Of a stretch of DNA of 43,421 nucleotides, positions 1-43,421 are shown piece after piece. Position numbers and translations under genes: made by a program. Position 1 is the first letter of the stretch. The number at the start of each line of letters is the position of its first letter. The stretch is from Flavobacteriales bacterium (GTDB lineage: Bacteria; Bacteroidota; Bacteroidia; NS11-12g; UBA955). Under the pieces are notes generated by a model. The model was given only the letters and a program-made list of their open reading frames with translations, was not told the DNA's origin and searched no databases. The stretch is taken from contig CANHQZ010000015.1 of the NCBI GenBank assembly GCA_947463125.1, positions 1-43,421 on the forward strand. The letters are read 5' to 3'.

Positions 1-1955
1 AATAAATCGGTAGTAATGCCGCCATCGGCCAGTTTTTTGCCCAGCAGGTCAAAATAAGCGTTGGATAAATACTGATTAAACTGCTCGCCACGAACCCCAT
101 AAATCACCTTCAGCATCTGGTTTTTCCCATTTGCCTTGAATAGGGGATAATGGTGTTCCAACATGATGAATGCTGCATTTAGAATGCTGTTTCCGTTGTA
201 TTCATCTGCATCAGAGGAAGTTTTTTCCACCAGGTAAATGCCTGAAGCATTGATATTGGAAGCTCCAAGATCTTCGGCAGGCTTGCGGTTGCTGGCAACA
301 GATTTGCCTACAGGGCCGTAAACGAATTCACGGCTGTTGAATATTCTTGAACGGGTTTGCCTGAAAATACCATATTTGATATTGTTGGTCGTTTTGCCGG
401 TGTTAATGCTATGTTGCATGTCTGCACTGGCCGAGAAGGTATTCTCATTCAGATTGGAGAAGAATCTTCCGGAACCGGCATTGAAAAAGTCATTGAGAAC
501 CAGATAGCGTGTGTCTTCTACGGTTGCATACTGCGCAATCCTAAAATCGGGAATTTCACGGTGGGTGTTGCCGTAATTTACCAGCCAGGTAAGGGTGCTT
601 TGTTTGGTGCCAAAAACATGGGTTCCGTTTAGCTGCGTACTGGCCAGGCGGTTGTAATTAATTTGGTTTGAAAAACCTTCAATGGGAACCACAGGAGATA
701 CGTTGATGTCGTTATTCCCTTTTCTAATGGTGCTGGATGCATCGTAATTCAGTGTGTATAGGTTTTTCCAGTCGATGCGGTGGCGGTTATTGAGTTTGAA
801 GCTCAGGTTCATGATACCTCCGTTTTGAACATTGGTGGTGAACAGGGCATCGTTGTAGCTGTTAATAAGCTGGTTGTCGCTCAAATCCTGTCTGTTAACA
901 ACCCCATCACTGTATTTCTGGGTTACAGAATAATTGAGGCTCATCAGCAAGCCAATTTCTTTTTTATTTTTAAGTTTGAATGGCACACCAATCGTGTAGT
1001 TGAAACGAGGAGTGAGCATGGGTTTGGTTGTGGTAAGGTCCCAGTTGTTGTTGAATTTTTGGGATTCAGTCGCAAGAAATTCCGCGGGTTTACCTTGGTT
1101 CAGATTGCCCGATAAAGCTGGTAATTTGCGGTCTGCGCCGGGTATTCCAAAATACTCGGAAGCAGAGCTGCTGAACATTTCAATAGGCCTGAGTGTGGTA
1201 ATGGAGTTGTATTGGAAACCAAGGTTGAAACTTTGGGTCAGCTTTTCGGGAATGCTTTTGGTGTTGATGCGGATAATACCACCGCCGAAATCGCCGGTTA
1301 CGTCGGGTGTGCCGCTTTTGATGACCACAATATTGTCCAAAAGTGAGGCGGGTATAATATCAAACGAAAAAGCCTTTCTGTCGCTCTCGGTGCTGGGTAA
1401 CGGTGCGCCGTTCAGGTAACCTGCGTTGTAGCGGTCAAACATACCGCGGATGTTGGCAAATTTGCCCTCCATGATAGTAGCGCCCGGAATACGTTTCATA
1501 GCATCGGCTGAAGTACGAATGGTTGTGCGTTTAAAATCTTCCGCTGAAATGGCTTCCACCATTTGCACAGAGAGTTGTTTGGAGCGAATGGCGCCTGCAA
1601 TTGTGTTTTCTTTCTGTTTGCGCGCTACAGTTATGTTGGCAACGCCCATGTCGCGAATGTTGCTGAGAATAGGATAAACGAAAGTTTCTTCGTTTATCGT
1701 GATGACTGCACTGTCTGTAAAATCTGCAAAACTGCGGCTTTCAATCTGGAAAATATGTTTACCGGGTTTCAGTTTCAGTAAAAACAGGCCGTCCATATCG
1801 GTGCGAACAGTATCTGCACTGCCAATGCCAAAAATTTTGGCATCGGCAACAGGTCGTCCGTTTTCGGACTGTACCTTACCGGTTAGGGTTCCCGTTTGGG
1901 CTGATACTTGGTTGAAACTTAATGCCAGCAGGGAAAATACAACAATACGATTCAT
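1..1955 (-). CDS. TonB-dependent outer-membrane receptor (3' end beyond window)
   Basis: The reverse frame is open from an ATG at 1955 to the window edge (about 651 codons), so the C-terminal part of the barrel is missing. The protein starts with a signal peptide ending ...NQVSAQ. A carboxypeptidase-regulatory-like beta-sandwich follows (about residues 21-95, with GKVQSENGRPVADAKI). Then comes a TonB plug domain (about 120-225) with RGMFDRYNAGYLNGAPLPS, DNIVVIKSGTPDVTGDF and GGGIIRINT. The rest is alternating beta-barrel sequence. Receptors with this architecture import large or scarce substrates across the outer membrane using TonB energy; the substrate cannot be told here. No SusD-like partner is visible on the side inside the window, which argues against a standard SusCD glycan pair but does not exclude a partner further left. 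The assignment to the family is firm. Confidence 0.9.
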   Translation of the reverse strand, partial: MNRIVVFSLLALSFNQVSAQTGTLTGKVQSENGRPVADAKIFGIGSADTVRTDMDGLFLLKLKPGKHIFQIESRSFADFTDSAVITINEETFVYPILSNIRDMGVANITVARKQKENTIAGAIRSKQLSVQMVEAISAEDFKRTTIRTSADAMKRIPGATIMEGKFANIRGMFDRYNAGYLNGAPLPSTESDRKAFSFDIIPASLLDNIVVIKSGTPDVTGDFGGGIIRINTKSIPEKLTQSFNLGFQYNSITTLRPIEMFSSSASEYFGIPGADRKLPALSGNLNQGKPAEFLATESQKFNNNWDLTTTKPMLTPRFNYTIGVPFKLKNKKEIGLLMSLNYSVTQKYSDGVVNRQDLSDNQLINSYNDALFTTNVQNGGIMNLSFKLNNRHRIDWKNLYTLNYDASSTIRKGNNDINVSPVVPIEGFSNQINYNRLASTQLNGTHVFGTKQSTLTWLVNYGNTHREIPDFRIAQYATVEDTRYLVLNDFFNAGSGRFFSNLNENTFSASADMQHSINTGKTTNNIKYGIFRQTRSRIFNSREFVYGPVGKSVASNRKPAEDLGASNINASGIYLVEKTSSDADEYNGNSILNAAFIMLEHHYPLFKANGKNQMLKVIYGVRGEQFNQYLSNAYFDLLGKKLADGGITTDL

Positions 1956-2077
1956 GTTTTTCAGGTTCTTTCTTTCACCTTCAAAACAACCCTTTCGGAG
2001 TTATGCAAATATTACCGCGAGTTTAACATTGCGTATTTTTACGCAAACATTTACTTAACATTAAATTAATAAAAAGT

Positions 2078-3076
2078 TCAGGAAAGCTGTCTGCTCAATA
2101 TCCCGAATATCTTACCGGGATTGGCGTGGGTGTATAATACCTCATAAACCGCCTCAATGATGGGTGCATGGATGTTGTTTTCCTTGCAAATGGGGTAAAT
2201 GCTGCCGGTTGCGTAGTAGCCTTCGGCGATCATGTTCATTTCCAGTTGTGCGCTCTTCACGCTGTAGCCTTTGCCTAGCATGTTGCCAAAGGTTCGGTTG
2301 CGGCTGAACTGGCTATAGCAGGTTACCAGTAAGTCGCCAAGGTATGCGGCGTCTTTTACGTCGCGATGGGTTTCGTGCAGGGCTTCCAGGAAGGATTCCA
2401 TTTCGCGCAGGGCAGCGCCGGTGTAAACAGCATGAAAATTATCGCCATAGCCCAGCCCGTGGGCAATGCCGGCTCCAATGGCATAAATGTTTTTCAGCAC
2501 GGCGGCGTATTCGGCACCATACAAATCGTTGTTGGTGCAGGTGTTGATGTAGCGGCAGCGAATGAGGGCTTCAATACGTTCTGCCAGTTCATTGTCTGTG
2601 GCTGAAAGCGTGAGGTAACTCAGTTTTTCCAGGGCAACTTCTTCTGCGTGGCAGGGTCCTGTAATCAGGCCGATGTTTTGGGGCGAAATGCCGTGGCAGT
2701 TTTCCAGGTACCGCGCAATCACCAGGCGGGTGGTGGGATCCACGCCTTTTACAGCTGAAATGTAGATTTTGTCTTTTGGGAGGGATATATCCTTCAGGGC
2801 TTCGTGCAAAAATGCCGACGGAACAGCCAGAATCACTGCATCACAAGCGGAAATCATAGCCTGCAGATCGTTGTGCAGCGATACTTTTTGCAGGTCAATC
2901 TCTACCGATGACAAATATCGGGGGTTGTGGTGAAATTCTTCAATGTAGGCAAGCGTTTCGCTGTTGCGAATCCACCAATTTACGGCTACACCGTTTTTTT
3001 CAGAAATAATTTTTACAAGTGCAGTGGCCCAGCTGCCGCTGCCCACAATACCTACGCTATGAAAAGCATTTTCCAC
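2078..3076 (-). CDS. gpsA: NAD(P)-dependent glycerol-3-phosphate dehydrogenase
   Basis: This 332-aa protein has the normal family length. It reduces dihydroxyacetone phosphate to sn-glycerol 3-phosphate in the cytoplasm, the first step of phospholipid synthesis. The N-terminal Rossmann motif is GIVGSGSWATA (residues 9-19). Catalytic-type lysines sit in SAVKG (K110) and in GAEYAAVLKNIYAIGAGIAHGLG (K195). The substrate-binding segment GDLLVTCYSQFSRNRTFG is present near residue 245. The start is GTG at 3076. A perfect -7 promoter box lies only 8 nt upstream, so the mRNA is probably almost leaderless. It has its own promoter and is separated from the TonB receptor gene by 122 bp. Confidence 0.95.
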   Translation of the reverse strand: MENAFHSVGIVGSGSWATALVKIISEKNGVAVNWWIRNSETLAYIEEFHHNPRYLSSVEIDLQKVSLHNDLQAMISACDAVILAVPSAFLHEALKDISLPKDKIYISAVKGVDPTTRLVIARYLENCHGISPQNIGLITGPCHAEEVALEKLSYLTLSATDNELAERIEALIRCRYINTCTNNDLYGAEYAAVLKNIYAIGAGIAHGLGYGDNFHAVYTGAALREMESFLEALHETHRDVKDAAYLGDLLVTCYSQFSRNRTFGNMLGKGYSVKSAQLEMNMIAEGYYATGSIYPICKENNIHAPIIEAVYEVLYTHANPGKIFGILSRQLS

Positions 3077-3084
3077 CCTGACTG

Positions 3085-3116
3085 CAAAAGTAGGGAAGTG
3101 TGGGCTTTATCGGCAA
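3085..3116 (-). promoter_or_regulatory. Bacteroidetes-type promoter of gpsA
   Basis: Read on the minus strand, TACTTTTG (3092-3085) matches the Bacteroidetes -7 consensus TAnnTTTG exactly. A TTG at 3116-3114 lies 21 nt upstream, in the place of the -33 element. Transcription would begin within a few bases of the GTG at 3076, giving a near-leaderless mRNA. Confidence 0.55.
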
Positions 3117-3125
3117 GCGATTCGC

Positions 3126-3575
3126 TTATTTCAGAATTTGTGCTGCGTGTTTGGCGGTTTCCACCTTTTCAATAACCTCGCTGATGTTACCTTTTTCATC
3201 AATTACGAAGGTGGTGCGGGCAATGCCCATATACTTGCGGCCATACATGCTTTTCTCAACCCAAACGCCGTAATCGGTGGCTACTTTGTTGTCGGTGTCG
3301 GCCAGCAGGCTGAAAGGCAACTCGTATTTGGCAATGAATTTCTGGTGCTTCTTTTCATTGTCGGGACTTACACCCAAAATGGCATAACCTTGTTTGAGCA
3401 GCTCGTCGAAGTTATCACGCAGGCTGCAGGCTTCCGCAGTGCATCCGGGGGTATCGTCTTTGGGATAGAAATACAAAACCAGCTTTTTGCCGGCAAAATC
3501 TTTCAGGGTAAGGGTCTGTCCGTTTTGGTCAGGTGCACTGAATGCAGGGGCTTTGTCTCCAGGTTTGAGGTTCAT
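3126..3575 (-). CDS. bcp: Thioredoxin-dependent peroxiredoxin, Bcp/PrxQ type
   Basis: This 149-aa AhpC/TSA-family protein reduces peroxides at the expense of thioredoxin. The peroxidatic cysteine is C45 in DDTPGCTAEACSLRD. The resolving cysteine C50 lies five residues later in the same helix, which is the hallmark of the atypical two-Cys PrxQ/Bcp class. Length and start (MNLKPGDKAPAF) are normal for the family. It lies 49 bp upstream of gpsA and 32 bp downstream of the MORN-repeat gene on the same strand. I see no clear promoter in the 32-bp gap, so it may be read through from the left-pointing genes above it. TrxB, encoded elsewhere in this window, would recycle its electron donor. Confidence 0.95.
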   Translation of the reverse strand: MNLKPGDKAPAFSAPDQNGQTLTLKDFAGKKLVLYFYPKDDTPGCTAEACSLRDNFDELLKQGYAILGVSPDNEKKHQKFIAKYELPFSLLADTDNKVATDYGVWVEKSMYGRKYMGIARTTFVIDEKGNISEVIEKVETAKHAAQILK

Positions 3576-3607
3576 ACAGGAATAACAACCCTTTCTTAAT
3601 CTTGTTT

Positions 3608-4504
3608 TTATTCCCCGATAACTTCTTCCATGATTTCTATATCCTCAGTAGGTATCGGTAAACCATCTTTATACTCAGTGGTTTTTATCCATTCTCCGCC
3701 TTGGTAGCGCTGTTTTACGGTTCCGCTTCCATTGATGAAAGTAGTTTGATGAAAGATTTTTCCATTGGGTTCCCAGCAGGTATAAGTTCCGCTAACTTTT
3801 CCCTCCCGGAATTCCCATTGTTCTTTCTTTTGCCCATTAATGTACCAGACAGTGCTTTCACCATGTTTTAGTCCATGTTTATACTGGCTTGTTGCATAAA
3901 TGCTGCCATTTCGGGCGCCGTAATGTTCCCGGTCATAACGTAAACTGACACTGTTGCCGTGTTTGTTATTGTTTATATACCAGCAGGTATCCAGAAAATA
4001 AGATTCGCTGTCGCCGTAATCAATCAGTTCCCAGCGATGTTCACCGTGCCCGGTTTTAAGGCCGTTAGCGTAATTGAACAGTTCATATACTAATCCTTCC
4101 TGGGTGTAGTATGCATATTTCCCATGCCTGATACCTTGCTTGTAATTTCCTTCAAACTGGAGTTTTCCGTTGTTGTAATGAATCTGTATGTTGACGGGCA
4201 ATCCATTTTCAAAAAGCACACTTGCCTTGGTCAATTCCCCAATGCGGTATTCTGCCAATCCATTATACAACGTTCCTTTGTAGTAACCTTTGCCGCGCAA
4301 GGTGTCGCACCCCGAAGGGTCGCTCCAGATAATCCAATTAGGATTGCCGCAGTAATAAAATACAACATCGGTATCGCAGTTAAACAAATGTTTTTCGAAA
4401 TCCGGATATATACTTATTTCTTCCAGTGGAACTGTTTGTGCATGGGTTGTTCCGGCAAACAACAATAATATTGCTGCCAGTGAGGCTTTTAAATATTGGC
4501 TCAT
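3608..4504 (-). CDS. Exported MORN-repeat (YwqK-like) protein
   Basis: This 298-aa protein has a signal peptide ending FAGTTHAQ (about residues 1-23). The rest contains repeated units of the MORN_2 / YwqK type, for example NGKLQFEGNYKQGIRHGKYA, QYKHGLKHGESTVWYINGQK and GKVSGTYTCWEPNGKIFHQ, each a short beta-hairpin with an N-G-x and a H/S-G turn. Such proteins are common and multi-copy in Bacteroidota. Some are annotated as antitoxins of the YwqK family, but the exported form here makes a toxin-antitoxin role unlikely. They are more plausibly envelope or surface-exposed beta-repeat proteins. Function is unknown. It lies 31 bp downstream of the YKSEA-repeat gene and may share its transcript. 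Confidence 0.8.
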   Translation of the reverse strand: MSQYLKASLAAILLLFAGTTHAQTVPLEEISIYPDFEKHLFNCDTDVVFYYCGNPNWIIWSDPSGCDTLRGKGYYKGTLYNGLAEYRIGELTKASVLFENGLPVNIQIHYNNGKLQFEGNYKQGIRHGKYAYYTQEGLVYELFNYANGLKTGHGEHRWELIDYGDSESYFLDTCWYINNNKHGNSVSLRYDREHYGARNGSIYATSQYKHGLKHGESTVWYINGQKKEQWEFREGKVSGTYTCWEPNGKIFHQTTFINGSGTVKQRYQGGEWIKTTEYKDGLPIPTEDIEIMEEVIGE

Positions 4505-4535
4505 CTTGAGGTGTAAAATGAAGTTGGGGAAGTTG

Positions 4536-4844
4536 TTACTTCATCCCCGCTTCGCTTTTGTATTTGGTAATATAAATTTTTAGTGTGGCTTCGCTTTTAT
4601 ACTTTGTAAAATACACCTGCCAGTCTGCTTCGCTTTTGTACTGGGTCCAAAACCAAATACCGCTGTAAGGTTTGGCCTCACTTTTATACTGTGTTTCATA
4701 CACGATCATATCCGCTTCGCTCTTGTATTCAGTTACATAAATGATTTTATCAGCTTCACTTTTATAGGAAGTTTTATACACTTTCTGTGCAGATGCCTTG
4801 TGACCTGCCCATCCAATGAGGGCCAGCAGCAATAACTTTTTCAT
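4536..4844 (-). CDS. Exported YKSEA-repeat protein (DUF6150-like)
   Basis: This 102-aa protein has a signal peptide (MKKLLLLALIGWAGHKASAQ) followed by six near-identical units of about 13 residues, each built as hydrophobic-x-Y/F-x-T-x-YKSEA-x-x. The units are KVYKTSYKSEADK, IIYVTEYKSEADM, IVYETQYKSEAKPYSG (3 residues longer), IWFWTQYKSEADW, QVYFTKYKSEATL and KIYITKYKSEAGMK. The pattern resembles what is called DUF6150 in Bacteroidota; that name is from memory. Alternating hydrophobic and polar residues suggest a small repetitive beta structure in the periplasm or on the surface. Function is unknown. Its ATG lies 1 nt after the stop of the small membrane protein upstream, so the two are almost certainly co-transcribed. 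Confidence 0.8.
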   Translation of the reverse strand: MKKLLLLALIGWAGHKASAQKVYKTSYKSEADKIIYVTEYKSEADMIVYETQYKSEAKPYSGIWFWTQYKSEADWQVYFTKYKSEATLKIYITKYKSEAGMK

Positions 4845-4845
4845 A

Positions 4846-5100
4846 TTATTTGTTTTTAGAATGATGTTTTATTTTGTAAGCGCGGATTTCGTTTTCTATT
4901 TCAATTCGGTCAGCCTCCATATTCGCAACTTTTTCAAATATAGGAACGATGATGTAATTCCAGCAAATATAATGGGCAACAATCAATGAAACTGCGGACA
5001 GCAGGGAGGGAGGCAGGCTAAAGAATATGAAAAAACAGGGGATTACCAGGGTAAGATAAAAATAGGGTTCGTTCATGCAAAGCAGCCTTGCGATATGCAT
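4846..5100 (-). CDS. Small two-helix membrane protein, unknown function
   Basis: From the ATG at 5100 the product is 84 aa; a TTG at 5127 would add nine residues (MKYKIILFF). I prefer 5100 because a promoter-like TAAGTTTTG overlaps the upstream TTG codon. Two hydrophobic stretches (about residues 13-33 and 36-55 of the short form) are followed by a charged, coiled-coil-like tail EKVANMEADRIEIENEIRAY and a basic end. I recognise no family. The gene directly precedes the YKSEA-repeat gene, so the pair may be one functional unit. The hydrophobic pattern and the tight junction support a real gene. Confidence 0.6.
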   Translation of the reverse strand: MHIARLLCMNEPYFYLTLVIPCFFIFFSLPPSLLSAVSLIVAHYICWNYIIVPIFEKVANMEADRIEIENEIRAYKIKHHSKNK

Positions 5101-5176
5101 AAAGAAAAGGATAATTTTGTATTTCAAAACTTAATATTTAGGTGGTAAATGGATACTTAAAAATAATAACGAATGA

Positions 5177-5200
5177 AAAACAGAAATATTTCCCTGTTTT
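5177..5200 (-). terminator. Weak stem-loop after the S9 peptidase gene
   Basis: AAAACAG (5177-5183) pairs with CTGTTTT (5194-5200) across a 10-nt loop, 28-51 bp past the stop of the leftward peptidase gene, in an AT-rich 100-bp gap. The stem is AT-rich and weak, so this is only a possible terminator. Confidence 0.3.
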
Positions 5201-5227
5201 AAAAATAACAAACTAATTTATCAGAAA

Positions 5228-7447
5228 CTATAGTTTTTCCAGCACGTATTCGGCCATTCTGCGGTACAAATGGTATTGCGCATTTCGATCGCCGATACCG
5301 TGGTTCCGGTTGGGATACACTTCTGCGTCGTAGCGCACGCCTGCCTTAATCATGGCATTGATCATTTCGGCGCTGTTTTGCCAGTGCACATTGTCATCGC
5401 CGGTGCCGTGTATGAGCAAATAATTCCCTTTAATGTTTTTCACAAACTGAATGGGAGAGTTGTCGTCATATCCGGCTGGATTTTCAGCAGGTTTGCGCAG
5501 GAAACGTTCTGTATAAATATTGTCATAATAACGCCAGCTGGTAACGGGGGCCACTGCCACGGCTGTTTTGAACACATCGGCACTTTTGGTAATGCACAGG
5601 CTGCTCATGTATCCGCCAAAACTCCAGCCCCAGATGCCGATGCGGCTGTTATCAACATACGGCAGTTTTCCCAGCCAGCGGGCCGCCGCAGTTTGATCAA
5701 TGTGTTCCAGTTTGCCCAAATTCAGGTAGGTGCATTTTTTAAAGACTTCCCCGCGGTGTCCGGTTCCACGGCCGTCGAAGCTTATTACAATGTATCCTTT
5801 TTGTGTCAGATACTGGTGGTATAAATAATTGCGTCCGCCCCAGCTGTTTCTCACGGTGTTCACACCCGGACCGCCGTATACAAACATCAGCACCGGGTAT
5901 TTTTTGTTTGGATCGAAATCATGGGGTTTTATCATCCAGTAATTTAAGGTTATGCCGCTGTCTGTGGTGGCCACCCCGAATTCGCTCTTCCCGAATGCAT
6001 ATTCATTAAGCGTCTTTCTGGCAGCCGTATTTTCTTCCAGTATCCGGCTATTGTTTTTTATATTGCCTTTGGCCAGTTCCTTTAAAATAAATCGGGTGGG
6101 TTCTCCAAAACGGCCATGGGCATCAATGTAGAATTTGCCTCCATTGAGGAAGCTAACACTGTGGTGTCCGGGGTCGGGGGTAATTGCCGTTTTTTTCTTT
6201 CCGTTTAAATCAATGCTGTAGCAATGGTCTTCGGTGGGTGAAACTTCGCTGCTGTTGTAGTAAATAAGGCCGTTGGCTTCATTGACATAGGTAATTCCCA
6301 AAACATCAAATTTGCCTGTTGTGACAGGTGTTTCTTTAAATTGGTTCAATACTTTGGCAGGTGTGTAGCGGTATATGTGGTTGTATCCGTTTTTCTCTGA
6401 TGTGGTAATGAAACCGGGGCTGTTTTTCAGAAAATACAGGTTATCGTGTATTTCAACGTAGGTTTTGCTTTTTTCGTAAAGAACTGTTGTAACGGCTCCG
6501 GTTTTGGCGCTGGCAAACAGCATCTTCCATTCATTTTGGGTGCGGTTTAGCCATTGTATGCTCAGCTGCCCGGGCACCTGTGTCCATTGGATTCTGGGCA
6601 GATACTGATCTCCGGGTGCAATATCGGCTTTTACCTTTTTGTCGGTTGCGGGTTCGTACATATACACTTCCACCACAGAGTTGTCTTCGCCTGCCTTGGG
6701 GTATTTCCAGCGTTCCTGATCGGGATACAGCCCGGTAAACATATCCATGCTGAATTCTTTTACGCCGCTTTCATCAAAACGGAAATAGGCGATGTGTTTC
6801 CCATCCGGTGACCACTCAAAGCCGCGACTCATGCTGAATTCTTCTTCGTATACCCAATCTACGGCACCGTTGATGATGCTGTTTTTTAACCCATCGGAGG
6901 TTACGGCTTTTTCCACCTGGTTTTTCAGATCAAACACAAAAAGGTCATTGTCGCGCACATAGGCCAGATAGCGGTTATCTGGACTCATCTGCGGATACAT
7001 GGCTTTCTGGTCACTGATTTTAATGGAATTTCCGGTGGTCAGATCCACAAGAAAAATGAGGGATTTGGTGCTGTGCCGGTAAATGGATTCCGTGGCTGCG
7101 GTAAGAATCAAGAATTTTTCATCTTTGGAGAAAGTATAACCGTCAGGAACCATATCCACAGAGGTTTCCGAACTTCTGAGTATAATGCCTGAGCTATCGC
7201 CGGTCCACAATTTGCGCTTTATAATTCTCCAGCGCGGGTTTGGCGTGCCGGGTTTGGGCCAGCCGTTAGATTCGGTTATGAGCTCGGTATAGTGCAGTCC
7301 GTCGTTCATTACATTGAAGCCGGAAATGCCCGCTGTTCTGAATGTGCCTTTCAGAAATACATCTTCCAGGGTGAAGGATTTTTTCTGTGCAATACCGGCG
7401 GTAAGCCCGCCAATCAAGGCAGTAATGCAGAAAATAAGTTTCTTCAT
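5228..7447 (-). CDS. S9 family prolyl dipeptidyl peptidase (DPP-IV type)
   Basis: This 739-aa protein has the full DPP-IV architecture. There is a signal peptide (residues 1-20, ending ITALIGGLTAGIAQ), an N-terminal beta-propeller (about 60-480) and a C-terminal alpha/beta hydrolase domain. The nucleophile is S609 in GWSFGGY, the acid D684 in HGTGDDNVH and the base H716 in NRNHG; the Asp-His spacing equals that of human DPP-IV. The double-glutamate loop that holds the substrate amino terminus is visible as DWVYEEEF. It should remove X-Pro or X-Ala dipeptides from peptides in the periplasm or at the cell surface. Its ATG overlaps the kup stop codon (ATGA), so it is translationally coupled to the potassium transporter. 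Confidence 0.93.
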   Translation of the reverse strand: MKKLIFCITALIGGLTAGIAQKKSFTLEDVFLKGTFRTAGISGFNVMNDGLHYTELITESNGWPKPGTPNPRWRIIKRKLWTGDSSGIILRSSETSVDMVPDGYTFSKDEKFLILTAATESIYRHSTKSLIFLVDLTTGNSIKISDQKAMYPQMSPDNRYLAYVRDNDLFVFDLKNQVEKAVTSDGLKNSIINGAVDWVYEEEFSMSRGFEWSPDGKHIAYFRFDESGVKEFSMDMFTGLYPDQERWKYPKAGEDNSVVEVYMYEPATDKKVKADIAPGDQYLPRIQWTQVPGQLSIQWLNRTQNEWKMLFASAKTGAVTTVLYEKSKTYVEIHDNLYFLKNSPGFITTSEKNGYNHIYRYTPAKVLNQFKETPVTTGKFDVLGITYVNEANGLIYYNSSEVSPTEDHCYSIDLNGKKKTAITPDPGHHSVSFLNGGKFYIDAHGRFGEPTRFILKELAKGNIKNNSRILEENTAARKTLNEYAFGKSEFGVATTDSGITLNYWMIKPHDFDPNKKYPVLMFVYGGPGVNTVRNSWGGRNYLYHQYLTQKGYIVISFDGRGTGHRGEVFKKCTYLNLGKLEHIDQTAAARWLGKLPYVDNSRIGIWGWSFGGYMSSLCITKSADVFKTAVAVAPVTSWRYYDNIYTERFLRKPAENPAGYDDNSPIQFVKNIKGNYLLIHGTGDDNVHWQNSAEMINAMIKAGVRYDAEVYPNRNHGIGDRNAQYHLYRRMAEYVLEKL

Positions 7448-9378
7448 CGTATTCTCGTTAGTTTCACATCTTTAGAGCGCTTTATTATTACCGGAACGAG
7501 TTCCTTGGTGACCATACTTTCATCCAATCCAAACCACTTCTCCGGTCTTCCTGCAAGAAACTTCATTTTACCGTAGGCATTTAGAACCATATTGTCCAAA
7601 ATTGGGAGTTCATTCTCTTGTGTAACTTCTTCATCTATGAGCACGAAGCGAAAATCTCCCAGGTATCTTTTGTCTGAAAATGCATGGTAGTAGGGATCCA
7701 GATCGATTTCATGGTTATTCAACATTTCCTGAATAACAAGGCGCAGGTAGTAACTGATCTTTTGCTGTACCCTAAAACCCAGTTTAAAACGCACTTTGTA
7801 AATATCGTTCTTTTCAATGGTTGTCACTTTGTATTCCATGGTGTAGGGTTCGTCCGTTACATCCACATTCACAAACCAGTAGAAATCCGCTCTTTTAGGC
7901 CTTTTTTGAAGAATGCTCTGCAATAAAAGGGTCTCAACTTCATCATCATTTTTTGCTTTGCTCAGATAAATAAGATGCGTTGCATATTTAGGAAGGGTGG
8001 TGTCCTGGCTCAAAGACCGGAGTTTATCTCTGAAATTTAACAGTGAAACATTGTCTGTGAGACGGCTTTTGATCTGGCCGCCTTTCCAGAAAATATACAT
8101 AAATGCCATGATGACGATACCAATAACTACAGTAACATAGCCGCCGTGTGTGAATTTTGCCAGATTGGCCAAAAGGAATGCACTCTCCACGGTGAAAAAC
8201 ACCATCATTATCATCCAGATAATAACCAGGGGCCAGCGTTTCATCTTTAAATAATAAAAGAGCAGCAATGATGTCATCAGCATGGTGACTGTAATCGCCA
8301 GGCCGTAGGCAGCTTCCATGGCTTTACTTTCTTTGAAGTACAGAACAACAGCCACACATCCCACCAACAATGCTGTATTGATAAAGGGTATATATATCTG
8401 ACCTTTGATATCACTGGGATATTTTACGGTGAATTTTGGGAAGAAATGCAGGCGGATTGCCTCAGAAACAAGTGTGAATGAACCACTGATAAGGGCTTGA
8501 CTGGCAATAATAGCCGCCATGGTGGCGATGCCAATGCCTATGAGCAAAAACCAATCAGGCATGATGGCATAGAAAGGACTTTTTGTGCCGATAACCTGGC
8601 CTTGTAGACCTAGCAGATGAGCACCCTGGCCAAAATAGTTGAGCAAAAGGCTGATTTTTACGAAAATCCATGTAATCCGTATATTTTTCTTTCCGCAATG
8701 TCCAAGATCGCTGTACAGCGCTTCTGCGCCGGTTGTACACAAGAATACGGCTCCCAAAAGCACGAAGGCTTCTTTACTGCTGCTGATGAATTTTACAACG
8801 TAAATGGGATTAATTGCTTTAAGCACGTCCGGATTTTCAATGATTTTTGAAACCCCAAGTACAGACAGCATTCCGAACCACAACAGCATAATGGGGCCGA
8901 AGGCTTTGCCTACCGTGCTGGTTCCCGCTCTCTGAAAAATGAAAATGATGGTAATAATGGCGATGACAATGGGCACCGTTTTTATGTCTGGGTAGATAAT
9001 TCTTAGACCTTCAATGGCTGAAGATACAGAAATAGGGGGGGTGATTATTCCATCAGCCAGCAACATGGCCCCACCAATCATGGTTCCTATAATTAGGTAA
9101 GGAAACCTTCTTCGCAGCAAACTGAAAAGTGAAAAAATGCCTCCTTCACCTTTGTTGTCGGCCCTGAGTGTTAAAATCACATATTTAATGGTGGTTTGTA
9201 AAGTCAACGTCCAGAAAACACAGCTGATACCTCCCAGAACGGTTAGTTCATCTATGGGTTTGTCGCCCACAATGGCACTCATTACATACAAAGGCGAGGT
9301 TCCTATATCGCCGTAAATAATACCCAAAGTAACCAGCAGGCCGGCCGCCGATAACTTGTCAATGCGAGAATGCCCCAT
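7444..9378 (-). CDS. kup: KUP-family potassium uptake permease
   Basis: This 644-aa inner-membrane protein is typical of the KUP/HAK/KT family. The signature GDIGTSPLY is at residues 23-31, close to the N-terminus. About twelve hydrophobic segments follow up to about residue 445, and a hydrophilic cytoplasmic C-terminal domain (about 450-644) ends ...SKDVKLTRIR. It imports K+ with protons. The stop TGA overlaps the ATG of the following S9 peptidase gene by 4 nt. The start at 9378 has a promoter-like TAAATTCG 16 nt upstream and is divergent from glnN, with 230 bp between the two genes. I see no reason from known biology for pairing a K+ transporter with a dipeptidyl peptidase. Confidence 0.94.
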   Translation of the reverse strand: MGHSRIDKLSAAGLLVTLGIIYGDIGTSPLYVMSAIVGDKPIDELTVLGGISCVFWTLTLQTTIKYVILTLRADNKGEGGIFSLFSLLRRRFPYLIIGTMIGGAMLLADGIITPPISVSSAIEGLRIIYPDIKTVPIVIAIITIIFIFQRAGTSTVGKAFGPIMLLWFGMLSVLGVSKIIENPDVLKAINPIYVVKFISSSKEAFVLLGAVFLCTTGAEALYSDLGHCGKKNIRITWIFVKISLLLNYFGQGAHLLGLQGQVIGTKSPFYAIMPDWFLLIGIGIATMAAIIASQALISGSFTLVSEAIRLHFFPKFTVKYPSDIKGQIYIPFINTALLVGCVAVVLYFKESKAMEAAYGLAITVTMLMTSLLLFYYLKMKRWPLVIIWMIMMVFFTVESAFLLANLAKFTHGGYVTVVIGIVIMAFMYIFWKGGQIKSRLTDNVSLLNFRDKLRSLSQDTTLPKYATHLIYLSKAKNDDEVETLLLQSILQKRPKRADFYWFVNVDVTDEPYTMEYKVTTIEKNDIYKVRFKLGFRVQQKISYYLRLVIQEMLNNHEIDLDPYYHAFSDKRYLGDFRFVLIDEEVTQENELPILDNMVLNAYGKMKFLAGRPEKWFGLDESMVTKELVPVIIKRSKDVKLTRIR

Positions 9379-9394
9379 TTGAATAAAGTGAGGG

Positions 9395-9402
9395 CGAATT
9401 TA
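9395..9402 (-). promoter_or_regulatory. Possible -7 box of kup
   Basis: On the minus strand TAAATTCG matches the Bacteroidetes -7 consensus TAnnTTTG at 7 of 8 positions (counting the two free ones) and lies 16 nt upstream of the kup ATG. No convincing -33 TTG is seen at the usual distance, so this is tentative. Confidence 0.35.
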
Positions 9403-9433
9403 CGCGGGTTGACGCCAATTTTTTTTCGGCATG

Positions 9434-9446
9434 TCACAAGTTGTGA
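9434..9446. promoter_or_regulatory. Dyad TCACAA-G-TTGTGA between kup and glnN
   Basis: This is a perfect 6-bp inverted repeat around one central base, in the divergent kup/glnN intergenic region. It looks like an operator half-site pair. The half-sites resemble CRP/FNR half-sites but point the opposite way round and lack the normal 6-nt spacer, so no regulator can be assigned. Confidence 0.4.
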
Positions 9447-9488
9447 ATAATCTGTCAACAAGGTCAGAGTTGCCCACAGTGTCTTGAT

Positions 9489-9502
9489 TACACCATGGTG
9501 TA
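9489..9502. promoter_or_regulatory. Perfect 14-bp palindrome upstream of glnN
   Basis: TACACCATGGTGTA is a perfect palindrome about 55 bp upstream of the predicted glnN promoter box and 55 bp from the neighbouring dyad at 9434-9446 (centre to centre). This position suits an activator or repressor site. It contains the ATG at 9495 that would give an implausible long glutamine synthetase start. Confidence 0.4.
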
Positions 9503-9556
9503 TTATTTATGGAAAATTAAGCATCGCCGATTTTTCTCATCGCCTTCGTGTGTGAC

Positions 9557-9564
9557 GAACTTTG
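9557..9564 (+). promoter_or_regulatory. Probable -7 box of glnN
   Basis: GAACTTTG matches TAnnTTTG except at the first base. Transcription would start near 9571, downstream of the ATG at 9495. That leaves a leader of about 38 nt before the GTG at 9609 and supports the shorter reading of glutamine synthetase. Confidence 0.4.
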
Positions 9565-9608
9565 CAGCACTTTATCTGTTAATCATTCATAAAAATCCAT
9601 CCATAACC

Positions 9609-11741
9609 GTGTCAAACAAAAACCTCATCTCTCATTACTTCGGCGAAAACGTTTTCGGTCCCGAAGCCCAGAAAAAGTATCTTAGCAAAACCGCTGTGAA
9701 AGCCATTGCCGATGCGCAACGCGAAGGCCATCCCATATCAGCAGAACTGGCCAGCGAAGTAGCATCCGGGATGAAGGATTGGGCATTGAACAAAGGATGT
9801 ACGCACTACACCCACTGGTTTCAGCCCCTGCGTGGAACCACAGCCGAAAAGCACGATAGCTTTTTTGAGCCGGTGGCAACCGATAAAGGTGTGGAGAAAT
9901 TCAGCGGTAAAGCCCTCGTGCAGCAGGAGCCCGATGCTTCCAGTTTCCCCAGCGGCGGTATTCGCAATACTTTTGAGGCCCGCGGATATACGGCCTGGGA
10001 TCCCTCTTCACCCGCATTTATTATGGAGAAAGCCGGCGCCAAAACCCTGTGCATCCCCACCATATTTGTATCCTACACCGGCGAGGCGCTGGATTATAAA
10101 GCGCCTTTGCTGAAAGCCATTGCCCTCATTCGCAAGGCCTCTACCGACGTTTGTAAATATTTTGATCCCAAGGTTTCAGATTGCACCATCAGCCTGGGTG
10201 TGGAACAGGAATATTTTCTGGTAGATGAGGCACACTTCCACCAGCGCCCCGATTTGATGCTCGCAGGCCGCACCCTCGTGGGAAGTTCGCCCGCCAAAGG
10301 ACAGCAGCTGGAAGACCATTATTTTGGTAGCATTCCCAACCGAGTGCTGGCGTTTATGGCCGATTTTGAAGAAGCCAGCCACAAACTGGGCATTCCCCTG
10401 CGTACCCGTCACAATGAGGTTGCACCCGCTCAGTTTGAGTGCGCGCCTCAGTTTGAAGAAGCCAACCTGGCGGTTGACCACAACAGCTTGCTGATGGATG
10501 TGATGGAAAGCGTGGCCGATAAACACGGTCTGAAAGTGCTTTTCCACGAAAAGCCCTTCAAAGGCATCAACGGTAGCGGTAAGCACAACAACTGGAGTAT
10601 CATAACCAATACAGGCGTGAATGTGCTGTCACCGGGCGCCGATCCGCAGAATAACCTGCAATTCTTAACTTTCTTCATCAATACCATCAAGGCGGTTTAT
10701 GACCACGCCGATTTGCTCCGCGCGAGCATTGCCACAGCGGCCAACGATCACCGTCTGGGCGCCAACGAAGCACCACCCGCCATTGTATCGGTGTTTGTGG
10801 GCGATACCCTCGAGCACGTGCTTGAAACCTTTGAAGGCACCAAAACCACAGCCAAGGCAGGGAAGGGAAATGCCAGCATCAAAATTGCCAATATCCCCGA
10901 GATTTTGCTGGATAATACAGACAGAAACCGAACTTCGCCTTTCGCCTTCACCGGCAATAAATTTGAGTTTAGGGCCGTGGGCAGCAGCGACAACTGTGCC
11001 AGTGCCATGACTGTGCTGAATACCATTGTGGCCGACCAGCTCATTAAATTTAAAAAGGATGTGGATGCAGCCCTCAAAGCGAAAAAGGGAACCAAAACGG
11101 AAGCCGCCATCACAACCGTGTTGCAGGGCTACCTGAAAGACAGCAAGAAGGTCCTGTTTGGCGGAAACGGCTACAGCGAAGCATGGGTAAAAGAAGCCAA
11201 AAGCCGTGGTTTGAATAACATCAAAACCACGCCCAGGGCGCTGGAGGCCTACATCAGTAAGTCCAGCACGGATTTGTTTGTGAAGAACGGCATTTTCAGC
11301 CACAAAGAGCTGGAAGCCCGTACGGAGATTCGTTTCGAAAACTACATACTGCGCCTGCAGATTGAAGGCCGCCTCATCAATGAAATGGTGCAGAACCACA
11401 TTGTGCCTGCCGCCATTAATTACCAGAAGCGATTGGCCGACAACGTGCAAACCCTGCTTCAGATTGGGCAGAAGAAGGAAACGCTGAAAGCGCAGAACGA
11501 GATTATCTCCGAAATCAGCAGCCTGGTAAACAAACTGCACGAAGCCAACAAGGCCATGACCGCAGAGCGTGCCAAGGCCAACAAAATTGAGGATGCCCAT
11601 AAGCGCGCCATTGCCTATTGCGAAAAGGTGAAGCCTTTGTTTGACGACATCCGCGAATACAGCGATGCGCTGGAAAGCATGATTGACGACAACGAGTGGC
11701 CTTTCCCCAAATACCGCGATTTGCTGAGTGGCTGCCGCTAA
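9609..11741 (+). CDS. glnN: Type III glutamine synthetase
   Basis: The product is 710 aa from the GTG at 9609 (SNKNLISHYFGENVFGPEAQ). An ATG at 9495 in the same frame would add 38 residues, but they look non-coding (basic, cysteine-containing, low similarity in style) and overlap regulatory dyads, so I reject it. The enzyme condenses ammonium and glutamate to glutamine with ATP. Type III features are the large size, the N-terminal segment GCTHYTHWFQPLRG, the catalytic-core segments LGVEQEYFLVDE, RHNEVAPAQFE, NGSGKHNNWS and DRNRTSPFAFTGNKFEFRA, and the helical C-terminal region (about 560-700). It stands alone, with a strong terminator immediately after it. The two dyads upstream suggest nitrogen-responsive control, but the regulator is unknown. 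Confidence 0.95.
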   Translation: MSNKNLISHYFGENVFGPEAQKKYLSKTAVKAIADAQREGHPISAELASEVASGMKDWALNKGCTHYTHWFQPLRGTTAEKHDSFFEPVATDKGVEKFSGKALVQQEPDASSFPSGGIRNTFEARGYTAWDPSSPAFIMEKAGAKTLCIPTIFVSYTGEALDYKAPLLKAIALIRKASTDVCKYFDPKVSDCTISLGVEQEYFLVDEAHFHQRPDLMLAGRTLVGSSPAKGQQLEDHYFGSIPNRVLAFMADFEEASHKLGIPLRTRHNEVAPAQFECAPQFEEANLAVDHNSLLMDVMESVADKHGLKVLFHEKPFKGINGSGKHNNWSIITNTGVNVLSPGADPQNNLQFLTFFINTIKAVYDHADLLRASIATAANDHRLGANEAPPAIVSVFVGDTLEHVLETFEGTKTTAKAGKGNASIKIANIPEILLDNTDRNRTSPFAFTGNKFEFRAVGSSDNCASAMTVLNTIVADQLIKFKKDVDAALKAKKGTKTEAAITTVLQGYLKDSKKVLFGGNGYSEAWVKEAKSRGLNNIKTTPRALEAYISKSSTDLFVKNGIFSHKELEARTEIRFENYILRLQIEGRLINEMVQNHIVPAAINYQKRLADNVQTLLQIGQKKETLKAQNEIISEISSLVNKLHEANKAMTAERAKANKIEDAHKRAIAYCEKVKPLFDDIREYSDALESMIDDNEWPFPKYRDLLSGCR

Positions 11742-11757
11742 AAAATCTAGAAATAAG

Positions 11758-11784
11758 AAAGCCCCGGTTGACGGGGCTTTTTTT
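11758..11784 (+). terminator. Rho-independent terminator of glnN
   Basis: AAAGCCCCG (11758-11766) pairs perfectly with CGGGGCTTT (11772-11780) around a 5-nt loop GTTGA, followed by four more T residues. It begins 17 nt after the glnN stop codon and insulates the four-gene unit that follows. Confidence 0.92.
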
Positions 11785-11841
11785 ATGTATTTATCCTAAA
11801 AATTAGTACTTTATACTCATTTTTATACGATTTATAGCTAT

Positions 11842-11849
11842 TTTATTTG
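11842..11849 (+). promoter_or_regulatory. Possible -7 box of the four-gene surface unit
   Basis: TTTATTTG differs from TAnnTTTG at one fixed position and lies 13 nt upstream of the ATG at 11863, the same close spacing seen for other genes in this window. There is no clear -33 element. The 78 bp between the glnN terminator and this start are AT-rich and otherwise featureless. Confidence 0.3.
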
Positions 11850-11862
11850 TGGGTTCTACACG

Positions 11863-14800
11863 ATGCAATTACGCGGATGGTATAGCGCCCTGCTATTGTG
11901 TGCTTTTTATTTTAGCACATCTGTTTTTGCTGCGCTTTCCCCTGCAGATTCGCTGGAATTGCGTGTGCGAAACGCTGCGGAGCGTGGAGCGGTGGCCGAT
12001 AATCTGGGGGCGGCATTTTATGCGCGTCCAGGTGGGGAAGTGCTTCTGCTTCCACCCAACAAGGACCTGCGTTTTGCCATACTTATCTATAATGTAGATA
12101 TTCTGCCGGATCGGGCCCAGTTCAGTGCCGGTCTCGCCTTCCGTGACGGAAAAAGCAATCAGCTGGTGGCATTCAAAACCGACAACATACACTTCTATTA
12201 TAAACAAGGTCTAACCGGGCCGGTTCGGATGCAACTGATGAGCAATGTGCTGCTGCGGCTGGGGCGGGCCGCTACCGTGCAGTTTATGGGAGGTTACAAC
12301 CAAACCTGGGCTGAGTTTGATTGTGGCGGACTCAAACAATTTGGAATTACCGCCGACGCAAGAATCAACAACAACGTGCTTGTGCCGGTGGATGCAAAAC
12401 AAAAACCCATCCCCGACAGTGCACTCACATCTCGCATTCAGCTGCAGGTAAAATCCTGGGATGAGCTGTTGGTGAGCATTAGCCTGAATCCTTTTCAGAT
12501 AAAGGGTTTTGATGGTTACGTTTTTAATGTTTCAAAAGCTACCCTGGATTTGAGCGGAGACATGAATGCCGAAGGCATGCAGCTGCCCGATAATTACCGT
12601 AATCCCGGGTTTGATGCTTCCTGGGAGGGATTTTATCTCGCCGAAGGTAAACTGCTTTTTCCCAAAAAATTCGCTTCAGATAGTCTGTCGGCAGCACTAT
12701 CATTCCGAAATCTCATTCTGGATGAAACCGGATTCTCCGGAAACATAACCGGCGAGCGCATCCTATCACCCGAAAAAGGCAACTTAGCTGGCTGGCGGTT
12801 CGGCATAGACAAGGCAAGTATCTCATTTTACAGAAACTGCCTTTCCAAGGCAGAACTGCTGGGGCCGCTGGGACTGCCTGTTTTGCCCGATTCGCAGTAC
12901 CTTCAATACCAGGCATTGCTTGGGTTTGAAGATGAATACAGTTTCCGGGTTTTTACACGCGATACCCTTTCATTTCCGGCATTAAAAGCAGGTAAAGTAC
13001 GGTTGGACCCCGGCAGTCAGGTGTATCTAGGCAGTGTGCGTGGAGAGATTAAAGCAGAAGCATTACTGCATGGACTGCTGAGTATTTCGATTGCAGGCAA
13101 TACTGCCGAAAAATCTCCTGCTGCAGGCTTTAATGGGATAGCCTTTCAGGGTTTGTCTGTTTCGAATACCGCTCCCAAATTAGCCATAGCGTATCTGGGG
13201 ATAGCCCGTTCGGGCGAGCCAACCCAACGTGTCAGCAGTTTTCCTGTCATGATTCATTCGGTGGGTGCGCGCACCGAAAATGATCAAATACACATACAGT
13301 TTGGTTTGGGATTAAATCTGTCTGAGAAAATCGGCTGCAGCACTCGGTTTGCGGTGATTACTGCGTTTAAAAGCGAACAGAGAACAGACCGATGGTTGTT
13401 TGTAAGGGTAAGGCTTGATGACATAGCGCTGAGGGCAGAAATTGCCAACATCCGTTTCAATGGCCGCATTTCCATGATGCGCAATGATCCGTTGTATGGT
13501 GATGGTTTTAGCGGTGCCATTGAATTTGGCGTGAAAATGGCAAGTCAAAAAGTCCAGGGTGCATGTTCGGCCATATTTGGCAACGTAAATCAGAACCGTT
13601 ACTGGTACTTTGATGCTTCTCTCCGCATTTCCGGAAATGGTATCCCACTCGCTCCGGCTATTTCCCTGAATGGGTTTCTGGGTGGAGCGTGGAACCGCAT
13701 GCGTGTTTTGAGGCCCGAAGAAAAAGCGCCGTCAGAAAATTATGGTCAGAGCGCCAACGGCAGGGTCTATGTTCCGGATTCAGCCTTTGGAATGGGCCTT
13801 AGGGCGGGTGTCTTCCTAAGTAGTACTTCGCCCGGTGCTTTTGAAAGCCATGCTGTTCTTGAGATGCAGTTTTATAAAGGAGGTGGATTGGCGAGTGTCA
13901 GTATGCTGGGTACGGCAGACTTTTTCATGAAGCCTGTGCCTGCGAATCAACAAAAATTTACACAACAAAGCCAAGCATTGTGTGGAATAACCAATCCCAG
14001 GCAATGGGTTTCGCAGTACAGACCTACAGGGCAGGTAGCAGCGGCACTGGAAATGGTGCTGGATTTTGATAAAGAAACCTACAAGGCAGACCTGGGAATG
14101 TATGTTAATCTTCAATCGCAATCCATGGGGGTATCCGGGCGGGGAAATAATGGTTTCGCAGGCCAGGTTAACCTTTATTTTTCACCGACAAACTGGTACG
14201 TATGGATTGGAAATAGCCTTCACCCGCTTGCGGTTCGGGCAATAGTGCCTAAATTACTCAATGCAGATGCTTCGGCCTACTTTATGGCTGGTACTTACAT
14301 ACTTCCTGCTCCCCCTTTGCCGGAAATGATTCAAAAATCTGTGGGTGCGAATGTGATTTTTGAACGAAATACAGAGCTAATTTCAAAGGGTGTGGGCTTT
14401 GCCCTGGGAGCCAACCTGAAATGTGATATCGGAGGTGACTATTCCGACAGAAAACTGGCCATTTATGCTTCCTGTTCAGCGATTGCCGGTTTTGATATTC
14501 TGCTGCAACAATACCACAACAGCGTATACTGCAAACAAACGGGGGAAACACCCGGTGTGAACGGCTGGTTTGCGCAGGGTAAATATTACGTAGGCGCAGC
14601 ATTGAACCTGGGTGTAAGTGTAAAAGACCATAAGATTCAGATTGCTAATATGAGCGTGGGTGCGGTGCTATATGGGCAGGGTCCAAACCCTGTTTATGCT
14701 GAGGGGATGGCAGGCATCAATATCAATACTGTGCTGTTAAAGTACAATGGCAACATACGCCTGCAGCTGGGCAATAAATGCGATTTGTCGGAAACAAAGT

Positions 14801-16401
14801 ATAATTCCATTCCCATTATTACCATTGCCGAACCGGCCCAGGGCAGGGATGTCTCTGTGCTGACCAGACCTGCCGTGAATTATGCCTTGCCGGTTATGTC
14901 TGAATTTCAGGATGTGGATCAGCGCCGACTTCGTTTCGCTCCTGATTTCCTGCTCATGCGCGACAATCTGAAAGTAGCCGGACAGTGGGTTGTTTCAGCC
15001 GGAGGTGAGCAGGCCGTATTTCAGCCTGCAGAGCCATTACAGCCATTTTCTTCCTATACCCTGCTTGCCACAATTTATCTCGAGGCGTGGATTCCGTCCA
15101 AGTCGGCATGGCAGCGGATAAAACAATCGGGAAGTGAGATTGTGGAACAAAAGTCGCTGCGATTTACAACCGGCGGTCTTCCCAGGGAAATACCCCTCAG
15201 CAATATTGCTGCAGCGTATCCGCATCCGGGGCAAGTAAACATGCATCGCGAATACAGCCGAAAGGGATTTGTGGAATTAAAAGTGCCACAGTGGCAATCA
15301 CTTACGTTACCGGGAACACGCATCGTAGCCCGCTTTTCAGCACAAAATGGAGAGTGCTGGGAGACATTGACTGAAATACGCGGAAACACCGCGCGCTTTG
15401 AGATTCCGGTAAATCTTAGCAATGATAAAGTATATCGTTTTTCATTGGTAAGGCAAAGCAGTACACAGCCTTTGGTAAACATTGCATCCGGAAATCAGGA
15501 AGGTCAGACATCACTGAAGAATGCGACATTGGGTTCGGGGCTGTTCAGTTCTGCGGCGGCCGGAGGCAATATGCAGAAGGCTGACAGGGTTGATAATACA
15601 GTGTTGCTAAGCTATTTGTTCCGTACTTCCGTCTATGCTCAGCCGACTCAAAAATGGATTTCTTGTAATGTTCGGGATACAGCTGTATCAGGTGCCGACA
15701 TTGCATTTGATTTGCAACAGGCAGCAGGCGAATACCTTGAATCGGCGGAACTCCGCCAATATTTATCGCTTTCCGTAGAGCTGAAACGCAATACCTGGTT
15801 CAGCCGCTCTGTTTATCCGTTGCTTTACGGGTATTACTATAAACTGCCGCCCGCCCTCCGCTCACAAATCAACTGGGGCCGTGACACCACCGGAGGGCTT
15901 ATTCCCCGCAAACCGCAAACTATAGAGCAGGCTGGAATTGACAGGGTAGAACTCAAAACATCTCATTTTACATCGGGTAAATATGTTTTTGATAAAACAG
16001 CGATACTGCTGACTTTCAACGGACCTCGTTTGATTGAAAGCGACCTGACGGTACTCAGGCAAAGCCTTACAGCAATGAGTGCAGGTATGGACAGAGCAAC
16101 TCTGGAAATGCTGACAGCCGGCATACCCGCTATCCAAAATAATCAAACACTGAACTCGGTCACAAAGCCGGTGCAGGCCCCGGTGCTGGGTAACGGAGGG
16201 CGTACACAGCCGGTCCCGGTAACACGGATTGGGACCCTCATTGCACAGCAAGCCGCTGCACGGAACCGGTTTTTAATGGCTTTGAACACCATTACAATTC
16301 CATCAATCCCAAAGGGATCCGTTATTCCGCTCACTGGAATCTATAAAATCTCGGATAACCCCGCGGTACCTCTGGCAGTTGGGAAAGGAGGTATTCTGTG
16401 A
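11863..16401 (+). CDS. Giant exported beta-rich protein, unknown function (unit gene A)
   Basis: This 1512-aa protein has a signal peptide (about residues 1-24, ending FYFSTSVFAA). The body is almost entirely short alternating hydrophobic/polar strands rich in G, N, S and Q, without transmembrane helices. Around residues 235-330 there is a distinctive segment with WEGFYLAEGKLLFPKKF, LILDETGFSGNITGE and GWRFGIDKASISFYRNCL. Around 980-1110 there is an Ig-like stretch ending AVFQPAEPLQPFSSYTL, in the style of SbsA/Big_5 domains, and another beta-sandwich around 1110-1200. I recognise no named family, and no T9SS sorting domain is visible at the end (...AVGKGGIL). The last codons contain a strong Shine-Dalgarno sequence for the next gene, whose GTG overlaps this stop (GTGA). 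It is probably periplasmic or at the outer membrane. Confidence 0.75.
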   Translation: MQLRGWYSALLLCAFYFSTSVFAALSPADSLELRVRNAAERGAVADNLGAAFYARPGGEVLLLPPNKDLRFAILIYNVDILPDRAQFSAGLAFRDGKSNQLVAFKTDNIHFYYKQGLTGPVRMQLMSNVLLRLGRAATVQFMGGYNQTWAEFDCGGLKQFGITADARINNNVLVPVDAKQKPIPDSALTSRIQLQVKSWDELLVSISLNPFQIKGFDGYVFNVSKATLDLSGDMNAEGMQLPDNYRNPGFDASWEGFYLAEGKLLFPKKFASDSLSAALSFRNLILDETGFSGNITGERILSPEKGNLAGWRFGIDKASISFYRNCLSKAELLGPLGLPVLPDSQYLQYQALLGFEDEYSFRVFTRDTLSFPALKAGKVRLDPGSQVYLGSVRGEIKAEALLHGLLSISIAGNTAEKSPAAGFNGIAFQGLSVSNTAPKLAIAYLGIARSGEPTQRVSSFPVMIHSVGARTENDQIHIQFGLGLNLSEKIGCSTRFAVITAFKSEQRTDRWLFVRVRLDDIALRAEIANIRFNGRISMMRNDPLYGDGFSGAIEFGVKMASQKVQGACSAIFGNVNQNRYWYFDASLRISGNGIPLAPAISLNGFLGGAWNRMRVLRPEEKAPSENYGQSANGRVYVPDSAFGMGLRAGVFLSSTSPGAFESHAVLEMQFYKGGGLASVSMLGTADFFMKPVPANQQKFTQQSQALCGITNPRQWVSQYRPTGQVAAALEMVLDFDKETYKADLGMYVNLQSQSMGVSGRGNNGFAGQVNLYFSPTNWYVWIGNSLHPLAVRAIVPKLLNADASAYFMAGTYILPAPPLPEMIQKSVGANVIFERNTELISKGVGFALGANLKCDIGGDYSDRKLAIYASCSAIAGFDILLQQYHNSVYCKQTGETPGVNGWFAQGKYYVGAALNLGVSVKDHKIQIANMSVGAVLYGQGPNPVYAEGMAGININTVLLKYNGNIRLQLGNKCDLSETKYNSIPIITIAEPAQGRDVSVLTRPAVNYALPVMSEFQDVDQRRLRFAPDFLLMRDNLKVAGQWVVSAGGEQAVFQPAEPLQPFSSYTLLATIYLEAWIPSKSAWQRIKQSGSEIVEQKSLRFTTGGLPREIPLSNIAAAYPHPGQVNMHREYSRKGFVELKVPQWQSLTLPGTRIVARFSAQNGECWETLTEIRGNTARFEIPVNLSNDKVYRFSLVRQSSTQPLVNIASGNQEGQTSLKNATLGSGLFSSAAAGGNMQKADRVDNTVLLSYLFRTSVYAQPTQKWISCNVRDTAVSGADIAFDLQQAAGEYLESAELRQYLSLSVELKRNTWFSRSVYPLLYGYYYKLPPALRSQINWGRDTTGGLIPRKPQTIEQAGIDRVELKTSHFTSGKYVFDKTAILLTFNGPRLIESDLTVLRQSLTAMSAGMDRATLEMLTAGIPAIQNNQTLNSVTKPVQAPVLGNGGRTQPVPVTRIGTLIAQQAAARNRFLMALNTITIPSIPKGSVIPLTGIYKISDNPAVPLAVGKGGIL
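16384..16400 (+). promoter_or_regulatory. Strong Shine-Dalgarno inside gene A for gene B
   Basis: AAAGGAGG (16384-16391) lies 6 nt before the GTG at 16398. Most starts in this window lack any Shine-Dalgarno, as is usual in Bacteroidota, so this one decides the GTG start of gene B. It is encoded within the gene A codons for GKGG, just before the overlapping stop. Confidence 0.7.
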
Positions 16402-18323
16402 GACTGATTTTAAGCTTGATTTTCTGTAGTTTACTGCAGCTAAATGCTGTAGCGCAGTCAAGCGGTTTTTCTCTGCAAACCCGGCGATTTGCCGATGCTG
16501 TATGGATTCGCTGGTCTGCACAGCGCCCCGATCTATTTAAAAAACAAAGTCCTCACGGATTTTCCCTACACAGGATCACCGTAAGCCGCGACGGAAAGGC
16601 ACTGGAAACCGAGGAGCGATATCGGTTAAATGCAGAACCCATTAGATGGGACACGGCTTCGAATCTGAGCGATACCCTACGAACGCTTAAAACGTTGTTT
16701 TTTTTCAAATCCGATTATACCGATGATATCCGCAAAAACATACAAAACAAGGAAATGGCAGACTTGGCGTGGTTGCAGGGTAATCTGATGCTGCTACGGG
16801 ATTTCAGGCTGGCACTCAACTGTGGTATGGGTTGGATTGATATGGATGCGAAAGCCAATGAAACGTATCTGTATGAATTGCAACCCTGGAACGATACGAC
16901 CCTGCTTGGATCTGCATACTGTGGGGTGTACCGGCAACAGGCAATTCCAAACCTCTCGCTGAAAAACGAAAAAAACAGAACTGTATTGCTACAAATAGCT
17001 GAATCGCCGGACTATTGGGGGTACATCATTGAAAAGGCACTGGATTCAGGCATGAACTTTAAACCCTTGTCTGCACAGCCTTTTGTCAATGGCACAAAAT
17101 CGCCGGATTTGCTGGTAAACGATTCACAGGGGTTTGCCTTCGGCCAAATTTATTACAGGGTTGCAGGTATCGATGCCTTCGGGCTTTCGGGACCGTGGTC
17201 GGATACGGCAGGCGTTTTTATGGTACCGGAAATGGTTTGTCCGGGCATCGAAAACTTTCGTCTTGTCGGAGATACGTTGCTGGAATTCAGCTGGAATATG
17301 CCTGACAGCTTGTTGCCCTACGTGAAAAAATCCTCTTTCAGTTACAGCAGTTCGGTAGATGAGGTATTCCTCCCTTTAAAGCTATGGAAGGCAGGTAGTT
17401 TTATGCGTGCACGTTGGCCTTCCGGGTGGTCTTCGGTTTATCTCAAACCGTCTTTTACCGATATAAACAGCGACGAATATTTTGGGCCTGTTGCATTTTT
17501 GCAACCCCCGGATTCCTTGCCACCTCCCGCTCCTGAAAGACTCTCAGCGGTTTGCGATTCATCGGGTATTGTTCGGATTCACTGGCGTTCGATCCAGGGT
17601 GCGGAGTATTACCGCCTCTATCGCGCCAATTACCGTAATGTGGAATTTACGGACCACTCCCATCTATACTTAAGTGATACGTTCTATTCTGATACGCTGG
17701 ATTTGAAAACCCTGCAAGACTCTGTTTACTATGCAGTCACTGCACTTGACAGCCGTTATAACGAATCGCCCCAAACCAAGGTGGCGTGCGCTGTGTACGA
17801 CATTATCCCGCCACCACCTCCTGCATTTTTGGGGTATGAACTCACGGATAAAGGATTTCTTCTGCGCTGGACCCAACACAGCGATGCTGCTTATTACACC
17901 CTTTACAGGCAAGGGAATCAGCCGATGCAGGTAATTGCGGATTCGGCAACCTACACCGATAGTACCGGCGTGGAAGAGGAGCATTATACCTATCACCTGA
18001 TAGCGACCGACCGCAATGGCAATGTTTCCGGGTCTTCAGCCAGACTATCGCTGAAGTTTCCGGCAAAATCTGAAATCCCTGAGGTCCCCAGACCCATTTG
18101 CCTGAATGACAGCCAGAAACGCCATTGCTGCATTTTTTGGGATTATCCTGAAATGGAAGGCATCTCGCATTTCAGGATTATGCTAAAAACCAACGGAAGA
18201 AAAAAAACCATGGGAACAGCCCGAGCAGATGAAAGGCAATATTGTCTGTTTGGGTATTTAAAATCTGAAGAGGATGAAATTCAGGTTATTGCTTATACCA
18301 AAAATGGAATGAAGAGCCGATGA
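16398..18323 (+). CDS. Exported fibronectin type III protein (unit gene B)
   Basis: The product is 641 aa from a GTG that overlaps the stop of gene A. The signal peptide is MRLILSLIFCSLLQLNAVAQ. The N-terminal part (about 21-190) is unrecognised. From about 190 on there are FN3-like beta-sandwiches. One is at 190-285 (DYWGYIIEKALDSGMNFKPL, IYYRVAGIDAFGLSGPWSD). Clearer ones lie at about 375-470 (PERLSAV, HWRSIQGAEYYRLYRANY, YYAVTALDSRYNES) and 471-560 (GFLLRWTQHSDAAYYTLYRQ, YHLIATDRNGNVSG). A last, divergent one runs to the C-terminus. There are no transmembrane segments after the signal peptide and no T9SS sorting domain. FN3 arrays usually mediate protein or glycan binding, so a structural or adaptor role alongside gene A is plausible. 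The next gene overlaps by ATGA. Confidence 0.8.
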   Translation: MRLILSLIFCSLLQLNAVAQSSGFSLQTRRFADAVWIRWSAQRPDLFKKQSPHGFSLHRITVSRDGKALETEERYRLNAEPIRWDTASNLSDTLRTLKTLFFFKSDYTDDIRKNIQNKEMADLAWLQGNLMLLRDFRLALNCGMGWIDMDAKANETYLYELQPWNDTTLLGSAYCGVYRQQAIPNLSLKNEKNRTVLLQIAESPDYWGYIIEKALDSGMNFKPLSAQPFVNGTKSPDLLVNDSQGFAFGQIYYRVAGIDAFGLSGPWSDTAGVFMVPEMVCPGIENFRLVGDTLLEFSWNMPDSLLPYVKKSSFSYSSSVDEVFLPLKLWKAGSFMRARWPSGWSSVYLKPSFTDINSDEYFGPVAFLQPPDSLPPPAPERLSAVCDSSGIVRIHWRSIQGAEYYRLYRANYRNVEFTDHSHLYLSDTFYSDTLDLKTLQDSVYYAVTALDSRYNESPQTKVACAVYDIIPPPPPAFLGYELTDKGFLLRWTQHSDAAYYTLYRQGNQPMQVIADSATYTDSTGVEEEHYTYHLIATDRNGNVSGSSARLSLKFPAKSEIPEVPRPICLNDSQKRHCCIFWDYPEMEGISHFRIMLKTNGRKKTMGTARADERQYCLFGYLKSEEDEIQVIAYTKNGMKSR

Positions 18324-20452
18324 AAAAATTCATAATAATACCGTGCCTTTTGATGATACAGGCGCTTTGCGGAAAACAACATTATCTGCTGGAGTTTAGC
18401 GGGGATTATACCTGGGGAGGCGGAAATGCCGATTTTGTAAAAGTTAAAATTATTTATCATTTTGACGGTAAATCCAATATCTATGATTCCCTGATTTTGC
18501 GCGGACCTGTTCAAAAAGTATTCAGAAGGTCCTTTGCCCAAACTCCCGATTCGTTGTCTTTTCAGATTGTGGACCATTCCAGGCGGATTCCACAGCAGAA
18601 CACATTTGTAATGGGCAGTGCTTTGCAGCATTGCAGTCGTTTGATATTCCCCAAACTCATGAAAAATGCGCCGTGTGAGTCCTTTTATTACAACGAGCTG
18701 GGCCTCATTTGTGCTTCGCTAAAACTCAGTGTATACGATGATGTTTTACCGAACCTGCCCGAAAAAAACGGATTGCTGCAAAATGCGGTCTATTGCGAAT
18801 CAGAAGCAAGAAATTTCAGACTTAATGCGCCTTGCCACATGGCTTTCAGGCCGTCAGGAGGAATGTTGCAGTGGTATGAAAGTACCGCGCCACAGGGACC
18901 ATGGACAAAAACAGATACGGGCCTGACCTGCAATCCATCTGCCCGCTTGCTTTCGGGGCAAACACCACTGTTCAATCAGCATAGGTATTATAAGCTTGTG
19001 ACGGATTCATTCACTGTAACCGGCGAACGTAGCAAATCTAGCGGTGTGTTTGGCCCTGTATCGTATTATTTGAATCCCCGGGCTGATTCAATCACCGTGT
19101 ATGGCAGAAACTGCAGCGAAACCCAAAAGCGAATGGATATAGCGCTTACCAACGACAGTGCACATCAGCATGCTGAAGGAATCAATGTATGGCTCAAAAA
19201 CCTGGATAATCCTGCACCCGATGGCTTGTGGTTTTTTGGAAATTGGGAAAATGCAACCGGCATACGAATAGGCAAGATGACGGGGCAATATCATGCCCTT
19301 GCATCACAAAATGCTGGCAAGACTTTCTATACGGTGAATGGATGGTATGCAATAGGATTGGATTTTACCCCCTGGAATGACTTTGACTGCGGTTTTCGCT
19401 GGGATACTGTTGTTGTCAGCGGCCCGTATGGAATGGAAATTAATCCCCGCATATTATGCGGAGAAAAATGTCCTGGAAACAGCGATGGAAAGTTTACCAT
19501 TACTGGGAAAAGTGCGTTATGGAATGATACACTTTTGGTGAGTGTAAAAGGGTTGGGCTTATACAAACCGGGTGATACAATAACAGGTTTGCCACGCGGA
19601 GATTATGATTACTCGGTTTCAGGCCGGGGTGGATGTTTTGAAAAAGGACAGTTCCGAATTCCCGGCTCTCCTTTTTTTGGAAAAAAATTCAGGGTAGATA
19701 CGACGCTTTGTCTTGGACAGAAACTGTTCATCAACGCAAAGGATTCGAACGCCAGCGCTTTTGAGGCAACCAAACCCAATGGTGATAAACTGTTGAATGA
19801 TACGTTTACGGCGTATGAAAATGGTCGCTGGCATTTGCAATGGACCAATGATTCGGGTTGTGTGGCGCGCGATACGTTACATGTTCAAAGGCGCAGCCTT
19901 GCAGTTACCCATGATTTTTTAATGCCGGCACAGGTGAGGCTTTCCGATACTGCCTGGGCCATAGATCACAGCCGGCCTAAACCCCTCAGCAGCAGCTGGA
20001 ATGCAGAAAAGGCCACGTGGGAGCGCGCGCAAAATGAAAACCTAAGGTTTTATATAAAAGATACCGGACTGTACCGCATTACCCTCACCTCCCAATTCGA
20101 TTCGGGTTGTACTTTCCGCCGCACTAAAGTCTTGCATATCGTCGGGGTAAATGATACAGCCGGATTCCTGCCTCAGCTTGGTTATCAGGGCCCGTTGATT
20201 AAGCAGTTTGTACTCAAACCCAATCCTTCTGATGGAATAAAGTTTTCAGCGGAAATAACACTCAGAAAGCCTTCCGATATTGTCCTGATGCTGCTAGATC
20301 CCATTTCAGGAATTGAGCTACGCAAAAAGGAGTACAAACAGATACAGCGGTTGTCCGAACATCCCTTTGATATTGAAGCTGAGGGAGTTTATTACCTCAG
20401 AGTATTGGCCGAAAACGAGACCCAAATTCGCAAAATACTCATCATTAAATAG
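18320..20452 (+). CDS. T9SS-sorted surface protein with SprB/PKD-like domains (unit gene C)
   Basis: This 710-aa protein has a signal peptide (MKKFIIIPCLLMIQALCG). The middle holds Ig/PKD-type domains. Around 383-445 a SprB-repeat-like unit reads CPGNSDGKFTITGKS ... DTITGLPRGDYDYSVSGRGGC. Around 460-535 a second unit has LCLGQKLFINAKDSN ... WTNDSGCVARDTLHV, and a third runs to about 620. The last 80 residues are a typical type A T9SS C-terminal sorting domain: FVLKPNPSDGIKFSAEITLR, DIVLMLLDPISGIEL, EGVYYLRVLAENETQIRKIL. The protein should cross the outer membrane through the T9SS (SprA is encoded in this window) and be retained at the surface or released. Its ATG overlaps the gene B stop; gene D starts 7 nt after its TAG. 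Confidence 0.85.
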   Translation: MKKFIIIPCLLMIQALCGKQHYLLEFSGDYTWGGGNADFVKVKIIYHFDGKSNIYDSLILRGPVQKVFRRSFAQTPDSLSFQIVDHSRRIPQQNTFVMGSALQHCSRLIFPKLMKNAPCESFYYNELGLICASLKLSVYDDVLPNLPEKNGLLQNAVYCESEARNFRLNAPCHMAFRPSGGMLQWYESTAPQGPWTKTDTGLTCNPSARLLSGQTPLFNQHRYYKLVTDSFTVTGERSKSSGVFGPVSYYLNPRADSITVYGRNCSETQKRMDIALTNDSAHQHAEGINVWLKNLDNPAPDGLWFFGNWENATGIRIGKMTGQYHALASQNAGKTFYTVNGWYAIGLDFTPWNDFDCGFRWDTVVVSGPYGMEINPRILCGEKCPGNSDGKFTITGKSALWNDTLLVSVKGLGLYKPGDTITGLPRGDYDYSVSGRGGCFEKGQFRIPGSPFFGKKFRVDTTLCLGQKLFINAKDSNASAFEATKPNGDKLLNDTFTAYENGRWHLQWTNDSGCVARDTLHVQRRSLAVTHDFLMPAQVRLSDTAWAIDHSRPKPLSSSWNAEKATWERAQNENLRFYIKDTGLYRITLTSQFDSGCTFRRTKVLHIVGVNDTAGFLPQLGYQGPLIKQFVLKPNPSDGIKFSAEITLRKPSDIVLMLLDPISGIELRKKEYKQIQRLSEHPFDIEAEGVYYLRVLAENETQIRKILIIK

Positions 20453-20459
20453 GCAAAGG

Positions 20460-22073
20460 GTGCGCAGGTTATTAGCGATATTGATGTTATTTTTCGGAGG
20501 TCCAGCATGGCTTTTTTCGCAGGACGTGGAGAAGGTGCTGAAAAACAAACCTGTTGAGGCGAACGGAACTGTGCAGTTGCAGCAAATGCTGAATCGCAAA
20601 TTCGGTGATGCGGGCAACGATCAGCCATACAACTATGTGCTCAGCGGAAATCTGAACCTAAAATTATTTGGCGTAATCGATGCGCCGTTTCAGATGCTGT
20701 TTTCCAATATGGGCAGCCGGTTTTCGCAGCCAACATTTAACCAAACAGCGCTGCACCCGCAGTACAAATGGATTCAGCTGCACCTGGGAAGAATTGCTGT
20801 GAACTGGTCGCCCCAAACCGTGGGCGGGCATGTATTTCAGGGCGCTGCCACCGATCTTACCCCTGGCAACTGGACATTCAGTGCCTTGTATGGCCGTTTT
20901 CAGAAAGCCGTTTCAGCCCCGCCGGACTCACTCTCAGGCAATGTAATTCCTGCGTTCAGGCGTATGGGATATGGGTTCAGGGCCGCTCACCGGCATAAAA
21001 ACACCCATGTGCAGGCCACCTATTTTCAGGCTTCCGACGACACCGGCAGTGTGCAAATCGGACCTTTTGCAGCGCAAAAACCAATCGGAAACAGGGTTTA
21101 CGGTTTGCTTTATGACCAAATCGTGTTCAAAAAACTCATGCTACAGGCCACGTGGAACCAAAGCCTTATTAATTCGGATTTGCGGCTACCCGATAAATGG
21201 ACAAACAGGCAACATTACAAAGCAAGCCTGGCCTGGCAGGGCAAAGCGCATCAGTGGAACCTTGCCTATGAGCACACCGATCCCGATTACCACACGCTGG
21301 GCGCCTATTACTTTAACAACGACATGGAAAACATCAGTCTGGGCGGCAATCTACAGGCGCTAAAAGGGAAGTTGAGCCTGAGCGGACAGGCGGGTTTGCA
21401 GCGCGACAACCTCGATAACCGAAAGAGTTCTTCCATGCGCAGGCAGGTATACAGCCTGCAGGCGCAATACCGGCTGGGCAAAAGTGGCATGCTGTCGGGT
21501 TCCTATTCCAGTTTTACGAGCTTCACCAATACACGGCCGTTCACGGATTATCTGCAACCCAACAGCCCTATGCTGGCCTGGGATACGCTCAATTTCAGAG
21601 AAATTTCAGAATCCGGGAATGTGCAGCTGGCCCTGCCCATGCCCAAATGGGGGAAATGGCAGGGCAGTTTCACGGGCAACGGACTTTGGCAGCGTAATGC
21701 CGGTGCACCGGGCAGCAACAGCGATTTTTACAACGCCGGTGCGGGTTTGGTGGCCCAGCACACCCAAAATGGCGCCACGCTGGCCCTGCAACTGAATGCC
21801 GGACAAAACATGGCAGGGGAGATGGTGATGCGGAACCTGGGGCCTGTGATATCCTGCAGTCTGCCACTGATGGATAAAAAGCTGAGAACGTCCGTTTCGT
21901 GGTCGCGCATTGTATCGCAGGTGCAAAACCAAAGAAACGTGATGAGCAGCGCCCGGTTTCAGCTGAACCGGCAATGGAAAAAACAATCACTACAGGCTAT
22001 GCTGCAGTTTCAGCAATCCCAAGGCAGGGGCTTTATGCAGGCGGTAGTGGGGTATCAGGTGGTGGTGAGGTAG
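20460..22073 (+). CDS. Outer-membrane beta-barrel protein (unit gene D)
   Basis: I place the start at the GTG at 20460, giving 537 aa with a clean signal peptide (RRLLAILMLFFGGPAWLFSQ after the initiator). An in-frame ATG at 20313 would overlap gene C by 140 bp and put 49 hydrophilic residues ahead of the signal peptide. The GTG lies 7 nt after the gene C stop, preceded by GCAAAGG. After an initial short helix the protein is continuous amphipathic strands with aromatic girdles, for example QLHLGRIAVNWSPQTVGGHV, DLTPGNWTFSALYGRFQKA, LMLQATWN and KLSLSGQAGLQRD. It ends ...AVVGYQVVVR with alternating residues, as expected for a barrel. I recognise the style but no named family. It is probably the outer-membrane anchor or pore for the products of genes A-C. 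Confidence 0.75.
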   Translation: MRRLLAILMLFFGGPAWLFSQDVEKVLKNKPVEANGTVQLQQMLNRKFGDAGNDQPYNYVLSGNLNLKLFGVIDAPFQMLFSNMGSRFSQPTFNQTALHPQYKWIQLHLGRIAVNWSPQTVGGHVFQGAATDLTPGNWTFSALYGRFQKAVSAPPDSLSGNVIPAFRRMGYGFRAAHRHKNTHVQATYFQASDDTGSVQIGPFAAQKPIGNRVYGLLYDQIVFKKLMLQATWNQSLINSDLRLPDKWTNRQHYKASLAWQGKAHQWNLAYEHTDPDYHTLGAYYFNNDMENISLGGNLQALKGKLSLSGQAGLQRDNLDNRKSSSMRRQVYSLQAQYRLGKSGMLSGSYSSFTSFTNTRPFTDYLQPNSPMLAWDTLNFREISESGNVQLALPMPKWGKWQGSFTGNGLWQRNAGAPGSNSDFYNAGAGLVAQHTQNGATLALQLNAGQNMAGEMVMRNLGPVISCSLPLMDKKLRTSVSWSRIVSQVQNQRNVMSSARFQLNRQWKKQSLQAMLQFQQSQGRGFMQAVVGYQVVVR

Positions 22074-22180
22074 GTTTGCAGCTAAAAGAAGTTGGCGGGT
22101 TTTAATCGAAATGCTGATCCAGTAAAATAATTTTCTTTTACTACAGATTATTTTTTAGAGAATAAATCCGCTAATTATAT

Positions 22181-22396
22181 TTAGTTACTGCTAGGCGATT
22201 GTAATTTTTCGACACTGTCTTTGGGCAATTCAAAAAAAGGCGCTTTACCATCTTCTATAGTAAATGGCAGGCCTCTGGAAGAGCAACATCCGTATGTGAA
22301 TCCGCTGTAATAATACACTATGTTACCTTTTTTGAAATTATCGGATAGCCAACTGCATTCATCTATGGTTACATTTCTTGTTAAAATATATTTCAT
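22181..22396 (-). CDS. Small hypothetical protein, 71 aa
   Basis: The predicted protein begins MKYILTRNVTIDECSWL and contains FKKGNIVYYYSGFTYGCCSS, then APFFELPKDSVEKLQSP. It has no signal peptide or membrane segment and three closely placed cysteines (one near residue 14, two adjacent near residue 37). The composition looks like a small folded cytoplasmic protein rather than noise, but I cannot name a family. It lies in AT-rich DNA on the strand opposite the four-gene unit, next to a MITE-like repeat, and so may belong to a small acquired island. Confidence 0.55.
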   Translation of the reverse strand: MKYILTRNVTIDECSWLSDNFKKGNIVYYYSGFTYGCCSSRGLPFTIEDGKAPFFELPKDSVEKLQSPSSN

Positions 22397-22424
22397 GTTA
22401 ATCTTCTAGAAAAATTATTTCACG

Positions 22425-22554
22425 TATAACGTTTTGCAGATTGGCGATGGGCGGGCTTTTCAGCACAAAAGTTAGTTTGGAGAACTGAACTTTGTACTAC
22501 TACAAAACTGTCAAGCGGAGACGAAACCCCGCCTAGTGCCAATGTGCTGTTATA
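22425..22554. repeat. MITE-like 130-bp element with imperfect terminal inverted repeats
   Basis: The left end reads TATAACGTTTTGCAGATTGG then CGATGGGCGGG. The right end, read on the other strand, is TATAACAGCACATTGGCACT then AGGCGGG. From GCA onward the two arms agree at 16 of 20 positions, and both start TATAAC. The 130-bp unit has no ORF. A further copy of one terminus (TATAAC-N6-ATTGGCG) begins at 23156. Such short non-coding palindromic units are common between acquired genes in Bacteroidota. No flanking target-site duplication is evident. Confidence 0.6.
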
Positions 22555-22561
22555 GCCAGCC
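22549..22561 (+). repeat. Left 13-bp inverted repeat bracketing doxX
   Basis: GTTATAGCCAGCC matches the reverse complement of 23149-23161 (GGTTGGCTATAAC) at 12 of 13 positions. The pair brackets the DoxX gene, and this copy overlaps the right end of the 130-bp element. Confidence 0.6.
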
Positions 22562-22570
22562 TTTATTTAA

Positions 22571-23011
22571 TTAGTTTTTCTTTGCATCACTAGATTTACC
22601 AAAAAAGTAATAGTCTAATGAAAATTTACTTGGTCCTGCTAAAAAGATAGTTAGCATCACTGCTGCATATGCAAATGCCATTTCTGCATCTCCAAAAAAA
22701 TCACCCTTATCAGCAATAAAACCAGCTACTAACATCGTAATAAAAATTAAGAAAGCGCCAAGCCTAGAGAATAGACCTAAAACCAACATAATGCCTCCAA
22801 ATAATTCAGCTCCTGTTCTCAAGTAAGCCATAAAAAAGGGTAGGGGGAAATGTAGATCCTTCTCAAGATAGCCAGCAAAGCCGGCCATTGCTTTTGCGTC
22901 AAAAAAACCGCTCCCATGATTGATAAAAAGAATTCCAATTATTACTCTGAGAACTAATATGTAGTTTTGAGTAATTGGTTCTGTTCCGTTAAATAATTTT
23001 GTCATCTTCAT
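22571..23011 (-). CDS. DoxX family membrane protein
   Basis: This 146-aa protein has four predicted transmembrane helices. DoxX hallmarks are RVIIGILFINHGSGFFDAK near the N-terminus (helix 1 with the conserved H-G), FFMAYLRTGAELFGGIMLVL (helix 2), GLFSRLGAFLIFITMLVAGF (helix 3) and AFAYAAVMLTIFLAGPSKFS (helix 4), then a short polar tail. DoxX proteins are inner-membrane proteins linked in some bacteria to thiol or oxidative stress complexes; the exact role here is unknown. The gene is AT-rich, stands alone and is flanked by 13-bp inverted repeats, which suggests recent acquisition as a cassette. Confidence 0.88.
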   Translation of the reverse strand: MKMTKLFNGTEPITQNYILVLRVIIGILFINHGSGFFDAKAMAGFAGYLEKDLHFPLPFFMAYLRTGAELFGGIMLVLGLFSRLGAFLIFITMLVAGFIADKGDFFGDAEMAFAYAAVMLTIFLAGPSKFSLDYYFFGKSSDAKKN

Positions 23012-23148
23012 TTTTTTTAATGTGCCTACTTTGTAAAAGGGTGTTCGGCTTGTCCCATATTGTGGTGTTTAACAATTTATAAATATTTTGTTTAATCTCA
23101 TATCATCAATTCTAAAATCATCATCTTTTTAAGTTGTTATTGTCCTAA

Positions 23149-23161
23149 GGTTGGCTATAAC
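23149..23161 (-). repeat. Right 13-bp inverted repeat bracketing doxX
   Basis: GGTTGGCTATAAC is the 12/13 inverted partner of 22549-22561. From 23156 it continues TATAAC-TTTCTT-ATTGGCG, like the left end of the 130-bp element, so it may be the terminus of a second, decayed copy. Confidence 0.55.
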
Positions 23162-23433
23162 TTTCTTATTGGCGCAATTCAATTGCACATAATTCCCTAT
23201 TTAACTGGAAATAATGTGTAACTTTTTGAGCCTCCTATTGCAATAATAGTAAATCTCAATAAACTTACAAAAAGAAAAAAGAATAAAAATTAAGAAAAAA
23301 ATTAGCTACTGTGCGGCTAAGCTACATTCTCAACAGCCGAGGGGCATGGCAATCAATCCATAATAAACCATACCCAAAAATCTGGGGTGAGGGATTGTCT
23401 TTTGGCTTGCAATGGTGCTAAAAAGTGGAGTGC

Positions 23434-23460
23434 AAAAAAAGCCCCGGATCTCGCCGGGGC
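23434..23460 (-). terminator. Rho-independent terminator of the 31-aa gene
   Basis: On the minus strand GCCCCGG pairs with CCGGGGC around a 6-nt loop CGAGAT and is followed by seven T residues. It starts 7 nt after the stop codon of the 31-aa reading frame, which strongly supports that frame being transcribed. Confidence 0.88.
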
Positions 23461-23467
23461 CTCGGGG

Positions 23468-23563
23468 TTAGTTTTTCTTGCGGGATGTGAGCCAGGCTAT
23501 AAGAAAAATAGCCGGTATCACGACCACAATGCCCGCAAAAATCAAAATGTAATCTTCCTGCAT
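23468..23563 (-). CDS. 31-aa single-pass membrane microprotein
   Basis: The translation is MQEDYILIFAGIVVVIPAIF followed by LIAWLTSRKKN. A short acidic N-terminus, one 18-20-residue hydrophobic helix and a basic C-terminus (positive inside) are the normal layout of a small inner-membrane protein. A strong terminator follows directly. A promoter-like AACATTTG (minus strand, 23619-23612) lies 48 nt upstream. I recognise no family; small accessory subunits of respiratory or transport complexes look like this. The terminator and the clean topology make it more than a chance frame. Confidence 0.6.
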   Translation of the reverse strand: MQEDYILIFAGIVVVIPAIFLIAWLTSRKKN

Positions 23564-23942
23564 AGGCAATATATTTTAGTATTACGAAGTAAAGAAGAAA
23601 ATTTAAAAAAGCAAATGTTCTTGTGTAAAATGATAAACAGTTAACTCGCTGAAATTCAATAAACCCCTTTGTGTGCTGAGGGATGTCATGCTGTTGTGGA
23701 TTAAGTAAGTTATGCACATGATAAAAACGGTCTTATCCGAACCCTGTTTTTAATCAACGCAAAAAGTGCGGGGAAAAATAATCCTGAATATCCTTGAAAA
23801 CATTGTGGAATATGAATAAAAGCTATTTTGAAACACTGTAAATAAGGTGTTCCCTGCTCTTTGTTTGTAACTTGTGTTAAGCATGTGACCTCTGCCCTTG
23901 GCGATTAGCCGGTGCCGATAGTAAATTTGCCCTTACGAATCT
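23564..23942. other. Intergenic region with a cluster of DnaA-box-like sites
   Basis: No gene is seen in these 379 bp. The stretch holds TGTGGATTA (23695-23703) and TTATGCACA (23710-23718), each one mismatch from the DnaA box or its complement and in opposite orientation 6 bp apart. Two weaker matches are TTATCCGAA (23733-23741) and TGTGGAATA (23804-23812). AT-rich DNA surrounds them. The trxB promoter is at the right end. It could be a DnaA-bound region, but chance is not excluded. Confidence 0.35.
23898..23929 (+). promoter_or_regulatory. Bacteroidetes-type promoter of trxB
   Basis: TAAATTTG (23922-23929) matches the -7 consensus exactly, with TTG (23898-23900) 21 nt upstream as the -33 element. 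The box ends 13 nt before the trxB ATG, giving a leader of only a few bases. Confidence 0.65.
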
Positions 23943-24902
23943 ATGAGCCACACACCCGAACACGTTGAATGTCTTATCATCGGCAGCGGTCCTGCCGGTT
24001 ACACCGCCGCCATTTACGCTGCCCGCGCCGATATGAAGCCCGTTTTGTACGAAGGCCTGCAGCCCGGCGGACAGCTTACCATCACCACCGAAGTAGAAAA
24101 CTATCCCGGTTACCCTGATGGAATCATGGGCCCCGAAATGATGGACATGTTTAAAAAGCAGGCCGTGCGCCTGGGAACCGACGTGCGTTTTGGGATGGTT
24201 ACTTCCGTTGAATTTAAAAACGGCGGGCCCCAGAAAGTGATGGTAGACGGCACCCATGAAATCATAGCCGATGCCGTAATCATCTCTACCGGTGCAAGTG
24301 CCAAATGGCTGGGCATCCCCAGCGAACAGCGCCTGAACGGCAGCGGGGTGAGTGCCTGTGCGGTGTGCGACGGATTTTTCTACCGCAACTCCGATGTGGC
24401 CATCGTAGGTGCCGGCGATACCGCCTGTGAAGAAGCCAGCTACCTGGCGAAAATTTGTTCGAAAGTGTATATGCTGGTCCGTAAGGATGAATTCCGCGCC
24501 AGCAAAGCCATGCAGCACCGTGTGATGAACACACCCAACATTGAAGTGCTCTTCAATACCGAAACCGATGAAATCCTCGGCCAGCAAACTGTGGAGGCTG
24601 TTCGGGTGAAAAACAACCAAACCGGTGAAACCCGCGAAATTGCCATCAAAGGATTTTTCGTAGCCATCGGTCATACGCCCAATACGGATATCTTCAAGCC
24701 CTATATCAACATGGATGAGCAGGGTTATATCATCACCAAACCGGGCACTTCCTACACGAATGTGGAAGGGGTTTTCTGTGCTGGTGATGCGCAGGATAAG
24801 GTTTACCGCCAGGCTGTAACAGCCGCAGGCAGTGGCTGTATGGCTGCCCTTGACGCTGAGAGATGGCTCGCTTCCCGCAACTCGGCAAGCGCAGGCGCCT
24901 GA
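23943..24902 (+). CDS. trxB: Thioredoxin-disulfide reductase
   Basis: This 319-aa flavoprotein transfers electrons from NADPH to thioredoxin. The FAD-binding motif is GSGPAGYTAA (residues 14-23). The redox-active pair is C139/C142 in ACAVCDG, and the NADPH-binding motif is GAGDTACEEA (about 156-165). The C-terminal FAD motif reads GVFCAGDAQDKVYRQAVTAAG. Length is normal. The TGA stop shares a base with the ATG of the next gene (TGATG at 24900-24904), so the sialidase-like gene is probably translated by re-initiation. It would serve the Bcp peroxiredoxin and other thioredoxin-dependent enzymes. Confidence 0.97.
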   Translation: MSHTPEHVECLIIGSGPAGYTAAIYAARADMKPVLYEGLQPGGQLTITTEVENYPGYPDGIMGPEMMDMFKKQAVRLGTDVRFGMVTSVEFKNGGPQKVMVDGTHEIIADAVIISTGASAKWLGIPSEQRLNGSGVSACAVCDGFFYRNSDVAIVGAGDTACEEASYLAKICSKVYMLVRKDEFRASKAMQHRVMNTPNIEVLFNTETDEILGQQTVEAVRVKNNQTGETREIAIKGFFVAIGHTPNTDIFKPYINMDEQGYIITKPGTSYTNVEGVFCAGDAQDKVYRQAVTAAGSGCMAALDAERWLASRNSASAGA

Positions 24903-26458
24903 TGTATTTGCAGCGGGGATTCATAGCGCTGTTTTTCTTTGCCAATACCCTTTTGGCACAAACCCCGCTCATTGATCTTGTTCCCGGTGGACTGGAGACC
25001 AACGAACCCAGTTTGGCTATCCACCCCACCAATCCAAATATCCAGATTTTAGGTTCCAACACCAGTTACTTTTTTGTGTCTGAAAATGCCGGTATCACCT
25101 GGAAATCTGTTTCACTTAAGCCGGCAGAGGGTTTCTACGGCGATCCGGTTACCTTTATTGACAAACAAGGCCGTTTTTACCTGCTAAGCCTGGCGCAGAA
25201 TGCAACCTTGCAGTGGCCCGAACACTTTGACAGGATTGTGCTGCAGACATCTGAAGACATGGGCAAAACATGGAAAAGCACCGGTATTGGGCACCGCCCG
25301 GGAAAAATGCAGGACAAACCCTGGATAGCTTTGGATGAAAATAAAAAAAGCCCGTTTAAAGGCAGTGTGTATGTGTCATGGACCGAGTTTGACAAATATG
25401 GCAGCAAAAACCCCGCTGATTCCAGCCGCATTCGTTTTGCCTACCGGAGAAATGCCGACGATACCTTTGCTACCGTGGTGGTGAGTGATTCCTGCGGTGA
25501 TGCGGAAGACGGCGACAATACTTTGGAAGGAGCTACCTGTGCGGTGGGTCCCATGGGCGAAATCTATTGCGTGTGGGCCGGAAAAAATAAGATATGGATG
25601 GACATCAGCACGGATGGCGGAAAAACCTGGGGCAAAGACCAAATTATAGCCGAACAGCAATCCGGCTGGGCCATGGATGATATTCCGGGGCTGATGCGCA
25701 GCAACAATATGCCATTTGTGAAATGCGATTCAAAAGGCCGTCTTTACCTCGTTTTTGGCGATAAAAGCAGGAGTGATTATGATGTTTTTCTGAAAATGAG
25801 CACCGATGCCGGTAAAACATGGACTTCAGAAATGCGCTTGCACAGCGACCCTGCTGGAAACGGACGGGATCAGTACATGCCGCACATGGCCTTGGATGCT
25901 TCCGGTGATCTGGTTTACGTGCTTTGGTATGATCGCAGGCATTCTGCCCAAAATATATATACCGATGTGTATTTGAGGCCCATCGTGAAAGGTAAGCCCG
26001 GTAAGGAATACAGGGTTACCAATCAGTCTTTCTGTCCGCCCGGAAGGAAGGTTTTTTTCGGTGATTATATTGCCGTTGCGGCCGCAAAAAAGGTTATACG
26101 TGCTGCATTTACGCACTATGACAATACCACGGCACTGGCATCGGTAAAGGTGGCTGCACTCACGCAATCGATGGTAAAACGCAATGCGGCTGTACCTGTA
26201 AATGCCTACATGGAAATGGGAGTATTGCCCGATACGGCTTTGTTTATGGTGCATTTTTCCCTGCCGGGAATGAAGAGTTGCACACTGGAAATGAGTCGGG
26301 GCAGACAAATTGTACACAAACAGCTTTTTGATCCCCTGCCTGCGGAAGAACAGGAAGTAGCACTGCCGCTGAATAAAATTCCACCCGGAGTATACAAGGT
26401 TTCACTCTCGGCCAAAGGCCGCAAAATGACACGGGAACTGTATATTGGCAAGCCTTAA
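24902..26458 (+). CDS. Exported sialidase-like Asp-box protein, probable T9SS cargo
   Basis: The product is 518 aa from the ATG at 24902, giving the signal peptide MYLQRGFIALFFFANTLLAQ. An in-frame ATG at 24863 inside trxB would add 13 basic residues and is less likely. Four Asp-box motifs (S-x-D/N-x-G-x-T-W) lie at about residues 60-67, 117-124, 236-243 and 300-307, the signature of a sialidase-type six-bladed propeller. I do not see the arginine triad clearly enough to claim sialidase activity. The last 80 residues (MVHFSLPGMKSCTLEMSRGR ... PPGVYKVSLSAKGRKMTREL) have the shape of a T9SS sorting domain but lack the usual P-N-P start. The stop codon overlaps the stop of the opposing hutH. Confidence 0.82.
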   Translation: MYLQRGFIALFFFANTLLAQTPLIDLVPGGLETNEPSLAIHPTNPNIQILGSNTSYFFVSENAGITWKSVSLKPAEGFYGDPVTFIDKQGRFYLLSLAQNATLQWPEHFDRIVLQTSEDMGKTWKSTGIGHRPGKMQDKPWIALDENKKSPFKGSVYVSWTEFDKYGSKNPADSSRIRFAYRRNADDTFATVVVSDSCGDAEDGDNTLEGATCAVGPMGEIYCVWAGKNKIWMDISTDGGKTWGKDQIIAEQQSGWAMDDIPGLMRSNNMPFVKCDSKGRLYLVFGDKSRSDYDVFLKMSTDAGKTWTSEMRLHSDPAGNGRDQYMPHMALDASGDLVYVLWYDRRHSAQNIYTDVYLRPIVKGKPGKEYRVTNQSFCPPGRKVFFGDYIAVAAAKKVIRAAFTHYDNTTALASVKVAALTQSMVKRNAAVPVNAYMEMGVLPDTALFMVHFSLPGMKSCTLEMSRGRQIVHKQLFDPLPAEEQEVALPLNKIPPGVYKVSLSAKGRKMTRELYIGKP

Positions 26459-27921
26459 AGGCCAAATAAACTCTCTTTGGCGCGGGAAATGAGCGCGTGC
26501 ATGGGAACCTGCGTGTGCTCGTCCTGTCCAAGCTTCATGCGCATGTTTTCTGCCTGCGGAAACGATTTTTCTTGTCTGAAATACAATGCCTGATTGGCAC
26601 ACAGCCATTCTATGGCCAGCACATCCTGTACATTTTTTGCCACCTGCAATGCCTTTACTGCGGCATTTGCACCCATACTCACATGGTCTTCCTGTCCGTT
26701 GCTGCTCACGATGCTGTCTACACTGGCGGGGGTGCAGAGTTGTTTGTTTTTGCTGACAATGCTGGCGGCCGTGTACTGCGCTATCATATAGCCGCTGTCG
26801 GTGCCGGGTTTGGTGGCCAGAAAAGCCGGTAAACCGCGCTGTCCGCTGATGAGCAGGTAGGTGCGGCGTTCGCTGATGTTAGCCAGTTCGGCCAGAGCCA
26901 TAGCAGCGTAGTCCAGGGTTAATGCCAGCGGCTGACCATGAAAATTGCCACCACTAAGCACTGCTTTTTCGTCCGCAAACACATTGGGATTGTCGGTTAC
27001 GCTGTTCAGTTCAGTTTCCCAAACGGAAAAACAGTGGCTGAGCGCATCCATGCTGGCACCGTGCACCTGAGGAATACAGCGGAAGCTGTAAGGGTCCTGT
27101 ACCGCAGGGCGGGGAAGGTTTTGCATGGGACTTTGTTTGAGCAGTTGCAGCATGGTTTCAGCGGCTGTTATCTGTCCGCTGTGCGGACGAATGCGGTGCA
27201 ATTCGGGCCTGAACGGATCCTGTCTACACAACCATGCATCGGCACTAAGTGCAGCCACAGCAGGAACTTTGTCAAGTATAGCAAAAGCGGTTTCAGCTAC
27301 CTGCAATGCATGGGCCAGCATAAACTGTGTTCCATTGATGAGTGCAAGGGCTTCTTTTTGCTTTAAGGGTATGGGTTTTAGGTTGTTTTCAGCAAGTACT
27401 TTCTCCGCACTTTTTGCGCCGAATACGGGGTGCTCCAATGTGCCCAGTCCAAGTAAAGGCAAACACATTTCCGAAAGCGGAGCCAGATCCCCGGAGGCGC
27501 CCAGCGAACCTTGCTCATGCACCACCGGAATCCAGTCGTTGTTGTAATGCCAGATAAGCCTTTCGGCAACCTCTGCCCGAACAGCGCTGTATCCTTTGCC
27601 GATGTTGATGATTTTCAACAGCAGCATGGTTTTTACGATGCCGGATTTCAACGGATTTCCCGTGCCTGCGGCATGGGTAATCAGTAGGTTGCGCTGCAGT
27701 TCTTCCAGCTCATTGTCCGGTATACGCACATTCTGCAGGCTTCCAAAGCCGGTATTTACACCGTACACCGCCGGATTTCCATCCTGAAGATAGGCATCTA
27801 AGGCTTGAACAGACTCGTTTATTCGTTGCAAAATATGCGGTGAATAAGAAATTTTATCTCCGCTGTTAATCAGTTCCAGTATGCTTTCCAGCGAATAATG
27901 GTCTTCTATTTCTCTTATCAT
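26455..27921 (-). CDS. hutH: Histidine ammonia-lyase
   Basis: The product is 488 aa from the ATG at 27921 (MIREIEDHYSLESILELI). An upstream in-frame start at 28035 would add 38 residues that overlap hisS and look like its out-of-frame sequence. The enzyme deaminates histidine to urocanate. The MIO cofactor tripeptide A142-S143-G144 lies in QGSLGASGDLAPLS, and the conserved YGVNTGFG is at residues 53-60. The C-terminal core GYMIAQYTAASIVSKNKQL and SSNGQEDHVSMGANAAVK is intact. Its ATG overlaps the hisS stop (ATGA), so the two are translationally coupled. No other hut genes are adjacent. A related lyase activity (for example tyrosine) is possible for the family, but the residues fit histidine. 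Confidence 0.9.
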   Translation of the reverse strand: MIREIEDHYSLESILELINSGDKISYSPHILQRINESVQALDAYLQDGNPAVYGVNTGFGSLQNVRIPDNELEELQRNLLITHAAGTGNPLKSGIVKTMLLLKIINIGKGYSAVRAEVAERLIWHYNNDWIPVVHEQGSLGASGDLAPLSEMCLPLLGLGTLEHPVFGAKSAEKVLAENNLKPIPLKQKEALALINGTQFMLAHALQVAETAFAILDKVPAVAALSADAWLCRQDPFRPELHRIRPHSGQITAAETMLQLLKQSPMQNLPRPAVQDPYSFRCIPQVHGASMDALSHCFSVWETELNSVTDNPNVFADEKAVLSGGNFHGQPLALTLDYAAMALAELANISERRTYLLISGQRGLPAFLATKPGTDSGYMIAQYTAASIVSKNKQLCTPASVDSIVSSNGQEDHVSMGANAAVKALQVAKNVQDVLAIEWLCANQALYFRQEKSFPQAENMRMKLGQDEHTQVPMHALISRAKESLFGL

Positions 27922-29300
27922 GAAATATGCGCTAAAAGTTGGTTTTGCGGCAGGGTTTCCTGTGTTCCGCTTTCCAGGTTTTTGATGGAAATGGTGCCGT
28001 CTGTGATTTCCTGTTCGCCCAGGATGCAGGCCCATTGAATTCCCTTATTGTTGGCGTAATCCAGTTGCTTTTTAAGTTTGGCGGCCCCGGGATACACTTC
28101 AGTGGCTATGCCTGCTTCACGCAGCTTGCCGGCCATGGCAAAGGCTGTTGGCATGGCGCTTTCATCCATGCAGCAAAACAACACGCGGGTGGTTTGCATG
28201 GATTCCTGTGGGAATATGCCGGCAGCATCCATCAGATCGTAAATTCGGTCAAGGCCAAAGGAGATGCCCACACCTGAAACGTCTTTCAGTCCGAAAACTC
28301 CGGTAAGGTTGTCGTAGCGGCCGCCACCACCAATGCTTCCTATGCGAAAATCAGCGGGAATGCGGTTATCGGCGGGTACCACTTCCATAACCATTCCGGT
28401 ATAATAGCTGAGGCCGCGCGCCAGGGTTACGTCCAGGGTGAGTGTATTTGCTGTGGGCAGATTTTTTATGAGGTTCAACAGCTGCCCAATTTCGGTAATT
28501 CCTTTTTGCAAGGCGTCGTTCTGTATTGCCTCAGCGTTTTGCAGGGCAATCAGTTTTTGGTCTGTGTCGGCAAGGCCGCTGATATGGTGCAGCAGTGTCC
28601 ATGCATCTTCACCATTGGGTATGCCTTCATTTTTAATTTCATTCATCACTCCGTCAAAACCAATTTTATCGGCTTTGTCGATGAGCTGCATGAATCTGTT
28701 GTGGTTGGCTGTGCCTTGCAGCCATGGAGCGAACGCATCCAGCAGGCTGCGGTGATTAAAACGGATGTTAACTTTCAGTCCCAGCCCTGCAAAAGCCGTG
28801 TCGTATATCTGCAGTAAATCGGCTTCGTTGCTGATACTCTGGCTGCCCAGAATATCGGCATCGCACTGCCAGAATTCGCGGTAGCGCCCTTTCTGGGGCC
28901 TGTCGGCACGCCAAACGGGCTGAATCTGGTATCGCCTGAAAGGGAAATGGATTTTATCGCGGTTCATCACCACAAAACGTGCCAGGGGAACGGTCAGGTC
29001 GTAGCGAAGTCCGCGGTCGGAAATTTGCGGTGTAAGGGCCTTGCTGTCGCGCTGTTGCAGCAGGGTTTCATCGGCTTTGGCGAGGAAATCGCCGTTGTTT
29101 AGGATTTTGAACAGCAGCTGATCGCCTTCATCGCCATATTTCCCCTGCAGGGTTTTTAAATTCTCCACGGCAGGGGTTTCCAGCGGTAAAAATCCAAACC
29201 TTTTAAAGGTTGCTTCAATGATGCCTATAATGTATTTGCGGCGCATCATCACCTCCGGACCGAAATCGCGGGTTCCCGAAGGCAGGGATGGTTTATCCAT
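27918..29300 (-). CDS. hisS: Histidyl-tRNA synthetase
   Basis: This 460-aa class II synthetase charges tRNA-His. Class II motif 2 is visible in RRYQIQPVWRADRPQKGRYR (about residues 122-141), followed by EFWQCDADILG. The histidine-specific loop is RGLSYYTGMVMEV, with motif 3 in GSIGGGGRYDNLTGVFG and GVGISFGLDRIYDLM. A C-terminal anticodon-binding domain runs from about 370. The start MDKPSLPSGTRDF fits the family. A TAACTTCG promoter-like box lies 4 nt upstream of the ATG. The gene is divergent from the lipoprotein pair and is followed without a gap by hutH. Confidence 0.96.
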   Translation of the reverse strand: MDKPSLPSGTRDFGPEVMMRRKYIIGIIEATFKRFGFLPLETPAVENLKTLQGKYGDEGDQLLFKILNNGDFLAKADETLLQQRDSKALTPQISDRGLRYDLTVPLARFVVMNRDKIHFPFRRYQIQPVWRADRPQKGRYREFWQCDADILGSQSISNEADLLQIYDTAFAGLGLKVNIRFNHRSLLDAFAPWLQGTANHNRFMQLIDKADKIGFDGVMNEIKNEGIPNGEDAWTLLHHISGLADTDQKLIALQNAEAIQNDALQKGITEIGQLLNLIKNLPTANTLTLDVTLARGLSYYTGMVMEVVPADNRIPADFRIGSIGGGGRYDNLTGVFGLKDVSGVGISFGLDRIYDLMDAAGIFPQESMQTTRVLFCCMDESAMPTAFAMAGKLREAGIATEVYPGAAKLKKQLDYANNKGIQWACILGEQEITDGTISIKNLESGTQETLPQNQLLAHIS

Positions 29301-29365
29301 GTTGCGAAGTTACGGCGATTATCCGAATAGGAGATTCTGCTTTTTTGTACACTGCATAAATTCAA

Positions 29366-29396
29366 TTGTTGTTTGAAAAGCGGGGGAATAAGTTTG
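29366..29396 (+). promoter_or_regulatory. Bacteroidetes-type promoter of the lipoprotein pair
   Basis: TAAGTTTG (29389-29396) is an exact -7 match, with TTG (29366-29368) 20 nt upstream. The box ends 10 nt before the ATG at 29407, again predicting a near-leaderless mRNA. Confidence 0.55.
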
Positions 29397-29406
29397 TAAG
29401 TATAAA

Positions 29407-29841
29407 ATGATGAAAAAAGTATATTTAATCCTTTTTTTACTGCTGTCAGTAGGCCTTGCATCCCTGCATTCCTGCGGCAAGTATGAGGAAGGCCCCGGCT
29501 TTTCGCTGCGCTCTAAAAAATCACGCGTAGTAAATACATGGGTAATTGATAAATACCTTATAAACGGCAATGATGTTACCGCCATTTTTCTGGCTGCATA
29601 CGGAGAGCATGCTCTTTTGTTTAAAAGCGATGACTCCTATGAGTTTAACACCGTACCCGGGCGTAAAACAGGCACCTGGTCATTTGACAGCAACAAGGAA
29701 AGTTTGGAGTTTCAGGAATCCGGAACGGCTACCAAGTATGATCAGAAAATTATGCGTCTGACCGCCAATGAAATGTGGCTTTGGGAAGATGACGGAACTG
29801 ACAAAATTGAAGTACACTACAAAACCAAAAGTCCGATGTAA
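29407..29841 (+). CDS. Lipocalin-like lipoprotein, paralog 1
   Basis: This 144-aa protein has a lipoprotein signal peptide with the lipobox LHSC (lipidated C23). The mature part starts GKYEEGPGFSLRSKKSRVVN, then TWVIDKYLINGNDVTA, a beta-rich middle (GRKTGTWSFDSNKESLEF) and the end EMWLWEDDGTDKIEVHYKTK. The W...G-T-W-x-F pattern resembles small lipocalin-like proteins of Bacteroidota, but this is a resemblance only. It is followed after 6 nt by a close paralog in the same orientation. Ligand or partner is unknown; it should sit in the outer membrane facing the periplasm, or at the surface. Confidence 0.8.
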   Translation: MMKKVYLILFLLLSVGLASLHSCGKYEEGPGFSLRSKKSRVVNTWVIDKYLINGNDVTAIFLAAYGEHALLFKSDDSYEFNTVPGRKTGTWSFDSNKESLEFQESGTATKYDQKIMRLTANEMWLWEDDGTDKIEVHYKTKSPM

Positions 29842-29847
29842 GGCAAA

Positions 29848-30291
29848 ATGAATAAAATCAAGCCATACCTGTTTTTATTCATATTTTCATTCATAGTAAT
29901 AGGATCTTCAGTGCTTTCTTCATGTAAAAAGTATGAGGAAGGACCTGGCTTTACCCTACGCACCGCCAAATCACGCGTGGTTAATGCATGGGTGATTGAG
30001 AAATATTTAGTTAACGGCGACGATTTAACAGCGTTCTGGCTTTATGTTTTTGGAGAACATGCCATAGTCTTTCATAAAAATAGATCTTATGAGTTTATTA
30101 GAAACGGTAGCCATGTTTTTGGAAATTGGTATTTGAGAGATAACAGGGAGAATTTGGTCATTAAGGAATTGGGCATAACAGGCACACCCTCCTATTCTTA
30201 TCGAAAGATTAAAAAATTGACCCGAAATGAAATGTGGCTGCTGTACGATGACGGAACAGATAAAATAGAAGTGCATTACAAAACTAAATAA
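29848..30291 (+). CDS. Lipocalin-like lipoprotein, paralog 2
   Basis: This 147-aa protein has a lipobox LSSC (lipidated C26). The mature part shares the opening KYEEGPGF and SRVVNxWVIxKYLxNG and the closing DDGTDKIEVHYKTK with the gene before it, while the middle differs (FGNWYLRDNRENLVIKELG in place of TGTWSFDSNKESLEF). The conserved ends and divergent centre show a tandem duplication followed by change in the central strands, where a ligand-binding site might lie. The gene is visibly more AT-rich than paralog 1. It starts 6 nt after paralog 1 and is surely on the same transcript. Confidence 0.8.
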   Translation: MNKIKPYLFLFIFSFIVIGSSVLSSCKKYEEGPGFTLRTAKSRVVNAWVIEKYLVNGDDLTAFWLYVFGEHAIVFHKNRSYEFIRNGSHVFGNWYLRDNRENLVIKELGITGTPSYSYRKIKKLTRNEMWLLYDDGTDKIEVHYKTK

Positions 30292-30405
30292 TTATTTATC
30301 AAAACTATAGCTATTGATTGCTCCCATTGCTGCCGCCTTTTCTGTTTTTTGTAATGCAGGTATTCCGAAATTGGCACATGATTTGATTTATTTTGCCAAA
30401 CGTAT

Positions 30406-30903
30406 ATGAAAAACATTCTGCTTCTTGCCGCCGCTCTTGTGGTATTTGCCTTCCGGGCCGATGCTCAGAACCAAACCCTTCCTTCCGTTCAGGTGAAAAA
30501 CCTCGAAGGTCAGCCTATGGATTTTAAAACCGTGGCCGAACCGGGAAAGATTACGGTTGTTTCATTCTGGGCTACCTGGTGCGGTCCCTGTATCAAAGAA
30601 CTGGAAGCTATTAATGAGCATTACTCGGAATGGAAAGAAAAATACAATATGAAGCTGGTGGCGGTGAGTATTGATGATGCCCGCAACAGCAAAAAGGTAA
30701 AACCCAAAGTGCTGGGTTATGGCTGGGAATATGATATTGTTTTGGATGAAAACTCAGACCTGGCCCGGGCCATGAATGTAAATAATCCGCCCATGACATT
30801 CATCGTAGACGGCAGCGGAAACGTGGTTTGGTCGCACCAGGGTTACACTCCCGGAGCTGAGGAAGAATTGGAAGCGCAGATAAAGCGTATCGCAGGCAAA
30901 TAA
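30406..30903 (+). CDS. TlpA-like periplasmic thioredoxin
   Basis: This 165-aa protein has a signal peptide (MKNILLLAAALVVFAFRADA) and a TlpA/ResA-type thioredoxin fold. The redox motif is C59-G-P-C62 in FWATWCGPCIKELEA. The cis-proline loop appears as NNPPMTFIVDGSGNVV. The insertion KLVAVSIDDARNSKKVKPKV is typical of the family. It should reduce disulfides or handle thiols in the periplasm, for example in cytochrome c maturation; its partner is not visible here. It stands alone, with 114 bp upstream and 48 bp to ferritin. A TTATTTTG promoter-like box lies 10 nt upstream of the ATG. Confidence 0.9.
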   Translation: MKNILLLAAALVVFAFRADAQNQTLPSVQVKNLEGQPMDFKTVAEPGKITVVSFWATWCGPCIKELEAINEHYSEWKEKYNMKLVAVSIDDARNSKKVKPKVLGYGWEYDIVLDENSDLARAMNVNNPPMTFIVDGSGNVVWSHQGYTPGAEEELEAQIKRIAGK

Positions 30904-30951
30904 AACAATATCGCTTTGCGCGGGTTTTATTTGTAATTTAGCACACTCATT

Positions 30952-31473
30952 ATGATTTCAAAAACGATTGAAAAAGCCCTTCAGCATCAGATTGCGCTGG
31001 AGGCATATTCAAGTGCCGTATACCTGAGCATGGCCAGCTGGATGGATTCTGAAGGTTTTGAAGGGGCAGCAGCATTTTTCTACAAGCAAAGCGATGAAGA
31101 AAGAATGCACATGCTCAAGATTTTTCATTTTATCAACGATAATGACGGACATGCCATGGTTCCGGCCATTGAAGCTCCCCCCAAATCATTCAAGGATTTT
31201 CATACCTGTTTCAAAAACGTACTGGAGCAGGAGCAAAAAGTTACCCAAAGCATTCACGAGTTGGTAAACGTTTCGCTTAAGGAGCGTGACCATGCCGCCA
31301 ATAATTTTCTACAGTGGTATGTGAGCGAGCAGATGGAAGAGGAAAAGCAGGTAAAAAGCATCCTCAACAAACTCAAAATTATCGGCAAAGACGGCAGCGG
31401 GCTGTATTTGCTGGACCGGGAACTTGGCGAAATGGCGGCTGCTGCCCCTGAGGGGGAAGAGGCAGGCGCCTGA
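30952..31473 (+). CDS. ftnA: Bacterial non-heme ferritin
   Basis: This 173-aa four-helix-bundle protein stores iron in the cytoplasm as a 24-mer. All ferroxidase-centre residues of the FtnA type are in place: E17, E50, H53, E94, Q127 and E130. The C-terminus carries an extra acidic/alanine tail (EMAAAAPEGEEAGA). A TAATTTAG promoter-like box (30934-30941) lies 10 nt before the ATG. A strong terminator follows 10 nt after the stop, so the gene is monocistronic or the end of a short transcript. Confidence 0.95.
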   Translation: MISKTIEKALQHQIALEAYSSAVYLSMASWMDSEGFEGAAAFFYKQSDEERMHMLKIFHFINDNDGHAMVPAIEAPPKSFKDFHTCFKNVLEQEQKVTQSIHELVNVSLKERDHAANNFLQWYVSEQMEEEKQVKSILNKLKIIGKDGSGLYLLDRELGEMAAAAPEGEEAGA

Positions 31474-31483
31474 TTTACGCTCC

Positions 31484-31516
31484 GGGTTGTGTAAAAAATA
31501 AGGCACAACCCTTTTT
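31484..31516 (+). terminator. Rho-independent terminator of ferritin gene
   Basis: GGGTTGTG (31484-31491) pairs perfectly with CACAACCC (31504-31511) around a 12-nt loop, followed by five T residues (31512-31516). It separates ferritin from the gld operon. Confidence 0.82.
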
Positions 31517-31543
31517 CGGGTATTTAACTGAAACGGCAAACCC

Positions 31544-31551
31544 TATTTTTG
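31544..31551 (+). promoter_or_regulatory. -7 box of the gldAFG-ruvA operon
   Basis: TATTTTTG is an exact match to TAnnTTTG and ends 10 nt before the GTG start of gldA. A possible -33 is not clear. It lies just after the ferritin terminator. Confidence 0.5.
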
Positions 31552-31561
31552 CAAAACCAAC

Positions 31562-32479
31562 GTGAGTATTCAGGTAAATCAATTGACCAAGATATACGGC
31601 ACCCAAACCGCCGTAGACAGCATTTCATTTGAAATTGCTCCCGGTGAGATTGTAGGCTTTCTGGGTCCCAACGGTGCCGGAAAAAGCACCACCATGAAAA
31701 TGCTCACCTGCTATATTCCACCCACATCGGGCGAAGCTAACGTCTGTGGCATGGATGTTTCAGACCAAAGCATACAGGTTAGAAAACACGTGGGGTATCT
31801 GCCCGAGCATAATCCGCTGTACCTCGATATGTATGTAAAGGAATACCTTGCATTTGCCGCAGGTATGGGCGGAGTTAAAAACATTAACAGCCGCGTGGAG
31901 GAAGTGATTGCGCTTACCCACCTGGGCAAAGAAAAACACAAAAAAATCGGGCAGCTTTCCAAAGGATATCGTCAGCGTGTGGGGCTGGCACAGGCCATTA
32001 TTCACGACCCGGATGTGCTGATTCTGGACGAGCCTACCAGCGGTCTGGATCCCAACCAGGTAATGGAAATACGTGATCTGATAAAAAACCTGGGAAGCAA
32101 CAAAACCATTATGCTGAGCACGCACATCATGCAGGAGGTAGAGGCCATTTGCAGCCGGGTTATCATTATTGATAAAGGGAAAATAGTGGCCGACGATAAG
32201 CTGGAAAACCTGCGCAGCCTGAAGTCAGAAAAATGGCTGGTGCGCGTGCAGTTTGCTTCTGCGGTCAATGAGCGTGATATTCAAAACATAAAGGGTTTGC
32301 TGCAGGCAACCCACCTCGGCAACAATGCATGGCGCCTGGCCGGCGACAATGCGCAGTTCAGACAGGCGGTTTCGCAGTTTGCGCTGTCTTCAAACCTTGA
32401 AGTGCTGGAGCTGGTAAGTGAAAAAGACTCCCTGGAATCGATATTCAGACAGTTAACCAACCATGTGGACCATTTATAA
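31562..32479 (+). CDS. gldA: Gliding-motility ABC transporter ATPase GldA
   Basis: This 305-aa ABC ATPase starts with GTG. Walker A is GPNGAGKST (about residues 35-43), the signature LSKGYRQRVGLA is near 137-148, Walker B is VLILDEPTSGLD, and the switch histidine is in MLSTHIMQE. A C-terminal extension (about 220-305) is typical of ABC-2-type ATPases such as GldA/NodI. With GldF and GldG it forms an inner-membrane ABC complex associated with gliding in Flavobacterium. It overlaps gldF by 17 bp. Confidence 0.92.
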   Translation: MSIQVNQLTKIYGTQTAVDSISFEIAPGEIVGFLGPNGAGKSTTMKMLTCYIPPTSGEANVCGMDVSDQSIQVRKHVGYLPEHNPLYLDMYVKEYLAFAAGMGGVKNINSRVEEVIALTHLGKEKHKKIGQLSKGYRQRVGLAQAIIHDPDVLILDEPTSGLDPNQVMEIRDLIKNLGSNKTIMLSTHIMQEVEAICSRVIIIDKGKIVADDKLENLRSLKSEKWLVRVQFASAVNERDIQNIKGLLQATHLGNNAWRLAGDNAQFRQAVSQFALSSNLEVLELVSEKDSLESIFRQLTNHVDHL

Positions 32480-33191
32480 AAAAGAGATACGCAGTTTTTT
32501 GAGTTCGCTCATTGCCTATGTGGTGATGCTCGTATTTCTGGGTGCTACCGGCCTGTTTATGTGGGTAATCAAAGGCAATTCTGTGTTTGATCTGGGCCTG
32601 GCAAGCATGCAGGTGATGTTTGAGATGGCGCCTTACATTTTTATCTTCCTGATTTCCGCCATCACCATGCGCAGTTTTTCCGAAGAGAAAAGGCTTGGCA
32701 CCTTGGAAACACTGACTACAAGGCCTGTTTCCGATCTGGGAATAATACTGGGCAAGTACTTTGCAGGCGTTTCGCTGCTGCTAATCGCTTTGCTGCCAAC
32801 CCTGGTCTATTATTATAGTATATCGCAGCTCGGCAATCCACAGGGCAATGTAGATACCGGTGCCATGTGGGGCAGCTATTTGGGCCTGGTATTGCTGGGA
32901 ATGGCATACACCGCCATGGGTATTTTTTCATCCGCTGTTACCGATAATCAGATTGTGGCGCTCATATGCAGTATGGCGCTGGGATTCTTTTTTTATGTAG
33001 TGCTTGGTATGATGGGTGATATTTCGGCGCTGGATGCCATCGGCAAAAGCCTGGAATGGTTTAGCCTGGAATACCATTACGACAGCATGAGCCGTGGCGT
33101 GCTGGATACCCGCGACATGATTTACATGCTCAGTTTCAGTGCCCTGTTTATAGGGCTTACCAAAACCGTGTTTGAAAGCAGAAAATGGTGA
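32463..33191 (+). CDS. gldF: Gliding-motility ABC transporter permease GldF
   Basis: This 242-aa ABC-2 permease has about six transmembrane segments and begins MWTIYKKEIRSFLSSLIAYV. The conserved cytoplasmic loop TMRSFSEEKRLGTLETLTTR follows helix 2, as in GldF and other ABC-2 permeases. It overlaps gldA by 17 bp and gldG by 7 bp, so translation of the three is tightly linked. It supplies the membrane channel for GldA. Confidence 0.92.
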   Translation: MWTIYKKEIRSFLSSLIAYVVMLVFLGATGLFMWVIKGNSVFDLGLASMQVMFEMAPYIFIFLISAITMRSFSEEKRLGTLETLTTRPVSDLGIILGKYFAGVSLLLIALLPTLVYYYSISQLGNPQGNVDTGAMWGSYLGLVLLGMAYTAMGIFSSAVTDNQIVALICSMALGFFFYVVLGMMGDISALDAIGKSLEWFSLEYHYDSMSRGVLDTRDMIYMLSFSALFIGLTKTVFESRKW

Positions 33192-34951
33192 TGAAGAAAC
33201 GCAGACTGCATAAAACCCAAAGCTGGCTGGAACTGATGATGGTTCTGGTGGGGCTTGTTGTAATCAATGCCTTGTCTTCTCTTTATTACAAGCGAATTGA
33301 CCTTACCCAGGAAAAACGATATACCCTGAGTGAGACCAGCCGAAAACTGGCCTCTAAAATTGAAGAAAAACTCTATTTCAAGCTGTATCTCGATGGTGAG
33401 ATGAGCGCAAAATTCAAACAGTTGCGCAACGAGATCCGCGATATGGCCTATGAATTCCGCGAAGCCAGCGGAGGAAAAATGGAAATTGAGGTTACCGATC
33501 CACTGAAGGATAAAGATAAAAAAGAAGTAGCCGGTATCCTGGAGAATTTTGCCGAACGAGGCATGGAGCCGATGCGCGATGTGGATATGGAAGATGGTGA
33601 TGAAACACGCATCAAGTACCTGATTCCGGGTGCAGAATGCCTGTACAGGGGTAAAACCATTCCCATACGGTTCATGCAGTTTGATGTTTCCATGGACATG
33701 GAAACCAATATCAAACGCGCTGTAGACAATATTGAATATGAAATGGCCAATGCCCTGCGACAGTGCGTAACGGAAAAGGCCAGAAAAATTGTGGTTGCCG
33801 ACGGCAACGGAGAAATGCTGGATGCCCGAGTAGGGTCATTTGCAACCGAATTGGGCCGGTATTACAACCTTGAGGCGCTTAACCTCAATGTGGCCGATCC
33901 TGAATGTGCAAGACCTTTTGAGGCTCAGCTGAAGGCCGCACCCGACAGTGCTGAAATCGTGCTGCTGCGAAACCTGCAGCGCAGGCTCAACAGTGCCGAT
34001 CTGCTCATGGTTATTAAACCTGAAAAGGATTACTCGCCCGCAGAGTTGTTTTTGATAGATCAGTTTATCATGAAAGGAGGCAAGGTAATGTGGTTGCTGG
34101 ATCCGGTGCATATCGAGATAGACAGCTTTCAGAGCGCCCCTACTGTGATGGCGATGAACAAAGGACTTGAGAATATTACGACAGGTCTTTTCGGTTATGG
34201 AGTAGGACTCAATGCCGATTTGCTGCAGGATATGATGTGCAACCGAATTCCACTCCCTGCCGGGGGAAGAATGCAGCTGGTGTCATTCCCTTACTTTCCT
34301 TTGTTTACAAGCAAAAACACATCCCATATCATAACCAAAAATGTGGGAGCCGTGTGGACACAGTTTCCGGGAACGCTGAAAGTAAAAAAGCGCGATGGCT
34401 TGAATACCACACCATTGCTTCTTTCTTCGGCTTATACAAAAGTTGCCAATGCTCCGGCCACAGTGGAATTGATTACGGTGGCCATGATGAGTACGGATAA
34501 AAACTACGTTAAAACCATGAAGGCCGGTCCTCAGGTAAGCGGGGTGCTGATGGAAGGGAAATTCAAATCGCCCTTTCAATATCAAAAAAGACCGGACCTT
34601 GGATCCTATCTGCCGGAAGGCAAGAGTGCAATGGTGGTTATTTCCGACGGGGATATCATCCGAAATTTTGTGAGCAGCAAGGGCGGAAATTTCCCCACCG
34701 GCTATGATCGCTACAGCCAGATAACCTTTGCCAACCAGAAGTTTCTACAAAACTGCGTGGATTATCTGATTGATGATAACGGTCTCATTGAAATCAGGGC
34801 CAGGGAAACACAGTTGCGCCTGCTGGATCAGGTGAAAGTGAAGGAAGAAAAAACCTACTGGCAATGGTTCAATATCCTGCTGCCACTGGGCTTTATCCTT
34901 TTGCTCGGATTGGTTAACTTTATCATTCGCCAAAGAAAATATACACGCTAA
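33185..34951 (+). CDS. gldG: Gliding-motility ABC transporter component GldG
   Basis: This 588-aa protein has an N-terminal membrane anchor (LELMMVLVGLVVINALSSLY), a large domain beginning with the DLTQEKRYTLSETSRKLASK motif that marks the GldG/ABC_transp_aux family, and a C-terminal transmembrane helix (WFNILLPLGFILLLGLVNFI) followed by RQRKYTR. Two other in-frame starts (33188 and 33191) are equally possible. It ends 2 nt before the ruvA ATG, so ruvA is in the same operon. Confidence 0.92.
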   Translation: MVMKKRRLHKTQSWLELMMVLVGLVVINALSSLYYKRIDLTQEKRYTLSETSRKLASKIEEKLYFKLYLDGEMSAKFKQLRNEIRDMAYEFREASGGKMEIEVTDPLKDKDKKEVAGILENFAERGMEPMRDVDMEDGDETRIKYLIPGAECLYRGKTIPIRFMQFDVSMDMETNIKRAVDNIEYEMANALRQCVTEKARKIVVADGNGEMLDARVGSFATELGRYYNLEALNLNVADPECARPFEAQLKAAPDSAEIVLLRNLQRRLNSADLLMVIKPEKDYSPAELFLIDQFIMKGGKVMWLLDPVHIEIDSFQSAPTVMAMNKGLENITTGLFGYGVGLNADLLQDMMCNRIPLPAGGRMQLVSFPYFPLFTSKNTSHIITKNVGAVWTQFPGTLKVKKRDGLNTTPLLLSSAYTKVANAPATVELITVAMMSTDKNYVKTMKAGPQVSGVLMEGKFKSPFQYQKRPDLGSYLPEGKSAMVVISDGDIIRNFVSSKGGNFPTGYDRYSQITFANQKFLQNCVDYLIDDNGLIEIRARETQLRLLDQVKVKEEKTYWQWFNILLPLGFILLLGLVNFIIRQRKYTR

Positions 34952-34953
34952 TT

Positions 34954-35559
34954 ATGTTTGATTTTATAGAAGGAAATATTGAAAAAATCAGCCCTACCCA
35001 TGTGGTGATTGAAAACGGCGGGATGGGCTATCTCATGTCCATCAGTATTTGTACCTATGAGAAGATAAAATCAAAAAAACTGGCCAGGGTTTTTGTGGAA
35101 CAAACCTTCAAGGTAGAAAATCAAAATCCGGTAGGAATTGTACTTTACGGATTCAGTGAACCGGAGGAAAGAGAAATGTTTCGACTGCTAACCTCTGTGA
35201 GTGGCGTGGGAAATAATACAGGCATACTGATGCTCAGCAGCCTGGATGCGGAAGCCCTGTCCTCGGCCATTTTGAACGGGAATGTAGGATTATTGAAGAG
35301 CATTAAGGGCATTGGTGAAAAAACGGCCCAGCGTATTGTGCTGGAACTGCGCGATAAATTGGGTGGCAAAAAAATAAAAGGCGGGGCAACGATGGTGAAT
35401 CCGGGTGTGTCTGATGCAATGAATGAGGCCTTATCTGCCCTGCTGAGCCTCGGTTACAACAAAGCTGCCGCGGAAAAAGCACTGATGAAGGTAACCGATA
35501 ATGGTAAAACAGTATTAACGGTTGAGGAACTTATTCGTAATTCACTTAAAATATTGTAA
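34954..35559 (+). CDS. ruvA: Holliday junction branch migration protein RuvA
   Basis: This 201-aa protein binds four-way junctions and loads RuvB. It begins MFDFIEGNIEKISPTHVVIE (domain I OB fold). The helix-hairpin-helix pair follows with LLTSVSGVGNNTGILMLSS and LLKSIKGIGEKTAQRIVLEL. The C-terminal domain III (about 150-201, NEALSALLSLGYNKAAAEKA) is the RuvB-contacting part. ruvA immediately upstream of sprA is an arrangement I recall from other Bacteroidota. Confidence 0.97.
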   Translation: MFDFIEGNIEKISPTHVVIENGGMGYLMSISICTYEKIKSKKLARVFVEQTFKVENQNPVGIVLYGFSEPEEREMFRLLTSVSGVGNNTGILMLSSLDAEALSSAILNGNVGLLKSIKGIGEKTAQRIVLELRDKLGGKKIKGGATMVNPGVSDAMNEALSALLSLGYNKAAAEKALMKVTDNGKTVLTVEELIRNSLKIL

Positions 35560-35564
35560 ATTGC
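35557..35564 (+). promoter_or_regulatory. Possible -7 box for sprA
   Basis: TAAATTGC overlaps the ruvA stop codon and resembles TAnnTTTG at most fixed positions. It would give a leader of about 58 nt before sprA. No -33 element is clear, so sprA may equally be read from the gld promoter. Confidence 0.25.
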
Positions 35565-35628
35565 ACCGTTTAACACAAACCTGACAATATAGAGGGAACC
35601 ACTACGTTAACATTTTTCTGTTTTAAGT

Positions 35629-38600
35629 ATGAAGATTTCCGGCCGCAAGGCATGGTTCAGGACAATGTCAGTTTTGCCAATCGGGCTAACCGCCGTATTG
35701 TGCCTGCTGCTGTCGGTCAATAAGGCCTCAGCGCAGACGGATACATCCCTGAAATACAATATCAACGCAGGCAAACCCTGGCAGAAAAACAAATCAATTT
35801 CCAATGTTGATTTGCAGAATCCTATCACCTCTGAATGGAAATACAATCCCAAGACCAATCGGTACGAGGAGTTTAAAACTATTGGAGGAATGGCTTATGC
35901 AACCGGTAAGTCGCTATCGGTAGCAGATTATTTCAAGGAAACTACCCGCAGCGGCAGACTGGACTATTACCGTGAAAAATCTCAGAATGCGAGCTACAAT
36001 ACTGGTTCAGCGGGTAAGGGCAGTATTACTGACTATATCAAAACTGAATTGACCAATCCTACCATCAGCAAGATATTTGGTGAGGGCGGGGTTGATTTCC
36101 AACTGAATGGTTCCGCCATGATTAAACTCGGTGGAAATGTCAATGTGAACCGAAACCCTGCTTTCAGTAAGCGGCAACAGCGGTATTTCGTGCCGGTATT
36201 TGACCAGCAGCTGCAAATAAGTGCCAACGGCTCTGTTGGACAAAATGTGAAGCTCGGCATAAACTACGATACAGAGGCCGCTTTTGAGTTTGATAACCAG
36301 ACAAACCTAGGTTGGAAAGGCAAGCCTGATGGCATTTTGAAGGATGTGCAGGTGGGTAACGTAAGCCTGAACCTGCCTACGCAGCTAATAAAGCCGGCAA
36401 ACAACCTGTTTGGTTTCAGCACCACCATGCAGTTCGGGAAAACCACCGTAAAAACAGTATTTAGCCAAAACAAAGGGCAGAGTACCGAAACGGTACTTCA
36501 GGGTGGGCAGCAGCTTAATGAATTCAGGATAACTTCAGACAATTACGATCAAAACCGTCACTTTTTCCTGGCCCAGTATTTTCAGGAAAATTACAATACA
36601 GCTCTTGAAAACCTACCCATTGTGGCCAGTGGTGTCATTATCAACAGGGTGGAAGTTTGGGTAACCAACCGCAGCGCCAATATTGAAACACCGCGCGATA
36701 TCGTTGTTTTTCATGACCTCGGTGAATCCAAACCTTACAGAAGTAACCTTGGCGGGGTACCGGATCCGGCACCGGACAATGCAGCCAACACACTGTATGC
36801 ACAAATTGCAAATGATAACCTTGTAAGAAAAAACGGTACGTCTGTAGACCGCTTGTTTTCTATCTATCCTAATTTCGAACAGACGGTAGATTTCGATATA
36901 CTCAACAATGCAAGGCAGCTCAACAGCAATGAGTATACGCTGAATGCGCAGCTGGGTTATATTTCATTAAATCAGCCGCTGAACAATGATGAAATTCTTG
37001 CTGTCGCTTTTGAGTATACCCTAAATGGAAAAGTATATACGGTGGGTGAATTCAGCCGTGATGTACCACCGGGTGATCAGCGGATGCTGTACCTGAAAAT
37101 GCTGAAAGGCAACACCATCAGAACACAACTGCCCATGTGGAAGCTGATGATGAAAAACATTTACACCCTTAACACATACAGCCTTTCACTCGAGGATTTC
37201 AAACTGAATGTACTGTATGCCGATGATACCAGCGGTGCGGATTACAACTATCTGCCTGTCCAGAATGCAGTGCCGGCCTTTGCCAATGGCAATCCCCTTA
37301 TCAGGGTATTAGGCCTCGATAAGCTGAACCGCCAGCAGGAAGCAAAGCCGGATGGTATTTTCGATGCCATTGAAGGTCTTACGGTGCAGGCACAGTATGC
37401 CCGCATCATTTTTCCGGTTACTGAACCATTCGGTGATTTTATGAGGAGTAGGTTTGGCGGCAGAACAGACCTTGCAGACTATTATTGTTACGATGCCCTG
37501 TATGACAGCACCAAATGGCTTGCCCAGCAGGATGTGAAGCACAATAAGTTTTTCCTAACAGGAAGTTACAAAAGTCCGAACGGGGCTGAACTTTTTCTCG
37601 GAACCACCAATCTGCAGCGTGGATCTGTGAGGGTAACAGCCAATGGCCGTCCGTTGCAGGAAGGCATGGACTACGAAGTGGATTATGCCCTTGGCCGGGT
37701 ACGTATCATCAACGAGGGGTTACTTCGGGGCGGTGCTGAAATTCGCGCCAGTGCTGATGGTCAGAGCTTTTTCAATATTCAGCAAAAAACCCTTGTGGGT
37801 GGAAGGATTGAGCATAAGTTCAATAAAAACTTGCTGGTGGGAGCTACCGGTTTGCACATGTATGAAAGGCCGCTTACCACCAAAACCAACTTTAACGAAG
37901 AACCCCTGCTTAATACCATTCTGGGTGCTGATTTGGCATACAGCAATAAGTCCAGGTTTATTACCCGCATGGTAGACAGGCTGCCATTCCTGGAAACCAA
38001 GGAGATAAGCCGCATTACCGCATATGGCGAGTTTGCTAAAATTATACCGCATAACCACCGTTCACAGGGCGGTCAGCGTGGCATATCCAACCTCGAGGAC
38101 TTTGAAAATGCCGAATTGCCTAACGATCTGAAGCAGATCTCAAACTGGACCATTGCCAGCGTGCCGCAAAAGCAACCCGACCTGTTTTCAGAAACCCAGG
38201 ATCCGGATAAGCTGAAATGGATGAACAGACATGGCAGTTTGTCCTATTACAGCATTGATCAGCTTTTTTACCGGGAAGAAGATATGCCAGATAACATCAA
38301 GGCGAGGGTGGATGATATTTTAAGCGATCCCTACATGCGTCAGATTGACCAGCGCGAGGTTTTTCCGCAGCGTCAGTTTCCCCCCGGCACGCCAACCTTG
38401 CTTACCACGCTTGATTTGGTATACAGACCATCTGTTCGCGGTTTGTATAATTTCAATGCAGACCCTGCACAGATTGGTTCCAGCGGCAGGCTTCTTCAGC
38501 CCGAACGCAGCTGGGCAGGAATCATGCGACGCATAGACCAAAACGATTTTGAAGCTGCCAACATCGATTATATAGAAATATGGATGATGGATCCGCTTAT

Positions 38601-41600
38601 CAAGAATCCGGGCCTCAAAGGGGAATTGTATCTCCACCTGGGCAGCGTGAGTGAAGATATTTTGCCCGACAGAAGAAAGTCCTTTGAAAACGGCAGACCT
38701 ACTACAGCCGACTACACCAATACCGACACAACAGTCTATGGAATAGTCCCTTCCATACCTCAGATAAACTTTGCATTTAACAACGATCCGGCTACTCTGA
38801 AAGAACAGGATGCAGGGCTTGACGGGATGAATGACGAGCAGGAACGCACCCACTTTGATCAGTCATACCTAAAATTGCTTGAAACCAATTTTGGTGTGAA
38901 TTCGGCCATATACAACCAGGCACTCAATGATCCTGCCAATGACAATTTTGTGCATTACCTGGAAGAAAACTACACTACTGCTGATGCGGATATCATTGGC
39001 CGCTACAGCCGTTTTCAGGGAATGCAGGGCAATTCCAATCCGGATCGGTTTACCGGTAAGTATAACTCCATGCCCAAATCCTCATCAACCACGCCGAATG
39101 ATGAGGACATCAACAGAGATTTTACCCTAAACCAAAGTGAGGATTACTATCAATACCAAATAAAAATCAGTGCTGCGGATTTGCAAATCGGCAAAAACTA
39201 TGTGGCAGATATTGCACGCAAAAGGGTGAAACTGCGCAATGGAAAAGAAGAAGAAATCAACTGGTATCAGTTTAAAATTCCCATTCGCCAGTTCCAAAAA
39301 GCCGTAGGAAATATCAGCGATTTCAAAAGCATACGCTTCATGCGGATGGTGATGACCGGTTTTGCCGACAGCGCAGTACTGAGAATGGGCTATATAAACA
39401 TGGTCAGGGCCGACTGGCGCCGTTACACAAGCTCACTGAAAACCCCCGGTGTCATTGTTCCGCAGGATCCCAATGACAATACAAAATTTGTGGTTTCTAC
39501 CGTAAACATTGAGGAAAACGGGCAGCGGGCTCCTATTTCCTACGTAACGCCGCCCGGTGTGGTACGCGTGCAGAACATGGCTTCTCTGGGAACGGTCCTG
39601 GAAAATGAACAATCCCTGTCACTGGCTACATGCAATATGCTGCCCGGCGATGCCAGAGGTGCTTTTAAAACCACCCAGTTTGATATCAGAAACTATAAGA
39701 ATCTGCAATTGTATGTGCATGCTGAAGCACCCACAGCACCGCAGCTGAAAGACGGTGATGTATCCTGTTTTATTCGCTTTGGAACAGATCTTACCAACAA
39801 CTATTACGAATACGAAATTCCGCTGAAAATTACCCGCGGAAATATTAACAGAGGTACACCCGGAGCAGATAAACAGATTTGGCCGGATGAAAACTTTATT
39901 GATCTGGAAATGGAGCGGCTTTTCCAGCTAAAAATCGATAGGCAAAATGCCGGCTGGCCGATGTCAGCGCCTTTTATCCGCCCGTCGCAAAAAGGGAAAA
40001 TAACTGTACTGGGATTGCCCGATGTAGGAAACATACGGGTAATGATGATTGGTATCAAGAACAATACCGAAGCGCCTCAGTGTTTTGAGGTGTGGGTAAA
40101 CGAGCTGCGTGTAAAAAACATTGCAAACCAAGGCGGCTGGGCTGCGTTGGGCAATGTACAGACAACACTAGCTGATTTTGGAACGGTTAACCTTGCGGGC
40201 AGCATACGAACCATCGGTTTTGGTGATGTAGACAAGAAGCTAAATGAGCGCAGTCTCAGCACCAATATGAATTATGACGTTGCCAGTAACCTCGAGTTGG
40301 GTAAGTTTTTCCCCAAGAAAGCCGGCATCAGTTTCCCCATGTATATCGGTTATTCCGAAAACTACATTCGTCCCAAATTCAATCCCCTGAATCCGGATAT
40401 TGAAATGGCAACCTTCCTGAATGGGATTGTAGACAAGGCTCAGCGCGAAGCTGTGAGAAAAGCCGCTGAGGATTATTCCTCGCTCTACAGTTTAAACTTC
40501 AACAATGTAAGAATTGCTTCAAGACCCGGTAAAAAGGTAATGCCCTGGAGTTTGTCAAACTTCAATGCCACCTACAGTTTTCAGCGCAATTACCGCCGAA
40601 ACCAGCAAATTGAGGAATTCTTCGCCGAAACCACACAGGGCGCACTTGGCTACCAGTATTCAATACCAACGAAGTTCATCAGGCCGTTCAAGAACTTAAA
40701 ACCTCGCTGGCTCAATCCGGTGAAAGAAATTAATTTCAATCTTCTGCCTTCCAATTTCTCGACCCAGTGGCAGGTAAATCGCTTCTACAGCGAGATGCAG
40801 GCAAGAAACAACAACAATTTCCGTCAGATAAACCCGCGTCTCTACGATAAGAATTTCACGCTAAACCGTGTTTACAATGCAAGTCTTCCCTTGTTCAGTT
40901 CACTAACCATTAATTACAATGCTACCGCCAATGCCCGTATTGAAGAGCCTTTTGGCAGCCTTGACACTGCGGGCAGAAGAGAAATGGTGCGGAAGGAGTT
41001 TAGCACGTTAGGCAGAATGACCCGGTTTACGCAGTCTGTAAACGGAAACTATACATTGCCATTTTCCAAGTTTCGCCGTTTTGACTGGATAAACACCAGT
41101 ATCAATTATACCGGCAGTTATGAATGGAACCAGGCACCCCCCGCCTTTGCTTCTTTGGGTAACCGCATCAGCAATGCCCAGGATATCAATGTTCAGGGAC
41201 AGCTAAATTTCCAGAGCCTTTACCAGAAAATACCCTGGCTAAGAGACCTGGAAAAACCATCCAAAAAGAAGGTGGCCAGAGACAAAGAAAAGAAATCAGA
41301 TGAGGAAGTGAAGTATGAGAGTGCCATTGATAAAAGCAAGGAAAGCACCAAAAAAGCAAGCCCTGTTAAAATTGCAGTGGGTAATTTTATCAGCATGTTC
41401 AAAAATGTAGGTTTCAGTTACAGCCTGAAGCAAACTACCGATATGCCCGGTTTCCGGTACAAGCCCGACTATTTTGGTCACAACTTTAAGCATGTGCAAC
41501 CCGGCCTGCCCTTCGTTTTTGGTATGCAGGAAGCGGACATCCGCTACCGACTGGCCCGAACCGGTGCTCTAAATGAAGATATCCGACAAAGTAATTTTTA

Positions 41601-42729
41601 CCGCACTTCTACCACCGAAACATTCACCGGCAATATTACCCTGGAACCCATTAAAAGCCTGAGGATACAGCTGGATCTGAGCATGAACAATATGCAGGGA
41701 ACACAAAGCATTTTCCGATGGGATGGCGCTTCCTGGGTAGATCAGGGACTTACCCAGATGGGCAATTACAATATTACCGGAAACTTCATCCGTACTCATT
41801 TTACCAAAGACAATGTGCTGGGTGATAACCGCATAAATGCCGTGTTTAATCGTTTTCAGGCAAATCGGTATACGGTTGCACAAAAGCTTATGTTTGAGGA
41901 CCAGCGCATTGCCAATCCCCGTGAAGACAGCATAACGCGGTTTCCGCTGGGTTATAGCAAGCAGCAGCAGGATGTACTAATAGGATCTTTCTACGCCACA
42001 TACAGCGGAATGGATCCGGGCCGCACCAATGTGTCGGGTTTCCCGAAAATACCGTTGCCCGGCTGGAACATCAACTATAACGGACTTACGCGAATCAAAG
42101 CTATCGGAAAGATATTTACGAATATCAATTTGAGGCATGGATACAACGGGCGCTATACCATCGGCAGTTTCACGCAAAACCTGCGTTATGACAAGGCTCA
42201 GTCGGTTAAGCATGGTGAAGATTTTGTGCCACAGCACCAGATTGCCGATGTGACCATTTCAGAAGGATTTTTCCCGCTGCTCGGGGTCAATATTGCCACC
42301 CGAAACAACTGGACAGTTTCGTTTGACTACAAACGGGCGCGGGTGCTCAAGCTGTTTGCGGCGCAGTTCAATGTCACCGAAATGCGCAACAATGAAATCC
42401 AGTTTCAGGCAGGATACCGTGTTACCGGTCTCACGCTTCCGATCAAAAGAAACGGCCGAAAACTCTATTTACCCAACGATTTTCGTTTCGATATGACTGT
42501 GAATGTGGCCGATAACATTACCATCACCCGCAAAATAGACCAGAATGATAACCGCGCAACCGCAGGTACCAAGCAGGTTCGCATCGGTCCGGCAGCAACC
42601 TATCAGGTAAACAATAAAATTAACATGGCATTCCGGTACAACAAAACCATCATGTCGCCCCGCATTGCCAATCAGTTTTACACCGCTCTAACCGATTTTG
42701 GATTTGAAATCAGGTATACGCTCAATTAA
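35629..42729 (+). CDS. sprA: T9SS outer-membrane translocon SprA (Sov)
   Basis: This 2366-aa protein has the usual length for SprA, the giant outer-membrane barrel through which type IX cargo leaves the cell. The signal peptide covers residues 1-36 (ending LLSVNKASAQ). Recognisable SprA segments include YIEIWMMDPLIKNPGLKGEL, QRGISNLEDFENAELPNDLK, CFEVWVNELRVKNIANQGGW and the late barrel strands up to FYTALTDFGFEIRYTLN. A very charged, Lys-rich loop (EKPSKKKVARDKEKKSDEEV, about residue 1875) lies on one barrel face. Its 3' end overlaps the probable TTG start of the PorZ-like gene. In other members of the phylum loss of SprA abolishes T9SS secretion and gliding. Confidence 0.96.
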   Translation: MKISGRKAWFRTMSVLPIGLTAVLCLLLSVNKASAQTDTSLKYNINAGKPWQKNKSISNVDLQNPITSEWKYNPKTNRYEEFKTIGGMAYATGKSLSVADYFKETTRSGRLDYYREKSQNASYNTGSAGKGSITDYIKTELTNPTISKIFGEGGVDFQLNGSAMIKLGGNVNVNRNPAFSKRQQRYFVPVFDQQLQISANGSVGQNVKLGINYDTEAAFEFDNQTNLGWKGKPDGILKDVQVGNVSLNLPTQLIKPANNLFGFSTTMQFGKTTVKTVFSQNKGQSTETVLQGGQQLNEFRITSDNYDQNRHFFLAQYFQENYNTALENLPIVASGVIINRVEVWVTNRSANIETPRDIVVFHDLGESKPYRSNLGGVPDPAPDNAANTLYAQIANDNLVRKNGTSVDRLFSIYPNFEQTVDFDILNNARQLNSNEYTLNAQLGYISLNQPLNNDEILAVAFEYTLNGKVYTVGEFSRDVPPGDQRMLYLKMLKGNTIRTQLPMWKLMMKNIYTLNTYSLSLEDFKLNVLYADDTSGADYNYLPVQNAVPAFANGNPLIRVLGLDKLNRQQEAKPDGIFDAIEGLTVQAQYARIIFPVTEPFGDFMRSRFGGRTDLADYYCYDALYDSTKWLAQQDVKHNKFFLTGSYKSPNGAELFLGTTNLQRGSVRVTANGRPLQEGMDYEVDYALGRVRIINEGLLRGGAEIRASADGQSFFNIQQKTLVGGRIEHKFNKNLLVGATGLHMYERPLTTKTNFNEEPLLNTILGADLAYSNKSRFITRMVDRLPFLETKEISRITAYGEFAKIIPHNHRSQGGQRGISNLEDFENAELPNDLKQISNWTIASVPQKQPDLFSETQDPDKLKWMNRHGSLSYYSIDQLFYREEDMPDNIKARVDDILSDPYMRQIDQREVFPQRQFPPGTPTLLTTLDLVYRPSVRGLYNFNADPAQIGSSGRLLQPERSWAGIMRRIDQNDFEAANIDYIEIWMMDPLIKNPGLKGELYLHLGSVSEDILPDRRKSFENGRPTTADYTNTDTTVYGIVPSIPQINFAFNNDPATLKEQDAGLDGMNDEQERTHFDQSYLKLLETNFGVNSAIYNQALNDPANDNFVHYLEENYTTADADIIGRYSRFQGMQGNSNPDRFTGKYNSMPKSSSTTPNDEDINRDFTLNQSEDYYQYQIKISAADLQIGKNYVADIARKRVKLRNGKEEEINWYQFKIPIRQFQKAVGNISDFKSIRFMRMVMTGFADSAVLRMGYINMVRADWRRYTSSLKTPGVIVPQDPNDNTKFVVSTVNIEENGQRAPISYVTPPGVVRVQNMASLGTVLENEQSLSLATCNMLPGDARGAFKTTQFDIRNYKNLQLYVHAEAPTAPQLKDGDVSCFIRFGTDLTNNYYEYEIPLKITRGNINRGTPGADKQIWPDENFIDLEMERLFQLKIDRQNAGWPMSAPFIRPSQKGKITVLGLPDVGNIRVMMIGIKNNTEAPQCFEVWVNELRVKNIANQGGWAALGNVQTTLADFGTVNLAGSIRTIGFGDVDKKLNERSLSTNMNYDVASNLELGKFFPKKAGISFPMYIGYSENYIRPKFNPLNPDIEMATFLNGIVDKAQREAVRKAAEDYSSLYSLNFNNVRIASRPGKKVMPWSLSNFNATYSFQRNYRRNQQIEEFFAETTQGALGYQYSIPTKFIRPFKNLKPRWLNPVKEINFNLLPSNFSTQWQVNRFYSEMQARNNNNFRQINPRLYDKNFTLNRVYNASLPLFSSLTINYNATANARIEEPFGSLDTAGRREMVRKEFSTLGRMTRFTQSVNGNYTLPFSKFRRFDWINTSINYTGSYEWNQAPPAFASLGNRISNAQDINVQGQLNFQSLYQKIPWLRDLEKPSKKKVARDKEKKSDEEVKYESAIDKSKESTKKASPVKIAVGNFISMFKNVGFSYSLKQTTDMPGFRYKPDYFGHNFKHVQPGLPFVFGMQEADIRYRLARTGALNEDIRQSNFYRTSTTETFTGNITLEPIKSLRIQLDLSMNNMQGTQSIFRWDGASWVDQGLTQMGNYNITGNFIRTHFTKDNVLGDNRINAVFNRFQANRYTVAQKLMFEDQRIANPREDSITRFPLGYSKQQQDVLIGSFYATYSGMDPGRTNVSGFPKIPLPGWNINYNGLTRIKAIGKIFTNINLRHGYNGRYTIGSFTQNLRYDKAQSVKHGEDFVPQHQIADVTISEGFFPLLGVNIATRNNWTVSFDYKRARVLKLFAAQFNVTEMRNNEIQFQAGYRVTGLTLPIKRNGRKLYLPNDFRFDMTVNVADNITITRKIDQNDNRATAGTKQVRIGPAATYQVNNKINMAFRYNKTIMSPRIANQFYTALTDFGFEIRYTLN

Positions 42730-43421
42730 ACTCCATTTGTTTTGCGGAGTTTTCTTTGCGGTCTTCGCACTGCAACTGCAGGCGCGTGACACCATGCCGC
42801 CAATCGGGAAATGGCGTATTCATGCCAGCTACAAGGTCGCCCGCGTTTGCGAATCCTCGGGCTCTTACGTTTATGCAGCTTCCGCCGGCGGACTTTTCAG
42901 AACTGATATCAGGGATGGTGAAATGAAAACGCTGACCAGACTGGATGGGTTCCAGGCATCCGGTGTATCTTTCATGCGTTTTGCACCCGCACTGAAGATT
43001 TTAATAATAGGCTATAACAATGGCATGATTGAGTTGCTGAAAAATGATCAGCGCCTGACCCAGGTAAAAGGATTATTCAGTAAGCTTATTCAGGGTGATA
43101 AACGCATCATACATATCAATGTAGACGGCGATAAAGCCATTATCAGCACCACTTTTGGGATTCTGATTCTCGATCTTTTGAAAGAAGAAATCAGTGACAG
43201 TTACACCGCCATCGGCCCGGGTGGGCAAAGCCTCGGAGTATTTGCCACCGCCGTTTCCGGCGATTCCATTTATGCCGGTACTGCTTCGGGTATCATCCGG
43301 GCAAGATATGCAGCCAGTGTAAATCTGAATGATTATAACAACTGGAAACAGGTTTTTAACGGCGGTGCCTGCACCCATCTGCATGCCTACAACGATAGTC
43401 TTTATTTTGAATCGGATAGCG
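42704..43421 (+). CDS. porZ: PorZ-like T9SS surface protein (3' end beyond window)
   Basis: The frame is open to the window edge. A TTG at 42704, overlapping sprA by 26 bp, gives MKSGIRSIKLHLFCGVFFAV then FALQLQARD, a good signal peptide. The first ATG (42794) would remove it, so TTG is preferred, though not certain. The mature part PPIGKWRIHASYKVARVC, YVYAASAGGLFRTDIRDG, RLDGFQASGVSFMRFAPALK and LIIGYNNGMIELLKNDQ matches the opening propeller blades of PorZ, as does FGILILDLLKEEISDSY. PorZ is a T9SS attachment-complex protein that hands anionic lipopolysaccharide to the sortase PorU. Other two-component-type propeller proteins look similar, but the position after sprA favours PorZ. Confidence 0.72.
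   Translation, partial: MKSGIRSIKLHLFCGVFFAVFALQLQARDTMPPIGKWRIHASYKVARVCESSGSYVYAASAGGLFRTDIRDGEMKTLTRLDGFQASGVSFMRFAPALKILIIGYNNGMIELLKNDQRLTQVKGLFSKLIQGDKRIIHINVDGDKAIISTTFGILILDLLKEEISDSYTAIGPGGQSLGVFATAVSGDSIYAGTASGIIRARYAASVNLNDYNNWKQVFNGGACTHLHAYNDSLYFESDS

What the first reader, a model, noticed from the sequence alone, without database searches (positions are those of the whole stretch)
11863..22073. Tightly coupled four-gene surface unit of unknown function
Four genes are joined by a GTGA overlap, an ATGA overlap and a 7-nt gap. All products have Sec signal peptides: a 1512-aa beta-rich protein without a recognisable family, an FN3 protein, a protein with SprB/PKD-like domains and a T9SS sorting domain, and an outer-membrane barrel. 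Only the third has a sorting domain. I infer a dedicated envelope-to-surface assembly (barrel plus giant beta-protein plus adaptor plus T9SS-delivered tip). This is the best candidate in the window for an undescribed system.
Basis: partly seen in the sequence, partly recalled or inferred. Interest (0 to 1): 0.8.

Follow-up and report, generated by a model that had tools for sequence, protein, structure and literature searches.

The report
Outer-membrane unit serving TANFOR polymorphic toxins
Four linked genes encode a conserved surface apparatus, including a very wide outer-membrane pore, that across the Bacteroidota phylum is inherited together with a class of giant bacterial toxins, so it is probably the missing gate through which those toxins leave or sit on the cell.

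Summary
In detail: A (1512 aa), B (641), C (710) and D (537) are joined by GTGA and ATGA overlaps and a 7-nt gap. The unit is not a chance grouping. A-B-C(-D) keeps its order in related genomes, and D-A-B recurs more widely.

The finding points outside its coordinates. D is the regular partner of the TANFOR domain, the N-terminal domain of a described class of Bacteroidota polymorphic toxins (PMC7073777). In 198 genomes across the phylum, D occurs in 42 and TANFOR in 43, and they share 42. Most D genes lie beside a TANFOR gene, and three genomes fuse the two. D models as a 25-26-strand barrel that best matches MtrB and the usher pores. A is homologous to the region behind TANFOR in other giants. 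B and C are the FN3 and SprB/sorting-domain neighbours already reported for TANFOR loci.

This genome has one D (window) and one strong TANFOR giant (contig 58). Its sister-species copy is 74% identical up to residue 1640 and unrelated beyond, which is a polymorphic-toxin tail.

Best reading: ABCD is the envelope apparatus for that toxin, with D as its outer-membrane gate. The association is shown; gate function is inferred. The proposed adhesin-tip assembly is not supported.

The parts
11755..11783 (+). terminator-like hairpin after the upstream glutamine synthetase III gene; separates the unit from it
   Evidence: 12-pair stem, T tail
11863..16401 (+). gene A, giant all-beta protein (1512 aa): A-core plus CopC/Big_5-like Ig domain plus moderately variable C-terminal region
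   Evidence: ORF; family alignments A1/A5; AF2 model pLDDT 80.8; CopC-like domain at model residues 962-1084, Z 10.8, rmsd 2.6; homologous to the part behind TANFOR in fused giants
16398..18323 (+). gene B, FN3-type secreted protein (641 aa), GTG start
   Evidence: relatives hit PF00041 at 3e-7 to 3.5e-8; alignment A3; adjacent to A in nearly all A loci
18320..20452 (+). gene C, Ig/PKD/SprB-type protein with T9SS type A sorting domain (710 aa)
   Evidence: TIGR04183, below cut-off at 634-708; relatives at the Pfam cut-off and with SprB repeats; alignment A4
20460..22073 (+). gene D, wide-bore outer-membrane beta-barrel (537 aa), GTG start
   Evidence: sequence; AF2 model pLDDT 87.4, pTM 0.77, 25 long strands; best structural match MtrB 6r2q_B Z 18.8 over 31-536; regular TANFOR partner
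35629..42729 (+). sprA, T9SS translocon, same window but a separate locus; shows that the host has T9SS
   Evidence: TIGR04189 2239.8 bits

Best explanation
ABCD is the envelope apparatus of a TANFOR polymorphic-toxin system. D is a very wide outer-membrane barrel that receives the N-terminal TANFOR domain of the giant toxin from the periplasmic side and lets the toxin be threaded to, or held at, the cell surface. A is a giant beta-sheet partner that in other lineages is part of the same polypeptide as TANFOR. B and C are the FN3 and T9SS-sorted surface proteins that complete the complex outside. In this genome the cargo is the 1804-aa TANFOR protein on contig 58, which has an exchangeable C-terminal tail and a small candidate immunity gene after it. 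Shown here: the gene families, conserved order, co-inheritance, fusions, barrel model and tail exchange. Inferred: physical complex, gate function of D, direction of transport, role of A, and that T9SS exports only C.
For: (1) In 198 phylum-wide genomes, D (E<=1e-25) is in 42 and the TANFOR domain in 43, both in 42 (Fisher 2e-42). In six genera they are present or absent together species by species. (2) 52 of 60 D genes lie within 15 kb of and on the same strand as TANFOR, mostly under 150 bp and directly upstream. (3) Fusions: TANFOR and D barrel are one ORF in G272 (L096 5009-7720), and the same open frame carries both in G292 and G236. TANFOR and A-core are one ORF in many D-A-B loci (L030, L032, L036, L071-L077, L079, L080, L096) but separate genes in G117, G121, G278, G254 and G160. 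(4) Complete split loci exist: A-B-SprB proteins-C-D-TANFOR giant in G121 and G117; D-A-B-TANFOR giant in G254 (with a C-terminal AHH nuclease, 5e-12) and G160. (5) In 97 relatives A, D and TANFOR co-occur: A-D 15/15, A-TANFOR 14/15, D-TANFOR 17 of 20 (p below 1e-12 each; about 1e-4 with one count per genus). Same genus: G000, G003, G005, G006 have all three; G002 and G004 have no A, no D and only a marginal TANFOR hit. (6) This genome has one D and one strong TANFOR giant. In genus g13 D sits with the TANFOR giant and ABC is elsewhere; in g1 D sits with ABC and TANFOR is elsewhere. (7) The own TANFOR giant and its G005 orthologue are 74% identical to residue 1640, then unrelated; each is followed at once by a different small ORF. 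(8) D spans a barrel of about 26 strands like MtrB, which holds a folded protein. (9) SprA is present in all 42 D genomes.
Against: No physical interaction or secretion data. TANFOR is not linked to ABCD in this genome. G017 has ABCD but no TANFOR giant was found. A of the window lacks a TANFOR domain. Adjacency could reflect an anchor, assembly factor or receptor rather than a gate. The D model matches many barrels in gross fold, so width rather than function is what it shows. T9SS presence is confounded by lineage: the 44 genomes without SprA belong mostly to one family. The tail of the own TANFOR giant has no recognised toxin domain.
Confidence: 0.62

Rival explanations
1. TANFOR toxins are exported by T9SS itself (the 2020 hypothesis), and D, A, B and C are surface receptors or anchors that hold the exported toxin, D being a post-export plug or receptor and not the gate.
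For: All 42 D/TANFOR genomes have SprA. C carries a T9SS sorting domain, and TANFOR neighbourhoods are enriched in sorting domains. SprA is a known protein-conducting barrel (general knowledge).
Against: Export by T9SS was only hypothesised in the paper. The one constant partner is D, mostly directly upstream of or fused to TANFOR, whereas SprA is present in 154 of 198 genomes, most of them without TANFOR.
Confidence: 0.22
2. ABCD is a stand-alone adhesive or matrix surface unit (SprB-like), and its co-occurrence with TANFOR reflects shared genomic islands or lifestyle.
For: FN3, Ig and SprB-type domains are typical of adhesins. In this genome ABCD and TANFOR are on different contigs. G017 has ABCD without a TANFOR giant.
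Against: TANFOR-A-core and TANFOR-D fusions, loci with all parts together, and joint presence/absence of D and TANFOR within six genera.
Confidence: 0.1
3. A itself is an exported toxin or pore that acts on target cells, with D its dedicated transporter; the TANFOR giant is a second, independent cargo.
For: A-core is homologous to the body of some TANFOR giants. It has 22 long, strongly amphipathic strands at model residues 441-949, whose closest matches are membrane barrels and usher pores, in gross arrangement only (rmsd 8-15).
Against: Between species A declines gradually in identity with no abrupt tail exchange, and no toxin domain was found.
Confidence: 0.06

Closest known systems
TANFOR-domain polymorphic toxins of Bacteroidetes (TIGR02542; Jana, Salomon and Bosis 2020, PMC7073777)
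   Same: Same neighbourhood parts: FN3 protein, SprB/PKD protein, T9SS sorting domain; A-core is found behind TANFOR in other giants; the own genome has a TANFOR giant with a polymorphic tail.
   Different: The window giant A has no TANFOR domain; the toxin is unlinked here; the barrel D and the giant A were not described as constant partners in that paper.
Type IX secretion system (SprA/PorV; type A sorting domain)
   Same: C has a type A-like sorting domain, and the genome has SprA and about 60 over-cut-off sorting-domain hits.
   Different: No sorting domain was found in A, B or D; D is not SprA, and it had no Pfam or NCBIfam match at all (so no PorP/SprF or PorV match).
MtrB of the MtrCAB porin-cytochrome complex (6r2q)
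   Same: Barrel of about 26 strands aligned over nearly all of D, Z 18.8, rmsd 5.9, 447 residues; MtrB sheathes a folded protein in the outer membrane.
   Different: 8% sequence identity, no sequence match to MtrB, and no cytochrome partner was identified in the unit.
Chaperone-usher pores (FimD, PapC)
   Same: Wide 24-strand pore for folded subunits; Z 15-16, rmsd 4.4-5.0.
   Different: No Pfam match of any kind for D; no usher or chaperone families recognised among the neighbours.
Two-partner secretion (TpsB/TpsA) and other dedicated barrel-plus-giant pairs
   Same: A dedicated outer-membrane barrel gene next to a giant secreted protein recognised through its N-terminal domain.
   Different: No room for POTRA domains in D and no family match to TPS transporters; two further surface proteins are linked.

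Membership tests
TANFOR polymorphic toxin (for protein A) | N-terminal TANFOR domain in the giant protein | tested here: not met
   No window hit to the TANFOR-type profile; hhalign of that profile against the A alignments under 1% probability
TANFOR polymorphic toxin (for protein A) | exchangeable C-terminal toxin tail | tested here: not met
   gradual, not abrupt, loss of identity to G005 and G006 copies; no toxin domain
TANFOR polymorphic toxin (own giant, G000:C58 6128-11542) | N-terminal TANFOR domain | tested here: met
   profile 5e-78 and 1.2e-110 (its own sequence is in that alignment); the curated TIGR02542 model itself gives only E 0.23, below its cut-off
TANFOR polymorphic toxin (own giant, G000:C58 6128-11542) | polymorphic C-terminal tail and adjacent immunity gene | tested here: met
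   74% identity to residue 1640 then unrelated; different small ORF directly after each; toxin and immunity activity not tested
TANFOR-associated neighbourhood (unit A-D) | SprB/PKD, FN3 and sorting-domain genes beside TANFOR | tested here: inconclusive
   met in relatives such as G117, G121 and G278; in this genome the parts are present but TANFOR is on another contig
T9SS substrate (protein C) | Sec signal plus C-terminal sorting domain | tested here: inconclusive
   15.2 bits against a cut-off of 23 in the window copy; relatives at or just below the Pfam cut-off
T9SS PorP/SprF or PorV barrel (protein D) | family profile match | tested here: not met
   no Pfam or NCBIfam match at E up to 1
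MtrB family (protein D) | sequence family membership and decaheme cytochrome partner | tested here: not met
   no Pfam match, no solved-structure sequence match; fold similarity only
Two-partner secretion TpsB (protein D) | 16-strand barrel with POTRA domains | tested here: not met
   model has about 25-26 strands and no periplasmic POTRA region

The most novel reading that the evidence does not exclude
Bacteroidota have a dedicated outer-membrane export pathway for polymorphic toxins, separate from the SprA pore: a 26-strand barrel (D family) recognises the TANFOR domain and passes or displays giant toxins, helped by a giant beta-sheet protein (A) and by FN3 and SprB partners. This would be a secretion system not yet named, widespread in the phylum, that uses T9SS only to place its outer parts.
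Probability: 0.35. Interest if true: 0.88.

Novelty: new variant of a known kind. Interest (0 to 1): 0.66.

Why it matters
How TANFOR toxins cross the outer membrane has been an open question since 2020; T9SS was proposed without a test. The near-perfect pairing of TANFOR with one barrel family, including fusions, names a concrete candidate gate and makes the question directly testable by single-gene deletion. If right, it adds a toxin-delivery route to a phylum that dominates many microbiomes, and it explains a large set of unannotated giant surface proteins.

Tried and rejected
Pfam, NCBIfam and PADLOC gave nothing for A and D. A profile search against solved structures found no convincing relative of A, D or TANFOR. 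The Foldseek matches of A to LptD, ApoB and ushers were rejected as identification: TM at most about 0.2 and rmsd mostly above 10; they only say that A is a long-stranded amphipathic sheet. The hypothesis that A hides a diverged TANFOR domain was rejected by hhalign. That A is a polymorphic toxin was rejected on its gradual divergence. The weak D matches to proteins of about 840-930 aa are, in the three cases looked at, a second barrel subfamily next to FecR and CHASE2-cyclase genes, not ABCD. In genus g13 the D beside the TANFOR giant first looked like a lost D of the ABC unit; it is D with another partner. A first paper search found nothing. The TIGR02542 model scored the own TANFOR giant only at E 0.23, so the 5.8% of genomes given in the paper is probably an undercount.

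Full report
What is there. The four genes are as described: A 11863-16401, B 16398-18323 (GTG), C 18320-20452 and D 20460-22073 (GTG), with GTGA and ATGA overlaps and a 7-nt gap. A terminator-like hairpin separates A from the glutamine synthetase gene upstream. The window is the whole of contig C15 of a 2.34-Mb, 99% complete assembly; the one relative with a public name is a Flavobacteriales metagenome bin. Pfam and NCBIfam recognise neither A nor D; B is FN3-like; C has a weak type A sorting domain that comes up to the Pfam cut-off in a relative, and another relative has SprB repeats.

Conservation. Searches of 97 relatives and neighbourhood analysis show A-B-C-D in the same order in G003, G005, G006 and G017, A-B-C in G035, G037 and G043, and A-B-D in G013. 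More distant loci have D-A-B. All four genes evolve under purifying selection between the window and G005.

The wider family. In 198 genomes from the phylum, the A profile is strong in 19 and the D profile in 42. Fetching the D loci showed that D sits beside giants of 1100 to over 4000 aa, many of which do not belong to the A-core family. All-against-all comparison revealed that most of these giants share a homologous N-terminal domain of about 280 aa. It matches the TANFOR domain TIGR02542 (1e-12, below the curated cut-off).

What is known of TANFOR. The library holds one paper on it: TANFOR proteins are polymorphic toxins with exchangeable C-terminal toxin domains, and their neighbourhoods are enriched in SprB, FN3, PKD and T9SS sorting domains. 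Export by T9SS was hypothesised, not tested (PMC7073777). The main text of that paper mentions no barrel, porin or operon. B and C of the window are the same kinds of protein as those enriched neighbours.

The new link. A TANFOR profile (A7) over the same 198 genomes gives 43 strong genomes; 42 of them are the 42 D genomes (Fisher 2e-42), and 52 of 60 D genes lie within 15 kb of and on the same strand as TANFOR, mostly directly upstream. In six genera D and TANFOR are present or absent together among species. In three genomes (G272, G292, G236) one open frame carries TANFOR followed by the barrel. In many D-A-B loci TANFOR and A-core are one protein; in others they are two, and the TANFOR giant then lies in the same cluster: A-B-SprB proteins-C-D-TANFOR in G117 and G121, D-A-B-TANFOR in G254 and G160. 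The G254 giant ends in an AHH nuclease domain. In the 97 relatives A, D and TANFOR co-occur with p below 1e-12 each (about 1e-4 counting genera).

This genome. It holds one D (the window's) and one strong TANFOR giant, 1804 aa at G000:C58 6128-11542 on the minus strand. The G005 orthologue is 74% identical up to residue 1640 and unrelated beyond, and each is followed immediately by a different small ORF of 75 or 81 aa. That is the pattern of a polymorphic toxin with an immunity gene; neither activity is tested, and the tail matches no known toxin. G003, G005 and G006 of the same genus have A, D and TANFOR; G002 and G004 have no A, no D and only a marginal TANFOR hit (E about 5e-6). In genus g13 the parts are regrouped: D is with the TANFOR giant and ABC stands apart.

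Structures. D was modelled well (pLDDT 87, pTM 0.77) as a barrel with 25 strands of eight or more residues. The best match over its whole length is MtrB, Z 18.8, rmsd 5.9, 447 residues; usher pores follow at Z 15-16, rmsd 4.4-5. Both hold or pass folded proteins (general knowledge); the shared fold shows width, not function. The A model (residues 22-1110, pLDDT 81, pTM 0.48) is almost all-beta, with 22 long, strongly amphipathic strands at model residues 441-949 and a CopC/Big_5-like Ig domain at 962-1084 (Z 10.8, rmsd 2.6). Whether the long-stranded part is a membrane sheet or a lipid-type groove is undecided.

Mechanism. Most likely, the TANFOR domain docks the giant toxin to D from the periplasmic side, and D lets it reach or sit on the surface; A, B and the T9SS-sorted C complete the surface complex. 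Supporting inference: in the fusions TANFOR precedes the barrel, the usual place of a periplasmic or plug domain. SprA is present in every D genome (42 of 154 against 0 of 44 without SprA, p 6e-6, confounded by lineage), so a need for T9SS is likely, at least for C. The chief rival is that T9SS exports the toxin and D only anchors it. Deleting D against deleting sprA decides.

Verdict. The novelty lies in D and A as partners of a known toxin class; A itself is not a TANFOR toxin by the tests made here.

Noticed in passing
window 31562-42729: gldA/gldF/gldG-like ABC genes followed by sprA: a gliding/T9SS cluster about 9.5 kb after the four-gene unit; proximity to ABCD may be chance.
   Followed up: partly
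L088, L089, L090 (G235, G122, G102): A second barrel subfamily of about 840-920 aa, distantly related to D, sits in a conserved cluster with a FecR-domain protein, a CHASE2-adenylate cyclase and a weak TANFOR-like protein of about 360-400 aa, in many Bacteroidota: possibly an outer-membrane-to-cyclase signalling unit.
   Followed up: partly
L083-L086, L093, L094, L101, L102: Secreted giants of about 3300-4140 aa (some cut by the stretch) with a TANFOR-like N-terminus directly after D, conserved over several families; internal parts unidentified.
   Followed up: no
G000:C58 (L121) 4581-5621: A Fic-type protein (HPFQDGNGR motif) close to the own TANFOR giant, on the opposite strand.
   Followed up: no
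L121 6128-11542, around residue 870: The own TANFOR giant carries an HELGH metalloprotease-type motif; relatives L119 and L124 have weak reprolysin matches. Possibly self-processing that releases the toxin tail.
   Followed up: no
window 24863-26458: BNR/Asp-box repeat (sialidase-like) secreted protein with a C-terminus resembling a T9SS sorting domain, next to thioredoxin reductase; conserved in the genus.
   Followed up: no
L068 9441-13202: Three tandem SprB-type proteins of 394-443 aa between B and C in G121; G117 has two; copy number varies.
   Followed up: no
window 22571-23011: DoxX-like gene on the minus strand after D, not conserved next to D in G005.
   Followed up: no
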